64,000 nucleotides of DNA, from the NCBI RefSeq assembly GCF_028649655.1, contig NZ_JAQSLN010000001.1, positions 124,001-188,000 of the forward strand, read 5' to 3'. This document shows positions 1 through 64,000 of this stretch, piece by piece; position 1 is the first letter of the stretch; each line of letters starts with the position of its first letter. This stretch comes from Halobacteriovorax sp. GB3 (GTDB taxonomy: Bacteria; Bdellovibrionota; Bacteriovoracia; Bacteriovoracales; Bacteriovoracaceae). Made by a program: the position numbers and the translations under genes. The notes beneath the pieces are model-generated. The model was not told the origin of the DNA, searched no databases, and saw only the letters and a program-made list of their open reading frames with translations.

Positions 1-1
1 A

Positions 2-67
2 AATGATAATCTCTCTCAACGATTGACTAGTGTTTCTGACAATCACCAATTGTATTCATTTGACTAA
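2..67 (+). CDS. possible C-terminal end of an upstream gene
   Basis: An open frame enters from the left edge and stops at a TAA at 65-67, giving 21 codons ending in the residues HQLYSFD. The other two forward frames stop within the first 35 bases. It could be the tail of a gene lying outside the window, but so short a frame may be chance. No family can be recognised. Confidence 0.25.
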   Translation, partial: NDNLSQRLTSVSDNHQLYSFD

Positions 68-307
68 TTCAATCAAGAACTTCTTCGGAGTGCTTGGAGG
101 GATACTTGAGAACTAAGATCAACTACTTTGGAAATATTAAGAATATCGGACATTTGGATATTCAAATTATCCCATATTTTTTTTTGATTACTATGAAGGG
201 GCCTTTGTAGAGCTTTGTTTGAAAATTGCCAACTCTTTATTGCAGGAAGATGTGAACACCTAAAATCACGTTGGAGAATTTGGTAGAATAAAATTCAGGA
301 GTGTGAA
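68..307. other. intergenic region upstream of the first complete gene
   Basis: AT-rich non-coding DNA with no clear RNA gene, terminator or repeat. The only functional element I can support is the ribosome binding site AGGAG just before the ATG at 308. Confidence 0.4.
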
Positions 308-799
308 ATGAGAATATTTTCATCTTTTCAAAATCAAGCAAATAAAGTCGACCATAGCGATACTCATCGTCGTACAACGAACGAAAAGGCCAAAGTAAAA
401 GAGGCCCAAGACTTCGCTGAAGATGAGAGAATCGTCCGCCACGCGCCACCACGTCTCGATAGAGGAGATGTACTAGCTAAGATTGAAAGAGCTAAGAAGA
501 AAAGTGAAGTTCAGGCTAAACCCGTTGATAATGGTTTTAGATCAGATATGCCCGAGACGATTAAAAAGCCAACAGTACAAGCTTCTAAAGGGCCTTCTAA
601 AGAAGTTTCGAGTGAAGAGCAAAAAGTAGAATCAAAAGCTGAAGCATCTGCTGAAGCACACTTACTACAGAGTGATGTACAAAATAATGATCCTAAAAAT
701 CCAAAGGTAAGAGAAAAGCTAAAAGATGCTTTAAATATGAATACCTTTAACTTCAGTGATAAAGAGAGAGCTGTTCTTTCAAAGATTCTTACAAGCTAA
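308..799 (+). CDS. hypothetical charged cytoplasmic protein
   Basis: This 163-residue protein has no signal peptide or membrane segment. Its first two thirds are hydrophilic and low in complexity, rich in Lys, Glu, Ala and Ser, and probably disordered (about residues 15-125). The C-terminus (about 130-163) looks like a short folded helical segment containing KVREKLKDAL and DKERAVLSKIL. AGGAG stands about 6 bases before the ATG. It ends against the convergent DHH phosphoesterase gene, overlapping it by four bases. I do not recognise the family. The layout of a disordered linker with a conserved tail suggests an adaptor, but this is only inference. Confidence 0.7.
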   Translation: MRIFSSFQNQANKVDHSDTHRRTTNEKAKVKEAQDFAEDERIVRHAPPRLDRGDVLAKIERAKKKSEVQAKPVDNGFRSDMPETIKKPTVQASKGPSKEVSSEEQKVESKAEASAEAHLLQSDVQNNDPKNPKVREKLKDALNMNTFNFSDKERAVLSKILTS

Positions 800-1785
800 A
801 CTTGCGAGAGCATCTTCTCAATTTTTGAAATCGTTCTCTTAACCACATCGCTTAATTCGCCTTCAACTACTGTTGCGGCAGAGTGGTTGTGACCGCCACC
901 ACCAAGGGCCTGGGCCATAATTCCAACATCGATACTATCATCAGAAGATCTCAAACTTACTTTTACTTGCTTACCAATTTTTCTAAACATACAGGCAACT
1001 TTGATATTATCGAGAATGAGAAGGTGATTAATAAAGCCGTGAGTATCCTCAGCGTCTGACTCGTGGTTTTCAATCATTTGTTCAGTTAGACAAATCCATG
1101 CAATGGTTTCATCTTTTGTGGTTTGAGCAGAGCTAAGAACTTTTCCAAGTAGCTGCATATGAGATATTTTCTTGGTTCCATTGATAAGATTGAAGGCCTC
1201 TGGAGGCTTTACTCCTGCTGCCATGAGCTTTGAGACAAGTGCGTGAGTATTACCTGTCACAGTAGGATAGCGAAAGCTTGAAGTATCTATGATGATCGCA
1301 GTATAGAGTGCGAGAGCGATGGCCTCATCAAATTCTACACCGATGGCCTCAATAAGCCCGCCAACAAGTTCTCCTGTCGCGGCCGTATTGGTATCTATGC
1401 AATGAATCGCTTGTAATTCCTTTGGACAAGGGTGGTGATCAATAAATAAAAGATCTTTTGATAAGAGAACGAGCTGTTGAACATTTGTTCCGATTCTTGG
1501 AAGAGAATTGGTATCGGCAACAATGAAGAGGTCGATTTCTTGTTCAACATCGTATTGAGCCTTGTACTCTTCGAGACCTAGGACAATATTATCTGGATCG
1601 AGGTATTTATAGCGCTCAAAGAGAGGCTCCTCATTAACACAAATAGCATCCTTTCCCATTTTTCTTAGGGCCATGCAAAGAGCGATTTGGCTGCCAATAC
1701 CATCGGCATCTGGATGAATGTGAGTTGTAATAACTATCTTGTTGGCCTTTTTGGTCAACTTTTTAAAATGTTCTTTAATTCTCAT
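796..1785 (-). CDS. DHH/DHHA1 phosphoesterase, NrnA-like (nanoRNase/pAp phosphatase)
   Basis: Members of this cytosolic family degrade very short RNA oligonucleotides and/or dephosphorylate 3'-phosphoadenosine-5'-phosphate, using two Mn ions. The N-terminal DHH domain shows HPDADGIGS (residues 24-32), the DTN metal motif (91-93) and DHH itself (116-118). The C-terminal DHHA1 substrate domain carries GGGGHNHSAA near residue 295. The 329-residue length fits NrnA. I place the start at the ATG at 1785. The frame stays open to 2016, but that extension would cover the promoter and ribosome site of the divergent ABC gene and has no family match. The exact substrate cannot be told from sequence. Confidence 0.85.
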   Translation of the reverse strand: MRIKEHFKKLTKKANKIVITTHIHPDADGIGSQIALCMALRKMGKDAICVNEEPLFERYKYLDPDNIVLGLEEYKAQYDVEQEIDLFIVADTNSLPRIGTNVQQLVLLSKDLLFIDHHPCPKELQAIHCIDTNTAATGELVGGLIEAIGVEFDEAIALALYTAIIIDTSSFRYPTVTGNTHALVSKLMAAGVKPPEAFNLINGTKKISHMQLLGKVLSSAQTTKDETIAWICLTEQMIENHESDAEDTHGFINHLLILDNIKVACMFRKIGKQVKVSLRSSDDSIDVGIMAQALGGGGHNHSAATVVEGELSDVVKRTISKIEKMLSQV

Positions 1786-1862
1786 ACTATCTTTATCGGT
1801 TATTTTCTCTTTGGGCCTGAACAGAAATTTTAAAATGATTTCCCTTATTTGTGCAGGATTTT

Positions 1863-1890
1863 TTTCAATTTCTAATATTTTTGCTATGCT
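1863..1890 (+). promoter_or_regulatory. candidate promoter of the gld-like operon
   Basis: TATGCT at 1885-1890 is preceded by TGC, making an extended -10 element. A weak -35 (TTTCAA, 1863-1868) lies 16 bases upstream. It stands 28 bases before the GTG start at 1919, between two divergent genes. It is judged by eye only. Confidence 0.35.
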
Positions 1891-1918
1891 TTTTTGAGAT
1901 TTATTAGGGAGGATCATA

Positions 1919-2836
1919 GTGAGTGATATGGCAATCACGATTGAACACATTTCTAAGGAATATCCTGGAAGAAGGGCCTTAGTGGATGTGAATTTTTCAG
2001 TAAAGCGTGGGCGCATTCATGGGTTTCTTGGACCAAATGGCGCTGGTAAGTCGACGACGATGAAAATTATCACAGGTGTGCTTAGACCCAATGGGGGAAG
2101 TGTAAAGATTATGGAAGGAGCAAGAATTGGCTACCTTCCTGAAACACCACCTCTATATGGAAATATGACTGTCATTAATTATCTAAACTTTGTTCAACAA
2201 CTTTATACGTTGAAAGTTAAAAAGAATTTAAGGCCAATAGATGAAATTCTAAATAAGTGTGGTCTTATTGATGTTAAGTCTCGTCTTATCAGAAATCTTT
2301 CTAAAGGATATAAGCAAAGAGTAGGAATTGCTTCAACACTTGTGTCTAATCCTGAAATCATTATTTTAGATGAACCAACTGTTGGACTAGATCCTAAGGC
2401 CATTTTAGAAATTAGAGATCTCATTAAAGAGTTGAGTCGTGAACACACTGTACTTCTATCAACTCACCAATTGCATGAAGCTAATCTTCTTTGTGAGGAT
2501 ATAACAATCATCAATAAGGGTGAAATTCTTATGACGGGTGCTGTCGAGGAGATTCGTTCTAAAATTTCTGGAACTCAGCAATTAGAAATTGAAGTTGAAG
2601 GATTAAAAGAGGAGAGCTTATCAAAGCTTGAGGCTTCTTGTTCTGTTGAAATTTCAAATCGAATTGAAAGTGACCGTTCAATAAAGCTTACTTTAAAAGC
2701 AAAAGAGGGTGGAGATCATCGAGCGAAAATAAGTCAATTCTTTTCATCTGAAGGTGCGATTGTAATTAGCTTAAGTGAACGTACGCTCGATTTAGAGGGG
2801 ATCTTTAAAGAAGTTACAGGAGTTCGTCATGCTTAA
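1919..2836 (+). CDS. ABC transporter ATP-binding protein, GldA-like
   Basis: This is the nucleotide-binding subunit of an ABC-2 type transporter. It shows Walker A GPNGAGKST near residue 38, the signature LSKGYKQRVG, Walker B IIILDEPTVGLD and the switch histidine in LLSTHQ. A C-terminal extension of about 80 residues follows the ATPase core, as in the GldA/NatA branch. Translation starts at GTG 1919, set by AGGGAGGA at 1906-1913 with five bases spacing; the ATG at 1928 would be too far away. The next gene overlaps by eight bases, so the two are co-translated. GldA-F-G transporters serve gliding in Bacteroidota, but relatives occur widely without that role, so the cargo here is unknown. Confidence 0.88.
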   Translation: MSDMAITIEHISKEYPGRRALVDVNFSVKRGRIHGFLGPNGAGKSTTMKIITGVLRPNGGSVKIMEGARIGYLPETPPLYGNMTVINYLNFVQQLYTLKVKKNLRPIDEILNKCGLIDVKSRLIRNLSKGYKQRVGIASTLVSNPEIIILDEPTVGLDPKAILEIRDLIKELSREHTVLLSTHQLHEANLLCEDITIINKGEILMTGAVEEIRSKISGTQQLEIEVEGLKEESLSKLEASCSVEISNRIESDRSIKLTLKAKEGGDHRAKISQFFSSEGAIVISLSERTLDLEGIFKEVTGVRHA

Positions 2837-3566
2837 AGGATCAATGATTTTGATGAAAAAAGAATTATCGGATTATTTTTCATCTCCTCTTATTTATATT
2901 ATTGCAGGAGTCTTTAGTTTGATTATGGGACTTCTTTTTTATAACTTCTTGGTAACAAATCAAGAATTAACGAATCTCTCGCTAGCTAATTCAATTTTAC
3001 TTCCGACCTTTGGTGCGATGAACTTTCTTCTAATGTTCATTGTTCCTCTTTTAACGATGGGACATTTTGCAGAGGAGAGTAAGAATGAAACACTCGATCT
3101 TATCTTGCGATCAGATCTAAGTGTTGTCGACATCATTATTGCAAAATTTCTTTCAACATTCTTTGTCGTACTCTTTCTTGTTATGTTGACGCTTGTCTTT
3201 CCAATCATTCTTTCTTTTTCTGGCTATGATCAATGGGCGATTGTTTGGACAAATTATGGAGCAGTTCTTCTTTCTGTGTGCGCTTATATCGCAGTCGGGC
3301 TCTTTGCTTCGAGTATTACAGAAAATCAAATCGTCTCTGTTGTGGTCTCCTTTTCAGTGTTATTTGCTTTTTTACTTTTAATTAATATGTCTTCAGTAAC
3401 AGAAAATTATATTGTTGGAATGATTCTTCAGTATTTTAGTATTGGATTTCACCACGCCCATCTTTCAAAGGGAATGGTCGTAAGTTTTAATCTCGTATAC
3501 TACGTAAGTTTTGTTGGATTCTTTTCTTTTCTAACTTACAAATCTTTAGATTCGAGGAATTGGTAA
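2829..3566 (+). CDS. ABC-2 type permease, GldF-like
   Basis: This 245-residue inner-membrane protein has about six hydrophobic segments (near residues 20-42, 55-78, 98-125, 138-160, 168-188 and 215-235) and few charges elsewhere. It has the size and layout of an ABC-2 permease such as GldF or NosY. It overlaps the ATPase gene by eight bases and is followed by the gldG-like gene with a one-base TAATG overlap, so the three probably form one transporter complex. The assignment rests on gene order and topology more than on a signature motif. Confidence 0.8.
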   Translation: MLKGSMILMKKELSDYFSSPLIYIIAGVFSLIMGLLFYNFLVTNQELTNLSLANSILLPTFGAMNFLLMFIVPLLTMGHFAEESKNETLDLILRSDLSVVDIIIAKFLSTFFVVLFLVMLTLVFPIILSFSGYDQWAIVWTNYGAVLLSVCAYIAVGLFASSITENQIVSVVVSFSVLFAFLLLINMSSVTENYIVGMILQYFSIGFHHAHLSKGMVVSFNLVYYVSFVGFFSFLTYKSLDSRNW

Positions 3567-5089
3567 TGAAAAAAGCTCTTTTAAGCTTCTTTAATATTAT
3601 AAATATTGTGCTTTATTTTATCGTGATTGCTCTTTGGCTTTCAATAAGCGATGAGAGAGTCTTGGTTCTGTCGGTGACTATTCTAACTTTAATCATGACC
3701 GTTGTTCTCTTAGTTGTCCAAAGAGACAAGTTTAAGCACTACTACATGTCTCATCATTTTAAAATGTTAACGAGCACTCTTGTAACGACCTTTCTTTTCT
3801 TCTCTATTTTAGGAGTTGTTAATTACTTGGCCTTTAAAAATCCTCTGAAAAAAGATTTCACAGGTTATCAAGTGAACTCTTTAACAGAGCAAACGGTTAA
3901 AGTCACAAAGTCTCTCGATGAAAAACTCTCTGTTAAGGTTTTTTCAAAGCGTGATCAATTTGCCAATATTCGAACGCTAATTGAATTGTACCGTCAAGAG
4001 AATGCAAATGTTCAGGTTGAATATATTGATGCTTCACTTAGGCCAGATCTTGTTAGTAGTGAGCAGATCTTTCAACTACCCGCGATTGTACTTGAATATA
4101 AAAATAAAAAAGAAAAGATCTCTCGCCTAAGAGAGCTTGAATTCACAAATGCTTTGATTAAGCTCTCACGTGAATCTCTTCCAGTTATTTATTATGTTAG
4201 GGATCACCAAGGTCCAAGTGTAGATGAAAAAAATCCGACGGATCTTAGTTTTCTAAAGCAATTACTTGTTCATTCTTCTTACGAATTTAAAGAGCTCGAT
4301 CTTCTCTCTGCTCGCGAGATTCCCGCCGATGCCACAATTGTAATGATTTGGGGACCAAAGAGCGGATTTTTAAAAGAAGAGATTGAAGTACTCGACCAAT
4401 ATCTCACTAGGGGGAAATCTCTTATTGTAGGACTTGATCCAACTTTGAATGAAGATGTTTTTAGAAATCTTCGCGATCTTCTCATTACTTGGGGTGTTCG
4501 AATTCATAACAACCTTGTTGTCGACCCTAAATCAAATGTTCGCGGTTCCAATGGGCTTGCTCCTATTGTAAAAAAGTTTGGTAAGCATCCTATTTCTGAA
4601 GACTACAGTGGACAAGTTTTCTTTCCTGTTGTTTCTAGTGTGGAATATGCTGATTCTCCTTTTCATAAAGGCGTTATGAAAAATCTTGCACTCTCTTCAA
4701 ACGAGAGTTGGGGTGAGACAAATTTTCAAGAATTAAAAGAAAATCAAGTGACCTATACTCCCGATCAAGATCGAAATGGACCTCTTTCTTTTGCCGGGGC
4801 CTGGGAGCAAAGTGACGGTAATACTCGAATTGTTGCTTTTGGAAATTCAACTTTTGTAACTAACCAATATCAAAAGATGGTTCAAAACTATATTTTCTTA
4901 AATAGTGCACTGGATTGGCTTTCTGGGGATGATCTCATCTCAGCTTTTGATAGACCGCAATTGAAAGAGGAGCCTGTCTTTATTAGTGGGCCTCAGATTG
5001 GAATTATTTTTTATTTCTCAGTCGTTGCTCTGCCTGTTGTTTTTTTGATTACATCAATTGTTTTTTATCGAAGAAGACGTGTTTTATAG
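3566..5089 (+). CDS. GldG-like ABC transporter auxiliary protein
   Basis: Three hydrophobic segments stand near the N-terminus (about residues 6-26, 32-51 and 68-90) and one near the C-terminus (about 473-500), followed by a basic RRRR tail. Between them lies a large extracytoplasmic domain of roughly 380 residues, as in the GldG / ABC_transp_aux family. In that family the domain resembles a nucleoside-binding fold but lacks enzymatic activity. The ATG at 3566 overlaps the permease stop codon and sits behind GAGG. A TTG at 3560 is in frame but less likely. Its neighbours supply the ATPase and permease, so it probably acts as the periplasmic arm of that transporter. Confidence 0.8.
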   Translation: MKKALLSFFNIINIVLYFIVIALWLSISDERVLVLSVTILTLIMTVVLLVVQRDKFKHYYMSHHFKMLTSTLVTTFLFFSILGVVNYLAFKNPLKKDFTGYQVNSLTEQTVKVTKSLDEKLSVKVFSKRDQFANIRTLIELYRQENANVQVEYIDASLRPDLVSSEQIFQLPAIVLEYKNKKEKISRLRELEFTNALIKLSRESLPVIYYVRDHQGPSVDEKNPTDLSFLKQLLVHSSYEFKELDLLSAREIPADATIVMIWGPKSGFLKEEIEVLDQYLTRGKSLIVGLDPTLNEDVFRNLRDLLITWGVRIHNNLVVDPKSNVRGSNGLAPIVKKFGKHPISEDYSGQVFFPVVSSVEYADSPFHKGVMKNLALSSNESWGETNFQELKENQVTYTPDQDRNGPLSFAGAWEQSDGNTRIVAFGNSTFVTNQYQKMVQNYIFLNSALDWLSGDDLISAFDRPQLKEEPVFISGPQIGIIFYFSVVALPVVFLITSIVFYRRRRVL

Positions 5090-5096
5090 GTGATTC

Positions 5097-6434
5097 ATGA
5101 AGTTGAATGGAATTCTTTTACTTATTCTTATTGGCCTTCTTTCTATCGCTTACATTTTTGAAGAAAAGGGAGCTATTGATCAAAAAGAGTTAAAAGAAAA
5201 GGAATTAAGCCTCATTAAAAAAGATGAGTTTGATAAACTTTTGAGTGTAAAGTTTCCCTTGTATGAAATTCAATACAATAAAGAAGCAACACTTATTAGT
5301 TCTAAACACCCCGCTGATCAGAAGAAGCTCAATGAATTAATGGGACACCTTTCAAGATTGCGCTTAACTCGTATCCTTGAAAAAGAAGAAGTTAAAGAAC
5401 TTGGTCAAAGCTCATACGTTCCCGACCAAAAAAGCTGGGTCGAATTCAATTTCTCTAATGGAAAACTTAAATTAATCTTAGGTAAGAAGTTAGATTATTC
5501 AACTGAGTTTTACATGCAAGTTGTTAAGAATGATCAGCTTCCAGGCGACATCGTTGTTGTAGAAGATGCTAGGGCAGAAGATGCGGTTTTAAAAAGAGAG
5601 AGTGCTCATCGTAGTGATATCAAGTATCGCCGATTGCAATCTCTTCTTTGGATTCCTGAAAAATTTCTCTTTGATCGTCATTTAATTTTAGATTCTAAAT
5701 TTAGCGTACAAGAGATTTCTTCAATTAAAATTGAAAATAAGAAAAAAATTGCTTTTGAAATAAAGCTCTCTCCTTTGCAGCTTTTACCAAAAACTCTGAC
5801 GAGTTATCAGCTAGAGGAAAAGCGAGTTCAAGATTTTTTAGATGAGATCATCGCTTTTGAAGGGGAGGAAGTCCTTTTAGCTCTTGATTCTGATGATCTT
5901 TCTTCTCTTTTAACAACGATTACTCTTACTTCTAAAGATGGAGTAAAAACTCATCTTGATTTCTATCGTTCCTATAAAAGTCAACTCGGTTCTTATGCTC
6001 ATATAAGAGGAGCTAAGCATGCTCTTAAATTGACTAGTGAGCAAGATGATCTCTTTTATACGAGTTATCAAAGGTTCATGAATAAAGCGATTATTGATAA
6101 GAAAGAATTAAAGTCGCTCTCTTTTTCTGATTTTTCTGTTTCCTTTCAAAAAGATGGCCTATTTAAAGCGACGAGTCCGAAGAAAGACCTCGCTCAGGTG
6201 GAGTTTAAAAAACTCTATGATTTACTTGTAAGTGAGGCCTCTTATTATACGCCACTACTTAAAGATGAGAGCTACCAAGAAAAGCTTGATTTTTCTCTTT
6301 TAGGAGAGAAACTAACTCTTGCTAAAAGAAAGAATGAACTTCTTTTGCTTATTCATGAAAAAGGGTTAAAATTACACTACGACATGGCCAAGACTTACTG
6401 GCCTAGTGTGAAATTTGCGGACTATTTGAGGTAA
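5097..6434 (+). CDS. DUF4340 domain protein with one membrane anchor
   Basis: A single N-terminal hydrophobic segment (about residues 4-20) is followed by an extracytoplasmic beta-rich region. This is the layout of DUF4340 proteins, which commonly sit directly behind GldG-like genes. The protein is 445 residues long. The gene starts seven bases after the gldG-like stop codon, behind AGGTG, and its own stop is followed two bases later by the next start. It probably works with the transporter in the periplasm. The family has no assigned biochemical activity that I know of. Confidence 0.7.
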   Translation: MKLNGILLLILIGLLSIAYIFEEKGAIDQKELKEKELSLIKKDEFDKLLSVKFPLYEIQYNKEATLISSKHPADQKKLNELMGHLSRLRLTRILEKEEVKELGQSSYVPDQKSWVEFNFSNGKLKLILGKKLDYSTEFYMQVVKNDQLPGDIVVVEDARAEDAVLKRESAHRSDIKYRRLQSLLWIPEKFLFDRHLILDSKFSVQEISSIKIENKKKIAFEIKLSPLQLLPKTLTSYQLEEKRVQDFLDEIIAFEGEEVLLALDSDDLSSLLTTITLTSKDGVKTHLDFYRSYKSQLGSYAHIRGAKHALKLTSEQDDLFYTSYQRFMNKAIIDKKELKSLSFSDFSVSFQKDGLFKATSPKKDLAQVEFKKLYDLLVSEASYYTPLLKDESYQEKLDFSLLGEKLTLAKRKNELLLLIHEKGLKLHYDMAKTYWPSVKFADYLR

Positions 6435-6436
6435 TC

Positions 6437-7123
6437 TTGAACGCTGTTATTAATAACTATATCCAGTCATTTCTCCATCCTTTTGATCAACATGAAAAAC
6501 TTCATGGGATTCGCGAGGGACTTTCTAAGAGAAAGAAGGAAGCTTTAACAGTTGTCTCAGAAGATTCTTTAAATGAAGAGATCCCTGTTAAACTCTCTTT
6601 TGTTGAGGCCATGAGTGTTTCTTGGCTTTTGAAAATGGTTTATAGTTTTTATAGTATGGTTTCAATTCACTTGGGACTTATTTCTTATAAGCTTATGAGT
6701 GAAGACTCTAGCTTCGCTGATCTTCTCTTTAATGATTTTCCTATGAAGGCGCAGAAGGCCCTTCTATTTACAACTTTACTTAGTGCTATTTTTTATCCCC
6801 TTGTTCTTTGGATTTATACTAAGTTTTGGAGTGTCATTATTAAATTCTTTTCCATGCTCTTTGATATCAAAGGCGATGTTGAATCAATGACTGATGAAGT
6901 GGTGAATCATAGTTTGGTTAGCAATATGTTTCTTCTCGTTCCTGTTTTTGGCGAGGCCGCTAAAAACTTTTGCTCTTTTATCTATATCTTTGCAGGTCTA
7001 AAAAAGAACTTCGGGATGAACTCTCTTCAAAGTATTGTCGTTCTTTCGGCACCACTTTTTCTTTTCATTGTGATGCTTCTTTGCTTCTCTCTTATTTTTA
7101 TGCTCTTTGTTAACATTCTCTAA
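6437..7123 (+). CDS. Yip1-like integral membrane protein
   Basis: This 228-residue protein has a hydrophilic N-terminus of about 55 residues, then roughly four to five membrane segments (about 62-85, 103-135, 155-190 and 195-228). The arrangement resembles bacterial Yip1/YIF1 family proteins. The start is a TTG at 6437, chosen because GAGG at 6428-6431 lies five bases upstream and overlaps the stop of the preceding gene. It is the last gene of the gld-like operon. Its link to transport is by position only. Confidence 0.6.
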   Translation: MNAVINNYIQSFLHPFDQHEKLHGIREGLSKRKKEALTVVSEDSLNEEIPVKLSFVEAMSVSWLLKMVYSFYSMVSIHLGLISYKLMSEDSSFADLLFNDFPMKAQKALLFTTLLSAIFYPLVLWIYTKFWSVIIKFFSMLFDIKGDVESMTDEVVNHSLVSNMFLLVPVFGEAAKNFCSFIYIFAGLKKNFGMNSLQSIVVLSAPLFLFIVMLLCFSLIFMLFVNIL

Positions 7124-7414
7124 GAAAATAGATGAACTTTGTTTTTTTGCATCGAAAGATTCGTCTATTCCCATGTTGTAATCTTTGCTTGTAAGCATTT
7201 TGGAGAATTTTAAGTCGTTGAAAGTATTAGTCTTTTGTTATGACACAGTGGGCGTGTGCGTTTACAGAATGCTTGGGCCCTGCGAAAATATTTAAAGCTT
7301 TTTACACACAGAAAGTCGAGACAATACACAACACAGTCACCCCCGATTTTGTGAGAGACACACATCTACAGTCACTATTTTGGGAAAAGACACATTGATG
7401 AAAGGAGTTCGAAA
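7124..7414. other. leader region upstream of tdk with imperfect tandem repeat
   Basis: The DNA between the gld-like operon and tdk has unusual composition, rich in ACACA/GACACA steps. Two imperfect copies of a unit starting ACAGTCAC and ending GACACAT lie at 7333-7364 and 7368-7395, 35 bases apart. A 52-codon frame (ATG 7240 to TGA 7398) covers them. It has no ribosome site and its codon use differs from the neighbours, so I do not call it a gene. AAAGGAG at 7401-7407 is the tdk ribosome site. Confidence 0.4.
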
Positions 7415-8068
7415 GTGTCACCTTTTGGAGTAGGTCAAGTTATGACAGGCGGAATTGAAGTCATCTGCGGACCCATGTTTTCTGGGAAAACAGAAGAATT
7501 AATTAGAAGAGTAAGAAGAGCGCAGATTGCTCGTCAGAAGATTCAAATCTTTAAACCAGGGATTGATGATCGTTATCACGAGACAGATGTCGTGAGCCAT
7601 TCATCGCAAGCCGTTAAGGCAACTCCTGTTAAAGACTCAATTGAAATTCTACAAAGGCTCTATGATTCAACGAGAATTGTGGCCATTGATGAAGTTCAGT
7701 TCTTTGATGAAAATATTATTAAAGTAATCATGAAGCTTGCAAGGCGTGGTATCAGAGTTATTTGTGCTGGTCTTGATCAAGATTATAGAAGTGAGCCGTT
7801 TGGGCCAATGCCACATCTTCTGGCCGTTGCTGATGAAGTTGTGAAAGTTCAGGCCATTTGTACTGTTTGTGGATGTCCAGCGACAAAGACTTACAGAAAG
7901 CCAAATGTTCAAACAAAAGATCAAGTGCTCGTAGGTGAGACAGATCTCTACGAAGCTCGTTGTCGTTCACACTTTGATTATTTTGGAGAAGAAGATGATC
8001 TTCTCGCTTTTTCTGTTAAGATTGAAAAAGAAAATCATCAAAGTTCTGCAACGATAGCAGAAGTATAA
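7415..8068 (+). CDS. tdk: thymidine kinase (type II)
   Basis: The enzyme phosphorylates thymidine to dTMP with ATP in the cytosolic salvage pathway. The P-loop GPMFSGKT is at residues 19-26, DEVQFF at about 94 and the lasso-side zinc site includes CTVCGCPA. The second half of the zinc site is CRSH, in place of two cysteines; C-x2-H is known in some type II enzymes. The length of 217 residues is typical. The start is GTG 7415, set by AAAGGAG seven bases upstream. An upp-like gene follows after 13 bases, giving a pyrimidine salvage pair. That would suit an organism feeding on nucleic acid of prey. Confidence 0.93.
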   Translation: MSPFGVGQVMTGGIEVICGPMFSGKTEELIRRVRRAQIARQKIQIFKPGIDDRYHETDVVSHSSQAVKATPVKDSIEILQRLYDSTRIVAIDEVQFFDENIIKVIMKLARRGIRVICAGLDQDYRSEPFGPMPHLLAVADEVVKVQAICTVCGCPATKTYRKPNVQTKDQVLVGETDLYEARCRSHFDYFGEEDDLLAFSVKIEKENHQSSATIAEV

Positions 8069-8081
8069 AAAGGTTGGGCCA

Positions 8082-8894
8082 GTGGATCAAAGTTATGTGA
8101 ATCAAAAGTACTCTCTTAGCGAAATTAAACATCACTATGGAGAGAATGTTCACATTCTATCTAATCCTATGGCCCAAAGCTTTCTCACAAAACTCTCTTC
8201 CCCAAATGCCGTTCAACCCATTTTAAATTCATACATCGAATATCTCTACAGTACTCTTTTAGAAGCTGTTGTTGGGCACTCGTTTCCAAGAGTCAAGGTC
8301 CAAACAGATACGAGAATGAAAGAATTTAGTGAAAAAGGGACACTCGAAATTGATGTGATTGATCCTAATACTCACATTGTTTCTGTGGATCTTGCGCGTG
8401 CCGGAATTTATCCAAGTCATCTTTGCTACCATCATTTAAACTTCATTCTCGATCCTAAAAATTTGAGACAAGACCACTTCTATGCCCAAAGAAAAGTGAA
8501 TGAAAAAAATGAAGTTGTGGGAGTTGATGTGACGGGCTCAAAAATTGGTGGCCCAGTAGATGATGCGATCATTCTACTACCTGATCCGATGGGAGCTACT
8601 GGTGGTTCTCTTTCTTATGCAATCTCTCACTATAAAAATGAAGTGAAAGGTAAGGCAAAGAAATTCATTTGTATGAACTTAATTGTTACCCCTGAGTATA
8701 TTAAACGAATGACAACTGATCATCCCGATGTTGAGATTTTTGCTCTTCGAGTCGATCGTGGACTTTCTCCAAAAGATGTCTTACTCAAAGAGCCTGGACA
8801 GGAGTGGGACCGTGAGGTTGGCTTAAACGAGCATCAGTATATCGTCCCCGGCGCTGGTGGGGTTGGTGAAGTTCTTAATAACGCCTTTATTTAA
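8082..8894 (+). CDS. upp: uracil phosphoribosyltransferase-like protein
   Basis: Uracil phosphoribosyltransferase joins uracil to PRPP, giving UMP. The PRPP-binding motif is DPMGATGGS at residues 168-176 (usual family form DPMLATGGS). The C-terminus GLNEHQYIVPGAGGVGE matches the uracil-binding end of the family, which is about 210 residues long. This protein has 270 residues, with extra N-terminal sequence. The start is a GTG at 8082, 13 bases after tdk. The family call is firm; the uracil specificity is likely but not proven, given the extra N-terminal length. Confidence 0.8.
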   Translation: MDQSYVNQKYSLSEIKHHYGENVHILSNPMAQSFLTKLSSPNAVQPILNSYIEYLYSTLLEAVVGHSFPRVKVQTDTRMKEFSEKGTLEIDVIDPNTHIVSVDLARAGIYPSHLCYHHLNFILDPKNLRQDHFYAQRKVNEKNEVVGVDVTGSKIGGPVDDAIILLPDPMGATGGSLSYAISHYKNEVKGKAKKFICMNLIVTPEYIKRMTTDHPDVEIFALRVDRGLSPKDVLLKEPGQEWDREVGLNEHQYIVPGAGGVGEVLNNAFI

Positions 8895-8900
8895 TTTCTA

Positions 8901-10163
8901 TTACTTAATAGCTTCGTAGTACTTTTTGATTCGATAGGCCCTGTAGCATGGTCGTTGATGTACGGAATCACTTCTTGCTGCCTTTGGTGCAATCCCTTTT
9001 TCTAGTTGTTCAAGACACTCTTTTTTTCCTTCCTTAGAGAGGTCTGCGAGCCAGTAATCAAGTGACTTTTCAATGTTAAAACCAGACTTCGTAAGGATCT
9101 TTGTGGCGATCATATCGGCTTCATCTTCAGTAGAGTAGAAGTGAAAATCATCAAAGACATCTTCGATCACTTTCATTTCATCTGATACACTTTTAGAAAA
9201 GGTGAGAATTGCATTGATAACATTTTCTTCTTTATTAAAATTCGAGATTAGCTTTTTAATGACCTTCTTTTCTTTTTCCGATTTACCTGCAAAGAGAAGT
9301 CTTTCATAACCTCTTTGAGAGATATCAAGTGATTGTCCAACCAATTCCTTGAAGTCCACTTTCTCATCTTCAAAGCATACTTTGGCAGAAGAAACAAAGA
9401 GTTTAAGTTGCTTATCAAAATCAGTTTTTTTCAAATCAAAACTATCATTTTTAGCATTGTAGTTTTTAGAAAGAATCCACTTCCAACTCATGAAAGCCTC
9501 TTGTGCTACCTGACAGCTTTCTTTTTCTTGATCCATGCTAAGCATGAGGTAGTGAAAGAGCTCGCCAGCGAGATTCGAATCCCCGCCCCAGAAACTATAA
9601 GGTATTCCCTGTAATTCATCGTCAAGGTGTGTTCCAATGAGATTGAAAAGTCGAAAGTACTCTTTAAATTTTTCTAATTCTTCTGTATTTGCTTGAGGAT
9701 TACAATCGATGCGATCGTCTTTGTGATATGTACCAAGTAGTTCACCATCTCCAGAAAGAGAGTTATGAAAAGAGTAGAGATGAACAAGTTCATGGGCAAT
9801 GACAAACATGATTTCTTCTTCAGGTTTCTTTAGAAGACCTGTTGTCAATTTCACACCATAAGGTTGTTCTGTTGTATAACCACTGACACTAGCACCATCT
9901 CCACTGACTACAGCGAGAGCTGGACTTTTTAGGTCTTTAAATTGTGGGTACTGGGCCTTAAAAATTTTGAAGACTTTATCGAGATATTTTCGCCCTTTAA
10001 TGTATTCATCTGTTTCTTCTGGATAGGGCATATCCCATGATCCATCTGAAAGTAACCAAGACTGATATTGCTCATCAGACATCGGAATGAGGTGATCAGT
10101 TCTCATTTTTGAGAAAATTGTAGTAGAAATAAAAAAGACAAGTAATAAAGTCGTGTATTTCAT
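8901..10163 (-). CDS. secreted M48-like zinc metalloprotease
   Basis: The ATG at 10163 gives a protein that starts with a clear signal peptide (MKYTTLLLVFFISTTIFS). HELVH (residues 124-128) supplies two zinc histidines and the catalytic Glu. EDEADMIA, in the last quarter, fits the third-ligand Glu and following Asp of M48 peptidases. The frame is open to 10193, but the extra ten residues would spoil the signal peptide. The central 200 residues are long for the family and I do not recognise them. It is convergent with the upp-like gene, with six bases between the stop codons. A periplasmic or secreted role in protein turnover is inferred. Confidence 0.75.
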   Translation of the reverse strand: MKYTTLLLVFFISTTIFSKMRTDHLIPMSDEQYQSWLLSDGSWDMPYPEETDEYIKGRKYLDKVFKIFKAQYPQFKDLKSPALAVVSGDGASVSGYTTEQPYGVKLTTGLLKKPEEEIMFVIAHELVHLYSFHNSLSGDGELLGTYHKDDRIDCNPQANTEELEKFKEYFRLFNLIGTHLDDELQGIPYSFWGGDSNLAGELFHYLMLSMDQEKESCQVAQEAFMSWKWILSKNYNAKNDSFDLKKTDFDKQLKLFVSSAKVCFEDEKVDFKELVGQSLDISQRGYERLLFAGKSEKEKKVIKKLISNFNKEENVINAILTFSKSVSDEMKVIEDVFDDFHFYSTEDEADMIATKILTKSGFNIEKSLDYWLADLSKEGKKECLEQLEKGIAPKAARSDSVHQRPCYRAYRIKKYYEAIK

Positions 10164-10248
10164 AGATCTTTTTAAGAGCAAAAACAATGCCATTTATTGT
10201 GCCTTTTATTAGGAGTTTATCTTTTATTTTAATGTCAGATAAATGAAT

Positions 10249-10277
10249 TTGTCTAAGGTTTGGTCACTGGTTATAAT
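10249..10277 (+). promoter_or_regulatory. sigma-70 type promoter of hpt
   Basis: TTGTCT (10249-10254) and TATAAT (10272-10277) are separated by 17 bases. The perfect -10 and ideal spacing, about 30 bases before the hpt start codon, make this one of the clearest promoters in the window. Confidence 0.6.
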
Positions 10278-10308
10278 TTCCTATGTATCCATAATAAGGA
10301 GTAAGACT

Positions 10309-10824
10309 ATGGCCCATGACGTTTTAATCTCAAAAGAAGACATTCAAAAGAGAATTCAAGAGCTTGGTGAACAAATTACAAAAGAGTACGATGGTGAAGA
10401 ACTTGTCGTTGTAGGTGTTCTCAATGGGGCCTTTATGTTTGTTGCCGATCTTGTTCGTGAAATTAAATTACCAGTGCATTTAGAGTTTATGGCGGTATCT
10501 TCTTATGAAGGAACTAAGTCGACGGGGGAGATTAAAGTTAATCTCGATTTAAAAGAAAGTATTGCAGGTAAGAATGTACTGATTGTTGAAGATATTGTTG
10601 ATACGGGCTTAACAGTAAAAACTCTAAGAGGTATTCTACAACAGAAAGGTCCAAAATCTCTTCGTTTAGCTTCTCTTCTTTATAAACCTTCTCGAAATGT
10701 TCATAAAGTGGCAATCGATTATCTCGCATTTGAGATTGAAGATAAATTTGTTATCGGGTACGGGCTCGATTTTGATGGAAAGTTCAGAGAGCTTCCTTAT
10801 ATTGGAGTTTATAGTCATGGTTAA
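10309..10824 (+). CDS. hpt: hypoxanthine phosphoribosyltransferase
   Basis: This cytosolic enzyme salvages hypoxanthine (and often guanine) with PRPP to give IMP or GMP. The PRPP motif VLIVEDIVDTGLT spans residues 90-102, and the catalytic-loop segment MAVSSYEGTKSTGE is near residue 61. The length of 171 residues is standard. The start ATG 10309 follows AAGGAGT at 10296-10302. A longer frame from 10243 would cover the promoter and is rejected. The next gene begins within the last codons of hpt (eight-base overlap), so the two are co-translated. Confidence 0.93.
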   Translation: MAHDVLISKEDIQKRIQELGEQITKEYDGEELVVVGVLNGAFMFVADLVREIKLPVHLEFMAVSSYEGTKSTGEIKVNLDLKESIAGKNVLIVEDIVDTGLTVKTLRGILQQKGPKSLRLASLLYKPSRNVHKVAIDYLAFEIEDKFVIGYGLDFDGKFRELPYIGVYSHG

Positions 10825-11830
10825 AGTTTCTGGTTCTGTTCGTGTTGATCTTTTAGGGGGAACGCTTGATTTAAAACCAATAAATCTCATTCTGCCAAAT
10901 GTCTTAACGCTTAATCTCGCGACATCGTTAAAGGCTGAGGTTGAAATAGAAAAAAGCGGTAATGATCAATTAAAGATTATCTCTTTGGATTACGATTCGG
11001 AGTTTGATTATAAATTATCTGACTTATCGCAAGAGAATTTTCAAAGTGATTTCTTTGGACCAATGAATTTCGTTTGCCAAATTATTAATGAATTCTCTCC
11101 TAAAGAGGGATTAATGATTAAGCTAAAATCAGGTTCTCCTGCTGGAGCTGGTTTAGGTGGCTCTTCATCTATGGGAGTAACTTTGTATAAGGCCCTAAGC
11201 GAATACTTTAATAAATCAGTAGATCGTGTCAGCGCGATTAATACAGTTAACGATATCGAGGCGAGAATTCTCGATTCTGGTCCAGCTGGTTATCAGGATT
11301 ATTATCCGGCCCTCTTTGGAGGAGTGCTGGCCCTTAGGCCAAATTACTCGAAAATTGATGTTGAACAACTTTACTCTGATGAACTTGTAAAAGAGTTGGA
11401 GTCATCTTTGACATTAGTTTACTCGGGACAAACGAGGCTTTCTGGAATTAATAACTGGGAAGTTTATAAGTCATTCTTTGATAAAGATGAAAATGTAAGA
11501 GAGGGACTTGGAGAAATCGCGCGATTAACGAGTGAAGCCTATAAGGCCATTAAAGAAAAGAGATTTTCGGATCTCATTACTCTCATTGGAAAAGAAGGCG
11601 AGCAAAGAGAGAAGCTTTTCAGTGGAATTGTCTCTCCTGAAATGAAGTCTCTTTACCAAGAAATCAAAGAAGAAGTAGGTGAACTTGGAATGAAAGCTTG
11701 TGGTGCCGGGGGCGGTGGCTGCTTTCTTCTCATTCATAGTAAAAAGAACCAAGAAAAGGTTCGAACTCTCGTCATTGAAAAGGGAATGAGTGTTTTAGAC
11801 TTTTCTGTCGATGCCCCAGTGGAAGCTTAA
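10817..11830 (+). CDS. GHMP family small-molecule kinase
   Basis: GHMP kinases phosphorylate sugars, mevalonate or homoserine with ATP. The glycine/serine-rich phosphate loop SPAGAGLGGSSSMG is at residues 107-120. The N-terminus (GSVRVDLLGGTLD) matches the substrate side of sugar-type members such as heptose or fucose kinases, and the C-terminal motif GACGAGGGGCFLL-like (KACGAGGGGCFLLI) is present near residue 300. The length is 337 residues. The ATG 10817 overlaps the end of hpt. The substrate cannot be read from sequence; lipopolysaccharide or envelope sugar metabolism is a guess from relatives. Confidence 0.8.
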   Translation: MVKVSGSVRVDLLGGTLDLKPINLILPNVLTLNLATSLKAEVEIEKSGNDQLKIISLDYDSEFDYKLSDLSQENFQSDFFGPMNFVCQIINEFSPKEGLMIKLKSGSPAGAGLGGSSSMGVTLYKALSEYFNKSVDRVSAINTVNDIEARILDSGPAGYQDYYPALFGGVLALRPNYSKIDVEQLYSDELVKELESSLTLVYSGQTRLSGINNWEVYKSFFDKDENVREGLGEIARLTSEAYKAIKEKRFSDLITLIGKEGEQREKLFSGIVSPEMKSLYQEIKEEVGELGMKACGAGGGGCFLLIHSKKNQEKVRTLVIEKGMSVLDFSVDAPVEA

Positions 11831-12774
11831 TGAGTGTAACGAATATTGCCGGAATTAGTATGAAGGGTGGAAGAAGTGATAACTTCATCTTCTGCCTTCT
11901 TGAGCATTTTGAAGATAACGATCGTTGGTTTTTAAAGTCTCTTCTTCAGGTGAAAGATGAAGATGGTCTCGACGGTAATGATGCTATTAGAACATGGATT
12001 GAAAGTTATGAGATCACTGATCTTGTCATTGATTTTCCTCTTTCAAGTCCTGAATGCCAAGAGTGTACTCTCGCTTGCCCTGGAATCTCACGTTGCCCAC
12101 AACCATCAGTTGTCCAAGTGAATAAGCAGATCAAAGAGATTTTAAAAGTTGACGCAACGACAAGGCATGAAAACCCTAAGCGCTATGAACAAGAGAGAAA
12201 TGTAGATGATGAAGTTCACTTTTCTCGCGATATCTTAGAATCAGATGCGAGTGATCATATTCTCTCGCGCTCTTACAAGAGAAGACTTAAAAAGGGCTAT
12301 CTTCCTTATTGGAATCGCCCGATTGATTTATTTATTTGGAATCGCTACTACGACCAACTTCTTCATCTTTTTAAGTCCATCTATGATTCTTTTGGAAATA
12401 CATCTCTAATGATGCTCTCTCGTTTTGCTTATTTGAGAAGACATTTTCCAAATTCTCTTAAACTCCATGAGAGTAATGTGAACCTTAGTCTCATTGAGCT
12501 GCTTCGAGCTAAGGTGATTTTGAAAAAAGATATTATCAATATGAGTGATCTTGATCTTGGACCTGAGGCGAGATTGGACATCATTAAGAAGATTGAATCA
12601 TCTCAAAACGTTTTTATTTATGATAAAGATCTTGAAACACTCGTTAAGAATCCAAGGGCATTTGATTCATTCATTTTGGCCATTTCAGGTCAATGCTATC
12701 AACTTTCTTCAACGAGAACTCTTCCCGATTGGGCAGAACCTTCTAAGACTCGCTTTCTGATTCCGAAATTTTAA
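11830..12774 (+). CDS. DUF429-like predicted nuclease-fold protein
   Basis: This 314-residue protein starts at an ATG that overlaps the GHMP kinase stop by one base (TAATG), so it is the third gene of the hpt operon. VIDFPLS near residue 64 and the opening segment IAGISMKGG resemble the RNase H-like strands of DUF429 proteins. A cysteine cluster C-x2-C-x3-C-x5-C (about residues 75-90) could bind metal. The rest is hydrophilic with no membrane segment. Its last 32 bases overlap the convergent membrane-protein gene. The family link is tentative and the function is unknown. Confidence 0.6.
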   Translation: MSVTNIAGISMKGGRSDNFIFCLLEHFEDNDRWFLKSLLQVKDEDGLDGNDAIRTWIESYEITDLVIDFPLSSPECQECTLACPGISRCPQPSVVQVNKQIKEILKVDATTRHENPKRYEQERNVDDEVHFSRDILESDASDHILSRSYKRRLKKGYLPYWNRPIDLFIWNRYYDQLLHLFKSIYDSFGNTSLMMLSRFAYLRRHFPNSLKLHESNVNLSLIELLRAKVILKKDIINMSDLDLGPEARLDIIKKIESSQNVFIYDKDLETLVKNPRAFDSFILAISGQCYQLSSTRTLPDWAEPSKTRFLIPKF

Positions 12775-13222
12775 AGCGATGATCTTTCTGATCGAGTAGC
12801 CCCTTGGTGCAAATTCCATAGAAGACACTGAGGGGAAGAAAGGTGAGCATTGATAAAGGTGAGCTTACCCAGCTTAGAAAGCATCCAATTGCCGCACTTC
12901 CCATATAGAGTTTGAGATAATTTCTAGAAAATGGCTTTGAAAAATAAAAAGTGGAATAGATTAAAAGATGCACGACTAAGATGGCCACGAGTATAAGAAT
13001 TAGCATTTGAGAGAAGAGCTGATAGAGCTCTGCTTTCATGCTTTCGTTCATGACGAGTCCCTGAACTTTAAGCTGCACCTCGAGTAATTCGTTATACTTA
13101 GCAAAGAACATTTCTTTTCGCTGCCAAAGCCAATTTAAAATGATCAGATCTCCCGATATTCCGACGAAGATTGTTAGAAATTTGAAGTTTTTTTCGCTAA
13201 TATGTGCCCATAACTTATTCAT
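12743..13222 (-). CDS. small integral membrane protein, function unknown
   Basis: The 159-residue protein has about four hydrophobic stretches (roughly residues 12-32, 65-92, 103-125 and 125-145) and a polar tail. I chose the ATG at 13222. An in-frame GTG at 13240 is also possible; neither has a convincing ribosome site. It lies divergent to the cation exchanger gene, whose start is about 24 bases away, and overlaps the preceding rightward gene tail to tail by 32 bases. I recognise no family. Confidence 0.6.
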   Translation of the reverse strand: MNKLWAHISEKNFKFLTIFVGISGDLIILNWLWQRKEMFFAKYNELLEVQLKVQGLVMNESMKAELYQLFSQMLILILVAILVVHLLIYSTFYFSKPFSRNYLKLYMGSAAIGCFLSWVSSPLSMLTFLPLSVFYGICTKGLLDQKDHRFKISESESES

Positions 13223-13245
13223 AGAAAAATTATGGAGCACACATA

Positions 13246-14190
13246 ATGCTACTTCAAGTCTTTTTATTGGTCCTGGCCATTGTCATGCTTTACTACGGAG
13301 CTGAATTTGCTCTTGAGTCGGCCGAAAAAATTGGTCTATATTTCGGACTTTCTCCACTTGTTATCGGACTCGTCATTGTTGGTTTTGGAACGTCTCTACC
13401 TGAGTTCTTTGTTTCTCAACTTGCGACTTTTAGAGGAGAGAGTGGAATTGCTCTAGGGAATATTGTTGGATCAAATATTGCTAATTTATTTTTAATTCTC
13501 GGGGCCTCAGGTCTTTTTGAAACGCTCTACATCCAAAGACAAGAGATCAAGATTCAGTTTATTCTTCACCTCGTACTAACTGTTCTTTTAACGATCGTTC
13601 TCTTTCAAGCAAAGCTCTACGTTTGGTGTTCACTACTTCTTCTTGGATTCTTCTCTTTTTATATGTGGGATACTTTCAAGCAAATGTCTAAGCAGCGCCA
13701 TCTCACTCACTTTGATTCGCACGATGAAAAAGTTCAACTTCACGCAATGGATTTTGTAAAACTCCTTGCTGGTTTTGTTCTTCTTTATGGTGGGGGAGAG
13801 GTTCTTGTAAGTTCTGGTACAGAGATTGGAAAGATCGCTGGAATTAGCCCTTATGTTATCTCTGCTGTCTTTGTGGCCTTTGGAACTTCATTTCCTGAAC
13901 TTGTGACGGCACTACTAGCTTGTTATAGAAAGAAGAACACGGATATCATTACGGGAAATATCATCGGATCTAATATCTTCAATGTCTCATTTGTTTTAAC
14001 AAGTCTTGGGATTTACGATGTCTCTATTGATCAATCATTTAATGTTGAAATTGGGGTCTTGATGTTTGCCTCAGTCTTTTTACTGGCATTAGTTTATATG
14101 AAAAAGAACTTCGCTCGCCTTTCGGGAGCGATCTTTCTTTCTCTTTACATTGGTGTGGTTTATTACTGGGCCACGAATGCACCAGTATAA
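13246..14190 (+). CDS. Na+/Ca2+ exchanger family protein, YrbG-like
   Basis: A CaCA-superfamily antiporter of the inner membrane, about ten membrane segments in two inverted halves. Each half has its alpha-repeat: GFGTSLPEF followed by GNIVGSNIAN in the first (residues about 46-85), and AFGTSFPEL followed by GNIIGSNIFN in the second (about 210-245). The acidic residues in these repeats bind the cation. The length of 314 residues is typical for bacterial YrbG. Calcium extrusion driven by sodium or proton entry is the expected role. The gene has GGAG about 10 bases before the ATG. Confidence 0.9.
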   Translation: MLLQVFLLVLAIVMLYYGAEFALESAEKIGLYFGLSPLVIGLVIVGFGTSLPEFFVSQLATFRGESGIALGNIVGSNIANLFLILGASGLFETLYIQRQEIKIQFILHLVLTVLLTIVLFQAKLYVWCSLLLLGFFSFYMWDTFKQMSKQRHLTHFDSHDEKVQLHAMDFVKLLAGFVLLYGGGEVLVSSGTEIGKIAGISPYVISAVFVAFGTSFPELVTALLACYRKKNTDIITGNIIGSNIFNVSFVLTSLGIYDVSIDQSFNVEIGVLMFASVFLLALVYMKKNFARLSGAIFLSLYIGVVYYWATNAPV

Positions 14191-14202
14191 GAAAAGGCTT
14201 TT

Positions 14203-14652
14203 TTAATCGTACTGACCACGGCGAAGTTTACGTTCAACGTCCTTCTTCGCTTCGTCTTGTCTCTTGTCATGAAGTTTCTTACCCTTGGCAAGAGCAATTT
14301 CTAACTTCACATTTGAGCCTTTAAAGTAAATCATTGTTGGAACAATCGTTAGTCGCTCAGCTTGTGACTTGTGAGCGATGCGAGCGATTTCTTCATTGTG
14401 AAGAAGTAGCTTTCTCGTTCTTCTCTCGTCGTGATTATTGATATTTCCAAATTCATAGTGAGGAATATTGATATTGTGGGCCCAGACTTCGCCTTTTGAA
14501 TCGATAGAAATGTGAGCTTCTGCAATCGTTACTTTTCCATTTCGAATACTTTTTACTTCTGTACCAACTAAAACCATTCCCACTTCAAACTTCTCTAGAA
14601 GTTGAAAGTCATAGCTAGCTCTTTTATTTTTGGCGATTACTTTTATTCCCAT
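14203..14652 (-). CDS. smpB: SsrA-binding protein SmpB
   Basis: SmpB binds the tRNA-like part of tmRNA and is required for rescue of stalled ribosomes. The 149-residue protein shows family landmarks: NKRASYDFQLLEKFEVGMVL, GTEVKSIRNG, EVWAHNINIPHYE, and the basic tail from KGKKLHDKRQ to the end, which enters the mRNA channel. It starts four bases after the rsmA stop codon, as the third gene of a leftward operon. Its RNA partner ssrA lies 30 kb away at 44199. All key regions are present, so the system looks intact. Confidence 0.95.
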   Translation of the reverse strand: MGIKVIAKNKRASYDFQLLEKFEVGMVLVGTEVKSIRNGKVTIAEAHISIDSKGEVWAHNINIPHYEFGNINNHDERRTRKLLLHNEEIARIAHKSQAERLTIVPTMIYFKGSNVKLEIALAKGKKLHDKRQDEAKKDVERKLRRGQYD

Positions 14653-14656
14653 AGTT

Positions 14657-15457
14657 TTATCTCAATTCTTTATACAGATTAATGACTGATTCAAGTGACA
14701 GGGCCTCGGCCCTAATCGTTCTTTCAATGCCACAGGCCTTGAATGCTGATTCTAGTTTATCTGACTGGTAGTGCCCCTTCAAGACCTTACCTAATTGTTT
14801 TCTCTTCATGGCAAAGAGCTTTCTCAAAAAAGACTCGAAAACTCGAAATTCAGAAAGTGGAACTTCTGGGTTTTCTTTTCTAGTCATTGTAACGACGGCC
14901 GAGTCAACTTTTGGTGGTGGTTGAAATGCTCCCGGAGGTACTTTGCAAAGGAGTTCTACATCAAAGTAGTTCTTACTTAGGGCCATTAGACTTCCCATGG
15001 CCTTTGATTCTTTTGTCATAAAAGGAGTGACTTTATCGGCAACTTCTTTTTGAAACATAAGAGTCATATATTTGATCTTATCGCATTGAAGAAAGTTGAT
15101 AAGAAGTGGAACTCCGACATTGTAAGGAAGGTTAGAAACAAGCCATAGATCTTCAGTTGGAAGATTCATTGTCTCAATAAATTCATTGAGATCCACTGTT
15201 AAAGCATCTGTTAGACGAATTCGATCACTTGCTAAGAAGGCCTCGAGAATTTCAGGAAAGCGCTCATCTTTTTCAATGACAGCAAAAGGAAGACCGTGCT
15301 CTGAGAGGTTCTTTGTTAGAATCCCTGGACCAGGCCCAACTTCAATAATTCCCTTCGCTTTATCTTTGAAGTCATCAGTAATAGATGTAATGACTTTTTG
15401 ATCGCGAAGAAAGTGTTGTCCTAAGTCTTTATTAGCGTAGGGGAGTCTTTCGCTCAT
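14657..15457 (-). CDS. rsmA: 16S rRNA dimethyladenosine transferase
   Basis: RsmA (KsgA) dimethylates two adjacent adenosines near the 3' end of 16S rRNA, using SAM. The 266-residue protein shows LGQHFLRD near residue 12, the SAM-binding GPGPGILT near 42 and the catalytic NLPYNVG near 109, and PPPKVDSAVV at about 182. It overlaps the end of tsaD by four bases and is followed by smpB after four, so tsaD-rsmA-smpB forms one operon for translation quality. Confidence 0.95.
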   Translation of the reverse strand: MSERLPYANKDLGQHFLRDQKVITSITDDFKDKAKGIIEVGPGPGILTKNLSEHGLPFAVIEKDERFPEILEAFLASDRIRLTDALTVDLNEFIETMNLPTEDLWLVSNLPYNVGVPLLINFLQCDKIKYMTLMFQKEVADKVTPFMTKESKAMGSLMALSKNYFDVELLCKVPPGAFQPPPKVDSAVVTMTRKENPEVPLSEFRVFESFLRKLFAMKRKQLGKVLKGHYQSDKLESAFKACGIERTIRAEALSLESVINLYKELR

Positions 15458-16584
15458 GGGCGCTTTCCTTGCTTTTTTTGTTCGAGCTTACTTTTCTTTG
15501 CAATATCGAGTTTTTCTTTTTTAGTAATAAAACGCCCTCTCGCATCGAGTGTGAGACATTCTGGATAAGAGATTGCCTGATCATTTGTACGAAAGGCAAG
15601 GTTTGCGATCATCGCACCGTTGTCTGTACAAAACTTTGGATTAACAAAGAAGACATCTCGATAACTTTCTGTGAGAACTTTTCTAAGATAACTATTACAA
15701 GCAACTCCGCCACCAACGATAATAGGAAGGGTCTTTGAACCAACCTTTTCATCGGCAAGGCGAATAGCGTATTTCAATTTTAATTTTAGAGCACTCACAA
15801 TGGCGTGCTGATATGAGGCGCAAATATCGTGAATCTCTTCAGGATAGCTCTCTTTGCTCAGACCTTCACAAGAGTATTGAGGATTTTGCTCAATAAATTG
15901 ACGTAGGGCCGTCTTTACACCTGAATAGCTTAGATTGGCATTGGCCGAGTTTTCTAGACCAATTGGAAATTTAAACCTCTTTGGATCTCCCTCTTGAGAG
16001 AGATCATCGATGATTCTTCCGGCCGGATAACCAAGCCCCAAGATCTTTCCACCTTTATCAAAAGCTTCTCCTGCGGCATCGTCGAGAGTTGTTCCAAGAA
16101 TTTCAAATGAATCTGGACCGTGAACGAGCATATAGAGAGAATGACCACCACTAACGAGTAATCCAATATAGGGATAGCCCACTGTTTTAGTAAGATGAAT
16201 CGCTTCTAGGTGAGCGTAGAGGTGATTGACTGGACGAATGGGTGTCTTGTGAAAAAGAGCGAGCGACTTCGCTCCATTGAGACCAGTTAATAGGGGTCCA
16301 AGGAGTCCTGGGTGAGTCGTAACGCCGATGAGGTTTACTTCACTAGGAGTGACTCCTGCATCGGAAAATGTCTTTTCTAAAAGAGGGACAAGTTTTGCTA
16401 AGTGATTTCTCGCGGCAATTTCTGGTACCACACCGCCCCATTTATCCAGGAGTTGCTCCTGAGAGAAGGAATTGTGCGCCAAAAGAGTTGGTGGCGAGTT
16501 AATATCGTCACTATAACCCTTAATAAGGGCTATGGAAGTGTCATCACAGCTAGTTTCTATTCCCAAAACAATCTTTGTAGTCAT
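15454..16584 (-). CDS. tsaD: tRNA threonylcarbamoyladenosine transferase subunit TsaD
   Basis: TsaD transfers threonylcarbamoyl to A37 of ANN-reading tRNAs together with TsaB and TsaE. The sequence shows GIETSCDDTS at residues 8-17, the metal-binding HLYAH (HxxxH) near 112, LVSGGHS near 143 and GGGVACNSYLR near 300. The 376-residue length is slightly more than usual because of a basic C-terminal tail of about 20 residues. It is the first gene of the leftward operon with rsmA and smpB. Confidence 0.95.
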   Translation of the reverse strand: MTTKIVLGIETSCDDTSIALIKGYSDDINSPPTLLAHNSFSQEQLLDKWGGVVPEIAARNHLAKLVPLLEKTFSDAGVTPSEVNLIGVTTHPGLLGPLLTGLNGAKSLALFHKTPIRPVNHLYAHLEAIHLTKTVGYPYIGLLVSGGHSLYMLVHGPDSFEILGTTLDDAAGEAFDKGGKILGLGYPAGRIIDDLSQEGDPKRFKFPIGLENSANANLSYSGVKTALRQFIEQNPQYSCEGLSKESYPEEIHDICASYQHAIVSALKLKLKYAIRLADEKVGSKTLPIIVGGGVACNSYLRKVLTESYRDVFFVNPKFCTDNGAMIANLAFRTNDQAISYPECLTLDARGRFITKKEKLDIAKKSKLEQKKQGKRP

Positions 16585-16660
16585 AATCTAGCAATACTAG
16601 CATAATAAAAGTGTTTATAAAATGCTTTGGGTCGATCAGGTACCTTAGACAGGGGATTTA

Positions 16661-17488
16661 ATGAAATTTATACCTCTTTTAATTCTCGTTTTTTTATTGA
16701 GCGGATGCTCTGGGCTTCTTTATTATCCCGATCAGATTATTTATTCGACGCCTAAGCAGTTTAAGCTCGATTACGAAGATCTCTATTTCAAATCTCTCGA
16801 TGGCACAAAGTTGCATGCCTGGCATTTGAAGACAAAGGCAAAAAAGAGAAAGGGAGTGGTTCTCTTTTTTCATGGCAATGCTCAAAATCTTTCAAGTCAT
16901 TACCTCTCTCTTGCTTGGATGGTTAATAAAGATTATGACCTTCTCATCTTCGATTATCGTGGCTATGGAAAAAGTGAAGGCGAGCCCGCCCCTGAGAGTG
17001 TTCATCTCGATGCCCTATCGGCGCTAGATTATGCCCATTCTATGATTAAGAGTAATGAGCGCTTTATCGTCTATGCCCAAAGCCTTGGAGGGGTGATCTC
17101 ACTTAGGGCCATGATGGATTTTAAAAAGAGGGCCGATATCGATTTAGCTGTTTTTGATTCTACTTTTAGTTCTTATGAAGAGATTGCAAGAGATAGACTT
17201 TCCTCTGTTTGGCTTTTTTGGCCGCTTCAGCCTCTGGCCTATGTTTTAATGGATGATGAATATGCTTCGGCCAAGTGGATATCAAAGTTTGATCGACCAA
17301 CTCTTGTCATTCACTCCGAAGATGATCCAGTTGTTCCCTACCGCTTTGGAAAAGAGATCTATGAAAAGCTAGAGGCACCAAAAGATATGTGGTCTCTTAA
17401 AGAGGTCGGTCATATTTCTACTTTTCATGGCAAGACTTATAGCTACCGAAAAAAGTTTTTAGAGTATATAAACAAAAAGGCCCACTAA
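16661..17488 (+). CDS. alpha/beta hydrolase lipoprotein
   Basis: The signal peptide ends in a lipobox LLSGC, with Cys16 as the lipidated residue, so the enzyme is probably anchored in the envelope. The fold is alpha/beta hydrolase: HGNAQ near 71 (oxyanion side), nucleophile Ser141 in AQSLGG (GxSxG with Ala/Gln before Ser), acid Asp221 or Asp222 in SEDDPVVP, and His251 in VGHIS. Length 275 residues. It is close to the YfhR/Bem46-like serine hydrolases, whose substrates are unknown. A terminator overlaps its stop codon. Confidence 0.82.
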   Translation: MKFIPLLILVFLLSGCSGLLYYPDQIIYSTPKQFKLDYEDLYFKSLDGTKLHAWHLKTKAKKRKGVVLFFHGNAQNLSSHYLSLAWMVNKDYDLLIFDYRGYGKSEGEPAPESVHLDALSALDYAHSMIKSNERFIVYAQSLGGVISLRAMMDFKKRADIDLAVFDSTFSSYEEIARDRLSSVWLFWPLQPLAYVLMDDEYASAKWISKFDRPTLVIHSEDDPVVPYRFGKEIYEKLEAPKDMWSLKEVGHISTFHGKTYSYRKKFLEYINKKAH

Positions 17489-17508
17489 TTTAGCGGGCCT
17501 TTTCTTTT
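17477..17508 (+). terminator. intrinsic terminator after the hydrolase gene
   Basis: AAGGCCC (17477-17483) pairs with GGGCCTT (17495-17501), followed by a T-rich run. The left arm lies inside the last codons of the hydrolase gene. Confidence 0.7.
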
Positions 17509-17526
17509 GGGATTGGATATTTGAGG

Positions 17527-17886
17527 TTACTCTACAAAAGAGCGTTCAAAAACTAATTCTCGACTCACTTTCATTTTCATCTCAGATACAATCGCAATGA
17601 GGATTTCGCGATCAGAAAGAGTTTCAAGTGATTTAATCTCGTAACGAATTGTCGTTACAGTGTAAGAGAGATCAACGCTCATAGCGATCTTCTCTCCGTG
17701 CTGAGTGATTTCTAAGTATTGTTCAGCTTCAATAACAAAGTTAATCGTCGCTTCCTTCTCACTTCCTGAGTAAGACCAGATTTCAACAAATTCACCTTGA
17801 GTGACAATATTTTCAAGTTTCTGCTCACTAGCGTAGGCGTTAAAAAGACCAAAAGTGAGTAGGACAAGTGTGATAAGACTTTTCAT
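17527..17886 (-). CDS. small secreted protein, function unknown
   Basis: Starting at the ATG 17886, the 119-residue product has a signal peptide (MKSLITLVLLTFGLFNAYA) and a mature part of about 100 residues. That part is polar with alternating beta-like segments and no cysteines. The open frame reaches 17931, but the extra residues precede the signal peptide and are unlikely. GGGGA precedes the ATG by nine bases. No family is recognised. Confidence 0.65.
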   Translation of the reverse strand: MKSLITLVLLTFGLFNAYASEQKLENIVTQGEFVEIWSYSGSEKEATINFVIEAEQYLEITQHGEKIAMSVDLSYTVTTIRYEIKSLETLSDREILIAIVSEMKMKVSRELVFERSFVE

Positions 17887-17997
17887 AAATTCATTCCCCA
17901 TAAATTTTTCAAGACGCGGGATTCTAGCCAAAGAGAGGGGCTATTGAAATCTTGAATTATTGCTATTGAAATATTTACAGGTGATTGTAATTATTGA

Positions 17998-18017
17998 TTG
18001 TTAAGGAATCCTTACAA
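17998..18017. promoter_or_regulatory. inverted repeat, possible operator upstream of the sensor operon
   Basis: TTGTTAAGGAATCCTTACAA is a near-perfect palindrome about 165 bases before the binding-protein gene. The spacer (17887-18182, 296 bases) also carries two copies of GCTATTGAAAT at 17940-17950 and 17962-17972. No regulator gene is adjacent, so operator function is only a suggestion. Nothing else is seen in this spacer. Confidence 0.3.
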
Positions 18018-18182
18018 TTAAATTTTTTGTTTGGGTAATCAACCAAAATATGGAATTATAGGTAAAAATTATTGTTCTTTATAAAAATTTAAGGAAAACA
18101 CTAGCTTGGTGTCTCCTTATATAGGGTAAAATCAAGAAGCGTTGATTTATTTTGCGACTTGCTAGCATTTGATAGGTGAAAA

Positions 18183-19220
18183 ATGAGGAATTTGGTCATT
18201 ATATTAGCTTCATTATTTTCGATCACAGCTCTTTCTAAAGAGTTCAATATCGGCGTTCTCTACTGGTCGATGAATATCGAAGGGCAAGTGGCCATGCGAA
18301 AAGGACTTGAAGCTCAGGCCAAGGCCTTTAATGAAAATGCAGCGCTTAATAAAAAATTGCCTCGCGTTCGTTTGATTCCCTATGTTGCTGGAGATGGCGA
18401 AGGTGGAGTTGAAAATCAAATCAAGCAAATGAATATTCTCATTGAAAGAGAAGATATCGATCTCATTATCGTACAGCCAACTGATAATGCGGCCCTTGGA
18501 AAATCGCTTTTAAAGGCCAATGCAAAGGATATCCCTGTCATCGCTTACGATCAGTATATTGTTGAGGGGAAGCTCACAAGCTATGTCACTTCGAATAATT
18601 ATCAAGCCGGATATCTTGATGGAGAGTACATTGGTTCACTTTATCCAAATGACTATGAAATTCAGTTGATCCTTGTTGAGTACCCAAAAGTTTCTTCCAC
18701 AGTAGAGAGAGTGGATGGGTTCATTGATGCTCTTAGAAAAGATAAGCAGAAGTTCAAAGTATTAAAGAGTTACCATGCTGTTGAACCTGTTTTGGGAAAG
18801 GCCGCAGGGCAGTCTATTTTAAAAGATTTCCCACAAAAGGGATCAGTTGATGTTGTCTTCACGATTAATGATGGTGGAGGACTTAGTGTTGTTTCTGAAC
18901 TTTTAAAGGCAGGCAGAAATGAGATTAAAGTTGCGACAATTGACGGGGACCCTAAATCAGTTGAGAATATTAAAAAAGGAAATTTAACTCTCATTGATAG
19001 TGCTCAATTTTGTGGTGAGATTGGTAGACATAGTATGAGACTTGCCTATGAAGTTCTTCTTGGAAAAGAAGTACCAAAGCGAGTTTTAATCCCAACGTTT
19101 CCAATTACAAAGGAAACATTGGATAAATATCATGGATGGCTCGGAGAAGTTCCGAATTCATTCAAAATGCCGTGGAAGAGATCGAAAACTTGGAATAATG
19201 AGTACAAAGAATTTAGATAG
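18183..19220 (+). CDS. periplasmic sugar-type substrate-binding protein
   Basis: This 345-residue protein has a signal peptide (about residues 1-18), then a type I periplasmic binding fold of the ribose/xylose-binding kind. The opening beta strand is NIGVLYWSMNIEGQ, followed by IDLIIVQPTDNAAL, IPVIAYDQYI and a later VATIDGDPKSV. These match Peripla_BP_4 landmarks. The sensor kinase gene starts ten bases after its stop. No permease or ATPase gene is near, so it is likely to present a ligand to the kinase, as LuxP does for LuxQ. The ligand is unknown. Confidence 0.82.
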   Translation: MRNLVIILASLFSITALSKEFNIGVLYWSMNIEGQVAMRKGLEAQAKAFNENAALNKKLPRVRLIPYVAGDGEGGVENQIKQMNILIEREDIDLIIVQPTDNAALGKSLLKANAKDIPVIAYDQYIVEGKLTSYVTSNNYQAGYLDGEYIGSLYPNDYEIQLILVEYPKVSSTVERVDGFIDALRKDKQKFKVLKSYHAVEPVLGKAAGQSILKDFPQKGSVDVVFTINDGGGLSVVSELLKAGRNEIKVATIDGDPKSVENIKKGNLTLIDSAQFCGEIGRHSMRLAYEVLLGKEVPKRVLIPTFPITKETLDKYHGWLGEVPNSFKMPWKRSKTWNNEYKEFR

Positions 19221-19230
19221 GTAAGTTGTA

Positions 19231-21408
19231 ATGTTACCAAAATCAAAAGTAACGAGTGATTCGCTCTCCAACATCAATTTTAAGATTGGGATAAGTTTCT
19301 TTATCCTTCTATTCATTATTATCTCACTCATTCTTTCTGCTGGATCACTTCTTTTTAAAAAGGTTATCTACAGCTCTGAAGATAGACTCGCTAAGAGTAT
19401 TACAAATGTTCTCTCTCTTTCAATTAATCGAATTAGCTTTTCTGGAAAGTATCACGCTCAAATTTTTACTGAGCAACTTCTAAGAAGAGAGCAGGATCTT
19501 CTCTACGTTATTATTGCCGATAACAAAGGGAACACTGTTGCTAAGAGTTTAGATGAATCTTTGAGTGAAGATATTAAAGTCGAGGGGATTGCTGATTTTG
19601 TTAAAGGGGGCCTGAGTCCAAATGACTATTACACTCGCTACAGAAAGTGTTGTAATGAAAGTGTGCATATTAAAGAAATCATCATGCCTTATAAAGGAAG
19701 TTACGATCGCGCTGTTAATGGGGTGATCGCTGTTGGGATTTCTACGGGAGCCGTTGAACGAGAGTTGTTTAAAAATAATCTTATTCTTCTATTGCTAGGG
19801 GTCAGTATTTCTTTTATTGGAATGGTTCTGATCTTTCTCATTTCAAATAAAATCTCCTTTCCAATTAGGCAGCTGGCCCTAACGTTCCAAGGAATTTTAA
19901 ACCACGCACCTATGTCTATTGTTATTAGAAATATCAACGGGGATATTTTGGAGAGTAGTAAGAGTTTTCAAAAAAGTTTTTACCCCGAAGACTATGATGG
20001 TGAGTCGATAAAAATTGCCGATGTCATTTCTGAAAAGGATCTAAAAAAGATTCAGGGAATTGATGAGGTTGTTCTCGAAGATAATAAAATTGTTCGACGT
20101 GAATTATCGATCGATGGAAAGGTTGGAAAAGATTATTACACGGCCATTACTTTTAGTATTGAAGATGTTGAGCTTGAGTCTAAAAGAGATATGCTCTGTA
20201 CACTTGCTTTAAATATTAATGAAGAAAAGGCCATTAAAGATGAACTCGAGAGAAAGTCTCTTGAAGCGAGAAAAGCTTCTGAGGCCAAGGGGAATTTCCT
20301 TGCGACAATGTCTCACGAGATTAGAACACCTCTTACTTCCATTATTGGTTTTATCTCTCTTTTAAAAGACTCTGATCTAACAGATGAGCAAAAGCGCTAT
20401 TGTTACACTGCTCTTAATTCTAGTGAAAGCCTGCTTGCTATTATTAATGATATCTTAGATTACTCTAAAATTGACTCTCAAGAATTGCATTTGGATTACT
20501 CTGACTTTTCATTGAGAGAGACAGTTCAAGAAATTTCAGAAGTCTTTAGCTTTCAAGTGAAAGAAAAAGAAATTCATTCAAAAGTAATTGTCGATGAATC
20601 GATCCATGATTTCATTCGAGCAGATAAAATACGTCTTCGCCAAATCCTTGTGAATCTCGTTGGAAATGCGGTGAAGTTTACTAGTCAAGGAGAGGTTAGT
20701 CTCATTGTTTCTATGGTTGAAGAACTTGGTGAACAGCAATGGATTCGCTTTGAAATTAGAGACACTGGAATTGGACTCAAGCCTTCACAACTTGAAGTCA
20801 TCTTTGATCGCTTTAGTCAGGCCGATAACTCGATTAGCCGTAAATTTGGTGGAACAGGACTAGGGCTTAGTATTTGTAAGCAGCTAGTGAATCTTATGGA
20901 CGGAAAAATTTGGGCCGAGTCCACTTATGGTGAAGGGGCCAATTTTATCTTTACGATTCCAGTTGAAAAAGTTGATCGTCCTATTGTGACTAAAACAGCT
21001 GAAGGAAAAGATGAGGTTTCTACCACTTCAATGAGTGAGAAAGTTATTCTCGTTGCCGATGATGAGGAGAGTAATAGACGTTTAATCGAGCTCTTTTTAA
21101 AGAAGCTTGATGCGCAAGTTGAATTCGCTTCTAATGGTCAAGAGGCCTTAGATTTAGCAAAAGAGAAGCACTTTGATTTGATTCTTATGGATGTTCAGAT
21201 GCCAGAGATGGATGGTGTTTCTGCTCTAAAGCATATTAGAGAAGACGAAGTGATTAATGATAAATCGAAGTCTCAAATTTATGCATTTACGGCCAATGTT
21301 TTTAAAGAGCAACTCGACCGCTATTCTTCAGAAGGATTCGATGGCCATTTCACGAAGCCATTTAAAAAGAAAGATCTCATCGACTTTATCAATTCAAAAT
21401 TATCATAA
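19231..21408 (+). CDS. hybrid sensor histidine kinase
   Basis: A membrane receptor of 725 residues. Membrane segments at about 20-42 and 182-205 bracket a 140-residue periplasmic sensor domain. A PAS-like region (220-330) follows, then HisKA with phospho-acceptor His362 in ATMSHEIRTPL, an ATPase domain with NLVGNAVKF, DTGIGL and GGTGLGLSI, and a C-terminal receiver (605-725) with Asp654 in LILMDVQMP and the conserved Lys in FTKPF. It forms an operon with the binding-protein gene. A phosphorelay through an Hpt protein is expected; the separate Hpt-receiver protein at 29454-30329 is one candidate. Confidence 0.92.
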   Translation: MLPKSKVTSDSLSNINFKIGISFFILLFIIISLILSAGSLLFKKVIYSSEDRLAKSITNVLSLSINRISFSGKYHAQIFTEQLLRREQDLLYVIIADNKGNTVAKSLDESLSEDIKVEGIADFVKGGLSPNDYYTRYRKCCNESVHIKEIIMPYKGSYDRAVNGVIAVGISTGAVERELFKNNLILLLLGVSISFIGMVLIFLISNKISFPIRQLALTFQGILNHAPMSIVIRNINGDILESSKSFQKSFYPEDYDGESIKIADVISEKDLKKIQGIDEVVLEDNKIVRRELSIDGKVGKDYYTAITFSIEDVELESKRDMLCTLALNINEEKAIKDELERKSLEARKASEAKGNFLATMSHEIRTPLTSIIGFISLLKDSDLTDEQKRYCYTALNSSESLLAIINDILDYSKIDSQELHLDYSDFSLRETVQEISEVFSFQVKEKEIHSKVIVDESIHDFIRADKIRLRQILVNLVGNAVKFTSQGEVSLIVSMVEELGEQQWIRFEIRDTGIGLKPSQLEVIFDRFSQADNSISRKFGGTGLGLSICKQLVNLMDGKIWAESTYGEGANFIFTIPVEKVDRPIVTKTAEGKDEVSTTSMSEKVILVADDEESNRRLIELFLKKLDAQVEFASNGQEALDLAKEKHFDLILMDVQMPEMDGVSALKHIREDEVINDKSKSQIYAFTANVFKEQLDRYSSEGFDGHFTKPFKKKDLIDFINSKLS

Positions 21409-21437
21409 AAAAAGGGCCTTGTAAGAAGGCCCTTTTT
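21409..21437. terminator. bidirectional intrinsic terminator
   Basis: AAAAAGGGCCTT (21409-21420) and AAGGCCCTTTTT (21426-21437) form a 12-base-pair perfect stem with a five-base loop. It has A-runs on one side and T-runs on the other, so it serves both the sensor kinase and the convergent cytochrome gene. Confidence 0.88.
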
Positions 21438-21438
21438 G

Positions 21439-23061
21439 TTATTCCATTGTTGGACAAGATAACTTTTTAAAATGTTGGTTAAAATCTTTGTCTTTAAGCT
21501 TTCGCGCTAGACCTTTTTCATCTTTGTCATACCACTGGGGTGATTGGTCTGGATCGTGACAACTAAGGCATTTATTCTTCATTTGGGCCTTTCTCGCATC
21601 CTTTGTAAGCTTGACTTCAGCATCTGTGAAAGGGTGTTCCTGGTGCTTATCATGACAGTTTAAGCACTGAACGTTGGCGTGATTGTGAGTAACTTTATAC
21701 TTCTCATCAAGTGATTCCCATTTGAGAGCGATCTTTTTCACATTATTCTTAGAGAGAGCTCTAATTGAATCAACATTTGAGAATGCCTTTTCAACTTCTG
21801 CCCAGTAGGCCTTTGTCTTTTGATCGACATTTTCTTGGCCTTCATCAAATGTGACGACATCTTGAACGCGAGAGAAGCCTCTCTCATCAAAGAGCCCTTG
21901 AGTGTGGCACTTTACACAATCAGTATTGAAGTGCTCTTTTGCTTTAATGAGTGTTCCATAGGCAATTGAGTGAGGTGTTTTTTGCCAAAAGTCATATTGA
22001 GCATTATGGCAATCTCTACAAGAGACGGCCGGTGAAAACTTTGTGACCTGATGATTCTTTGAAAAGGATTCATTTTGTTCTTCAATTTGAATCTTTTGTA
22101 GCTTTTCTTTGTGCGCATCTAGGAAGCCATAAAACTCGTTGTTCTTAAGAAGTTTCCCTTCTTCTTCACGCATTTCATGAACTTTATAAGTCGGCTTTTT
22201 GCCTTTGGTAAAATCGAAGTTAATTTCACCAAGGTAGTGGTTTCTAGAAAGAACTTGAACAATGCGAGTCTTATTGACATCCCTTGTGTCTCTAAAAAAG
22301 CTTTGCGAGTGGGCTCCAATGATCCAATCAAGCTCTTTGAATTCTTCGGCCAATTTCTCATCCGTTTGAAAGCCAGAGTGGGAGAGAAGGATTAACTTGT
22401 GAGTCGGATCTTTCTCCTTGTAACCCTTAGTCTTTAAAAAGGTAATCATAGACTTTAAAGATGGTTTCACTGGAGTGAAATCTTTGGCGTATTCACTAGG
22501 AAGAATGCTTGGATCGACTATTCCTATAAAGTAGAGATTGTGACCTTGTGCCTTTACGAGGGCCCACTTTTTATGGGGAAGAACCTCGGAGTTCATATTA
22601 GAGATGATGTAATCAAATTGATTCTTTTTTTGCACTTCTTTTAAAAAATCATAACCAAGGGCAAAGTCTTGATCACCAGGGACCATGAAGGCTAGACCAA
22701 TTTTTTTAAGACTGCTGGCGAGTTCTTCTCCAATGAATTTTTTGGAGCTCTTAACAGAGTCTGGAAGATTAGAACTTGGAAAGAATGTATCTCCTGTATC
22801 TACATAGAGAAGATGATTGGTCTTACTAATTTCATGAATGCGTCCGGCCACTTGGGGAAGACCTCCAAGAGGGAAGTGACGGCATCCGCAAGGGTGGGTC
22901 TCTCCATTGATATTGTGAGAGAAGACAATAGATAGAGGCTTCGAGTCACTTGTGGTGATGACATTTGGCCCTTCATCAATTTCGTTAATAATGTAGGAGC
23001 ATCCTGCTGTAAGTAAACTCAGACTGGCAAGAGTCCAAGAAAGAATTCTTCTTTTTTTCAT
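21439..23061 (-). CDS. lipoprotein: metallophosphoesterase fused to tetraheme cytochrome c
   Basis: The lipobox LLTAGC places the lipidated Cys at residue 21. Residues 40-320 resemble a UshA-like metallophosphoesterase, with DTGD (88-91), GDQD (129-132), HSG (228-230) and GAHS (249-252) as likely metal motifs; a CGC stands at 58-60. The C-terminal part holds four CxxCH heme sites at 348, 382, 466 and 498, like cytochrome c554-type proteins. It is the last gene of the pal operon, ten bases after cpoB. An envelope electron-transfer or redox-sensing role is inferred; the phosphoesterase domain may lack activity, since its first motif HNINGE differs from the usual DxH. Confidence 0.78.
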   Translation of the reverse strand: MKKRRILSWTLASLSLLTAGCSYIINEIDEGPNVITTSDSKPLSIVFSHNINGETHPCGCRHFPLGGLPQVAGRIHEISKTNHLLYVDTGDTFFPSSNLPDSVKSSKKFIGEELASSLKKIGLAFMVPGDQDFALGYDFLKEVQKKNQFDYIISNMNSEVLPHKKWALVKAQGHNLYFIGIVDPSILPSEYAKDFTPVKPSLKSMITFLKTKGYKEKDPTHKLILLSHSGFQTDEKLAEEFKELDWIIGAHSQSFFRDTRDVNKTRIVQVLSRNHYLGEINFDFTKGKKPTYKVHEMREEEGKLLKNNEFYGFLDAHKEKLQKIQIEEQNESFSKNHQVTKFSPAVSCRDCHNAQYDFWQKTPHSIAYGTLIKAKEHFNTDCVKCHTQGLFDERGFSRVQDVVTFDEGQENVDQKTKAYWAEVEKAFSNVDSIRALSKNNVKKIALKWESLDEKYKVTHNHANVQCLNCHDKHQEHPFTDAEVKLTKDARKAQMKNKCLSCHDPDQSPQWYDKDEKGLARKLKDKDFNQHFKKLSCPTME

Positions 23062-23070
23062 TTCTATCTC

Positions 23071-23856
23071 CTAGAGAGTTTTCAACATCTTTTTAGCATC
23101 TTGAGCACGTCTATGCTTAGGGAAACGCTTGATAAGTTCATTGAGAGTCTCTTTTGCTTGTTCTTTTTCTCCAAGACGAACAAATGTCTTGGCCAAGTGG
23201 AGTAGACCACTTCCGTTGTAACCCGATTTAGAATGTTCAGTGAAGAGTTTTCCGAAATAACCCATGGCCGCTTGGTTGTCTTTTTCGACATAGGCCATGA
23301 TACCAAGGCTGTGAAGAATACGAGCTTCATTGGTACCTTTAAATTTTCCGCTAGCGAGCAAGGCTTCAAATTGTGGTTTGGCCTTGTTATATTTTCCGGC
23401 CTTATAATTTGAAATCGCTTGCTCAAACGGAGTCTTCTTTTTATTGCTTATTTTTTTTTTATTCGTCAAAGAATTGAGCGTTTTAAGAATCTTATTTAAA
23501 AACTTCTCTTGGGCCTCAAGTTTTGCCTCGATCTGAGTGATTGATTCTTTATAGGCCTTATTGCTCTCTTCAAGTACTGAGATCTTCTCGTGAAGTGTTG
23601 AGACACTCTGTTGAAATTCTTGTTTTGACTTGTAGTCCGTTTCTTCAATTTGACCCGAGACCATTCCTAGGCGCTCTTCAATTTGTTGCAGGCGAACTGT
23701 TGTATTGGCATTAACTTTTTGACCCTCTGTCATTTGAAGGGCGAGGTTATCAACCATTTGCTCTCTTTTAATTTCTTCTTGCGTCTTACATGAACTCGAA
23801 AGGATGAGTACAGTCGATAGGGCAACGAGGGATAAACCACGTTTATTCATTTTCAA
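23071..23856 (-). CDS. cpoB: CpoB/YbgF-like lipoprotein with coiled coil and TPRs
   Basis: CpoB links Tol-Pal constriction to peptidoglycan synthesis in the periplasm. This 261-residue protein has a signal peptide ending in LSSSC, so it is probably a lipoprotein, unlike soluble E. coli CpoB. A coiled coil follows at about residues 35-130, then a basic linker and TPR-like repeats (about 150-260) including EARILHSLGIMAYVEKDN and KRFPKHRRAQDA. It stands between a DUF4398 gene and the cytochrome gene, downstream of pal. Confidence 0.78.
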   Translation of the reverse strand: MKMNKRGLSLVALSTVLILSSSCKTQEEIKREQMVDNLALQMTEGQKVNANTTVRLQQIEERLGMVSGQIEETDYKSKQEFQQSVSTLHEKISVLEESNKAYKESITQIEAKLEAQEKFLNKILKTLNSLTNKKKISNKKKTPFEQAISNYKAGKYNKAKPQFEALLASGKFKGTNEARILHSLGIMAYVEKDNQAAMGYFGKLFTEHSKSGYNGSGLLHLAKTFVRLGEKEQAKETLNELIKRFPKHRRAQDAKKMLKTL

Positions 23857-23881
23857 TCTCCAGTGATAGAACTTCTTTTTA

Positions 23882-24184
23882 TTATAAGTTTTCTAGAGCT
23901 TTTTTGCGGACAGCGACAAATTCTGCCTTCTCTGAAAACTTCTTAGATAGGATAGCGTATTGCTTAGCTTTGTTGAAATATTTTCTACGATAACTTGAGC
24001 GCGCTTTGATGTAATAGAATTCGGCCTTACGATAAAGACCAGGGGCAAGTGTTTGGGAACTAGCATCTTTGGCCGCGAGAAAGGCAACTTGTGCCATGGC
24101 CATTTCGAGTTTAGGGCGTGTGGTCGCAAGACCACAGCCCATAAGAAAAATAAGTAATGTTGATGTTACTAATTTTCTAAACAT
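23882..24184 (-). CDS. DUF4398-like small lipoprotein
   Basis: This 100-residue protein has a signal peptide with lipobox FLMGC. The mature part is helical with the motif AKQYAILSKKFSEKAE, typical of DUF4398 proteins that accompany Pal/OmpA-type genes. It begins two bases after the pal stop codon, so the two are co-translated. Function is unknown; position suggests work with Pal at the outer membrane. Confidence 0.72.
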   Translation of the reverse strand: MFRKLVTSTLLIFLMGCGLATTRPKLEMAMAQVAFLAAKDASSQTLAPGLYRKAEFYYIKARSSYRRKYFNKAKQYAILSKKFSEKAEFVAVRKKALENL

Positions 24185-24186
24185 TC

Positions 24187-24708
24187 TTACTTAGCAGTTA
24201 CTACGAAGTTTCCTCTTCTGTTTTGTGACCATGCACTTTCAGTGTGTCCAAAAGAGATTGGTCTCATTTTACCAAAAGAGATTGTTGTAATTCTTGAAGA
24301 CTCAACACCAAGAGCTACTAGGTAGTTCTTAATTGCTGCAGCTCTTCTTTCACCAAGTGCAAGGTTGTATTGAACACCACCACGCTCATCACAGTGACCT
24401 TCTACTTGAACCTCTACAGTTGTGTTCTTTTTAAGGAACTCTGCGTTGTTATCTAGAGCGGCTTTCGTGTCCGCTTTAAGGTTTGCTGAGTTGAAGTCAA
24501 AGTAAACAGTTTGAAGTGAAGCAGCTTTTCCTGAGTCACTATCAGCGTTTAGTTCAAGGTTAGCGATATCATTTGAAGCACCCATGTCATTTGCCATTTC
24601 AGTTGGAGTATTCGTCTCATCAGCTTTCTTTTGAGATGAACCACAACCTGTAAGTGACATAGTCGCAGATAGGATTAGAGTTAGAGCTAGTGCATTAAGT
24701 TTTTTCAT
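24187..24708 (-). CDS. pal: peptidoglycan-associated lipoprotein Pal
   Basis: Pal anchors the outer membrane to peptidoglycan and works with TolB. The 173-residue protein has lipobox SLTGC and a linker, then an OmpA-like domain with VYFDFNSANLK, VEGHCDERGG (peptidoglycan contacts) and LGERRAAAIKNYL. It is the first gene of a leftward operon with DUF4398, cpoB and the cytochrome fusion. AAGGAG is seven bases from the start. No tolB or tolQRA lies within the window. Confidence 0.92.
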   Translation of the reverse strand: MKKLNALALTLILSATMSLTGCGSSQKKADETNTPTEMANDMGASNDIANLELNADSDSGKAASLQTVYFDFNSANLKADTKAALDNNAEFLKKNTTVEVQVEGHCDERGGVQYNLALGERRAAAIKNYLVALGVESSRITTISFGKMRPISFGHTESAWSQNRRGNFVVTAK

Positions 24709-24810
24709 AAATTCTCCTTATAGAGTTCATATTTTCAAAGATGAATAATAACCTGTATTATATATTTCAATATTATACGTTAAAACAGGGCATCGTGAAA
24801 AGGAAATCAC
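24709..24810. promoter_or_regulatory. divergent promoter region of pal and the gluzincin gene
   Basis: A very AT-rich 102-base spacer. On the minus strand TATAAT occurs twice (24772-24777 and 24757-24762), either of which could be a -10 element for pal. -35 elements are weak by eye. No clear promoter was found for the rightward gene. Confidence 0.4.
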
Positions 24811-27552
24811 ATGAGATTTAGACCGCTAATTTTTGTCAGGTATTTTGTTTGTAGTTTTTTTATTTTTTTCTCCCTACAAGGAAAAGCGGAAACAAACATC
24901 ATTACATATGATTTAAGAGTTGATACCCTACACGGTCCAGTTATGCTTAAGGCCCACGCTAGTGAAAGTAGCAGTGAGTACGTAGGAAGAATTTTTGCAC
25001 TGGCCAGTCGTGAAATCCCTGTTCTCGTCAATTATTTTAAGTATGCACCTGAAGATACGGTGCACATTATTTTAGAATCAGATGCGACCATCAGTAATGG
25101 TAGTGCAACTGTTTTTCCAATGAACATTATTAATCTCTTTGAAACAACCCCAAAGGGAAAAGAGCACCTGACAGTCAATCGCGATCCAGTAAATGCACTC
25201 TTTATTCACGAATTCACTCACATTATCCATTTAGAGCAAACAAGAGGTATCCTAGACGTTTTTAAGACAGTCTTTGGAACAATTGGTCGACTTGGTGGTT
25301 TGACGCCGCGTTGGTTTACTGAAGGAATTGCCACTTGGGCCGAAAGTGAGTTCTCTGACTATGGACGTTTAAAAAATAAGCTTATGAAACTTGAGCTTGT
25401 TGGAAAAATGAGAAATGACAATTTTTGCCGAACAATCGATTGTATCGATTATCCTGGAACATATCCTGATGGGCAATTTTCGTATTGGGTCGGTGGTTTT
25501 TTCTTAGAGTATTTAGAAAAGAAAAAACCAGGAACAATACAATGCCTAGTTGAAGATAACTCAGGGAATTTTATTTTCATGCTCAATAATGCTTTTAGAC
25601 GCTGTTTAAATAAGACGGCTCCCAAGGCGTATTTAGAGTTTCGAAAAGAATTTTTAAAAGAATATGAACAAGAGCCAACTTATGAAGGGTTTTCGAAATT
25701 AGATTTAAAAACAGATTATCCTGTATGGCAGAACAACTTCGAGCTTATTGATAAAGAGATTGTTTATTTTTCTAAAGATGAGGAAACAAATTATCTTCAT
25801 AAGTTAAATCTTAAAACGGGTAATCATCGAAAAGAGCGTGTTGCGACAATCATCGAGCAGATTGAAGCAAAATCAAATTTCTTAGAAAAGAAGAATCAAT
25901 ATATTCTTTCAAGTCTAGAAGAGAATCGTATTGATGCTAAGAGAGTCTTCTCTCGTAGTGATGGTAAAGAACTCGCGCGCGGTGGAAAGTATCTCTTTCA
26001 AATTGATGATGGAGAGGCTATTGGCTTTTCTTATAACAAAAACCGTTGGTCTATTAAAAAGGGAAGTGAGCTTCTCTATAAAGACGAGCCCTTTGTTCAC
26101 TACCACCAAATTCAAGAAGTTCTTTTTAAAGGTGAGAGTTACTTTCTCATTAGAACAAATTTCGTCTCTCATAAAGGACTTGATATTGATGAGTGGAAAT
26201 TATTTTCACCTAAATCAAAATCTTTCATACCTCTTTTTCATTCGAAGTCTGACTTTCTTTTTTCTTGCGACGAAAAGGCAGTCTTCGTTGATGACGGAGT
26301 TCATCTCTTTGACTTTAAGTCAATGGAACTTCACAAAGTACAAGCACCAAGTTGGTTTAAAGATGTTGTAGAGCTAAGAACAAATGAGAATGGAACTGTG
26401 GGGCTTTTTTCTAAAAGACCTAATCATCTCTATGCTTCTAAAAAGAGCTGTCAGGATCTTTTAAAAGACATCAGAATTGGTGAAGTTGAGGCAAGAGATA
26501 TCGTTAATTACGTTGAGAGTGATTTTAAGATTAAAGGAAGAGTTGAGCGCGAAGACTACTTTCCATTGAAAGAACTCTATCCTCGATATTGGATGTTTGC
26601 TTACTCCGCTGGAGCCGATAATTTGGATTACTATTCTTTTTTTACAACTCTACAAGATCCAAAGTCGAGGCACATTGTTTCCGTTACAGTTGATCAATAT
26701 TCAAGTATTTCAAAAACGGCACCATCTCTAAGCTATACTTATGATCCAAATAGCTGGAAATATCAGGTGGCCTATTTTAAAAATTATTCGGATAGCTCAT
26801 TTAGAACTACTCCAAATTCTGAAGAAAGTATTTATGGAGCAATTTCTTATGATCAAGAATTAGTCGGTTGGGACCTTTCATATTCAGTCTATGGAAAGAG
26901 GGCGATGATTGATGACTCATTTTCAAATCGTGATGAAGATGAGTATGGTATTGAGTTAAGCTCAGTGAAGAGACCTTACTTAGAAGATAGTCTTTGGCAA
27001 AGCTCTCTTGTTCTTTTAAGAGGCTTTGAAAGAAAAGTTGATGGCTTCTCTGCTTTTAAAGGGTATGAGGGATTTGGAAATATGGCCTTGAGAGCGGGGC
27101 ATTATATGGATTTCTTCATTCAAGGCTCCTATGGAAAGTTGGATAAAAGCGGGCTAAGTTCTGGGGTAATTTATGGAGGAGGGTATCGAAATGTCATACA
27201 CCAATTCTATGGACTCAATTACTCTCAACTTCTTGGTAATGAAATCTGGACGGCCAGAGGACAAGTCTTTGTTAATCTCTTTAAGCCTTATAGAGGGCAT
27301 GGTTTTGTGCCGGTCTTTTTAAGAGAGTTAGATGGGATTTTTGGGACAGATATTGCAAAAGCAGACTTGATTGATTTTGGAGATCAATTTAAAAGAAATC
27401 ATCAGGTCCAGTCATTATACTTTGGTCTTCGATCAAAACTTGTTATTGGCTATCTCGCACCAGTTAATGTGGACTTCATTTTAACGAGAATCTCTGAGGA
27501 TGAGAAAGACTACGAGTCTGGTCTTGTCGTTGTATCTGGTAGCTTCTTTTAA
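24811..27552 (+). CDS. secreted gluzincin protease with outer-membrane barrel-like C-terminus
   Basis: The 913-residue protein has a signal peptide (about 1-27). The protease domain shows HEFTH (133-137) and EGIATWAESE, with Glu171 as third zinc ligand; this is the HExxH...E pattern of gluzincins (peptidase MA clan). The middle (about 290-560) has repeated short beta segments that may form a propeller. The last 320 residues alternate polar and aromatic residues and end in Phe-Phe, as outer-membrane barrels do. It may be a protease displayed on the cell surface. The barrel and propeller calls come from pattern only. Confidence 0.7.
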   Translation: MRFRPLIFVRYFVCSFFIFFSLQGKAETNIITYDLRVDTLHGPVMLKAHASESSSEYVGRIFALASREIPVLVNYFKYAPEDTVHIILESDATISNGSATVFPMNIINLFETTPKGKEHLTVNRDPVNALFIHEFTHIIHLEQTRGILDVFKTVFGTIGRLGGLTPRWFTEGIATWAESEFSDYGRLKNKLMKLELVGKMRNDNFCRTIDCIDYPGTYPDGQFSYWVGGFFLEYLEKKKPGTIQCLVEDNSGNFIFMLNNAFRRCLNKTAPKAYLEFRKEFLKEYEQEPTYEGFSKLDLKTDYPVWQNNFELIDKEIVYFSKDEETNYLHKLNLKTGNHRKERVATIIEQIEAKSNFLEKKNQYILSSLEENRIDAKRVFSRSDGKELARGGKYLFQIDDGEAIGFSYNKNRWSIKKGSELLYKDEPFVHYHQIQEVLFKGESYFLIRTNFVSHKGLDIDEWKLFSPKSKSFIPLFHSKSDFLFSCDEKAVFVDDGVHLFDFKSMELHKVQAPSWFKDVVELRTNENGTVGLFSKRPNHLYASKKSCQDLLKDIRIGEVEARDIVNYVESDFKIKGRVEREDYFPLKELYPRYWMFAYSAGADNLDYYSFFTTLQDPKSRHIVSVTVDQYSSISKTAPSLSYTYDPNSWKYQVAYFKNYSDSSFRTTPNSEESIYGAISYDQELVGWDLSYSVYGKRAMIDDSFSNRDEDEYGIELSSVKRPYLEDSLWQSSLVLLRGFERKVDGFSAFKGYEGFGNMALRAGHYMDFFIQGSYGKLDKSGLSSGVIYGGGYRNVIHQFYGLNYSQLLGNEIWTARGQVFVNLFKPYRGHGFVPVFLRELDGIFGTDIAKADLIDFGDQFKRNHQVQSLYFGLRSKLVIGYLAPVNVDFILTRISEDEKDYESGLVVVSGSFF

Positions 27553-27554
27553 GA

Positions 27555-29339
27555 TTAGCTATTAGGTAATTTAATCAAAAAAGTTGTATTCGGGGCATCT
27601 TGAACGAGTTCAATTGTCCCGTTTACTTTCTTAATTAATTTCTGACAAATTCCCATTCCAAGTCCAGTTCCCTTCTTATCTCCCTTTGTTGTAAAAAGAG
27701 TATCAAAGATTTTTCCTGCGATTTCTGGTGGGATTCCTGCTCCAGAGTCTTCAACCTTTATATGTGTTTGGCCATCTATTTTATTTGAAGAGAGCTTTAT
27801 CCAGCGCTCATCCAATTCGCAGACAGCATCACAGGCATTGTTAATCATATTGAGAAAAACTTGTGAAAGATCTGATTCATCGGCCAGAACAAAGTCTTCT
27901 TTACTAATTCCTTCGAGATCAATCTTAACTTTAAAACTTTTAAGTTTTGTATGAACAAGACTTAAGGCCTTATTGACAACACTTTCAATATTTACTTCGA
28001 CAATGTTTTTAGAATCTTTCCTTGCGAGAACTGTTCTCATATTTTCAAAGATCTCTTCAATTCTTGTGTAGCTATTGTTAACGTTATTTAGAAGGGATTC
28101 CATTTTTTTAAATGGAGCTGTGCCATCATTAATATCATCTAACTGCATTTCTAGCTCTTCAAGACTTAATGAGATGATCGAGAGGGGATTCATTACTTCG
28201 TGGATAATTTGGGCGGAAACCTCTCCAATTGAACTTAACTTCTCTGAAACGACAAGCTCTTCGTTGAGTCGCTTAATCTCAGTGATATCTGTCATAATCG
28301 AGACATATTGATAGATTTTACCAGAAGCATTTTTAAAGGGAACAATCGTCGTATTAACCCAAAAGCTATTTCCTTCTTTTGTTTTACTTTGAATATTTCC
28401 ATTCCAAATTTCACCGTGATTAATCTTTTGAAGAATTTGCGGCCAAAAGGTTGTGCCGTGAAAGTCTTTACTCAGTTCGCTGAGTTCCATGTTTTTTAAT
28501 TCTTGCGCACTATATTTAGAAATCTCGCAGAATTTCTCATTCACATAAGAGATCTTTCCATGGCGATCAACAATGGAGACGATCGTCGATTTATCGATGG
28601 CCTCTTTGTAATCGGCGGCCTGTCTTTGAATTTGTCGAAAATCAGTTATATCCTGAATGGAACCGTAGATTTTTGAAACAACGCCGTTGTGTTCTTCACA
28701 AAGACCAATCATTCGAATCTTTGTAGGGCGAAATTTTCCAGAGATAATATCTAATTCAATATCAAAGGCCTCTGCCTTATTCACGGCCTTCTCAAGGCAG
28801 CTATTAAATTGAGCTAGTGATTCCTCTCTAAAGAAATTGCTAATTCTTTTTATTGAAATTTGACCTCTTTGAGAGAGCTCATAGATTTTATAAGTCTCGT
28901 CACTCCAAAGAAGTTCCTCTGTTTCAAGGTCGTATTGCCAAGAGCCGATTTTACCGAGATCTTGTGTATGTTTTAAAATATCTTCAGTGAGTGAACTCGA
29001 TGTCACGTCGTGACCAACGGCCACGATACATTCCATTTCATCAAGGAAAGTCAGATTCCAACTAATGTATTTAAGCTTTTTATTTTTAGTAATGAGTCGG
29101 TGAGTGAATTGTTCGTTCTTAAGTTTATCCTTGATAACTTTTTCAAGAATTAAGCTTGTTGCATCCACATCGTCGGGGTGAATAAAGATATAAGCGCCAG
29201 AATTTAAAAGTTCTTTTCTCTCAACTTCGAGGGCCTTTTGGAAACCGTCGTTAAACTCAATAATATTCCCATTCTTGTCAGCGACAAGATAGAGATCGTG
29301 GCTTTGTTTAAAATACTCAATTAGATATTTAGCTTCCAT
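27555..29339 (-). CDS. cytosolic PAS-domain sensor histidine kinase
   Basis: The 594-residue protein has no membrane segment. Three PAS domains lie at about residues 10-115, 128-235 and 245-355; the third carries an intact PAC motif. HisKA follows with phospho-acceptor His380 in QIIHEVMNPLS, then the ATPase domain with NMINNACDAV, VEDSGAGIP and KGTGLGMGICQKL. This is the NtrB-like class of kinases. It has no receiver of its own. It lies downstream of the Hpt-receiver gene (29454-30329) on the same strand, 114 bases apart, so the two may signal together. Confidence 0.88.
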   Translation of the reverse strand: MEAKYLIEYFKQSHDLYLVADKNGNIIEFNDGFQKALEVERKELLNSGAYIFIHPDDVDATSLILEKVIKDKLKNEQFTHRLITKNKKLKYISWNLTFLDEMECIVAVGHDVTSSSLTEDILKHTQDLGKIGSWQYDLETEELLWSDETYKIYELSQRGQISIKRISNFFREESLAQFNSCLEKAVNKAEAFDIELDIISGKFRPTKIRMIGLCEEHNGVVSKIYGSIQDITDFRQIQRQAADYKEAIDKSTIVSIVDRHGKISYVNEKFCEISKYSAQELKNMELSELSKDFHGTTFWPQILQKINHGEIWNGNIQSKTKEGNSFWVNTTIVPFKNASGKIYQYVSIMTDITEIKRLNEELVVSEKLSSIGEVSAQIIHEVMNPLSIISLSLEELEMQLDDINDGTAPFKKMESLLNNVNNSYTRIEEIFENMRTVLARKDSKNIVEVNIESVVNKALSLVHTKLKSFKVKIDLEGISKEDFVLADESDLSQVFLNMINNACDAVCELDERWIKLSSNKIDGQTHIKVEDSGAGIPPEIAGKIFDTLFTTKGDKKGTGLGMGICQKLIKKVNGTIELVQDAPNTTFLIKLPNS

Positions 29340-29453
29340 AAGACTCTTTAATCATTAGTTCTTCCTAAATTATAAGCACTAAGTGTTTGAATTTGCTATA
29401 TCCAGAAAAAAATGTCTACTTAGTTATTATAATCATCGGAATATCAGGGATTC

Positions 29454-30329
29454 TTATGAAACATTAGCATAAAGTTTTGCTTCCTTTAACTCTAATGAAC
29501 ATTTGGTGTAGTAGAGAATCTTTGCTTCATTGAATGGCTTTTCAACAAAGAAGACATCTTCCCACATCGACTGCTCGGGAGAAAGTTGAGGGCGATAGCC
29601 ACTTAGAAAAATAATAGGTGTTAGTTTATTAGGGCTATTTTCATCGCGTAGTTGTTGGATGAATTCTCCTCCATTCATAATAGGCATTTTGAAATCTGAA
29701 ATAATCAGGTGGAACTCTTGTGACTGACACAGCTCAAGGGCCGCCTTTCCATTTTCTGCCATTTGAATATTGGCCTTAAATTTCGTTGAGAGATAGTAGC
29801 TAATAATTTCTGCAACTGAAGGATCGTCATCAACAATGAGAACATTGATGGCCACATTTCCCTTACTCAGATTATGACCATTAAAGTCGAGATCATCGCT
29901 ATCATCATCGTCACTCAATTGCTCTGTTTTTGAATCGTGGTAGGCGATATTTTCAAAGCTATCGATAATATTGGTAAGCTTTGAAAAGTCGAGGGGGAAT
30001 TCAATATCGTTTTTTAGAAAGTCGATCGCCTCTTGTGTGCGGTCAGTGAATTCAAGAGTGATATCGTGAAGACCTTCACTATAGTGAACTCCATCATCTC
30101 TTACTTTAATGAGAAGATTTTCAAATAGGTGAGCGATGTCTTTAAGCTCGTTAAATTCACAGGCCTTGGCATTACCCTTTACACTGTGAACGATTCTAAA
30201 GATTTGATCGATATCTTGATCATCGATATCCTGAAATGATTTATTAGCAAGCGTATCATTTAATTCGCCGTAAAGATCACTTAATTCATCGAGTGTGTTT
30301 CTTTTAAACTCTAATTCAAAATCTTCCAT
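29454..30329 (-). CDS. Hpt-receiver phosphorelay protein
   Basis: An N-terminal histidine phosphotransfer domain (about residues 1-125) carries the phospho-His48 in RIVHSVKGNAKACEF. An acidic linker (about 135-150, DDDDSDD) joins it to a C-terminal receiver (about 162-285) with phospho-Asp212 in LIISDFKMP and Lys in VEKPF. There is no DNA-binding output. The reversed order (Hpt before receiver) in a stand-alone protein makes it an intermediate of a phosphorelay. The neighbouring kinase is the likely partner. Confidence 0.85.
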   Translation of the reverse strand: MEDFELEFKRNTLDELSDLYGELNDTLANKSFQDIDDQDIDQIFRIVHSVKGNAKACEFNELKDIAHLFENLLIKVRDDGVHYSEGLHDITLEFTDRTQEAIDFLKNDIEFPLDFSKLTNIIDSFENIAYHDSKTEQLSDDDDSDDLDFNGHNLSKGNVAINVLIVDDDPSVAEIISYYLSTKFKANIQMAENGKAALELCQSQEFHLIISDFKMPIMNGGEFIQQLRDENSPNKLTPIIFLSGYRPQLSPEQSMWEDVFFVEKPFNEAKILYYTKCSLELKEAKLYANVS

Positions 30330-30704
30330 TAAGGTTCCCTATTTCTTCATTTCTTAAGTTAGTCCTCTCATTTATCGGCATATCTCTATTGTATTGAAAA
30401 TTTATTTAAACAAATAACTCTAAATTAAGATTAATTATAGGTCTGTAACCTATTGATATTTTGGTGGTCATCTTGAGGATAAAGTAGCTCATTTTGAAAG
30501 TTAGACACTGTCGCTAATAAAATTGGGCACTTTTCCTTGATTGTTGGCTTTTGTTGACAAGTTTACTCTGAAATCGTCAAAGACAGGGCTTTTTGACAAA
30601 ACCCTCCCAAAACTGTCGAGCAGTTTTAATGATCTCTTATTTAGGCCTTGCTAGAAAAGCTTTGTCATTTGGTTTTGAACGCTAAATTTTTTTTTGGAGG
30701 GAAG
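30330..30704. other. intergenic region between the Hpt-receiver gene and the GH3 operon
   Basis: This 375-base spacer separates divergent operons. It contains AAAACTG-TCGAG-CAGTTTT (30609-30627), a seven-base-pair hairpin without a T-run, so more an operator than a terminator. TTGACA occurs twice (about 30554 and 30592) without a matching -10 at proper spacing. GGAGGGA at 30696-30702 is the ribosome site for the GH3 gene. No RNA gene is seen. Confidence 0.35.
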
Positions 30705-32225
30705 ATGAAAGCATTAAAACGAATTATTTCTAAAAAGGTCCTTAGATCAAAGTTTAACTCAGTTGCTCTGTCTCAAGAGGAACTCACAAAAAAGCAGAGA
30801 GCTCAATTTGAGAAACTTAAGGCGAATCTTAACGGAACGACTCTTTCGAATCATTTTCAACTTGAAGAGTGTGAAAATTACGATGTCTTCGCTAAAAGGT
30901 TTCCTGTTAGAGATTATTCTAGTTTTAAGCCTTATGTTGACTCTCTTATCGATGATCATAAAAAAGTAATGTTCCATTCGAGACCGTTATACTTTGGTTT
31001 AACTTCTGGAACGAGTGGAAAAGACAGTAAGAAGATTCCTTATAATAAAGAAATGATTGATCTCTTTTTAAGTGCCCAGCAATTTCTTGCTGGAGTTGTT
31101 CAAGAGCACCTACCTGAAAGTGATCTCGTTAACTCTGATCGTCTTACATACGGTTCAAATCCTTCGACTTATGAAGAGAAGGGGATTAAGTACGGTTATA
31201 TCTCAGGTATCTTATCTTCTAAGACTCCTTGGGCGCTAAAGAAGACGACATTTCCATCTAATGATGTTTTGGCCATTGAAAACTGGGATCAGAAAATGGA
31301 AGCTCTTGCACTAGAAGTCTTATCAAGAGATATTCGCATTATTTCAGGAATACCATCTTATCTCATCACAATTTTTGAATATATTTTAAAAAGAGAAGGG
31401 AAGAGTCATCTCATCGACATATGGCCTAATCTTGAAACGGTCATCTATGGTGCGACACCAATTGATCAATACAAAGAAAAGATCAATACTCTCGCAGGAA
31501 AAAAACTTAATTATTTTGGGATTTATGCCTCTACTGAAACACCAATTGGAATTGCGATAAATAATGCAAAAGATGAAAAGCAAGTTTATGCCTTTCACCC
31601 AGAAGTTCTCTATACATTTACAGATGTTGCAAGAAGGGATCGCACATTTGGAATTGATGAAGTTGAAGTTGGAAAGGAATACTTTGTAAATACTTCAACT
31701 CCAAATGGATTTGTGAATTACACAATGAAAGATATCGTTCGCATCAAAGAAGTTTCTCCTGTCATGACATTCGAAATCATCGGTAGAGAGGGCTCTGGTA
31801 TCAATCTCGCTGCCGAAAAAACTTCTGATGAGCAAGTTCTCGATACAATCATTGCTCTTAATGACGAATTAACTGTTAACCTTGATCACTACTTCCTTTG
31901 TCCAGGAACTAGAAATGAAAGACCATGTTACCAGTGGACTATTTTTTCAGATTCATTGAATCAAGATCACACTGAAAAACTTGAGGAACTTGTCGATCGA
32001 ATTCTTTGTGAGAAAAATCTCGATTATGGAGATTGCCGCGAAGATGCAATTCTAGAGAGACCAGTTGTTAAAATTATTTCTTCTCACTACTTAAAAGAAT
32101 ATTTCAATGCCAACAAAGAGCGTGGGCAATTTAAAATGAAAACAGTGTTTTCATGTCCAGAAGCTTTCAAGGGTTTTGTACAAAGCTCTTTCCCTGAACT
32201 TCAACTAACTCTTGGAGCTCTCTAA
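30705..32225 (+). CDS. GH3 family acyl-adenylating enzyme
   Basis: GH3 proteins, best known from plants, adenylate a carboxylic acid and couple it to an amino acid or another acceptor. The 506-residue length fits. The ATP-binding loop is FGLTSGTSGKDSKKIP near residue 98, and FGIYASTETPIG (about 270-280) matches the second nucleotide motif. The ATG at 30705 follows GGAGGGA; an earlier in-frame start at 30648 has no ribosome site. The gene overlaps a LysE-type exporter by one base and a C45-type hydrolase follows. I infer a route that makes, exports and cleaves an acyl conjugate. Confidence 0.82.
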   Translation: MKALKRIISKKVLRSKFNSVALSQEELTKKQRAQFEKLKANLNGTTLSNHFQLEECENYDVFAKRFPVRDYSSFKPYVDSLIDDHKKVMFHSRPLYFGLTSGTSGKDSKKIPYNKEMIDLFLSAQQFLAGVVQEHLPESDLVNSDRLTYGSNPSTYEEKGIKYGYISGILSSKTPWALKKTTFPSNDVLAIENWDQKMEALALEVLSRDIRIISGIPSYLITIFEYILKREGKSHLIDIWPNLETVIYGATPIDQYKEKINTLAGKKLNYFGIYASTETPIGIAINNAKDEKQVYAFHPEVLYTFTDVARRDRTFGIDEVEVGKEYFVNTSTPNGFVNYTMKDIVRIKEVSPVMTFEIIGREGSGINLAAEKTSDEQVLDTIIALNDELTVNLDHYFLCPGTRNERPCYQWTIFSDSLNQDHTEKLEELVDRILCEKNLDYGDCREDAILERPVVKIISSHYLKEYFNANKERGQFKMKTVFSCPEAFKGFVQSSFPELQLTLGAL

Positions 32226-32824
32226 TGCTTGGGATTGAAATCTTTTTCATGGCCTTATTTATGGGAGTGATTTCGACACTCCCGCTAGGTCCAAGTGGAT
32301 TAAGTATCGTATCGGCCTTTGGTCTGAAAGGGGCAAAGGCCGGATTAAAAGCATTGATGGGACTTGTTCTCGCTGAACTTATTTATATGAGTATTGCTCT
32401 TTACTTAAAGGCCCTTGGGATTTTGACTCTATCAAAATCAGTGGAAACGACTTTTACATTAATCTTTGCTTTTTTTCTTATGTACTTTGGTTTTAAAACT
32501 TATAAGTCTTCAAAAGAAAAGTCGCCAAGAATGTTTATTAAGTTTCAAAATGTTTTTGCTATCTCGATGGCTAACCCTACGCTTCTTCTCTTTTATTTAG
32601 GTCTACTTTTGACTCTCGATAAAAACTATCCCTTGTTTTCAATGGGACAAACACTAGGGCTTGCGAGCATTTTTCTTTTGGGTGTACTTATAACTTTGAT
32701 CTCTCTTGGGGCACTTGCAATGAAAGAGGGGCGTCATCTTAAAAATAGGCTTGGTCAAATTAAGGCGATCATTGGACCTGTCTTTATGGTTATCGGTTTA
32801 ACGAGCGCAATTAGCTCATTTTAA
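32225..32824 (+). CDS. LysE family exporter
   Basis: This 199-residue inner-membrane protein has about six hydrophobic segments. The N-terminal LPLGPSGLSIVSAFGLKG matches the LysE/RhtB signature (usual form PGP near the first membrane segment). Such proteins export amino acids or derivatives. Its ATG overlaps the GH3 stop codon (TAATG), so the two are translationally coupled. That coupling suggests it exports the product of the GH3 enzyme, which is an inference. Confidence 0.8.
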   Translation: MLGIEIFFMALFMGVISTLPLGPSGLSIVSAFGLKGAKAGLKALMGLVLAELIYMSIALYLKALGILTLSKSVETTFTLIFAFFLMYFGFKTYKSSKEKSPRMFIKFQNVFAISMANPTLLLFYLGLLLTLDKNYPLFSMGQTLGLASIFLLGVLITLISLGALAMKEGRHLKNRLGQIKAIIGPVFMVIGLTSAISSF

Positions 32825-32839
32825 AAATAGGAATTAAAA

Positions 32840-34792
32840 ATGAAATATATAATGCTACTTCTATTAAGTCTTACATTCATACCACTCGCTGAGGGTTCTG
32901 AGTGTCAATTAGAAAAAGAAAAATTTGGACAAAAATACTATCGTTGTGAATTAGAGGGAAAGAGTTTTCATATGCTCGATATTAAGGGGAATATGAAAGA
33001 GCTTGCTTACTATCACGGATATTTTTTGGCCCCTGAAATTGATCAAGGTGTGCTTAGAGCGGTCTTACAACAAAGAGATGACACACTTAAGACTCTCTCT
33101 TCAAAGGAGAGAGCGCAATTTCAAACGATTTATAAGTGTATGATGAATCGTTATAAAAGAAGTGTTGGAAAAGATTTCATCAAAGAGTTAGAAAATATCT
33201 CAATGGGTGCTAGAGATGCAGGATATTCAATTCGCTCAAACGATGTCATTGAGGCAACTCTTATGGTTGAACTCTCTGGTTATGTCGATGCCATGCAAGT
33301 GGAGATGGAAGAGAATAAGACAAAGGCAACGATTGGCCTTTTAAAACGCTGCGGGCTTTATTTTGCAGGAAACGCTGTGAAAAAGGCGGTTAAAACGATT
33401 ACACGTCCATTTAAGAAACTTAAAAGAGGTTGTACAGGGTTTGCTGCAAGTTTCGAAATAACAAAGAATGGAGAGCACTTACACGGAAGAAACTTTGATA
33501 CTGGTCTTCTAGGTGTCTTTGAAAAACATCCTGTCATCACACGCCATATTCCTCGTCGTGGACATCCGTACGTTTCGATGAGTTCTGCGGGACTTCACTA
33601 CGGTGGGGGAATTACGGGAATGAATGAAAAGGGAATTTCAATTTCTACTCACGAACTAAGAACAACTGATTACCGCACAGCTTATAACTTTAAAAGAGCA
33701 ACAACAGCACCTTATCTTGCTAACAAAGTTGTTAAAGAGGCATCGAGCTTAGATGAAGCGATTGCCATTGTAAAAAAGTATGGTCACTTTGGTGCGTGGA
33801 CATTTCTTATCAGTGACTCCAAAACAGGTGAGAGTGCTAGTGTTGAAATCACTGGGGCAAAGGTTCGCGTAGCAAAGAGATCTAAAGTCTCTATGGGACA
33901 GTCAAATCACTTCATCCATAAGGACACGGCCAAAGAGAACTTTGAATATTCAATCAATAAGTCTCTTGAATCGAGAGCAAGACTTTCTCTTGTCGAAAGA
34001 ACACTTCGTGAAGATGCAGGATCTATTGATGTGAATTGGGGAGTAGAGCTTCTTTCTGGTCATGAAGATTTCTATGTCGGTCTTCGCTCATTTGGAAGAA
34101 CTGTTTCGAAAGTCTACACATCGATGACTCATATTATGGATACGAAGAATAACGAATTCTGGTTTTCAATTGGAAATCGCTACCCAACAAACTTAACAAC
34201 ATTTCAAGGAATGCAGATCTCATTTGATGAAGATGAAAAGTTCTTTGAATTGATTAATACGATTGAGCCTCAAACAATTTTAAAAGAGCAGAGACCTTCA
34301 TTTATTTCATCTCTTGAAAATTATACGATGGCCTATTTTGCCCATGAGAGAGGGGCCTATAAAGAAGCTATCGAATTACTTCTCGAGGGATCAAAACTTC
34401 AGGCGCTTGAAAGTATGAGAGATTTTCCAACTCAAATTATGATCACGCGCCTTTGCCTAAAAGTTTACGCGACAACAATGGAAGAAGAGTATCTTCAATG
34501 TGCTGAAGAAACGGTAAGAGATATCTTACTTAATAATTATGAAGGGCTTCACAACTATGAAAAGGCCCAGGTTATGATGGATATGGCCAAGGTCTTCGAC
34601 ATGCAAGGAAAGAGATTTATGGCCAAGAGCTTCTTTGAAAATGCTGAGCAATTTCTTGTGGGCCTTAATCAAAGCTTCAAAGGACATCACTTTCTAGGAA
34701 AGCTTAATCACGATCTTAAACGCTATATAAATAATGGAATTACAAAAACTGAGCTAAGAGAAGAGGACCTTCACTTCGCTACAGCTGAATGA
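32840..34792 (+). CDS. secreted C45-type Ntn hydrolase with helical C-terminal region
   Basis: The 650-residue protein has a signal peptide (about 1-19). The segment KRGCTGFAASFEI, with candidate nucleophile Cys198, and HLHGRNFDTG at about 214 match the C45 / acid ceramidase-like amidohydrolase family, in which Cys becomes the N-terminal residue after self-cleavage. Residues after 480 are helical, TPR-like, and unusual for the family. It follows the LysE gene by 15 bases. It could cleave amide-linked acyl compounds in the periplasm. A strong hairpin follows the gene. Confidence 0.75.
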   Translation: MKYIMLLLLSLTFIPLAEGSECQLEKEKFGQKYYRCELEGKSFHMLDIKGNMKELAYYHGYFLAPEIDQGVLRAVLQQRDDTLKTLSSKERAQFQTIYKCMMNRYKRSVGKDFIKELENISMGARDAGYSIRSNDVIEATLMVELSGYVDAMQVEMEENKTKATIGLLKRCGLYFAGNAVKKAVKTITRPFKKLKRGCTGFAASFEITKNGEHLHGRNFDTGLLGVFEKHPVITRHIPRRGHPYVSMSSAGLHYGGGITGMNEKGISISTHELRTTDYRTAYNFKRATTAPYLANKVVKEASSLDEAIAIVKKYGHFGAWTFLISDSKTGESASVEITGAKVRVAKRSKVSMGQSNHFIHKDTAKENFEYSINKSLESRARLSLVERTLREDAGSIDVNWGVELLSGHEDFYVGLRSFGRTVSKVYTSMTHIMDTKNNEFWFSIGNRYPTNLTTFQGMQISFDEDEKFFELINTIEPQTILKEQRPSFISSLENYTMAYFAHERGAYKEAIELLLEGSKLQALESMRDFPTQIMITRLCLKVYATTMEEEYLQCAEETVRDILLNNYEGLHNYEKAQVMMDMAKVFDMQGKRFMAKSFFENAEQFLVGLNQSFKGHHFLGKLNHDLKRYINNGITKTELREEDLHFATAE

Positions 34793-34797
34793 CACTT

Positions 34798-34846
34798 GAA
34801 AGAGGGGGTCACCTCCAAAATGTCCTCCTCTTTCACTCTTTTTAGT
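34798..34846 (+). terminator. intrinsic terminator of the GH3 operon
   Basis: GAAAGAGGGGG (34798-34808) pairs with CCTCCTCTTTC (34824-34834) over 11 base pairs with one G-U, around a 15-base loop. ACTCTTTTTAG follows. Confidence 0.6.
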
Positions 34847-34902
34847 GAACTTTTTTCACGCTCTTCTTGAGATTTTCACCCTTCTAACTATACTCACTAG
34901 TC

Positions 34903-35394
34903 ATGAAGGATTTATCTAAAAAAGAAAAAGTCTACTTTCAAATTTGCGACTCTGTTTTGTACATGGAAACAGTGAAGCCCCATCTGAAATGGTCTCTAAG
35001 TGATGTCTCAAAGCACTCTGGAGTGACTCGCTCTCTCATTTATTACTACTTAGGTAAGGAAAAGGACCAAATTCTTCGTGAGGCCGTGCTCTTTATGCTC
35101 GAGCTTTTCTTCAATATCAGTGGCGAGCGAAAACTTGGAATTCAAGATCGTATGACGATGATTCTTGAAACGACCAAGGAAATGCCGCACATTTTTCTTT
35201 TCTATGTAAGTGAAAGAACAAAGAATACCGAGTATGGTCAAACAATTCGTGAGGCCGAGGAGAAGCTCATCTCTTATCTTGAAACTGAGCTCAATCTTAC
35301 TAATGAACAGGCCCTAAAGCTCTTTATGCTTGAAATTGGAGCATGCGCCTTTGGCCTTGATCCCAAATTTGCCCCGAAATTTTTCCAGCTTTAA
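34903..35394 (+). CDS. TetR-like transcriptional regulator
   Basis: The 163-residue protein has a helix-turn-helix near residues 29-55 (WSLSDVSKHSGVTRSLIYYY), close to the TetR pattern where the second helix ends in YYY/YYHF. The C-terminal part is helical and shorter than usual for TetR (typically about 200 residues). It stands alone between two terminated units. It may regulate the upstream GH3 operon or itself. No operator palindrome was recognised nearby. Confidence 0.6.
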   Translation: MKDLSKKEKVYFQICDSVLYMETVKPHLKWSLSDVSKHSGVTRSLIYYYLGKEKDQILREAVLFMLELFFNISGERKLGIQDRMTMILETTKEMPHIFLFYVSERTKNTEYGQTIREAEEKLISYLETELNLTNEQALKLFMLEIGACAFGLDPKFAPKFFQL

Positions 35395-35507
35395 TTTAAA
35401 ATCAGCTACTTATCACATGAATTATCTATAGGGTCTAATGTACTTTGAAGTATTGTGTTGTATCAATTCTCTTGTTCAATAATTAAAAAAACTGCTGGAG
35501 ATATGCC

Positions 35508-35930
35508 ATGAGAAGATTACTGGCCCTAACAATGTGTGTTCTTTCTTTCGGATCTGTTGCCTATGATAATGCTTGTCACGAAAGCATCGCAGAAGCGACG
35601 TCACAATTTTCAAAAGCGAGAGAAGCTATCACTCGTCTTGAGAGAACTGCTAATCAATTGAATATTGAAGATGAAAGAAATACAAATTGTAAGGAACAAT
35701 TCGATGCTCAAGCTCTCAGTGTTCTTAAGCTCGATTACAATACTCTTCAAAAGGCCGTAGAGGCCTCTAAAACGGCCGCTAATACTGCTCTTCACCACTA
35801 TGTGAATCAATACTGTAATTATGGTGATGATCTTGGTGCGAAGAATGTTCTTAAATGGACGAAAAGCTTAGTGAAGAAAAATAAGACTTTACTTGATGAT
35901 GTGCAATCAGCTCTTGGTTGTTTGAAATAA
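35508..35930 (+). CDS. small secreted cysteine-containing helical protein
   Basis: This 140-residue protein has a signal peptide (about residues 1-18) and four cysteines in the mature part (CHES, NCKE, YCNY, GCLK), probably forming two disulfides. The rest is amphipathic helix. It ends directly at a terminator. No family is recognised. It is likely to be a periplasmic or secreted structural protein. Confidence 0.65.
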   Translation: MRRLLALTMCVLSFGSVAYDNACHESIAEATSQFSKAREAITRLERTANQLNIEDERNTNCKEQFDAQALSVLKLDYNTLQKAVEASKTAANTALHHYVNQYCNYGDDLGAKNVLKWTKSLVKKNKTLLDDVQSALGCLK

Positions 35931-35957
35931 AAAAAAGCTCCCGATGGGAGCTTTTTT
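35931..35957. terminator. bidirectional intrinsic terminator
   Basis: AAAAAAGCTCCC (35931-35942) and GGGAGCTTTTTT (35946-35957) form a 12-base-pair perfect stem with a GAT loop. It serves both convergent genes. Confidence 0.9.
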
Positions 35958-36694
35958 TATGGATAAACGATTCTTGCACCCTCGATGTCCGTCGGAGAAA
36001 GCACCATATCTCTAATGTCGTTGGTTCCACCGCAGTGAGGGTAATGCATAACAGAGTCTTTATCGTAATCAGTTACTGGTTTAAATTTATTGTCTTCGTC
36101 ACAAAGGTGAGCTGATTCTTGGTGAATGTGCTCATGACGAAAACCTAGTACGTGTCCTAGTTCGTGGCGAATGAATCCTGTCATCGCTGAATTCTCATAT
36201 CTAAAAGAAGAATCATTAACGAGAACGCTTCTATATTTTCTCGGATAGTTTGGAAAGAATGCTCTTGCCAGATATCTCTCTCCGTAAGCTGGTTGAATAT
36301 CGAAAACAACATTGTTGTTATATTCGTTACAGTTGCTATCATATTCTGGCCTGTAAACAAAACGAACGTTAGCCGCTTCCATCCAGTCTCTTGTCGCTTC
36401 TTCAAAAGCAGCAACAATAAGGTCTTTATTGTGAGCAAATTCATCGCTTACACAGTATGAAAGATTAAAACGCTCTTCGTCGCTCCAAACGTCATAAACA
36501 TTTTCGTGGCTAGCTGAAACGATTAGCTTGTCTTCATTATCAAATTCTACAAAATCAAAACGCTGGTCTTGGTGAAGGAGTGGGATATCACCATCAATGA
36601 TATAGAGGCCGTTGTCTCTATTTTCTTTGTGGACCTCGATAGCAAAAGCAGAGCTAGCCATCATAAGTAGTGCAACAATCCATTGCTTTGTCAT
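35957..36694 (-). CDS. secreted metzincin protease (astacin/M12A-like)
   Basis: A 245-residue secreted protease with a signal peptide (about 1-18). The zinc motif is RHELGHVLGFRHEH: His177, Glu178, His181 and His187, the HExxHxxGxxH pattern. A Met-turn SVMHYP lies near residue 213. Catalytic domain length fits an astacin- or matrixin-like enzyme. No long propeptide is seen. Two cysteines near 81 and 122 may form a disulfide. Digestion of prey or extracellular protein is a plausible job. Confidence 0.85.
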   Translation of the reverse strand: MTKQWIVALLMMASSAFAIEVHKENRDNGLYIIDGDIPLLHQDQRFDFVEFDNEDKLIVSASHENVYDVWSDEERFNLSYCVSDEFAHNKDLIVAAFEEATRDWMEAANVRFVYRPEYDSNCNEYNNNVVFDIQPAYGERYLARAFFPNYPRKYRSVLVNDSSFRYENSAMTGFIRHELGHVLGFRHEHIHQESAHLCDEDNKFKPVTDYDKDSVMHYPHCGGTNDIRDMVLSPTDIEGARIVYP

Positions 36695-36800
36695 TAAGTC
36701 ACCTCCAAGTGAGGCAAAGATTGTATCTACCAGATTTGTTTGGCGTCCAGCGATGTTAGGAATTGTTAAGTTTTTGTCAGGTATTTCTTAGAAATACCTG

Positions 36801-38129
36801 CTAATTAACGAGTTGCGAAACGAAAATAACCATCATTAATGCCGGTGCCGCGTAGCGAATCAGGAAATTAAAGATGATGTAACGCGGATCGTCTCTTTTG
36901 AGTCCAAGCTCTCGTGACTTGATTTCTTCAGAAAGTACCCATCCACAAAAGAGTGAAATAAGAAAGGCACCAATTGGAAGAGACCAATTTGAAAGAATGT
37001 AATCGAGTCGATCCATGACTTTAAGACTGGTGAAAAACTCATTCCCACCATTAGAGAGAGCTGAGCAAATTCCAAAAAGCCAAATGATAAATGTTGAAAG
37101 CATTGTCCCTTTAAGGCGTGATAACTTAAAGCGATCTTCTACATAAGAAGTCACAAGCTCAAGTAGCGAGAGCGTTGAACTAAGAGCTGCAAAGGCAACA
37201 AGAAGATAGAAAAGAGCGCAAACATATTGTCCACCTGGAAGGTGATGGAGTTCTACTGAGAGAGTTGTAAAGAGAATCGAGGCCGATTCCTTCACTTCCA
37301 TTCCCGTTCCAAAGATAATTGGATAAATCATGATACAAGCGCAAAAGGCCACAAGCGTATCGAGAACTGTAATCCAAATCCCTGCACGAATGATAGAGTG
37401 CTCTTTTGGAAAGTAGGCACCGTAAATAATCATCGCTCCAAGTCCAATGGAGAGCGTGAAAAAAGCGTGACCAAGGGCCTCTAAAATTCCTTTTGTCGTA
37501 AGCTTTGAAAAATCAAATTCAAAAAGAAAGTTGAGAGTCTTACCAGCGCCGTACTTACTTAAAGTAATAACAGAAAGAGTGAGAATGATAATTCCAAAAA
37601 AAGGCATGAGAACTTCAATGGCCTTTTCAATTCCTTTAACTCCCTTCATGATCACACCTGCTGTTAAAAGCATAATGATCGTGTGGTAGCTAATTTGTTT
37701 TGTTGGATTAGAAACGAAAGCGCCAAAGTGTGGGCCTGTAGTTTCAAAAGTTAAGTGAGTAAGATTACCTGTAATGGCATTATAGAAATAGTCCAGCGAC
37801 CAGCCTGCGATGACAGAATAAAAAGAGAGTAGAATAAATGGGCTGAAAAGGCATAGGAAACTTAGAAGCTTCCAAAAGTGTTTACCACCTGAAAGTTTTG
37901 AGACCGCTTCAAAGGCATTTGATCTGGCCTCACGGCCGATGATTAATTCAGCAAGAAGAATGGGAAGGCCCATGACGACAATACAAAGAAGATAGACTAG
38001 CACAAATGCGCCGCCACCATTTTCATATGCGATGTAAGGGAATTTCCAGAGATTGCCTAGGCCAACAGCTGAGCCTACGCATGCCATAATAAATAGGAGA
38101 CTTGAGCTCCACGTCTTCTTTTGATCCAT
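36801..38129 (-). CDS. sodium-dependent SNF/NSS family transporter (copy 2)
   Basis: A 442-residue inner-membrane symporter with about eleven to twelve hydrophobic segments. Its opening, MACVGSAVGLGNLWKFPYIAYENGGGAF-like, carries the family's sodium and substrate site in membrane segment 1. It is a close paralogue of the gene immediately upstream; the two agree over nearly the whole length, for example at GHAFFTLSIGLGAM and SNWSLPIGAF. LeuT-fold proteins of this bacterial branch take up amino acids such as tyrosine or tryptophan, or other organic solutes. The substrate is unknown. Confidence 0.87.
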   Translation of the reverse strand: MDQKKTWSSSLLFIMACVGSAVGLGNLWKFPYIAYENGGGAFVLVYLLCIVVMGLPILLAELIIGREARSNAFEAVSKLSGGKHFWKLLSFLCLFSPFILLSFYSVIAGWSLDYFYNAITGNLTHLTFETTGPHFGAFVSNPTKQISYHTIIMLLTAGVIMKGVKGIEKAIEVLMPFFGIIILTLSVITLSKYGAGKTLNFLFEFDFSKLTTKGILEALGHAFFTLSIGLGAMIIYGAYFPKEHSIIRAGIWITVLDTLVAFCACIMIYPIIFGTGMEVKESASILFTTLSVELHHLPGGQYVCALFYLLVAFAALSSTLSLLELVTSYVEDRFKLSRLKGTMLSTFIIWLFGICSALSNGGNEFFTSLKVMDRLDYILSNWSLPIGAFLISLFCGWVLSEEIKSRELGLKRDDPRYIIFNFLIRYAAPALMMVIFVSQLVN

Positions 38130-38154
38130 GGAGCTATTGTCTCATAGGTTTAGA

Positions 38155-39483
38155 TTATTGCAACAACTTGTAAATAAAAACGATTAAAAGTATCAGTGGA
38201 GAAACAATACGAATGAGAAAATTCCACATAAAATAAAGAGTGTCGTTTTTCTTTAATCCAAGCTCTCTCGTTTTAATTTCATCACTCAACCACCAACCAC
38301 AAAAGAGGGCCACAAGAAAGGCTCCAACTGGAAGCGTCCAGTTTGAAGTGAGGTAGTCGAGGCGATCCATAACTTTCAAAGAAGTGAATAGATCACTTGC
38401 TCCGTTTGAAAGAGCGGAAGCAAGACCGAGAAACCAAATAGAGAATGCCGAAACAAGTGTTGCTTTCTTTCTTGAAATCTTCCAGTGCTCCTCTGCAAAA
38501 GAGGCGATCGGCTCTAGAAGAGAGATCGTTGAACTAAGTGCTGCAAAGGCAACGAGAAGATAGAATAGAGCACAAATATACTGTCCACCTGGAAGCTGTT
38601 GAAGCTCTACTGAGAGAGTCGTAAAGAGAATCGAAGATGATTCCTTAACATTCATTCCCGATCCAAAGATGATTGGATAGATCATTAAACAGGCCATTAA
38701 AGCAAAGACTGTATCGAGAATACCAATCCAAATGGCGGCCTTTCCAAGAGAGTGCTCACGTGGAAAATATGATCCATATACAATCATGGCACCAAGACCA
38801 ATGGAAAGAGTGAAAAAGGCGTGTCCAAAAGCTTCAAGAATTCCGTGTCCCGTTACTTTTGAGAAATCAACAGTGAATAGGAAATCTAGAGTTTGAGCTG
38901 ATCCATACTTTGAAATGGCAACACCAGCAACTAGAAGGATAAGAACTCCAAGAATCGGCATGAGAATTTCAATGGCCTTTTCAATACCCTTTGTACCTCT
39001 AAGAATAATGAAGGCCGTTAGCGACATAAAGACTGTATGGTAACCAACTTGCTTAAGTGGGTTTGCGACAAAAGCTCCGAAGTGTGGTCCAGTGGATTCA
39101 AAAGTTAAATGCGCTAAGTTTCCAGTAACGGCATTAAAAAAATAATCGAGCGTCCAACCGGCAACGACTGAATAGAAAGAGAGAATTGCAAATGAACTAA
39201 AGAGGGCGAGAGCGCCGATGATTCTCCAGCTCTTGACCTTGCCGGCGAGCTTTTTAACGCTGTCGTAGGCATTGGCCTCGGCCTCGCGACCGATGAGCAT
39301 TTCTGCTAGGAGGATTGGAAGACCGACCATGAAGATGGCAAAGAGGTAGATGAGGACGAAGGCGCCTCCACCGTTTTCGAATGTGATGTAGGGGAATTTC
39401 CAAATATTACCGAGTCCTACGGCCGATCCGACGCAGGCCATAATAAATAGGACACTTGAACTCCACTTTTTCCTCTTTTCCAT
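38155..39483 (-). CDS. sodium-dependent SNF/NSS family transporter (copy 1)
   Basis: A second member of the same family, 442 residues from the ATG at 39483, which follows GGGAGAA. An in-frame start at 39513 would add ten residues in front of the first membrane segment and is less likely. It begins with MEKRKKWSSSVLFIMACVGS, a cytosolic end followed by segment 1 with the sodium site. The other copy starts 25 bases after its stop, so the pair arose by tandem duplication and is probably one transcription unit. Two transporters of differing specificity are the usual result. Confidence 0.87.
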   Translation of the reverse strand: MEKRKKWSSSVLFIMACVGSAVGLGNIWKFPYITFENGGGAFVLIYLFAIFMVGLPILLAEMLIGREAEANAYDSVKKLAGKVKSWRIIGALALFSSFAILSFYSVVAGWTLDYFFNAVTGNLAHLTFESTGPHFGAFVANPLKQVGYHTVFMSLTAFIILRGTKGIEKAIEILMPILGVLILLVAGVAISKYGSAQTLDFLFTVDFSKVTGHGILEAFGHAFFTLSIGLGAMIVYGSYFPREHSLGKAAIWIGILDTVFALMACLMIYPIIFGSGMNVKESSSILFTTLSVELQQLPGGQYICALFYLLVAFAALSSTISLLEPIASFAEEHWKISRKKATLVSAFSIWFLGLASALSNGASDLFTSLKVMDRLDYLTSNWTLPVGAFLVALFCGWWLSDEIKTRELGLKKNDTLYFMWNFLIRIVSPLILLIVFIYKLLQ

Positions 39484-39648
39484 TTTTCTCCCAAATTTTA
39501 AGTTAACCTTCATTCTAAAAGGGTCCTGGACACTTTTCTAGCGTCAGCGCGTCAAATCCTATAACTTTTAGCCTTGGCATAGACCTTGCGATATTAAACC
39601 CTAGAATAGGACATTCTATGTGAATTCAACTCCTTATGGGAATAAATT

Positions 39649-41976
39649 ATGTTTAAAACTTCTACATTTGTCACTGCTGTGATCGCTTTCTCTCTTTCGA
39701 GCGCTGCTCTAGCTGAAAACAAGCTCATGGAGCGCATAAAAGAGCAGGTTCATACAGAGATCGCAACGCTGGTCATCCAGGCCGAAGAAGTTCTTACAAA
39801 TAAGAAGCAAAGTGACTTTTTCAACTTCTTTAAAGACTGGTCACGCACCAATCATAAAATCAATCTCAAAGGCAAAACGAAAACGCCTTACTTAGATGAA
39901 CTTTATAAGAGCTATCAAAACAAGGCCCTCGCCCTTGGGACGATTACTTACGGTGATCTAGAAGAACTTCGTCTCGAGCTCTTTCGCTATGGCCTAAAAA
40001 ATTATTGTAAAGATAAAGCGCTCATGACTTCTTATGAAAGTGATGAGTGTGGAAATTGTGACGCGCAAACCAGATTGAGTCTCTCTTTTATGGACTTAAT
40101 CGATGAGAAGCTTCCAGGTCATTTAAATTTTGGAGTTCAGTTTTTTACCGATCACGTGCGCCCAGTTCTATTAGATAAGAATAAGAAAGTACTTCTCGAT
40201 TTTGTCTCTGGAAAAAGAGAGAGCTTCGATGAAGTCGATACAAGTGTTTATCACATCAATTCTTATTACTGGCTCTTTATGAAAGCTTTTAAAATGCAAA
40301 AGGGAGAGCTTAAGGATTTTACGCTTTTAAAAATTGGTGATCAAAAGATTGCGGGAATCGCTCTTAGTCATGATGGGTATTTAAACTCTTTTCACGAGGG
40401 GGCGACATTTAGTAGTGATGATCCACCTGAGAATGCAACGATTGATTATCAAAGTATGGACTTAGAAAATACGCGCCCTGATGAGCAAAGAGCGATTGGA
40501 AGTGATGAAGATGATCTTTCATTTGGTTTTGAAGGGGAATCATCCATTGATCACGAGCTTCGTTTTAAAAATGGAGCCATTTTAAGAGCGCTTTCTGAAT
40601 ATGAAAATTATCCTTATGGCGTTATGGGAGAGAGTTCTTCAGGATCTGATTTTCCAATTGAGATCATCGATCTTCCAAGAAAGTACCGTGGCATGTGGTC
40701 TGAAGTTTCAAAGAAAAATCGTCACCTTCGCGTTCCTACGGCGGGGATTAGAATTCACGACAGAGCTCTTTTTAATGAGTGGCAAAAGAGAAATATCATT
40801 GGAAAAATTAAGCTGATCTATTCTGTTTATCAAAAGAGAATGAATCGTTATTACCTTGATCGCGATTATAAGAAGTTTATAGCACTGACAGAGAATCCAC
40901 TCAGTGTAAGTGAATATTCACTTAATGAACTTAAAAAGATGAAAGAATTAAGTGCAGAGTTTAGTCATCTTTTACAGTTTCGAGATGCATTTATTAATCG
41001 CGTTCTTTCAAGACTGAGCCTCAATATCAATTTGATTTGGGAGCGCTCTTATGTTGAAAAAATGATTATGGATTATACTTCAGCAAGGGCCGATGCTTAT
41101 TATTTGATGAAGGGGAAGTCGTATCTCTTTATCGAGGTATTAAAGAAGGCCGGTCACGATAAGGCGATGGTATACACTGAGATGCTCTCTCTTTTAAGAG
41201 GAGAGTTTGATGAGTCTTTTAATTCATATTTTAACGATACAGATGTTCCCGATTTTGTCGTCTCTATTTTAGAGAATCTTTCTAAGCAAAAGGTTGAGCT
41301 TACAAAAGATTTTAAAATTGATCTTAGTAAGGTTGTCTACGTGGATCTAACTCAACTTAGAATCACAGATGAGCAGCGCGAGGAAATCGAAAGAAAAAAA
41401 GAAGAGAGAATTAGAAATCAAGAGCAGGTGAGTAACGAGGATAGTGAAGGCAATTCACCTTTTTTAAAGCTTCCAAGATCGATGTACTTTTCACTCTTTC
41501 TCTCTTTGCCAAAAGCTGCGCTTCAATCCCCTGCGGTTGGAAAAGCTTTTTCAAAAAATCTAACAAAAGAGGACCTCGATCATCTTAGAACGTTTATTGA
41601 AACTTATAAGTATCTCGATAAGGTGGAAACTTTAGTCGATGAAACTTACAGTATGGTTCTTGATGGAAAGAATCGTGAAAAAAATAATATTGGAAGAGTG
41701 GAACTTATCAACTCTTCACCGGCCTTTTACAAATTTGATTTTAACGGATCGAGCTTGGAGATTAATGACTTTTACGGCTTTGATATGAGTACAAATCTCT
41801 ATCGTTATAAGTCGATTGATTACCGCGAGCATTGCTCAAAAAGTTATTGGACGATTCGAGATACGCGTTCGAGTGAAATTAAGACGAGCAATGTGTTTAA
41901 AGATCCTCTACCGACACTTAAAAAAGGTGAGCGCGACTGTTCAAATCGCATTAAAGATTATTACTTTCAAATCTAA
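39649..41976 (+). CDS. large secreted protein, function unknown
   Basis: The 775-residue protein has a signal peptide ending ALAEN (about 1-23). The mature part is hydrophilic, largely helical, with a CGNCDAQ motif near residue 143 and two more cysteines near the C-terminus. An acidic low-complexity stretch (about 265-305) and a Lys/Glu-rich helix (about 575-600) are visible. I recognise no domain. Its last four bases overlap the convergent peptidase-like gene. Size and secretion suggest a periplasmic or surface role. Confidence 0.7.
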   Translation: MFKTSTFVTAVIAFSLSSAALAENKLMERIKEQVHTEIATLVIQAEEVLTNKKQSDFFNFFKDWSRTNHKINLKGKTKTPYLDELYKSYQNKALALGTITYGDLEELRLELFRYGLKNYCKDKALMTSYESDECGNCDAQTRLSLSFMDLIDEKLPGHLNFGVQFFTDHVRPVLLDKNKKVLLDFVSGKRESFDEVDTSVYHINSYYWLFMKAFKMQKGELKDFTLLKIGDQKIAGIALSHDGYLNSFHEGATFSSDDPPENATIDYQSMDLENTRPDEQRAIGSDEDDLSFGFEGESSIDHELRFKNGAILRALSEYENYPYGVMGESSSGSDFPIEIIDLPRKYRGMWSEVSKKNRHLRVPTAGIRIHDRALFNEWQKRNIIGKIKLIYSVYQKRMNRYYLDRDYKKFIALTENPLSVSEYSLNELKKMKELSAEFSHLLQFRDAFINRVLSRLSLNINLIWERSYVEKMIMDYTSARADAYYLMKGKSYLFIEVLKKAGHDKAMVYTEMLSLLRGEFDESFNSYFNDTDVPDFVVSILENLSKQKVELTKDFKIDLSKVVYVDLTQLRITDEQREEIERKKEERIRNQEQVSNEDSEGNSPFLKLPRSMYFSLFLSLPKAALQSPAVGKAFSKNLTKEDLDHLRTFIETYKYLDKVETLVDETYSMVLDGKNREKNNIGRVELINSSPAFYKFDFNGSSLEINDFYGFDMSTNLYRYKSIDYREHCSKSYWTIRDTRSSEIKTSNVFKDPLPTLKKGERDCSNRIKDYYFQI

Positions 41977-42824
41977 ATTTCTTTTCCAAGAAGAATATCA
42001 TCTAAAACTTTTTTAACTTCATCATTCATATAGTCTTTGGCCTTCGGGTCAAAGACATAATAGGTGAGAAACTCAGCAAAGCATTCATGGGAGTTAAAGG
42101 CGCTATAAAGTGAAGGAAGCCCAAGTTTCATACCGGCCTGTCTCATCAATTGATATGACTTTTCACGGTCGCCTTCTTTAGCAATGGCCAAGTACTTATC
42201 AAAGTCTGCTTTTAATTTTTGATGATCAATTCCTTTAATCTCGTGATCTTCTCCTGTCCAATACCAACCGACGGCCTTTTGAAAGTGATCATTGGTAGAA
42301 ATGTGTCCATTGGCGATATCAAAGGCGTGCACGAGTTCGTGGAAGATATTGAGTGAACGCTTGTCGATGGGTGCACTTGGGTCTTGAAAGTCTTCGCGAT
42401 CAAAGAAGTGATCCATAAAGCCGATGACTTTTGTTAGGGGATCAACCCAAAGAAGAGGGCGCGTAAAATTGCGGCTAAAATAGGTCTTTCTCTCTAAGCG
42501 GTTTACATACCATCTTGCGCTGTAGCTTACGCGGTAGAGTTTCTTTCCCGCACTTTTTAATAACGTGTCTTTAAAGTGATCGAGCATTCCCGCTGGGGCC
42601 ATGCGCTCGAGTTGATCAAGCTTGCCTTTAACGAGCTTTTTATCTTGTTCACTCCAAGCGCTAAATTGAACGGCCTTGCAGTAAGAGTGATGTGGAAATT
42701 TATCATTGCATTCATAACTATCTTGAAAGGAGAGTATTTCACTGAGTGTTTTTGTTGTTTTTGAAAGTGCACTTTGTGAGAAAAGAGAAAGTGTGATGAT
42801 GATGAGGAAGTAGATAAATTTCAA
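41973..42824 (-). CDS. secreted HExxH putative metallopeptidase
   Basis: A 283-residue protein with a signal peptide (about 1-21). HELVHAFD at residues 162-169 gives the HExxH zinc motif, and a later acidic residue in HECFAEFLTYY near 250 may be the third ligand (an HExxH...E gluzincin pattern). Cysteines at 39 and 49 and near 251 are present. The family is not recognised beyond this. Activity is likely but unproven. Confidence 0.65.
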   Translation of the reverse strand: MKFIYFLIIITLSLFSQSALSKTTKTLSEILSFQDSYECNDKFPHHSYCKAVQFSAWSEQDKKLVKGKLDQLERMAPAGMLDHFKDTLLKSAGKKLYRVSYSARWYVNRLERKTYFSRNFTRPLLWVDPLTKVIGFMDHFFDREDFQDPSAPIDKRSLNIFHELVHAFDIANGHISTNDHFQKAVGWYWTGEDHEIKGIDHQKLKADFDKYLAIAKEGDREKSYQLMRQAGMKLGLPSLYSAFNSHECFAEFLTYYVFDPKAKDYMNDEVKKVLDDILLGKEI

Positions 42825-42949
42825 GGAGTCTCCATTTTTGTGATTGAGAGCTTTAAGAGATTGGACTCTTTCGTGGAATGGGGCAAATAAAATAGATCTG
42901 ATCTAAAAGATTTACAGGTAGTTAGAGATCAATCATTAGGGAAGGCCAA

Positions 42950-44113
42950 GTGTTTAAAAAAGTTGAGATTTCCCTAAAGAAGCCCGTGATTTCAAGCGAT
43001 AAGAGAGGTATGAACGCACTAAAAAAACTGAACTTTTTCAAAAACAGAAACGTTAATCACGAAGATCTCATGGCCCAAAAGGCCGAGTTAACTCTCGTTA
43101 AAAACAGAGAGCAAGAACTTGAGATTCTTCTTAAAGAGAGAGAAAAAGAGGCGAGCTATCTTCGAAAGAAGGTTGGCCTTCTCGAGGATGAGAACCATCA
43201 TTTAAAAAATGGTCTCTCTACCGTACAAAGTAACCTCTCCGATTCTGTTGGAAATAATAACGAGGCGCTTGGTCAGCTAGGGGAAATTGATACATCTTTT
43301 GATTTTATCAGAGGAGAGTCAAACGAGATCGCTAGCGAAGTGCACGCTCTAAAAGGAAGCGTTGAAAAAACGAGTCGCTTTTCACATGAGATTGAAGAGG
43401 GAGCAAACTTCATTTTAGAGGCCATCTCAAATATCGCAGAAATCGCCATGCAATCAAAACTGCTCTCTTTTAATGCCTCTGTTGAAGCGGCAAGAGCGGG
43501 AGAAGCTGGAAAGGGATTCGCCGTCGTTGCCGAAGAAGTGCAAAGACTTTCAAACTCGACATCCGAACTTCTGGCAACAATCGAGCAGAGAACTTCAAGT
43601 TTTAGCGAGATCGCGAACGTGTTAAAGGAGACATCAAACTCGACTTTAAAGACGACGGAATCAATGATCGAAAAATTCGACCACTTTAATGAGGTCATCG
43701 GCGATACAACAGTTAAAAACAAAAACTCGCTTTCAAAGGTGTACGCGACAAACGACGAGATCTTCATGAGTCTTGCTAAACTCGACCACATCCTTTGGAA
43801 GGTCAACACATATATCTCAATCCTAGAGGGAAGAGAGGCCTTCACTTTCGTAAACCACCACAATTGTCGTTTAGGAAAGTGGTACAACGAAGGCGCAGGA
43901 AAAGAGAACTTCTCTGAAGTTCCAAGCTTTCGCGAACTCGACCACTGCCACGAGCGAGTACACGAGGGAACCCGCGAAATCTTCAACTTCCTACACGACG
44001 TCCAAGGCAACATCGACGAAATCGCCGACGGTGCCGCCAAAATGGAAAAGGCCAGCGAACAAGTCTTCGAAGGCCTCGATCGCATCCTCCAAGAAAAAAA
44101 GGCCCGCTCATAA
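42950..44113 (+). CDS. soluble methyl-accepting chemotaxis protein with CZB domain
   Basis: This 387-residue receptor has no membrane segment. A coiled coil (about residues 38-100) leads to the signalling hairpin with [20 protein letters not shown] and [11 protein letters not shown] (about 160-205), and a C-terminal chemoreceptor zinc-binding domain with [17 protein letters not shown] and DHCHERVH (about 275-345). CZB proteins sense zinc or oxidants such as hypochlorite in the cytosol. The start is GTG 42950, four bases after AGGGAAGG. Codons switch to strongly C-ending forms along the gene; see the findings. Confidence 0.88.
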
Positions 44114-44122
44114 GGGCCTTTT
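44097..44122 (+). terminator. intrinsic terminator of the chemoreceptor gene
   Basis: AAAAGGCCC (44097-44105) pairs with GGGCCTTTT (44114-44122). The left arm lies inside the last codons of the gene. The T-run is short. Confidence 0.65.
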
Positions 44123-44294
44123 AGCTATTTCCAAGCATTTCCCTTTGTGATATAAATAACAACGGTCCACGATCTATTGGACCCCATATCTAATAAATGG
44201 GGGTGCCCTGGTTTCGACGGGCCAACTGACGATTTGTCGGGCGTGTCCAGGTTGGTCTCCACGGTCCTGGTTAAAAGGAGTCCAAATCATAATT

Positions 44295-44330
44295 GCAGAA
44301 TCTAATTTTGCTCCAGCTATGGCCGCTTAA
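44295..44330 (+). other. tmRNA proteolysis tag reading frame
   Basis: Codons GCA to GCT followed by TAA encode AESNFAPAMAA. The tag starts at Ala and ends in hydrophobic MAA, suitable for ClpXP or ClpAP-like recognition. The resume codon is inferred from its position and from the Ala start usual in Proteobacteria. Confidence 0.85.
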
Positions 44331-44566
44331 TATATTTAACGCCGCCGCTTAAATAGCTTGAGGGGTTAGCATCCAAGAAACAGAAGCTAACAACCCAGTT
44401 GAGTGTGCTGACTAACTACACTTCGAGTCCGTCGGGACAGCTCGTTAATCTTTCACCGAGGTTCGCTGAGTTCACAAACTCAGACAGTCTTGTCTTCTGA
44501 CGATAAATGAAGACTACACACGTAGGCCGCTTTTTTGACGTTGGTTCGGACGCGGGTTCGATTCCC

Positions 44567-44579
44567 GCCACCTCCACCA
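44567..44579 (+). repeat. attL: direct repeat at the ssrA 3' end
   Basis: GCCACCTCCACCA is the last 13 bases of tmRNA and recurs exactly at 61989-62001. Integration at the 3' end of ssrA is a classic site for tyrosine-integrase elements. Confidence 0.8.
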
Positions 44580-44595
44580 AAGTTAAAACGAAAAC

Positions 44596-44618
44596 GCTCC
44601 TCTTCAGGAGCTTTTTTT
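44596..44618 (+). terminator. terminator downstream of ssrA
   Basis: GCTCCT and AGGAGC (44596-44611) form a six-base-pair stem with a CTTC loop followed by seven T. It lies on the island side of the attachment site, so the island has supplied ssrA with a terminator. Confidence 0.8.
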
Positions 44619-44670
44619 ATGTCAATAAATTCAGATAGTTAACCAGTGAGAACTCTAAGGTTCATTTCTT
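44606..44670 (+). repeat. island direct repeat, copy A
   Basis: This stretch just after ssrA, starting AGGAGCTTTT, is repeated in diverged form at 51846-51909. The best 30-base core (44640-44669) matches 51877-51906 at 25 positions. Confidence 0.65.
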
Positions 44671-44795
44671 TATATCACTCTAAATCCCGTTAAATCACGG
44701 GAGTCGTAGTTAATTTGTAGTCGACGCTACTTTTTCACGCTTCCAAAAACAGAGTGTGATTACGGACCGTAGTCCACTTAAAGGAGAGTTTTATA

Positions 44796-45152
44796 ATGAG
44801 TAGAAAGTTTAGATACAGAAGAACTTCAGAGATTAAGATGACAAATGAAGCAAGAGTTTTACGAAGACTTCGTTTGGATTCCGGTACGAAGATAAAAGAA
44901 GTGGCAAAAGAGATAGGGAAGTCGGAGGCGTATATCCGTCATATTGAGCATGGTAGGTTGGATGTTCCTGATAAAGAGACGATTAAGAAAATCTTATTAG
45001 TCTATGGAGCGACCTACCGGATTTACTCTGCAAAATGTAAAGTGGAGTGTTCCGAAGATGCATATACAGAGCTGAAAAACATTATTCACAAAATACCCGA
45101 TGAAAAAGTTCCTTTAGTTTTGTCTCTTGTGAGAGGTGTTTTAAGCAGTTAG
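44796..45152 (+). CDS. XRE-type helix-turn-helix regulator
   Basis: The 118-residue protein has a Cro/C1-type HTH at about residues 20-72 (ARVLRRLRLDSGTKIKEVAKE, with IGKSEAYIRHIEHGR as recognition region). A C-terminal helical segment of 35 residues follows. AAAGGAG precedes the ATG. It is the first island gene, 83 bases before the PHP-ATPase gene and in the same direction, so it probably controls that module. There are few alternatives; the DNA targets are unknown. Confidence 0.78.
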   Translation: MSRKFRYRRTSEIKMTNEARVLRRLRLDSGTKIKEVAKEIGKSEAYIRHIEHGRLDVPDKETIKKILLVYGATYRIYSAKCKVECSEDAYTELKNIIHKIPDEKVPLVLSLVRGVLSS

Positions 45153-45235
45153 GAAGATGGAGGTGTGAAGAAATCTTAATTATAGTTGATCTGTATATAT
45201 TCCGTTAAGTATAACATTCAAGTTAGGGGAGTATT

Positions 45236-48004
45236 ATGAGGTTTAAATTTGCACAAGGTGCTGTGTGGAGACGTTGGGATTTACATATTCATAGTCCAGA
45301 TAGTGTCCTTGCAAATCGTTTTGAAGGAAATGATTACAATGATAAGTGGGATAAATATTTAGAGTGTCTTGAGGCGATTAAAGACATTTCAGTCGTTGGT
45401 GTCACTGATTATTATAGTGTAAGTGGATACAAGAAAGTTAGACAGTTTAAGAGTGAAGGGCGCTTAAGCAATATTGATCTCTTTTTACCGAATGTAGAAC
45501 TTAGGCTTGATCTAAGAACACAGAGTAATGGAACAGTAAACTTGCACATAATATTCAATCCTAAGATTGTTAACGAACTTGATAGACGCTTCTTCTCAGA
45601 GCTTAAATTCGAGTACTCTGATAAAATTTATAAATGTCTAAGGGATGATCTAATTCGTCTTGGGAGAGATTTCTCTAATAATCAAGAATTGCCAGAAAAT
45701 GAGGCTCTTAAATGTGGAACTAATCAGTTTAAGGTTTCGCTAACTGAGTTGAAGCGATTATTGAAGACTGATAATGATTTAAGGTTAAACTCATTTATTA
45801 TTGTTCCAAATAGTTCTACTGATGGTAACTCAGGAATTCAGGAAAGTGGTTTTGCAGCATACAGAGAAGAAATTTACAGACTTTCTGATGCTATCTTTTC
45901 TGGCAATCCCAATGATAGGAAGTATTTCTTGGGAGAGTCTTGCCCCAGAGAGGAACTCGATAGAAAGTACGGTGGACTAAAGCCTTGTGTCCATGGTTCG
46001 GATGCTCATTCTTTGATTAAAGTTGGCAGACCAGATCAATATCGAAATTGTTGGATCAAGTCTGACCCATCATTTGAAGGCTTAAAGCAAATAGTTCTCG
46101 AGCCATCATCTAGGGTTGCTATACAAAAGGATAACCCTTTATTTTCTTTTAAGAGATCCTATTTTTCAGAGTTCGTAGCAACGCCATGTCGAATTTTTAA
46201 TGAATCCTATGTTTCAACCTCAGACTTTAAAATACCTTTAAACCCATATATGGTTTCAATTATTGGCGGACGAGGAACAGGTAAAAGTATTCTTCTAGAT
46301 TTGTTAAAACGAACGTTTTTTGATTCTAGTACTGGGAGATTTTCAAAGATTATTCACAATGACTTTAGAGTGTCTGTAACAAAAACTGATGGGGAAGAAA
46401 ATGACTACGCTTTAGGCGAGGAAAATTATCTTGATTACCTTCATGTTTCTCAAGGAGACGTAAAAGCCGTTGTAGACGATGCAGCCAAACTCGATGTTGA
46501 AATAAAAAGAATGCTAGGTATGCCTAGTGATGATATTGAAATATCTAATGAGAACTTAAAACAAATTGAAAAAATCGTTGAAGTTAAGGGGTTGTTTGAA
46601 GTTCTGGATGAGGAAGGAAATCAGAAACATTCTAAGGATAAATTATTAAAGGATATCTCAAAGCACAAAAAACTAATTAAGACTATTACTACAGATGAGA
46701 ATCAGGAGTTAATAGAGAGGTACAGGTTAAATGAATCTAAAATTGGGAAGATTGATAAGAGTTTATTAGATAAAGCTGAACTTGAAAAACAATTTGAAGA
46801 ATTTAGTAAGCATACAAAAAATGTAATAGAAAAACTCAATATGATTACAGATACAATTGATATTCCTCTTCCAGATTTTTCTAAACAAGTATCTAAACTT
46901 GAAGAGTTGGGGAAGTACCAGGCCAGTCGTGCAGAAGAGATTGAAAAAGAGAACATTAAGATTAAAGATGATTTAAAAAGTAGAGGTGTTGATGGAGATA
47001 TTTCTTATTTATTAGATAAAGTAAAGGAGTATCAAGTTAATATAAATCACAGTGAGAAAGAAATAGATAAAATAGTAATTAAAGAAAATGAATATAAAAT
47101 GCAGTTTGAAGAACTCAAGCAAAGTACTGACTCCATGAGACAGAGATATGATGAGTATATTGCGGATATCACTTCTAGATGGAATGAGTTAAAGAATGGA
47201 AAAGATACATGGTCAGAAGAGCAAAAAGAACTTAATGCAGAACTCATTTCTAGTGTTGAGGTCTCAGGTGAGTTAATATTTGATGTTGAAAAGTTTTATG
47301 AGAAGCTATTAGAAGGGTTGAACAAAGGGAAATTTAGGGCATCAAAGGGAGAAGACAAATATTCAAAAGCAGTAAAAGTATTCGGAGTAGATAGTTATCA
47401 AACTTTTATAGACTTACTATCTAATAAGAAAATGATCAATGTTGACGATGGCGAGCCTTTAAATCTTGAATCATTTGTTTTAGCTCAGATGTTTGTGAAA
47501 AACGGAGAAAGTGATTTCTTAAAAACTCTTTTTTCAAGTGACCAGAGAGAATATTACTTGAAAGTTTTAACTCGAATAACTTACCAAGGAAAAAAACCTG
47601 ACCAATTATCTGTTGGTCAAAGGGGAACTTTTTATCTGTGCTTGAAATTAGCGACAAACACTTTTGGCTCGGCTCTAGTCTATGATCAACCTGAAGATGA
47701 TTTAGATAATAATTTTATAGTAAATGAATTGATTCCACTACTGAGAAAAATCAAGAAGTATCGTCAAGTTATTCTGGTTACACACAATGCAAATGTTGTT
47801 GTTAATTCGGATTCTGAGCAGGTTATTGTTGCATCAAATATTGGAGAAAAACTTTTTTATGTATCAGGATCAATAGAAAATACTTTTAGGGATACAGGTA
47901 CTCAGGATGCTTTAATGAAACAAGGTATAAAAGAACATGTATGTGACACTTTAGAGGGCGGGCTTAATGCATTTAAAGCACGTGAGAAGAAATATGATCT
48001 TTGA
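45236..48004 (+). CDS. TrlF-like protein: PHP domain joined to an SMC-like ATPase
   Basis: The 922-residue protein has an N-terminal PHP phosphoesterase domain with DLHIH (His17, His19), VTDYY at 57 and HGSDAH (about 253-258) as metal motifs. It is followed by Walker A GGRGTGKS (344-351), a long coiled coil (about 455-690), an ABC-like signature LSVGQRGT near 795 and Walker B ALVYDQPEDDLD near 815, with HN in VTHNAN as switch. This matches TrlF-family AAA-like ATPases, which are often found in defence loci. Nuclease action driven by ATPase sensing is inferred. The unknown gene at 48114 follows by 109 bases. Confidence 0.85.
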   Translation: MRFKFAQGAVWRRWDLHIHSPDSVLANRFEGNDYNDKWDKYLECLEAIKDISVVGVTDYYSVSGYKKVRQFKSEGRLSNIDLFLPNVELRLDLRTQSNGTVNLHIIFNPKIVNELDRRFFSELKFEYSDKIYKCLRDDLIRLGRDFSNNQELPENEALKCGTNQFKVSLTELKRLLKTDNDLRLNSFIIVPNSSTDGNSGIQESGFAAYREEIYRLSDAIFSGNPNDRKYFLGESCPREELDRKYGGLKPCVHGSDAHSLIKVGRPDQYRNCWIKSDPSFEGLKQIVLEPSSRVAIQKDNPLFSFKRSYFSEFVATPCRIFNESYVSTSDFKIPLNPYMVSIIGGRGTGKSILLDLLKRTFFDSSTGRFSKIIHNDFRVSVTKTDGEENDYALGEENYLDYLHVSQGDVKAVVDDAAKLDVEIKRMLGMPSDDIEISNENLKQIEKIVEVKGLFEVLDEEGNQKHSKDKLLKDISKHKKLIKTITTDENQELIERYRLNESKIGKIDKSLLDKAELEKQFEEFSKHTKNVIEKLNMITDTIDIPLPDFSKQVSKLEELGKYQASRAEEIEKENIKIKDDLKSRGVDGDISYLLDKVKEYQVNINHSEKEIDKIVIKENEYKMQFEELKQSTDSMRQRYDEYIADITSRWNELKNGKDTWSEEQKELNAELISSVEVSGELIFDVEKFYEKLLEGLNKGKFRASKGEDKYSKAVKVFGVDSYQTFIDLLSNKKMINVDDGEPLNLESFVLAQMFVKNGESDFLKTLFSSDQREYYLKVLTRITYQGKKPDQLSVGQRGTFYLCLKLATNTFGSALVYDQPEDDLDNNFIVNELIPLLRKIKKYRQVILVTHNANVVVNSDSEQVIVASNIGEKLFYVSGSIENTFRDTGTQDALMKQGIKEHVCDTLEGGLNAFKAREKKYDL

Positions 48005-48113
48005 TAGATAGGTTGGCGTAACATGCTGTTTTTATGTAACTTTGAAGTAGATAAAGAAAACTTAACTGAATTCATCGGGCAAAGCTGTCGAAGAGCTATT
48101 ACTGGAGTCATTT

Positions 48114-49202
48114 ATGTTGAATAAGTATAACTTTGAATTAGCTCTAGAGCAGGTCGCAGAAGACTTTTATTGTCATGGGGCCATAAACTTCGGCAAGCTT
48201 AGAAGTGGTAACTCTGAAGAAAATGAAGTTTATTTTAAAAATGTTGCTAAGGATTTAAGAGAAAAACTAAATTGCCAGCAGATAATGCTTAATTCTGGTG
48301 ATTGTCCAGACTCTGGTATTTTTGGAGAGTATGATTATAAACATGAAGATGCAGTAGATTGGGAGTTAGTAGAGAAGTGTGAGCTTGTTGCGATTGAAGT
48401 CGTTGGTGCAAACAAGCAAGTTAGATATATAGAGATTTCGACATCAGATTTAGAAGATTTTGAAATTCCAATTTATGCAAAATTCTCAGATAAAGGAAAA
48501 GAGAAGCATAACTCAATAAGATTGAAGTTAAATGACTATAACTTTTATGGTGAATTCTTTGGTGTCGAATATAAAGCGTCAGAAAGCAAAAGTGAAACCT
48601 CTATAAGTGTTGCTTCGTTTAACTCAACATGCCCTAGTTCAACAAAAACTAAAGTTTTGAGAGTTAGAATGATTCATAATTTTAAAGCATTTGGGAAAAA
48701 AGAGATATGCGGTTATAAATTAAAATCTTGTGAAATTGAACTATCTATTAATTTTAGTATTTATTATTTAATTGTTAATGATGCTCCTGAAGGAAGAGTT
48801 TCTGCTATCAAACAAGTTTTTGTTTGCGATGGAAATTTCTTTGCACCAGACATGAAAGAGGAGGAAGCAAATAAGCTTTCTAAGGAGATAAAACCTGAAA
48901 CTCTTGGAATAGATTATGATTTATATCGTGTAAAATTAAGGTATAGACCATTTTTTGATTCAAGGACAATTAGGGCAAATGGGTTTGGTTTATATACTTC
49001 ATGGGAGCCAAAGATTCCTGCGTTGGAAAAAGAAGAGAAGCAGCGTGAAGAATTGATGAAAGAAGTAGAGAGAGTACAGCAAAACTTCACTGACTCAGAG
49101 GATGAAGTAACATCTGATAAAGTTTTGGGTGGGGATGAAAACCTTGATAATGTAATTTATCTTACACTCAGAGATGAAAGAATAAAGAAAAGAGCAGCCT
49201 AA
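48114..49202 (+). CDS. unknown protein paired with the TrlF-like ATPase
   Basis: This 362-residue cytosolic protein starts behind TGGAG. The middle (about 90-270) is beta-rich, with segments such as VAIEVVGANKQVRYIEI and ELSINFSIYYLIVND. The C-terminal 60 residues are charged and probably disordered. I recognise no family. It lies downstream of TrlF in the same direction, and its end nearly touches the convergent methyltransferase gene, which ends at 49205. A partner or effector role for TrlF is possible but only from position. Confidence 0.65.
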   Translation: MLNKYNFELALEQVAEDFYCHGAINFGKLRSGNSEENEVYFKNVAKDLREKLNCQQIMLNSGDCPDSGIFGEYDYKHEDAVDWELVEKCELVAIEVVGANKQVRYIEISTSDLEDFEIPIYAKFSDKGKEKHNSIRLKLNDYNFYGEFFGVEYKASESKSETSISVASFNSTCPSSTKTKVLRVRMIHNFKAFGKKEICGYKLKSCEIELSINFSIYYLIVNDAPEGRVSAIKQVFVCDGNFFAPDMKEEEANKLSKEIKPETLGIDYDLYRVKLRYRPFFDSRTIRANGFGLYTSWEPKIPALEKEEKQREELMKEVERVQQNFTDSEDEVTSDKVLGGDENLDNVIYLTLRDERIKKRAA

Positions 49203-49204
49203 AA

Positions 49205-50314
49205 CTAGACAGCAATCTCTTTATTGTAATGAAAAGCGTATTTCTTAAAATCTTTATTTTTATCTATTGATAGTACTTTACCAGAGAGAGACTCTCTAAG
49301 TGCATTTCCTATAGCTGTAGCCATTTTTACTGGAACAGCATTACCAATTTGCTTAAAAACTGAAGTTGTACTTCCTACAAAATGAAAGTCCCATGGGAAT
49401 GATTGAATAGATGCGGCTTCACGAGCTGTTAAATATCTACACTCTATAGGATGGTAATACATTGTTCGTGAAGTAAGAATTGTGAAAGAAGGGGAGCTGT
49501 ACGAAAGTCTTTGTAGTTTCGTTTGTCTGAACCTACCTTCTCTAAGCTCTTCCCAGATAACATCATAATGAAGGCTTTTAGGTAAATAGGCTTCTTGATC
49601 TTTTTTATATCTAATTCCGCACCCTTCTGGAATATATTTAAGTCGCTTTCGATCTAGATCATTTTTAACTTGAGCAGTAGCAGGATCATTGTATGTAGCC
49701 TTTTTCTTGATGGATTTAAAAGCATCTTTTACCGTTGCTACTTTTTTAGTTCCTCTTTCGCCATGTGAAGGTGTTGGAAAGATCGGCTGCATTCCTTCCT
49801 TGCAACCAATAATGATAGTTCTTCTTCTTTTCTCTGGTACACCATACTCATCCGAAGAAAGAACTCGAGCATCTAGTTGATATCCTAAATCTTCGAAGAT
49901 AGAAAAGATCTTTTTTAGAACATCTTTGTTTTTATTCGCTAATAACCCTGTTACATTTTCTATAACTACTGCCTTGGGCTTTGCAAGTCTTACAATTCTT
50001 ACAAACTCTAGAAAAAGAAAGTTTCTAGGATCGTCACTATTACCTTTTCCTATAGTAGAGAATCCTTGGCAAGGCGGACCACCAACAACAAGGTCAACAC
50101 TTTCTCCCTGTAGTAGATCTTTAATCATCGAATTCTTGAGATCTCTAACATCACCACAATAAGTTTCAGCATCTTTATGATTTAATTTAAATGTCTCAAT
50201 AGCATCTTTATCATGATCTATACCTAGGAGACATCTGAAACCAGCTTGTTCTAATCCGTATGAGAGGCCACCACAACCACTAAATACATCTATAAAATTA
50301 TATATTTTTTCCAT
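49205..50314 (-). CDS. C5 cytosine-specific DNA methyltransferase
   Basis: A SAM-dependent enzyme, 369 residues, methylating cytosine at C5. Motif I FIDVFSGCGGLSYGL (7-21), motif IV GGPPCQGFS with catalytic Cys82, motif VI VIENVTG near 116, motif VIII RRRTIIIG near 168 and motifs IX-X near the C-terminus are present. The variable target region (about 200-270) would decide the sequence methylated. It faces away from a gene with HNH motifs (50470-51648), the typical arrangement of a type II restriction-modification system. The start codon has no clear ribosome site and may be leaderless. Confidence 0.92.
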   Translation of the reverse strand: MEKIYNFIDVFSGCGGLSYGLEQAGFRCLLGIDHDKDAIETFKLNHKDAETYCGDVRDLKNSMIKDLLQGESVDLVVGGPPCQGFSTIGKGNSDDPRNFLFLEFVRIVRLAKPKAVVIENVTGLLANKNKDVLKKIFSIFEDLGYQLDARVLSSDEYGVPEKRRRTIIIGCKEGMQPIFPTPSHGERGTKKVATVKDAFKSIKKKATYNDPATAQVKNDLDRKRLKYIPEGCGIRYKKDQEAYLPKSLHYDVIWEELREGRFRQTKLQRLSYSSPSFTILTSRTMYYHPIECRYLTAREAASIQSFPWDFHFVGSTTSVFKQIGNAVPVKMATAIGNALRESLSGKVLSIDKNKDFKKYAFHYNKEIAV

Positions 50315-50469
50315 ATATATATTTTGACATGCAATTAATGACAGGCCAAGTCAGTAATAAATTCCGGCCTTGACCAAACCTTGCTTATATAAAAGTGGAT
50401 AATTACTCTCGGATAATTATGTAAGAGAGAAACTCTTTATATTTAATTTATTTCGTATAGAATTTAGTA
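50315..50469. promoter_or_regulatory. divergent control region of the methyltransferase and HNH genes
   Basis: This AT-rich 155-base spacer carries two direct copies of GGATAATTA (50397-50405 and 50411-50419), 14 bases apart, close to the HNH gene. They may bind a regulator that delays restriction until DNA is methylated, but no separate C-protein gene is present. The element is judged by eye. Confidence 0.4.
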
Positions 50470-51648
50470 ATGAAGACAAAATTAGTAGAATTAATAAGTA
50501 AATCAAAAGATGACTTTATCTCCGAGTATTTGAATAACCTACCTGAGGAAGTAAGATATTCAGTCGATAGAGTTGATGGCTTAAAAGAAAATACTATTAG
50601 TAGAGTAGACTTAATTGAAAAGTTTAATAAGTTGGTCTCTAGTAATATAGAAAAATTCAAAGAGAACTTTATTTCTCATATTTCTTCTATGGAAGGTTAT
50701 CTTGCGTATAGTTCAACTCCAAAGGCATTTGAAAAAGCATGGATGTATCGAAAGACTAAGATCTCAAGTTTATCTCTGTTTGAGGTTCAAGACCTCTTAT
50801 CAAATCATGCGCAATTAATCCCTATGATAAAATCGGAAAACTTATTTAACTCTGGTGAAAAAGGGATGATCAAATCGAAAGATGATGGCTCCTTTTTGTA
50901 TGGAATCAGACATTCTAAAGGAAACTATGATGATGTCTTAGACTCGCTAGGAAACTTTAGTTATCAACCTCCTTTTGATGCTCTAGGTATGCTTAGATAC
51001 AGATGGCTTGAATATTTAACTGTTGAAGCAAAACTACCAATCTATATGTATGTCACAATGTGGTTTAAACATGAGGTACTTGAATCTACAAATCATGTAA
51101 CGATGATATGCCCTGTGAAAATAACAAAAAGGCATAAAGAGTTTGATGCTCCTTTAAGTTTACAGTTAATAACAATTGATGAGGCTATAGAGCATACTAT
51201 GATGATTAGATCTATGGATACTTTAGATCTAGCATCTAAAATTAGATCAGGTCTACCGGATGAATATGTAATCAAGTTTAATTATGAAAACATCAAGTCT
51301 AATACAAAACTGAGAAATCATTTAATCAATTGGGCAGTTACTAAAGGAAAAAAGTGTCCTGGTGATAAATGCCAAAATATCGAATTTAAGAGAATTAAAA
51401 ATAAGTCTAAGATACACCTGGGTCATATTGTTCCACAAAACTGGGGAGGAATCTTTCAATTCCTACAGGAAAAGAATCACATTCATCACCCAGACAATCT
51501 ATACCTTTCATGTTCTGAATGTAATATTTCTTTAAATTCATCCTTTCCTGGAGATCAATTACGTAAGAACATAATTGATGAGAAGTATGGAACAATTGGG
51601 GATTATATAAGATCAGACTTAAGTTATTTCTCAAAGGTAGATGAATGA
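50470..51648 (+). CDS. HNH nuclease, probable restriction endonuclease of the type II system
   Basis: The 392-residue protein has a C-terminal HNH domain: Cys296 and Cys301 (CPGDKC), His319 in HLGHIVPQNWGG, Asn343 in HPDNLYLSC, with Cys348 and Cys351 completing a zinc site. The N-terminal 280 residues show no family I recognise and may read the target sequence. It is transcribed away from the C5 methyltransferase with a shared control region. Cognate cutting at the methylated site is inferred from the pairing. Confidence 0.75.
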   Translation: MKTKLVELISKSKDDFISEYLNNLPEEVRYSVDRVDGLKENTISRVDLIEKFNKLVSSNIEKFKENFISHISSMEGYLAYSSTPKAFEKAWMYRKTKISSLSLFEVQDLLSNHAQLIPMIKSENLFNSGEKGMIKSKDDGSFLYGIRHSKGNYDDVLDSLGNFSYQPPFDALGMLRYRWLEYLTVEAKLPIYMYVTMWFKHEVLESTNHVTMICPVKITKRHKEFDAPLSLQLITIDEAIEHTMMIRSMDTLDLASKIRSGLPDEYVIKFNYENIKSNTKLRNHLINWAVTKGKKCPGDKCQNIEFKRIKNKSKIHLGHIVPQNWGGIFQFLQEKNHIHHPDNLYLSCSECNISLNSSFPGDQLRKNIIDEKYGTIGDYIRSDLSYFSKVDE

Positions 51649-52080
51649 TAGTATATGATTCTACAAAGTCAGGGGTTCGTACTGACGTTAAGAACAATCT
51701 TATTTAAAAAAAGATTAGATACTTTCTAGAGAGGTACAGGGTATAAGACCCCCCAAATAGAGAAATTTCATCAAGCCTAAATTCAATGATAGTTTTGAAA
51801 AAATATAAAAAATATGATCAGTTTTAAATGGTACTACTCATAATGAGGAGCTTTTAAATCTCATAGACTCAGCCACTAACCAATGAGAATATTAAGGTAC
51901 ATTTCTCTTCTGAGGGTTTAAGCAACCCTTTTCCAATTTACTCCTTTCATTTTTTCTAATTAAGTTTTGGTTTGAGGCCTTGATGGACAAATTTTCTTCT
52001 TAATCGTTAAGATAACTTAATTTATTTTTATTATTTTAAAACCGACAATTATACAAGTTAACCAAGAGATAAGGTTTTAT
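51649..52080. other. intergenic region with second copy of the island repeat
   Basis: The 432-base spacer contains copy B of the direct repeat and no gene I can support. The AT content is high. AAGG precedes the next ATG at 52081. A possible older unit boundary lies here; see the findings. Confidence 0.5.
51846..51909 (+). repeat. island direct repeat, copy B
   Basis: A diverged copy of the sequence that follows ssrA (44606-44670), again starting AGGAGCTTTT and including TAACCAATGAGAA. The hairpin arm before it is decayed (CTCATAATGAG). The 13-base ssrA end itself is not found in front of this copy. Confidence 0.6.
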
Positions 52081-53016
52081 ATGGGAAAAATAACATTAAG
52101 AAAAGTTGTTAGTACTGTTGCTAAGATAAATAGAGAAATTGAGCGAGAGAGAAAAAGACAAGAGCGTGAATCAAGGAAAAGAGATAAGCAACTAGAGAAA
52201 GAACAAAGGTTACGATTCCGAGAATCTGAGAGACTTAGAAAAAAGAGAATAAGAGAACAAGAAAAAGCTTTAAAAGAGAAAGAACGTGAAAATCAGAGAA
52301 TAGAAAAAGAGAAGAAGAAGCAAGAAACTCGATTGGCCAAAGAAAATGAGAAACAAAAGAAAAGAGAAGAGAATAAAGCTTCTAAGGCTAAGGAGAAAGA
52401 GTCAAAGGAAGCAAAAAAAATATTAACAAAATTGACTATTGAAGAGCATGAACTTGGAAAAGAGTATTCTACTAATTTTAGAGTACCTGATTTTAAATTC
52501 GATCTTAGTAGAGAGATCTTATTACTAAAATCTGAAGATTTATCTATCTCTAGAAAAAGAATTAAACCTATCTATTTAGACAGTATTTTGCTTTCAGGTA
52601 AATATAACTCGGTATTTGGAATGGACGGTCTTCGAGATTTTAAAAACTCTTTAAATGATTTGATGAAGAGCATCGATAAAGATCCTATCATTTTGAGGGA
52701 GTCATATTTGGAGGACTTAATTTTTAATACTGGTTTATTTTATGAATATGAGTTTGCACCAGAAAGAATTCAAGAAGTTGAGGACTTCAGTAACTGGAAA
52801 TCATTTTATAGACTTGTAAGAAATATGACAGACTATAAGGCTATTTCAGAAATAAGTTTTGATTATCTTAAGGGGGAGTACCCAAAACATTTTTCTGAAT
52901 TTAGTGAAGATAATGTAAATGAATTAAGAAGTGTATTTGATGTTCTAGTTCCTCAGGTGAAATTTGATTTTGAGGAATATCTAAATAAAGTCGTAAGCAA
53001 TCAATTTATAGCATAA
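52081..53016 (+). CDS. coiled-coil protein, function unknown
   Basis: The 311-residue protein begins with about 110 residues of very high charge (Lys, Arg, Glu) that form a long helix or coiled coil (about residues 12-122). A folded C-terminal region (about 125-311) has aromatic residues but no motif I know. It starts an apparent operon: the next gene begins 12 bases after its stop. Because the neighbour is a membrane-anchored coiled-coil nuclease-like protein, the two may form a complex. Confidence 0.68.
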   Translation: MGKITLRKVVSTVAKINREIERERKRQERESRKRDKQLEKEQRLRFRESERLRKKRIREQEKALKEKERENQRIEKEKKKQETRLAKENEKQKKREENKASKAKEKESKEAKKILTKLTIEEHELGKEYSTNFRVPDFKFDLSREILLLKSEDLSISRKRIKPIYLDSILLSGKYNSVFGMDGLRDFKNSLNDLMKSIDKDPIILRESYLEDLIFNTGLFYEYEFAPERIQEVEDFSNWKSFYRLVRNMTDYKAISEISFDYLKGEYPKHFSEFSEDNVNELRSVFDVLVPQVKFDFEEYLNKVVSNQFIA

Positions 53017-53028
53017 AATGGAGTTTAT

Positions 53029-54483
53029 ATGAATAACCAAGTTGGAATAATATTTCTTTTAAGTCTATCTGTCATCGGTTTGTTGTTTTTAATAATAAAA
53101 GTCTGGAAGTCAAAAAGAATAATCGAAGATCAAGTTAAATATCTTGAGGAAGAGAAAGCGAAGAAAGAAGAATTAGAAAAATCATACTTTGATTTGTCTA
53201 AGTGGAAGAAAGATGCTGAGCTAAAGCTAGTCAAGCTAAATGAATACGAGATCGAGAAGAATGAGTTATCAAAAAATGTCAGCGAACTTACTACATGGAA
53301 GGAGGAGACTTCAAAACTTATACCTGAATGGAGAAGAAAAAGTGATATTGTTGATCAAAATATTCGTTTGGTTGAGGAAAGCGCTGATCTGGAGGGAAAG
53401 AAAAATCTTTTGCTAACAGATATTGAAAGTATGAAGTTACAGCTAGGTGAGCTTTTAGAATATCAATTACTCGAAGAGAGCGGTGTTTTCAATTATAAAT
53501 TTCATTTTCAAGAAATTAATCAATACGATGATGCTTTGGCTATAATTAAAGAAAGTGAAAAGGTATTAGTAAAAACGAGTAAAGCTTTTAATACTAAAGC
53601 GAAAGATCTTGTCGGAACACCCATTATGAAAAGTCTTGAGAAAATTTCATTGCTTGCATTTAATAGTGGAGCGGACTTAATAACTTCAAATATTAAATTT
53701 AATAATTATGAATCATGCGTAAGTAAGTTAGAAAAACTTTTCATAAATATAAATAACTGCTTAGGTCCTCTAAGTTCCGAAATATCTTCTGCTTATTACG
53801 AAGCAAAGGTAAAAGAGATGACGATATCTCTTGAATATGAAGAAGAGAAACAGAGAATTAAACAAGAGCAAGATGATATTAAGGCTCAAATGCGTGAAGA
53901 ACAAAAAAATCTACAAGAAGCAGAAAAGGCTAGAGACAAGGCAATCGAAGAAGAGGAGAAACTCGAAATTGCACTAGAAATGGCACGAAAAGAGCTTGAA
54001 GGGAAGGCCGAGGCTGAAAGATCAGATTTTGAAGCTAAAATTAAAGAACTAGAGAAGCAGTTGGAAGAGGCACACCAAGAAACAGAAAGAACTATATCAA
54101 ATGCACAGATAACAAGTGTAGGTCACGTTTATGTGATTTCGAACCTAGGATCTTTTGGAGAGAATATATATAAAATCGGAATGACTAGAAGAGATGATCC
54201 GATGGATAGAGTAAGAGAGCTAGGCGATGCATCAGTACCTTTTCGATTTGATGTTCATGCAATGGTTTTCTCAGATAATGCAAGAAAGCTAGAGGCCGAT
54301 TTGCATAAATACTTTGATGAAAGAAGAGTTAATAAAATCAACAAAAGAAAAGAGTTTTTTACCGTATCATTAGAGGAAGTTGAAAAGGCTTGTGATGAGC
54401 TTGGCTATAATATTAAACTGACAAAGTTAGCAGAAGCTAGGGAGTACAGAGAATCTTTAGACTATGATTTAGAGGTCGCTTAA
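53029..54483 (+). CDS. membrane-anchored DUF4041 protein with C-terminal GIY-YIG domain
   Basis: A single N-terminal membrane segment (about residues 5-24) is followed by coiled coil, a DUF4041 region (about 180-290), a second coiled coil (about 270-360), and a GIY-YIG-like T5orf172/MUG113 domain from residue 364 with GHVYVISN, NIYKIGMTRR (GIY-YIG equivalents) and a Glu in ADLHKYF downstream. The 484-residue layout matches DUF4041-GIY-YIG proteins found on phages and islands. A nuclease that acts at the membrane on incoming DNA is a reasonable inference, not shown. Confidence 0.78.
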   Translation: MNNQVGIIFLLSLSVIGLLFLIIKVWKSKRIIEDQVKYLEEEKAKKEELEKSYFDLSKWKKDAELKLVKLNEYEIEKNELSKNVSELTTWKEETSKLIPEWRRKSDIVDQNIRLVEESADLEGKKNLLLTDIESMKLQLGELLEYQLLEESGVFNYKFHFQEINQYDDALAIIKESEKVLVKTSKAFNTKAKDLVGTPIMKSLEKISLLAFNSGADLITSNIKFNNYESCVSKLEKLFININNCLGPLSSEISSAYYEAKVKEMTISLEYEEEKQRIKQEQDDIKAQMREEQKNLQEAEKARDKAIEEEEKLEIALEMARKELEGKAEAERSDFEAKIKELEKQLEEAHQETERTISNAQITSVGHVYVISNLGSFGENIYKIGMTRRDDPMDRVRELGDASVPFRFDVHAMVFSDNARKLEADLHKYFDERRVNKINKRKEFFTVSLEEVEKACDELGYNIKLTKLAEAREYRESLDYDLEVA

Positions 54484-54598
54484 TATATTGGAGTTTAATC
54501 TTCTATATTGCGTACTTCTTCTTTCTTTTGACCTAAATTGAAAGGGTTAAGTCGGTTAGACCTATCACCATCTTGCAACTAAAAAGCAAGAGGTGAAA

Positions 54599-54922
54599 AT
54601 GATAACTAAAAAAAGAAGATTAGAAGCACTTAAGAAAGCTAGTCGAAAAAAAACAAACACAGCCATTGCAATGATGCACTTCTATAACCCAATAGGAAAA
54701 GGTGACTGGTTTATTACTCATGCTCAAGAGATTGAAGGAGAGATTGTATTCATTGGAGTCGTTTATTTCAATTCGTTTCAATGGCAGGAATTTTCTCTTT
54801 CAAAATTGAAAAATACAAAACTACCATTTGGCGAAAAAATTAAATATAATCCGAAGTTTCAACCAGTTTCTATTTCTGTTTTAAAGCATCTTTTAAGTAG
54901 TGGCGAAGATTTTCGTCCTTGA
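54599..54922 (+). CDS. DUF2958-like small protein
   Basis: The 107-residue protein contains YNPIGKGDWFITHAQ and FIGVVYFN, with the FNPIG/GDWTWYITE-like layout of DUF2958 proteins that occur on conjugative elements. The ATG at 54599 follows GAGG by five bases; a GTG at 54593 is in frame. Its last 53 bases overlap the convergent helicase gene. Function is unknown. Confidence 0.65.
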   Translation: MITKKRRLEALKKASRKKTNTAIAMMHFYNPIGKGDWFITHAQEIEGEIVFIGVVYFNSFQWQEFSLSKLKNTKLPFGEKIKYNPKFQPVSISVLKHLLSSGEDFRP

Positions 54923-56531
54923 TAAACACGAAAGTGCCGAGCATACCTCGTGTTAAGAGGACGTAGTATATATTTTTAATGTAATTCTCTAGCTCGATAT
55001 TTTCTTTATCGGTACCATTGATTGGAGTACCATTTTTATCAAAGTACTTACTCTTGTTGATTTTTATTTTCATATCTGTTGTATCGAGATAGATGTCATC
55101 ACCAATAATGATGCCTGCATAGTTTAAGTCTTGCCCCTGAAGAGTGTGAATACATCCAATTTCATTTACAGATTTTGGGTCTTGAACCCATCCAGGAATT
55201 TTCGTGTTCCACTGTGCTTTTAGGCCTTCTATCTCAAAATCATAAAGAGTTTTATCTTTTTTAGAGATCCATTTTACATAGTATCCCGACCCCATACGAC
55301 AGTGACCAAGTTCTTTATTCTTTTCTTTGATTTCATTGTGCAAACTTTGGAGATCATCGAAGACGCTTAGTTCATAATCTCCAAGATCTTTATTATTGGG
55401 TTTCTTATTTGTAATTTGTAAAAGATCTTGAATGAATTGAAGGTAGTTAGCACCTTTTTTCACTCTAAATTGCTGTGTTAGTTTAAAAGTTTTGTAATTT
55501 TTAGGATTGACCTCATTCAAATTTAAATCAGCAGGTCTAATTGTTTGCTTTTCATCATACATAAGAATTAAGTGTTTTGATTTCTTTATCGCGAAGTCTA
55601 ATTCATTGTATTTACCATTTTCTAAGTGCTTTAGGTCTTTGGTTTGTTTGTTGAAGTGCCTTTTTAGTCTATGCGCTTCATCGACGATAATTAAATCATA
55701 TTTCTCATTAAGATCTTTACTCATATCAATAGGCTTAATTATTTTGGCCTTTATTTTTGCCTCTCTTAGCATCTTTTTCAGTGTTGATTGAAGAGAGGTC
55801 TGAGGAACGCAAATTGCTATTTTGGCATCTTCAAGCATGTATTTCTTTAGAAGTAGGTGAACAATTTTTATGATCAAAAGGGATTTTCCTGTACCAGGCC
55901 CTCCGGAAATCAAAATTGATTCTTCTGTCTCTTTAAGTTTTCTCTTTTTAACAATACTTCCATCGAAGCTAATAATTTCTTCATTGGACTGACATTCTTC
56001 TGTAATTAAATTAACAACGCTGTTTATAATATCCATTTGCTGATCAGAGAATTCTTTAAAAGGTGAAAGCTTAAAAAGATCTGTGTTTTCAAGATCTATA
56101 AGTTCGTTATTAACAAGTTTTTTTTCTTTTAATTGATTCCAGATATTTCTAAAAAGAGACTCGTTAATCTCTTTTTTCATGTAGTATTCGTGAGAATTTT
56201 GATTGAGCTTTGTATTTATGATTTCAAACTTATTATCTGCGAACATGTAATTGATTAGCTTCGATTCAATATCATAGATGGCACTTTTATTAAAAAAATC
56301 CGAAGTGATAATCTTAGCTCTAATTAGATTCTTCTTTCTTTTTTCTGTGTTCTTACTATGGTCAGATACTCTTTTCCTAAAGTTTGAAGTCTCACCAATA
56401 TAGAGGTGCTTATCATTGTGAATTAAATATGTGACACAGTGTTTCTCATACTCTTTGATACTCTTTTCAAGGAGTGGGAATTTGTCCTCTATAATTTCAA
56501 ACTTGATTTCAGTCGCTATTTTTGAATCCAT
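54870..56531 (-). CDS. GIY-YIG nuclease domain joined to DUF2075 helicase
   Basis: The N-terminus (residues about 32-105) is a GIY-YIG nuclease-like domain with TYLI and YIGET (44-48), Arg52 and Glu89 as likely active residues. A DUF2075 P-loop NTPase follows, with GGPGTGKS (210-217), Walker B LIIVDEAHR near 283, LTQQFRV near 347, and VLLTRGMLG near 540. Such proteins are linked to defence against foreign nucleic acid. The 553-residue protein is convergent with the DUF2958 gene and divergent to the MazG-like gene. Function is inferred from domain content. Confidence 0.82.
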   Translation of the reverse strand: MDSKIATEIKFEIIEDKFPLLEKSIKEYEKHCVTYLIHNDKHLYIGETSNFRKRVSDHSKNTEKRKKNLIRAKIITSDFFNKSAIYDIESKLINYMFADNKFEIINTKLNQNSHEYYMKKEINESLFRNIWNQLKEKKLVNNELIDLENTDLFKLSPFKEFSDQQMDIINSVVNLITEECQSNEEIISFDGSIVKKRKLKETEESILISGGPGTGKSLLIIKIVHLLLKKYMLEDAKIAICVPQTSLQSTLKKMLREAKIKAKIIKPIDMSKDLNEKYDLIIVDEAHRLKRHFNKQTKDLKHLENGKYNELDFAIKKSKHLILMYDEKQTIRPADLNLNEVNPKNYKTFKLTQQFRVKKGANYLQFIQDLLQITNKKPNNKDLGDYELSVFDDLQSLHNEIKEKNKELGHCRMGSGYYVKWISKKDKTLYDFEIEGLKAQWNTKIPGWVQDPKSVNEIGCIHTLQGQDLNYAGIIIGDDIYLDTTDMKIKINKSKYFDKNGTPINGTDKENIELENYIKNIYYVLLTRGMLGTFVFIKDENLRHYLKDALKQK

Positions 56532-56649
56532 AATCTCTCTAACGTATTGATATTTTGATTGATTATACCTCTAGATTTAACTTTCTTCTATGAGGTAACT
56601 CTTTGTCTAATGGCAAACAATTTTGTATATTCTCTCTCGGGAGATTTGT

Positions 56650-57009
56650 ATGAAAACTATAGATGTAGAAAAGTTGAATTCAGTAGTATCTAACTTCATA
56701 GAAGAGAGAGACTGGGATCAATTTCATTCAATTAAAAACTTATCAATGGCCTTGTCTGTTGAGACTTCTGAGCTAGTTGAAATCTTCCAGTGGTTAAAAG
56801 AAGAAGACTCCAATAACGTAAAAAATGATCCGAAACTTAAAGCAAAAGTTGAAGAAGAGATTTCAGATATCTTCATCTATTTGATGAGAATTGCCATTAA
56901 GTCAGGCGTTGATATTGAAAGTTCTGTTCTATCAAAAATCGAAAAAAATTCTGAAAAGTACCCTGTTGAAAAGGCTAGGGGAAATGCTCGGAAGTATACT
57001 GATTTGTAA
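56650..57009 (+). CDS. MazG-like nucleotide pyrophosphohydrolase
   Basis: Members hydrolyse nucleoside triphosphates, often dCTP or noncanonical ones, to monophosphates. The 119-residue protein has the EExxE and ExxD metal motifs: ETSELVEIFQWL (about 42) and EEEISDIFIYLMRIA (about 76). It starts at ATG 56650 behind GGGAGA; a start at 56623 is less likely. It is cytosolic. On defence islands such enzymes can lower dNTP levels, but housekeeping is equally possible. Confidence 0.8.
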   Translation: MKTIDVEKLNSVVSNFIEERDWDQFHSIKNLSMALSVETSELVEIFQWLKEEDSNNVKNDPKLKAKVEEEISDIFIYLMRIAIKSGVDIESSVLSKIEKNSEKYPVEKARGNARKYTDL

Positions 57010-57201
57010 TTCGTCTTTTACTTATCTTTCCTAAAAAAGATATCTCTCTTTTTTCTAAAATCATAATTTCTTGATTATTAATCTTTGATGCTTTGTTTAG
57101 AAAACTTGACTCAGGCTGTCCATTGAAAATTCCGAGTTAATAATAAGCTTTAACAGAAAACTAGTTACATCAATTAATTATAAATTATTAGAGAGGATTG
57201 T

Positions 57202-57441
57202 ATGAGGTACGAATATAATATGTTGCAAATTCCACCATCAATTGAGGTTGCTACTAAAGACAAAGGTACAGAGGCAGCAACTTACTTACAAGAGAAAGTA
57301 AGTGAAATGTCTAACCTAGGTTGGGAATTTATGCGTATTGATAGCTTTGGTGTCAATGTTCTCGGAGGTTGTTCTAATGGAGGTAAAGATACAAGTCATC
57401 TTTACTATGTAATTACTTTCAGAAGAGCTGCTAATGAATAG
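57202..57441 (+). CDS. DUF4177-like small protein
   Basis: A 79-residue protein with YEYNMLQIPPS, NLGWEFMRID and YYVITFRR, the pattern of DUF4177 proteins. It starts behind AGAGG. The yidD gene overlaps its last eight bases, so the two are co-translated. Function is unknown. Confidence 0.65.
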   Translation: MRYEYNMLQIPPSIEVATKDKGTEAATYLQEKVSEMSNLGWEFMRIDSFGVNVLGGCSNGGKDTSHLYYVITFRRAANE

Positions 57442-57655
57442 TGTTGCGATTCTTTTAATCAAATTTTATCAGGTTTTCATTTCAAAAATGCTGGGAGAGG
57501 GAAAGTGTCGCTTTGAACCTTCATGTTCTTCTTACGCTCTATTTGCGTTCCGAAAGCATAAATTTATTAAAGCATATACCTTAAGCCGCAAACGTTTTAG
57601 CAGGTGTTGCCCTCCTTATGGTGGAGTTGATTATGAGGGGATTAGTGATGATTAA
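57434..57655 (+). CDS. yidD: membrane protein insertion efficiency factor YidD
   Basis: YidD aids insertion of inner-membrane proteins near YidC. The 73-residue protein shows the family core CRFEPSCSSYALFAF and the late CCPPYGG, with basic residues between. In most genomes yidD sits between rnpA and yidC; here it is on an island between small unknown genes, so it is likely a second copy. It overlaps the DUF4177-like gene. Confidence 0.9.
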   Translation: MNSVAILLIKFYQVFISKMLGEGKCRFEPSCSSYALFAFRKHKFIKAYTLSRKRFSRCCPPYGGVDYEGISDD

Positions 57656-57926
57656 ATTAGTTCTTATAATTGGTTTCTCATTTTCTATGAATTCTTTTGG
57701 TGATGAATTGGTTGAAGGATCGCTATTTATTACTCGTTCAGCTTATAAATCTAATTATGGGCCTTGTGCTTGTCCTGATGATCCTGCAGCGAATGGCCGA
57801 TGTGGAAAGCGCTCAGCTTTATGTAAGGATAGAGGTCATAATATTTTAGATTGCTCAGGGAGAAAGATAAAGTCTATTTTTGAGTATAAGAAGCTCAAAA
57901 AGAAATTGTGTGGAAAGGACTTTTGA
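57648..57926 (+). CDS. small secreted Cys-rich protein
   Basis: The ATG at 57648, behind GAGGGGATT, gives a 92-residue product with a signal peptide (about 1-19) and the motif GPCACPDDPAANGRCGKRSA with five further Cys downstream or within. Similar CPDD-x-NG-x-CG-x-RSA motifs occur in small secreted proteins whose function I do not know. The gene overlaps the end of yidD by eight bases. Its role in the island is unclear. Confidence 0.65.
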   Translation: MIKLVLIIGFSFSMNSFGDELVEGSLFITRSAYKSNYGPCACPDDPAANGRCGKRSALCKDRGHNILDCSGRKIKSIFEYKKLKKKLCGKDF

Positions 57927-58039
57927 TGATTGTCTCTACTCTTAGATAAATATTAATCTGTAGCTCAGAGTTCTGTTTGCAAGTTAGAAATTAGTTTTGG
58001 TTGCTACTAATAACGTATATGAAAATTAATGGAGGTATT

Positions 58040-58726
58040 GTGAAATTTTTAATACTTACTCTTTTTACTTTTACTTTATTTGGGTGCTCTGACCCAATGA
58101 ATACAAAAATAACGAAAGAGAATTATAAAAAAGTCCTTGAGGGGGTAAGAAAAAATACTGATGAAAAAACCTATGAGAAAGTACAGGCTATAGTGAAATT
58201 AGCTGAGTTTGCTAAGCTTGGAGGTAAAGACCCAATCGATTTTTTAGAAGGAAAATCATTTAATGAGCATTTAAATTATTTTAAGCACAAAGCTGAAGAA
58301 GAGCAAGTAAGACTTAAGCAAGAAGAGCTAAAGGCATTGCAAGTAGCAAAAGCTGCTGAAGATAAAATCAAAGAAAGAAGTCAATATTTAAAGACACTGT
58401 CGTGGATAAAGAAAAAGAGCAAAGATAAGTACGGTTTTAATAAAAAAGTTGTTGTGGGAATTCATATGCAAAATATGAAGAATAAAGATATCGACGCATT
58501 TGAAGGAACTATTTATATCTACGATAAACTTAACAATCAATTAGCAAAGCTTGGAGTAAAAAGCACAGATGTAATTAAAGCAGGCTCTAAATCTAATTTA
58601 ACTTGGGTTTTCCCTACGATTGATTTTTCTAATAACATGAAAGAGGTTTATGAAACCTCTCCTGGTTCTTTAAAGTTTAGATTTGAACCAAGTAAAATAC
58701 TACTTAAAAATGGAACAGAAATCTAA
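58040..58726 (+). CDS. lipoprotein, function unknown
   Basis: The GTG at 58040 lies four bases after GGAGG. It gives 228 residues with a signal peptide whose lipobox is LFGC. A helical charged region (about 75-120) precedes a C-terminal beta-like domain (about 135-225), with IHMQNMKNKDIDAFEGTIYI typical of a DUF-type domain for protein-protein contacts. I recognise no family with confidence. It stands alone between repeats and the small secreted gene. Confidence 0.65.
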   Translation: MKFLILTLFTFTLFGCSDPMNTKITKENYKKVLEGVRKNTDEKTYEKVQAIVKLAEFAKLGGKDPIDFLEGKSFNEHLNYFKHKAEEEQVRLKQEELKALQVAKAAEDKIKERSQYLKTLSWIKKKSKDKYGFNKKVVVGIHMQNMKNKDIDAFEGTIYIYDKLNNQLAKLGVKSTDVIKAGSKSNLTWVFPTIDFSNNMKEVYETSPGSLKFRFEPSKILLKNGTEI

Positions 58727-58917
58727 AGTTTAGATTTAAATAATTTGTAAGGTACTCGAGATGATGAAGACGTTATAATGCACCTGTCGGAATAGGGAAG
58801 ATTAAGGACGTATACTCGTAACACTTAAAGACAACTCTAGTCTATAACTCGATATTTCTATGTTAGAAATTTATATTCATATTTGTAGCAGTTAAATTAT
58901 TGCATGAGATATAAAGC
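58727..58917. other. intergenic region leading to the inverted repeat
   Basis: The spacer 58727-59122 is 396 bases long. Its first part has no gene or motif that I can support; the rest is the left copy of the inverted repeat, followed by the ribosome site AAAGGAG at 59110-59116. Confidence 0.4.
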
Positions 58918-59057
58918 ATATGTGAACCGTGAATTAATGCGAGTTTAAATCAAACTGAGAATTGACGAGTGCCGGGCGTATGGTGAGATGAGAACACCAC
59001 GATAGTAGGGATAATAAAGTAAGACTCCGCCACCATAAGCTGGAAGGAGATAATAAT
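58918..59057 (+). repeat. inverted repeat, left copy (possible group II intron remnant)
   Basis: This roughly 140-base sequence is the diverged reverse complement of 59738-59875. The best-kept parts are GATGAG, CGATAGTA, AGACTCCG-CACCA and GGAAGGAGATAATAAT. The last segment is a ribosome site, followed by no long frame here. The motif GATAGTAG before a ribosome site recalls leaders of group II intron proteins, but no domain V hairpin or reverse transcriptase frame is seen. Confidence 0.55.
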
Positions 59058-59122
59058 CTCTCTGCAATACGCATGTTTCTTGGAGTATGGTACGATTAGA
59101 TCTTCAATAAAAGGAGTTCTTT

Positions 59123-59479
59123 TTGAATTATAAATTAGATAAATTAAAGCATTTCAGTATTTATTTAATAATTAATTTAATTATAGCTATGATTTATCTC
59201 TCTACTCTGAGTGTAGAACTCTTCATCGGAACCATTGGTATTTACATAGTTCCTCTCTTAATTGGAAGAGGAAAAATTCGTTATAAGAGCTTCAATGAGC
59301 TCCGTTTGAAGTCATGCATTGTTGAAATTCTTATTTTTTCTTTACTAGGATTTGTTTGTTATCAACTTAATGAGACAGTGCTTGATTACAAAAAATTAAT
59401 GAATATCATACTGTCATACTCATTTTCTGTTGGATATATTTCTTTGTTTATTGATGTTAAGAATGAAAATAAGAAATAA
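59123..59479 (+). CDS. small membrane protein between the inverted repeats
   Basis: The 118-residue protein has about four hydrophobic segments (near 10-30, 32-48, 65-85 and 92-110). The start is a TTG at 59123, six bases after AAAGGAG at 59110-59116. It stands alone between the two arms of the inverted repeat. No family is recognised. It could be cargo of a small element. Confidence 0.5.
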   Translation: MNYKLDKLKHFSIYLIINLIIAMIYLSTLSVELFIGTIGIYIVPLLIGRGKIRYKSFNELRLKSCIVEILIFSLLGFVCYQLNETVLDYKKLMNIILSYSFSVGYISLFIDVKNENKK

Positions 59480-59568
59480 GGCTTTTCATCATTCAATTGG
59501 AAAAAAATGAGGGCACATTCTAAATTTCGAAATAATGTCATGACCCAAGTTTACTCATTGGTGGATTA

Positions 59569-59724
59569 ATGAATAGGATCTCAATCGTAACATATGTTCA
59601 AGTCAGCTCGAAGTATCCTTTTTGGAAAGAAGTTTACGGAATTAAGGGGCAGAGAGTAGATTACTTATATAAGGAACATTTACTCCTATCTAAACAAAAC
59701 TATTTAATAACGTCAGAAAATTAA
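59569..59724 (+). CDS. possible small gene or remnant
   Basis: A 51-codon frame (MNRISIVTYVQVSSKYPFW at its start) with plausible composition but no ribosome site at good spacing. The rest of the spacer 59480-59568 is AT-rich without features. It may be a truncated gene. Confidence 0.2.
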   Translation: MNRISIVTYVQVSSKYPFWKEVYGIKGQRVDYLYKEHLLLSKQNYLITSEN

Positions 59725-59737
59725 AAAGCGTAGAAAC

Positions 59738-59875
59738 ATTATTATCTCCTTCCAATTTGTGGTGACGGAGTCTCACTTTGGTATTTCTACTATCGCAATG
59801 TGCTCATCTCATTATTTGTGGCGTTCGGCTTAGATCTTCTGGGCTTCGTTTTATCTAAGTAGCCGTTCACATGTT
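59738..59875 (-). repeat. inverted repeat, right copy
   Basis: The partner of 58918-59057 in opposite orientation. On the minus strand it ends in GGAAGGAGATAATAATG, a ribosome site directly before an ATG that opens a frame of only eight codons. Similar-looking but unpaired sequence continues to about 60000. The rest of the spacer up to the hip operators (60001-60130) shows nothing. Confidence 0.55.
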
Positions 59876-60130
59876 CGCTGTTAGGCTGATTCCTTTCTCT
59901 CCTTACCCCCGGCGCTCCTCGTCTCTCTCTACTAAGCATGTAGGTGCTATTTTTTACCGTCCACAATCTTTTGCTTATCATATATTCACGACAAATTGTA
60001 ACTATCTTAATACCGGTATTTGTGGACCTTATGCGTTCTTAAAATGTAATGAGTTTATTTCAGACTCATATTCTGACATAGGTTGGTTACAGTAGATGTG
60101 TAACATATATAAGAATTTAGAGATATTAAT

Positions 60131-60245
60131 GTATACTAAAGTAGTCATTTTTGCTTGTTTTCAATAGGATTAACCTTTCTGTCTACTGGAGTAGACTTTT
60201 ATTGCTAAATTCTTGAAAAAGCATATAATGTATACTGGAGTATAC
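60131..60245. promoter_or_regulatory. three palindromic operators of the hip operon
   Basis: GTATACTAAAGTAGTC (60131-60146), GTCTACTGGAGTAGAC (60181-60196) and GTATACTGGAGTATAC (60230-60245) share the form GTMTACTRRAGTAKAC. Their centres are 50 and 49 bases apart, close to whole helical turns. The third overlaps the ribosome site of the antitoxin gene. They fit autoregulation by the HipB-like repressor. Confidence 0.75.
60202..60229 (+). promoter_or_regulatory. promoter of hipB-hipA
   Basis: TTGCTA (60202-60207) and TATAAT (60224-60229) are 16 bases apart. The -10 abuts the third operator, so repressor binding would block transcription. GGAG at 60237-60240 serves the ATG at 60248. Confidence 0.65.
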
Positions 60246-60247
60246 AA

Positions 60248-60496
60248 ATGAGTGAAGAAGTATCAGTTATAAATGACAGCAAAAAGATAGCAACAATGAT
60301 CAAAAAGATCAGAAAGCAAAGAAAGATCACACAGACTGAGCTTGCCGATTATGCAGGCTTATCGCGTGCAGGGATCGCAAAGATAGAATCTGGCGCAAGT
60401 GACATTAAGCTTTCAACATTGATCTCTATCGCAAACTTACTTGGCCTTGATCTTTATTTAAAAGATAGAGGTAGTGAGCGAGGGGAGTCGCTATGA
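60248..60496 (+). CDS. hipB: HipB-like antitoxin and repressor
   Basis: An 82-residue XRE-type DNA-binding protein (HTH about residues 20-70, with ITQTELADYAGLSRAGIAKIE). It neutralises HipA and represses its own operon through the upstream palindromes. The hipA start codon overlaps its stop (ATGA). The C-terminal tail of HipB here is short. It is likely to form a dimer on each operator. Confidence 0.85.
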   Translation: MSEEVSVINDSKKIATMIKKIRKQRKITQTELADYAGLSRAGIAKIESGASDIKLSTLISIANLLGLDLYLKDRGSERGESL

Positions 60497-61758
60497 TTGA
60501 AAGCCTGAATCTTTTTTATAATGAAGAACTAGTCGGTGTGTTGATTGAGGATGATGAAGAAAGATTGTCCTTTTCATATGCGAAGAGCTGGTTAGAGAAG
60601 AAAAGTTCTTTTGCTATTTCAATTAATCTACCATTAAGAGAAGATCCCTTTGGTCACATGCAAACAAAAGCGTTCTTTGAAAACCTTCTTCCTGAGGGGG
60701 AAGTTAAGCAGGCCATTGAGAGTTTATCCCAGAAGAATGTAACAGATGAATTTCATTTCTTAAAAGAGTATGGAGTTGATTGTGCAGGTGCTTTTATTTT
60801 AAGTCCAATGGAAGAAGCGCAAAAGGTCGATAGTTTTAAATCTTCTGAAATAGAAATTGAAAAAATTTATGAATTTCTAAGGGATAAAAGACCACTCACC
60901 GGAACAATTATAAGTGAGGAGGGGGGACGTTTTTCTCTCGCTGGTGCTCAAGATAAATTTCCTGTTATATTTAAGGAAAAGAAATTTTTCATTCCTCTTA
61001 ATGGAGAACCAACAACACATATATTAAAACCTCATGTTCGATATCATCGAAATACTGAGGATACTCCATATAATGAACATTTTTGCATGAAGCTTGCGGG
61101 GCTTATAGGTCTCAATGTTCCTAAGACAATTTTGATTGAAGGTGAATATCCTTTGTATATTGTCGAGCGATTTGATCGTAAGATCGTGAAAGAAAATACC
61201 GCTAGAATTCATCAAGAGGATTTTTGCCAAGCTCAGGGATTAACTTCAAGAAAGAAGTATGAAGAGGATGGTGGGCCTAAGTTATTTGAAAACTACAAAT
61301 TGATTAAGAACAATAGTGCCGTTCCACTTAAAGACTTGTCTCAATTCTTGAGATGGTTTTGGTTTAACCTATTAATTGGAAACAATGATTGTCACTCAAA
61401 GAACCTAAGTTTTCTCCATACAGATAAGGGAATAAGGCTATCGCCTTTTTATGATCTACTTTGCACTTCAATTTATAAAGGGTTTACAAAAAAGTTCAGT
61501 TATACAATTGGTGGTAATCACGACTGGTATAAATTAAAGACGAAGAACTTTGAGATATTGGCAAGTGAACTAGAGATAAAGGAATCGCTTCTTTTTAAAG
61601 AAGGTAAGAGTGTAACCCAGTTAATATCGAAAGAGATTGACTCTCTTGTCGATGAGTTTGAAGAAAACTATGGTGATATTGAGACAGCAAAATTAATTAA
61701 GGCTGAGTTTTATAAGAGAGCGAAGCATTTGCAAAAGAATATAAAAGGACTTAATTAA
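60493..61758 (+). CDS. hipA: HipA-like toxin kinase
   Basis: HipA-type serine/threonine kinases phosphorylate targets such as glutamyl-tRNA synthetase and cause growth arrest. The 421-residue length is normal. The N-subdomain is followed by GRFSLAGAQDKF (phosphate-binding loop with the autophosphorylated Ser in family members), the catalytic Asp in NNDCHSKN and the Mg-binding Asp in PFYDLL. All key residues appear present, so the toxin is probably active. Confidence 0.9.
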   Translation: MIESLNLFYNEELVGVLIEDDEERLSFSYAKSWLEKKSSFAISINLPLREDPFGHMQTKAFFENLLPEGEVKQAIESLSQKNVTDEFHFLKEYGVDCAGAFILSPMEEAQKVDSFKSSEIEIEKIYEFLRDKRPLTGTIISEEGGRFSLAGAQDKFPVIFKEKKFFIPLNGEPTTHILKPHVRYHRNTEDTPYNEHFCMKLAGLIGLNVPKTILIEGEYPLYIVERFDRKIVKENTARIHQEDFCQAQGLTSRKKYEEDGGPKLFENYKLIKNNSAVPLKDLSQFLRWFWFNLLIGNNDCHSKNLSFLHTDKGIRLSPFYDLLCTSIYKGFTKKFSYTIGGNHDWYKLKTKNFEILASELEIKESLLFKEGKSVTQLISKEIDSLVDEFEENYGDIETAKLIKAEFYKRAKHLQKNIKGLN

Positions 61759-61988
61759 TTTAAATACTAAAACTAGCCATGAAGTTGTATCGCTAGACTA
61801 TTTCTCTAAGTAGTAATATACTAAAAACAACAAAAGCTTCAAAGAAAGCTCTTGCGATTAGAATCCTCCGAATGACCTGTATTAATAGTGTTTTCGGGCG
61901 CGGGATGCCTTTGCGTAGTCCCTGTTTTGGCTATTTTGGCTACACTCAAAAAACTACTTCAATGTATTTAGGGTGTTACGAACAGGAG
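61759..61988. other. right end of the island, non-coding
   Basis: No gene is seen. The region includes CGGGCGCGGG (about 61891) that recalls the ssrA T-arm but does not align. No attachment arm binding sites can be recognised by eye. Confidence 0.35.
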
Positions 61989-62001
61989 GCCACCTCCACC
62001 A
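61989..62001 (+). repeat. attR: second copy of the ssrA 3' end
   Basis: GCCACCTCCACCA identical to the last 13 bases of tmRNA at 44567-44579, in the same orientation. It marks the right end of the island. Confidence 0.8.
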
Positions 62002-62038
62002 TTCAACTTAAACTAAAAAACAAACAAACCGAAACCAA

Positions 62039-63160
62039 ATGAACCAAAACCCAAAAAGACATGAAAACCTAATCAACATAAACTGGAACAAAACCAAGGT
62101 CATCAATTCCATAGAATCAATTTTCAAAGACACCCAAAAAAACTTCCACACCATCGAAAAACAAACAATGTACTTTGGAAAAGCAGGCGCTCTTTTTGGT
62201 TTATTAAAAATATCAAAGTTCTTAAATCGTCCTTTGTCCCTAGATTCTAAAAACATAATTTCAGAAGTTCATAAAGCTTACTTAGAAAATCCTGATACTG
62301 AAAATGTAGTACCGTCTTTGTATTTGGGAGAAGTAGGAATTTTACTCGTTGAGTACTTGGTAAATCCATCTGAAGATTTAGAGGAGGAAATATTTCAATT
62401 AGTTCAAAGTAATATTGAAAATCCAACTTTAGAGGCCTTGTGGGCCGCGCCGGGGACAATGATCGCTGCGAATTGGTTTTATAACAAAACTAAAAAGCAT
62501 GAATGGAAAGAACTGTTTGTTGATAATGCTGAATACCTTATTAAAAAGTTAAAAGAAGAAAGGGAAGAGGACTTAATTTGGCAGCAGGACTTGTATGGTA
62601 AGAAGGTTCGCTATGTTGGGGCCGGGCATGGTTACTTTGGTAATATGTTTGGGATTTTAAAAAATATCGAGCTATTAAAGTCTGACGACAAAGAGTATGT
62701 CTTATCTCATATTAAAATGGTGCTAGATAAATTAGCAATTGAAAAAGACGGTACAGTTAATTGGGCCCCTGTATATCCTAAAAATCCTGAAATTAAACCT
62801 CTGACTCAATGGTGCCATGGGGCGCCAGGTATCGTTAATAGTTTGAAGCTATATCCTAAACATGACCCAGTTGTAGAAGATTTACTAGTTAAAGCTGGTG
62901 AGCTTATATGGAAAGCTGGACCACTCACTAAAGGAATTGGAATCTGCCATGGAACAGATGGAAATGGTTTTTCATTCTTGCAGCTCTATAAAAGAACGGG
63001 CAATGGGATGTGGTTAGAAAGAGCGAGAATGTTTGCTATGCACTGCCTTTCTCAGCGTAAAAATGAGTACACTCTCTTTACTGGTGATATCGGCTTGGCC
63101 TTGTATCTGATAGCTTGCGTTGAAGAGACTGATAATTTTTCGTTTCTTGATGATTTTTAG
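62039..63160 (+). CDS. stand-alone LanC-like protein
   Basis: The 373-residue protein has LanC zinc ligands: Cys in TQWCHGAPG (about residue 260) and Cys-His in GICHGTDGNG (about 303). GKAGALFGLL near 49 and AAPGTMIA near 139 are further repeats of the alpha-toroid pattern. LanC cyclases form lanthionine rings in peptides, and eukaryotic LanCL adds glutathione to dehydroamino acids. No precursor peptide or LanB/M is nearby, so a role in eliminylated-peptide repair is possible. No ribosome site precedes the ATG, and the island lies only 37 bases upstream. Confidence 0.82.
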   Translation: MNQNPKRHENLININWNKTKVINSIESIFKDTQKNFHTIEKQTMYFGKAGALFGLLKISKFLNRPLSLDSKNIISEVHKAYLENPDTENVVPSLYLGEVGILLVEYLVNPSEDLEEEIFQLVQSNIENPTLEALWAAPGTMIAANWFYNKTKKHEWKELFVDNAEYLIKKLKEEREEDLIWQQDLYGKKVRYVGAGHGYFGNMFGILKNIELLKSDDKEYVLSHIKMVLDKLAIEKDGTVNWAPVYPKNPEIKPLTQWCHGAPGIVNSLKLYPKHDPVVEDLLVKAGELIWKAGPLTKGIGICHGTDGNGFSFLQLYKRTGNGMWLERARMFAMHCLSQRKNEYTLFTGDIGLALYLIACVEETDNFSFLDDF

Positions 63161-63198
63161 AGGTACAGCTAATTTTTTTGGATTTCAGTCGCTAAGAT

Positions 63199-64000
63199 TC
63201 ACTCACCAAAATAAAAATCAAACCTCGAAGCATAATCAATAAATCGACGAACATGCTTTTCTAATAAATTTTTAGAAGGATATACCAGGTAGATCTTTTT
63301 AGATTTAAAGCTAATATCTGAATCTATTCTTTGTAGTATTTTTAACTTTATTTCTTTTTCACAAAGACTGTTTGGTAGAAATGATATTGCCATTGAATTG
63401 ATTGCAAATTCTTTTGCCATTTCAAAATTATTTGTCTTTAAGGACTTGTTGCACTTAGAGCTTTTTAATAGGCCATGACAATCAAGGACCTGAGGATAGT
63501 CTTTCTTAGAGACCATAGTGATTTTATTCTTTCTTATAAATTCTTTGGATGCGAAAAAGCTGAATGATGTATCGCCGATTGATTTACAGATAAAGTCTTT
63601 TTGAGTCGGCATTCCTACTCTTATAGCGATATCGAAATCTTTATCAGTAAGGCTTTCAACTCTGTCATCTAAAATTAGTTCAAAATTAATTAAAGGGTAA
63701 TCCGCTTGAAAGCTCTTTATCAATTTGGTGAAGGACGCTCTCGGTATATCAATAGGGAGAGTTAGTTTTATATTTCCTTCAAGAGGTGCATCTATTTCGT
63801 TAATGCTCTGGGCTTCTTTTAAGATGGTATAGGCCTTAAGAGCGGATTCTTTATAGGCCAGTCCTTTGTCGGTTAAAGTGACCATGCGAGAAGTGCGTTT
63901 AAATAGTTTGAAGCCGAGTTCTTTTTCGAGGCTTGAAATTTGAGAACTGACAGTTGTTGCAGGTAATCTTAGTTTTTCAGCGGCCTTTGAAAAATTAAGA
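63199..64000 (-). CDS. LysR-type transcriptional regulator (N-terminus cut by window end)
   Basis: The open frame runs to the window's right edge. The helix-turn-helix region is AAEKLRLPATTVSSQISSLE, with LGFKLFKRTSR after it, on the minus strand at about 63887-63990, typical of LysR. A substrate-binding domain of about 200 residues follows. The start codon lies beyond 64000. Its own target may be divergent to it, outside the window. Confidence 0.85.
   Translation of the reverse strand, partial: LNFSKAAEKLRLPATTVSSQISSLEKELGFKLFKRTSRMVTLTDKGLAYKESALKAYTILKEAQSINEIDAPLEGNIKLTLPIDIPRASFTKLIKSFQADYPLINFELILDDRVESLTDKDFDIAIRVGMPTQKDFICKSIGDTSFSFFASKEFIRKNKITMVSKKDYPQVLDCHGLLKSSKCNKSLKTNNFEMAKEFAINSMAISFLPNSLCEKEIKLKILQRIDSDISFKSKKIYLVYPSKNLLEKHVRRFIDYASRFDFYFGE

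Follow-up and report, generated by a model that had tools for sequence, protein, structure and literature searches.

Does a long charged protein, encoded just ahead of a membrane-anchored nuclease, work with that nuclease, or does it simply lie beside it? The two genes sit in the window, the whole 64,000-nucleotide stretch of DNA that was analysed, which belongs to contig 1 of a 3.6 Mb genome; except where another locus is named, all positions are window coordinates. Gene A (52081..53016, forward strand) encodes a SNIPE-associated charged-helix protein of 311 amino acids, and gene B (53029..54483, forward strand) a SNIPE/PD-lambda-1 homologue of 484 amino acids. Both are real open reading frames (ORFs) with ATG starts and are placed, as the initial annotation had them, 12 bases apart. 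Reading of the forward-strand gap (53017..53028) reveals a ribosome-binding-site-like GGAG immediately 5′ of the gene B ATG, and no terminator-like site was found in 51600-54700. Gene A is present in a single copy in its genome.

Genomic setting

The window contains a tmRNA gene (44199-44579) followed by a run of defence-like genes (45236-63160). The run includes an ATPase with a Ppl match (45236-48004), a C5 methylase (49205-50314, reverse strand), a protein with weak HNH and PtuB matches located 5′ of the SNIPE pair (50470-51648), a Schlafen-group-3 helicase with a GIY-YIG domain located after the pair (54870-56531, reverse strand), and MazG-like, HipA and LanC-like genes. A search of the window for a duplicate of the tmRNA end gave no copy longer than 15 bases, and no clear att-type repeat was found there. 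In a genome of the same genus (G074, locus L427, 995-10374), short tmRNA fragments lie ∼4.9 kb downstream of the intact tmRNA start and are followed by what appear, on inspection by eye, to be a SIR2-type gene and type I restriction genes. From these fragments, the tmRNA is a possible integration hotspot.

Gene B is a SNIPE homologue

Main-text passages of PMC13190303 describe SNIPE as an inner-membrane nuclease that cleaves phage DNA while it is being injected. It is found in association with ManYZ, and tape measure proteins are probable further associates. Its defence is abolished by the E414A mutation and by loss of DUF4041. According to the same passages, one transmembrane segment is predicted in 59% of SNIPE homologues and two in 7%, PH domains are fused to some, and the variable N-terminal regions are suggested to act as adapters (PMC13190303, section 9). 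PD-lambda-1 is described in PMC9519451.

Gene B matches the PADLOC PD-Lambda-1 profile (PDLC03976) over nearly its entire length (E 8.2e-118, residues 13-479 of 484 against profile positions 11-472 of 491), as well as PHROG 1847 (E 1.3e-114). A membrane anchor, DUF4041 and a GIY-YIG end had already been recognised in this protein, and each is borne out. The membrane segment comprises residues 5-23 (mean Kyte-Doolittle hydropathy 2.99), DUF4041 residues 206-260 (E 7.8e-11), and the GIY-YIG domain residues 365-457 (T5orf172, E 2e-17; MUG113, E 4.2e-20), with all three Pfam matches above the Pfam cut-offs. As a reference we used L188, annotated as PD-lambda-1 in phage PhiR26_1 (PV340555), which carries E223, W257 and E414 at the residue numbers used in PMC13190303. 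Gene B is 36% identical to this E. coli SNIPE and has the same order of membrane segment, DUF4041, helix and GIY-YIG nuclease. The catalytic glutamate is also common to both, with E422 of gene B (codons of residues 421-423, 54289..54297, forward strand) aligned with E414.

The catalytic arginine and glutamate of the GIY-YIG fold have not been lost across homologues: among the matches listed, E422, R387, R388 and R394 are each conserved in 203/204 SNIPE clusters, and G365, Y368, K382 and G384 in all 204. Judged by its sequence, gene B is thus a full-length SNIPE/PD-lambda-1 homologue and adds a member to a known family. The first proposal for this locus, a nuclease tethered at the membrane that attacks DNA on injection, is therefore right in kind, and such a nuclease has already been published for SNIPE in PMC13190303, as its main text describes. 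Within the phylum of the window, SNIPE matches reach E ≤ 1e-10 in 15 of 368 genomes, a count that includes the genome of the window.

What sets the locus apart is the gene in front. E. coli SNIPE (L188) has no same-strand gene directly upstream, whereas in the window a 311-residue helix protein is encoded 12 bases before gene B. E. coli SNIPE is described as protecting without such a partner, and the main-text passages of PMC13190303 yielded no mention of a partner gene; the words “two-gene”, “coiled” and “accessory” are absent from the main text, and “operon” occurs three times, once for manXYZ.

Gene A: a predicted long charged helix with an end of its own

Gene A can be divided into a motif at residues 1-30 that it has in common with SNIPE partners elsewhere, a predicted long charged helix from residue 6 to about residue 120, and a C-terminal region. 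Lysine, glutamate or arginine make up 71 of residues 1-118. AlphaFold2, run without an alignment, models residues 6-128 as a single helix. Its block-mean pLDDT exceeds 90 across residues 11-90, while residues 122-311 mostly fall below 50 (whole-model mean pLDDT 57.5, pTM 0.30). The initial annotation of a 311-residue charged coiled-coil protein is correct in length and charge, with the refinement that the charged part seems to be one extended E/K/R-rich helix instead of a coiled coil.

Profile searches of Pfam, PADLOC and PHROG gave no family above the curated cut-offs and no nuclease-family match for gene A. The weak matches are CAF1A_acidic in the charged region (E 0.0011), PDC-S66 (E 0.057), B5 (E 0.071), TrlF_fam_ATP (E 0.084) and, at residues 248-284, phrog_835 (E 0.025); against PADLOC mREase_IV there was no match at E 0.1. 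The full-length protein has no relative in plasmids or phages and was found only in the window's genome. For residues 121-311, a search of 290 phylum genomes gave, besides gene A itself, nine weak and scattered matches (E 5.7e-5 to 0.008), and none was confirmed in genome contigs or viral contigs. We therefore rejected the idea that gene A is a conserved full-length partner, since no convincing relative of residues 121-311 turned up in the genomes or in genome and viral contigs. We likewise rejected the idea that gene A substitutes for an absent membrane anchor, which is ruled out in the window by gene B's own membrane segment.

Charged-helix proteins recur upstream of SNIPE

We surveyed the upstream genes of 204 SNIPE clusters (80% identity). 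They derive from 388 loci in which SNIPE has no fewer than 250 amino acids and is preceded by 350 or more bases of sequence; these loci are the best-scoring matches of several scans and form an uneven sample. Among the matches listed, a same-strand ORF of at least 60 amino acids lies at −30 to +60 bases from SNIPE in 87/204 clusters, and a charged-helix ORF lies directly upstream in about 11/204, leaving up to 193/204 without such a partner. The charged-helix set was chosen by ranking on charge and by visual inspection; some members may be false and others missed, and the figure of about 11/204 is therefore not a blind estimate.

Eight of the 11 are short or unique-ended. Relative to the SNIPE start they lie at +12 bases in the window (311 amino acids), +5 in L044 (98 amino acids, a Cytophagaceae MAG), −4 in L122 (110), +2 in L141 (154), +12 in L223 (94), +25 in L238 (93), +1 in L409 (97) and, as the ORF is drawn, −19 in L360. 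The other three are longer proteins, at +35 in L084 and −4 in both L101 and L411. In all of these the partner gene comes before SNIPE, the drawn ORFs being separated by −19 to +35 bases. The SNIPE homologue of L411 (1146-2486, reverse strand), which its long helix partner overlaps by 4 bases, has a proline-rich N-terminus and no TM-like segment. None of the 12 other SNIPE loci of the phylum that include upstream sequence has a comparable ORF directly upstream; in one of them (G092) a long partner lies 1.3 kb from SNIPE in divergent orientation, with small ORFs between.

Other kinds of upstream gene were also seen. The biggest cluster of upstream ORFs (33/109 in a redundant set) was set aside, as on visual inspection its members resemble phage repressors. 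An upstream transmembrane protein accompanies 6/66 SNIPEs without a transmembrane segment vs. 7/138 of the others, although several of these ORFs are doubtful. Small proteins encoded upstream of SNIPE in L423 (3097-3555, reverse strand), L329 (1219-1770) and L330 (1256-1807) resemble what we take to be PH-type membrane-binding proteins. Short membrane ORFs lie 7-45 bases upstream of SNIPE in L109 (4419-4676), L110-L113 (4417-4665), L054 (4235-4756) and L144 (3714-4217), and presumably resemble TM2.

The short partners of 93-110 amino acids are the closest counterparts of gene A, which has the same N-terminal motif, charged helix, gene order and few-base spacing, and differs in adding ∼190 residues without a convincing relative. 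They occur in contigs L122, L223, L238, L409, L436 and L437 and, annotated as “hypothetical protein”, on plasmids of Vibrio harveyi and Pseudoalteromonas carrageenovora. These two plasmids are among six plasmid SNIPE loci that we opened; in both, a 104-amino acid partner is encoded 3 bases upstream of SNIPE in a compact pair (104 and 480 amino acids), and the first 28 residues of the two partners are nearly identical.

Searches with the Vibrio partner itself approach the linkage from the other side. A tblastn search matched 3 of 72,556 plasmid records, namely its own, that of Pseudoalteromonas, and a third plasmid with a 36-residue fragment, where no SNIPE was present within the 6.1 kb taken. 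In viral contigs a scan turned up two new loci, in each of which 3 bases separate the partner from the SNIPE gene that follows it, and phage records contained no relative. All three full-length relatives besides the query are thus paired with SNIPE at 3 bases, though they are few and all close relatives; the Pseudoalteromonas protein was first met through SNIPE, and the other two were found without requiring it. Single searches with other short partners gave no match (L141 in phages, L122 in plasmids, L409 in plasmids and in phages), and L238 found itself alone in viral contigs.

Charged-helix proteins are recurrently linked to SNIPE, and a form of the pair does recur beside SNIPE elsewhere. 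The proposal of an undescribed two-part system holds to the extent that the N-terminal helix of gene A is like small proteins whose genes immediately precede SNIPE in other bacteria; gene A as a whole is found only here, and the nuclease half was already known.

A probable likeness of the helices beyond composition

Charged helices can resemble one another through composition, and gene A might be a separate gene of a crowded island that is merely adjacent to gene B. The many defence-like genes in the island and the lack of a relative along gene A's whole length in the searches made would suit this reading. To weigh it, we searched 5,642 ORFs of the 204 SNIPE loci with profiles of the partners, the key profile being built from six short charged-helix proteins (93-110 amino acids, −4 to +25 bases from SNIPE) with gene A excluded. 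Using the first 30 residues and bias correction, gene A is the best of the 5,642 (E 1.7e-4), with the runner-up at 0.44. With bias correction at other lengths, gene A ranks second at 40 residues (E 0.0046), first at 60 (E 6.2e-4) and third at 110 (E 0.032), and without correction it is first at all four lengths. In the 60-residue and uncorrected runs, many of the matches that come next belong to further SNIPE neighbours of the set. The uncorrected runs also pick up helices within some SNIPE proteins themselves (for example L020, E 1.5e-8), and part of the likeness is therefore compositional.

In leave-one-out searches of the same ORFs, gene A, L223, L238 and L409 each came first when held out, L122 fourth, L360 64th and L084 168th, while L044, L141, L101 and L411 were not recovered. 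With a 14-member profile, gene A scores 10.3 against −6.3 for its best shuffle, and none of 1000 shuffles reaches its score; searched as whole ORFs with bias correction, it ranks only 11th (E 12). When the other 13 members were held out, nine came first (L044, L122, L223, L238, L101, L409, L092, L045 and L039) and L141, L084, L360 and L411 did not. Shuffles also mark the weak members, whose scores are reached by 53/1000 (L141), 8/1000 (L360) and 344/1000 (L084). Across profile settings, gene A was first when held out in 16/18 and near the bottom in 2/18, both of them bias-corrected with the wide short-partner set.

The settings in which bias correction weakens or removes the match thus speak for mere adjacency. 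Against it stand the best match, which comes from the first 30 residues and so from a region holding only the start of the charged stretch, the failure of every shuffle to reach gene A's score, and the operon-like spacing with no terminator-like site found. We consider a chance neighbour improbable. Comparison of the sequences makes it likely that the helix of gene A is homologous to the SNIPE-side helices, with a likeness that would go beyond composition.

History of the pairing

A FastTree phylogeny of the nuclease half, computed without support values, places the SNIPEs of L223, L238 and L409 as mutual neighbours, with L122 more loosely attached. Those of L044, L141, L360 and the window lie away from this group, and the long-partner type is scattered. 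The window SNIPE has no close relative on the tree (nearest 1.31), and its five nearest do not include the group of L223, L238 and L409. Both observations argue against a single recent inheritance. Because the partners lie apart on the tree, the pairing either arose on more than one branch or is old and often lost. Near L122 on the tree, the SNIPE of L410 has an HTH-like ORF upstream and no charged-helix ORF.

This last locus bears on a second explanation, in which gene A is a guardian or inhibitor that, much like an antitoxin, shields host DNA from the nuclease up to the moment at which entry is detected. When SNIPE lacks its membrane segment, it cleaves the host's own DNA and is toxic, as main-text passages of PMC13190303 describe, and a tightly spaced gene encoded ahead of its target would suit such a role. 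However, gene B retains its own membrane segment, anchored SNIPE is reportedly not intrinsically toxic (PMC13190303, main-text passages), and L410 shows a SNIPE close to a paired one without a charged-helix gene upstream. A guardian function is unlikely on this evidence.

Long partners and possibly exchangeable ends

A second type of partner is longer. Long SNIPE-side partners occur in L039, L045, L092, L084, L101, L411, G092 and a Fibrella plasmid, and have an N-terminal helix that resembles that of gene A (weakly in L084), followed by a conserved C-terminal domain that is not detectably related to gene A's end. Unlike gene A, which is upstream, some lie downstream of SNIPE or divergent from it: in L039 and L045 the related long protein is downstream and convergent, in L092 downstream on the same strand, and on the Fibrella plasmid 42 bases after SNIPE. 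An alignment search found the long partner in 2/356 phylum genomes, one of them G092. The model built from five long-partner sequences is confident (pLDDT 90.7) and gave no PDB match at E ≤ 0.001. A kinship between the C-terminal part of gene A and these proteins was rejected, with an hhalign probability of 0.1 of 100.

The long partner also occurs apart from SNIPE, which is absent from six of the seven plasmid loci opened. One of the seven has SNIPE, one, from Geobacillus, has a staphylococcal-nuclease-type neighbour, two have neither, and three lie near genes annotated as TerB/TerC, InaA kinase, DUF475, StiP or HpcH, neighbourhoods that we take to be of ter type. In the Geobacillus plasmid (L417, 3354-5569), a DUF4236 protein with the long-partner domain is encoded 77 bases before the staphylococcal-nuclease-type gene, and the module may thus also work with a different nuclease.

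That gene A serves as another effector or as a phage decoy, whose C-terminal part acts on DNA or phage proteins after the helix brings it to SNIPE, would fit the match of the L411 partner to PADLOC mREase_IV (PDLC03663, positions 9-382 of 544, E 4.5e-33) and the Geobacillus arrangement, in which a helix-plus-domain module may accompany another nuclease, but is quite unlikely given gene A's lack of a nuclease-family match, its mostly low-confidence C-terminus and the hhalign result.

A proposed accessory adaptor for SNIPE

For the reading that we favour, a two-gene anti-phage variant of SNIPE with the helix protein as accessory adaptor, we would put the chances at about even. An adaptor is the most likely role, since it is the helix that stays constant; the C-terminal part is missing from the short partners, common to the long ones and unique in gene A. 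Gene A would then be an accessory subunit with a basic, partly amphipathic start and a single charged helix of ∼115 residues, which at 1.5 Å per residue would span about 17 nm. The helix would run beside the charged helices of SNIPE itself or beside the membrane, and would carry at its end the C-terminal region so far found only in this strain. As an adaptor, gene A may position the nuclease or set which entry event gets recognised. Physical contact between the two proteins, co-transcription of their genes, the adaptor role itself and phage defence by the pair are what we infer from the layout and likenesses described above.

Within the reach of the searches, the linked helix protein is a putative SNIPE accessory not reported before, of which gene A, with its own end region, is an unusual form. 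A broader picture, which we put forward only tentatively, is that SNIPE has a so far unrecognised second subunit in the form of a modular charged-helix adaptor, either a short rod or a helix with exchangeable ends, which would set the phage entry events that SNIPE sees. The same helix module may serve other nucleases and would then be a targeting component used widely in bacterial DNA defence, of which this strain has a version with a distinct end region. SNIPE recognises phage by its own location and not by sequence, and the linked helix protein would be a concrete second place in which its phage specificity may lie, besides the variable N-terminal regions.
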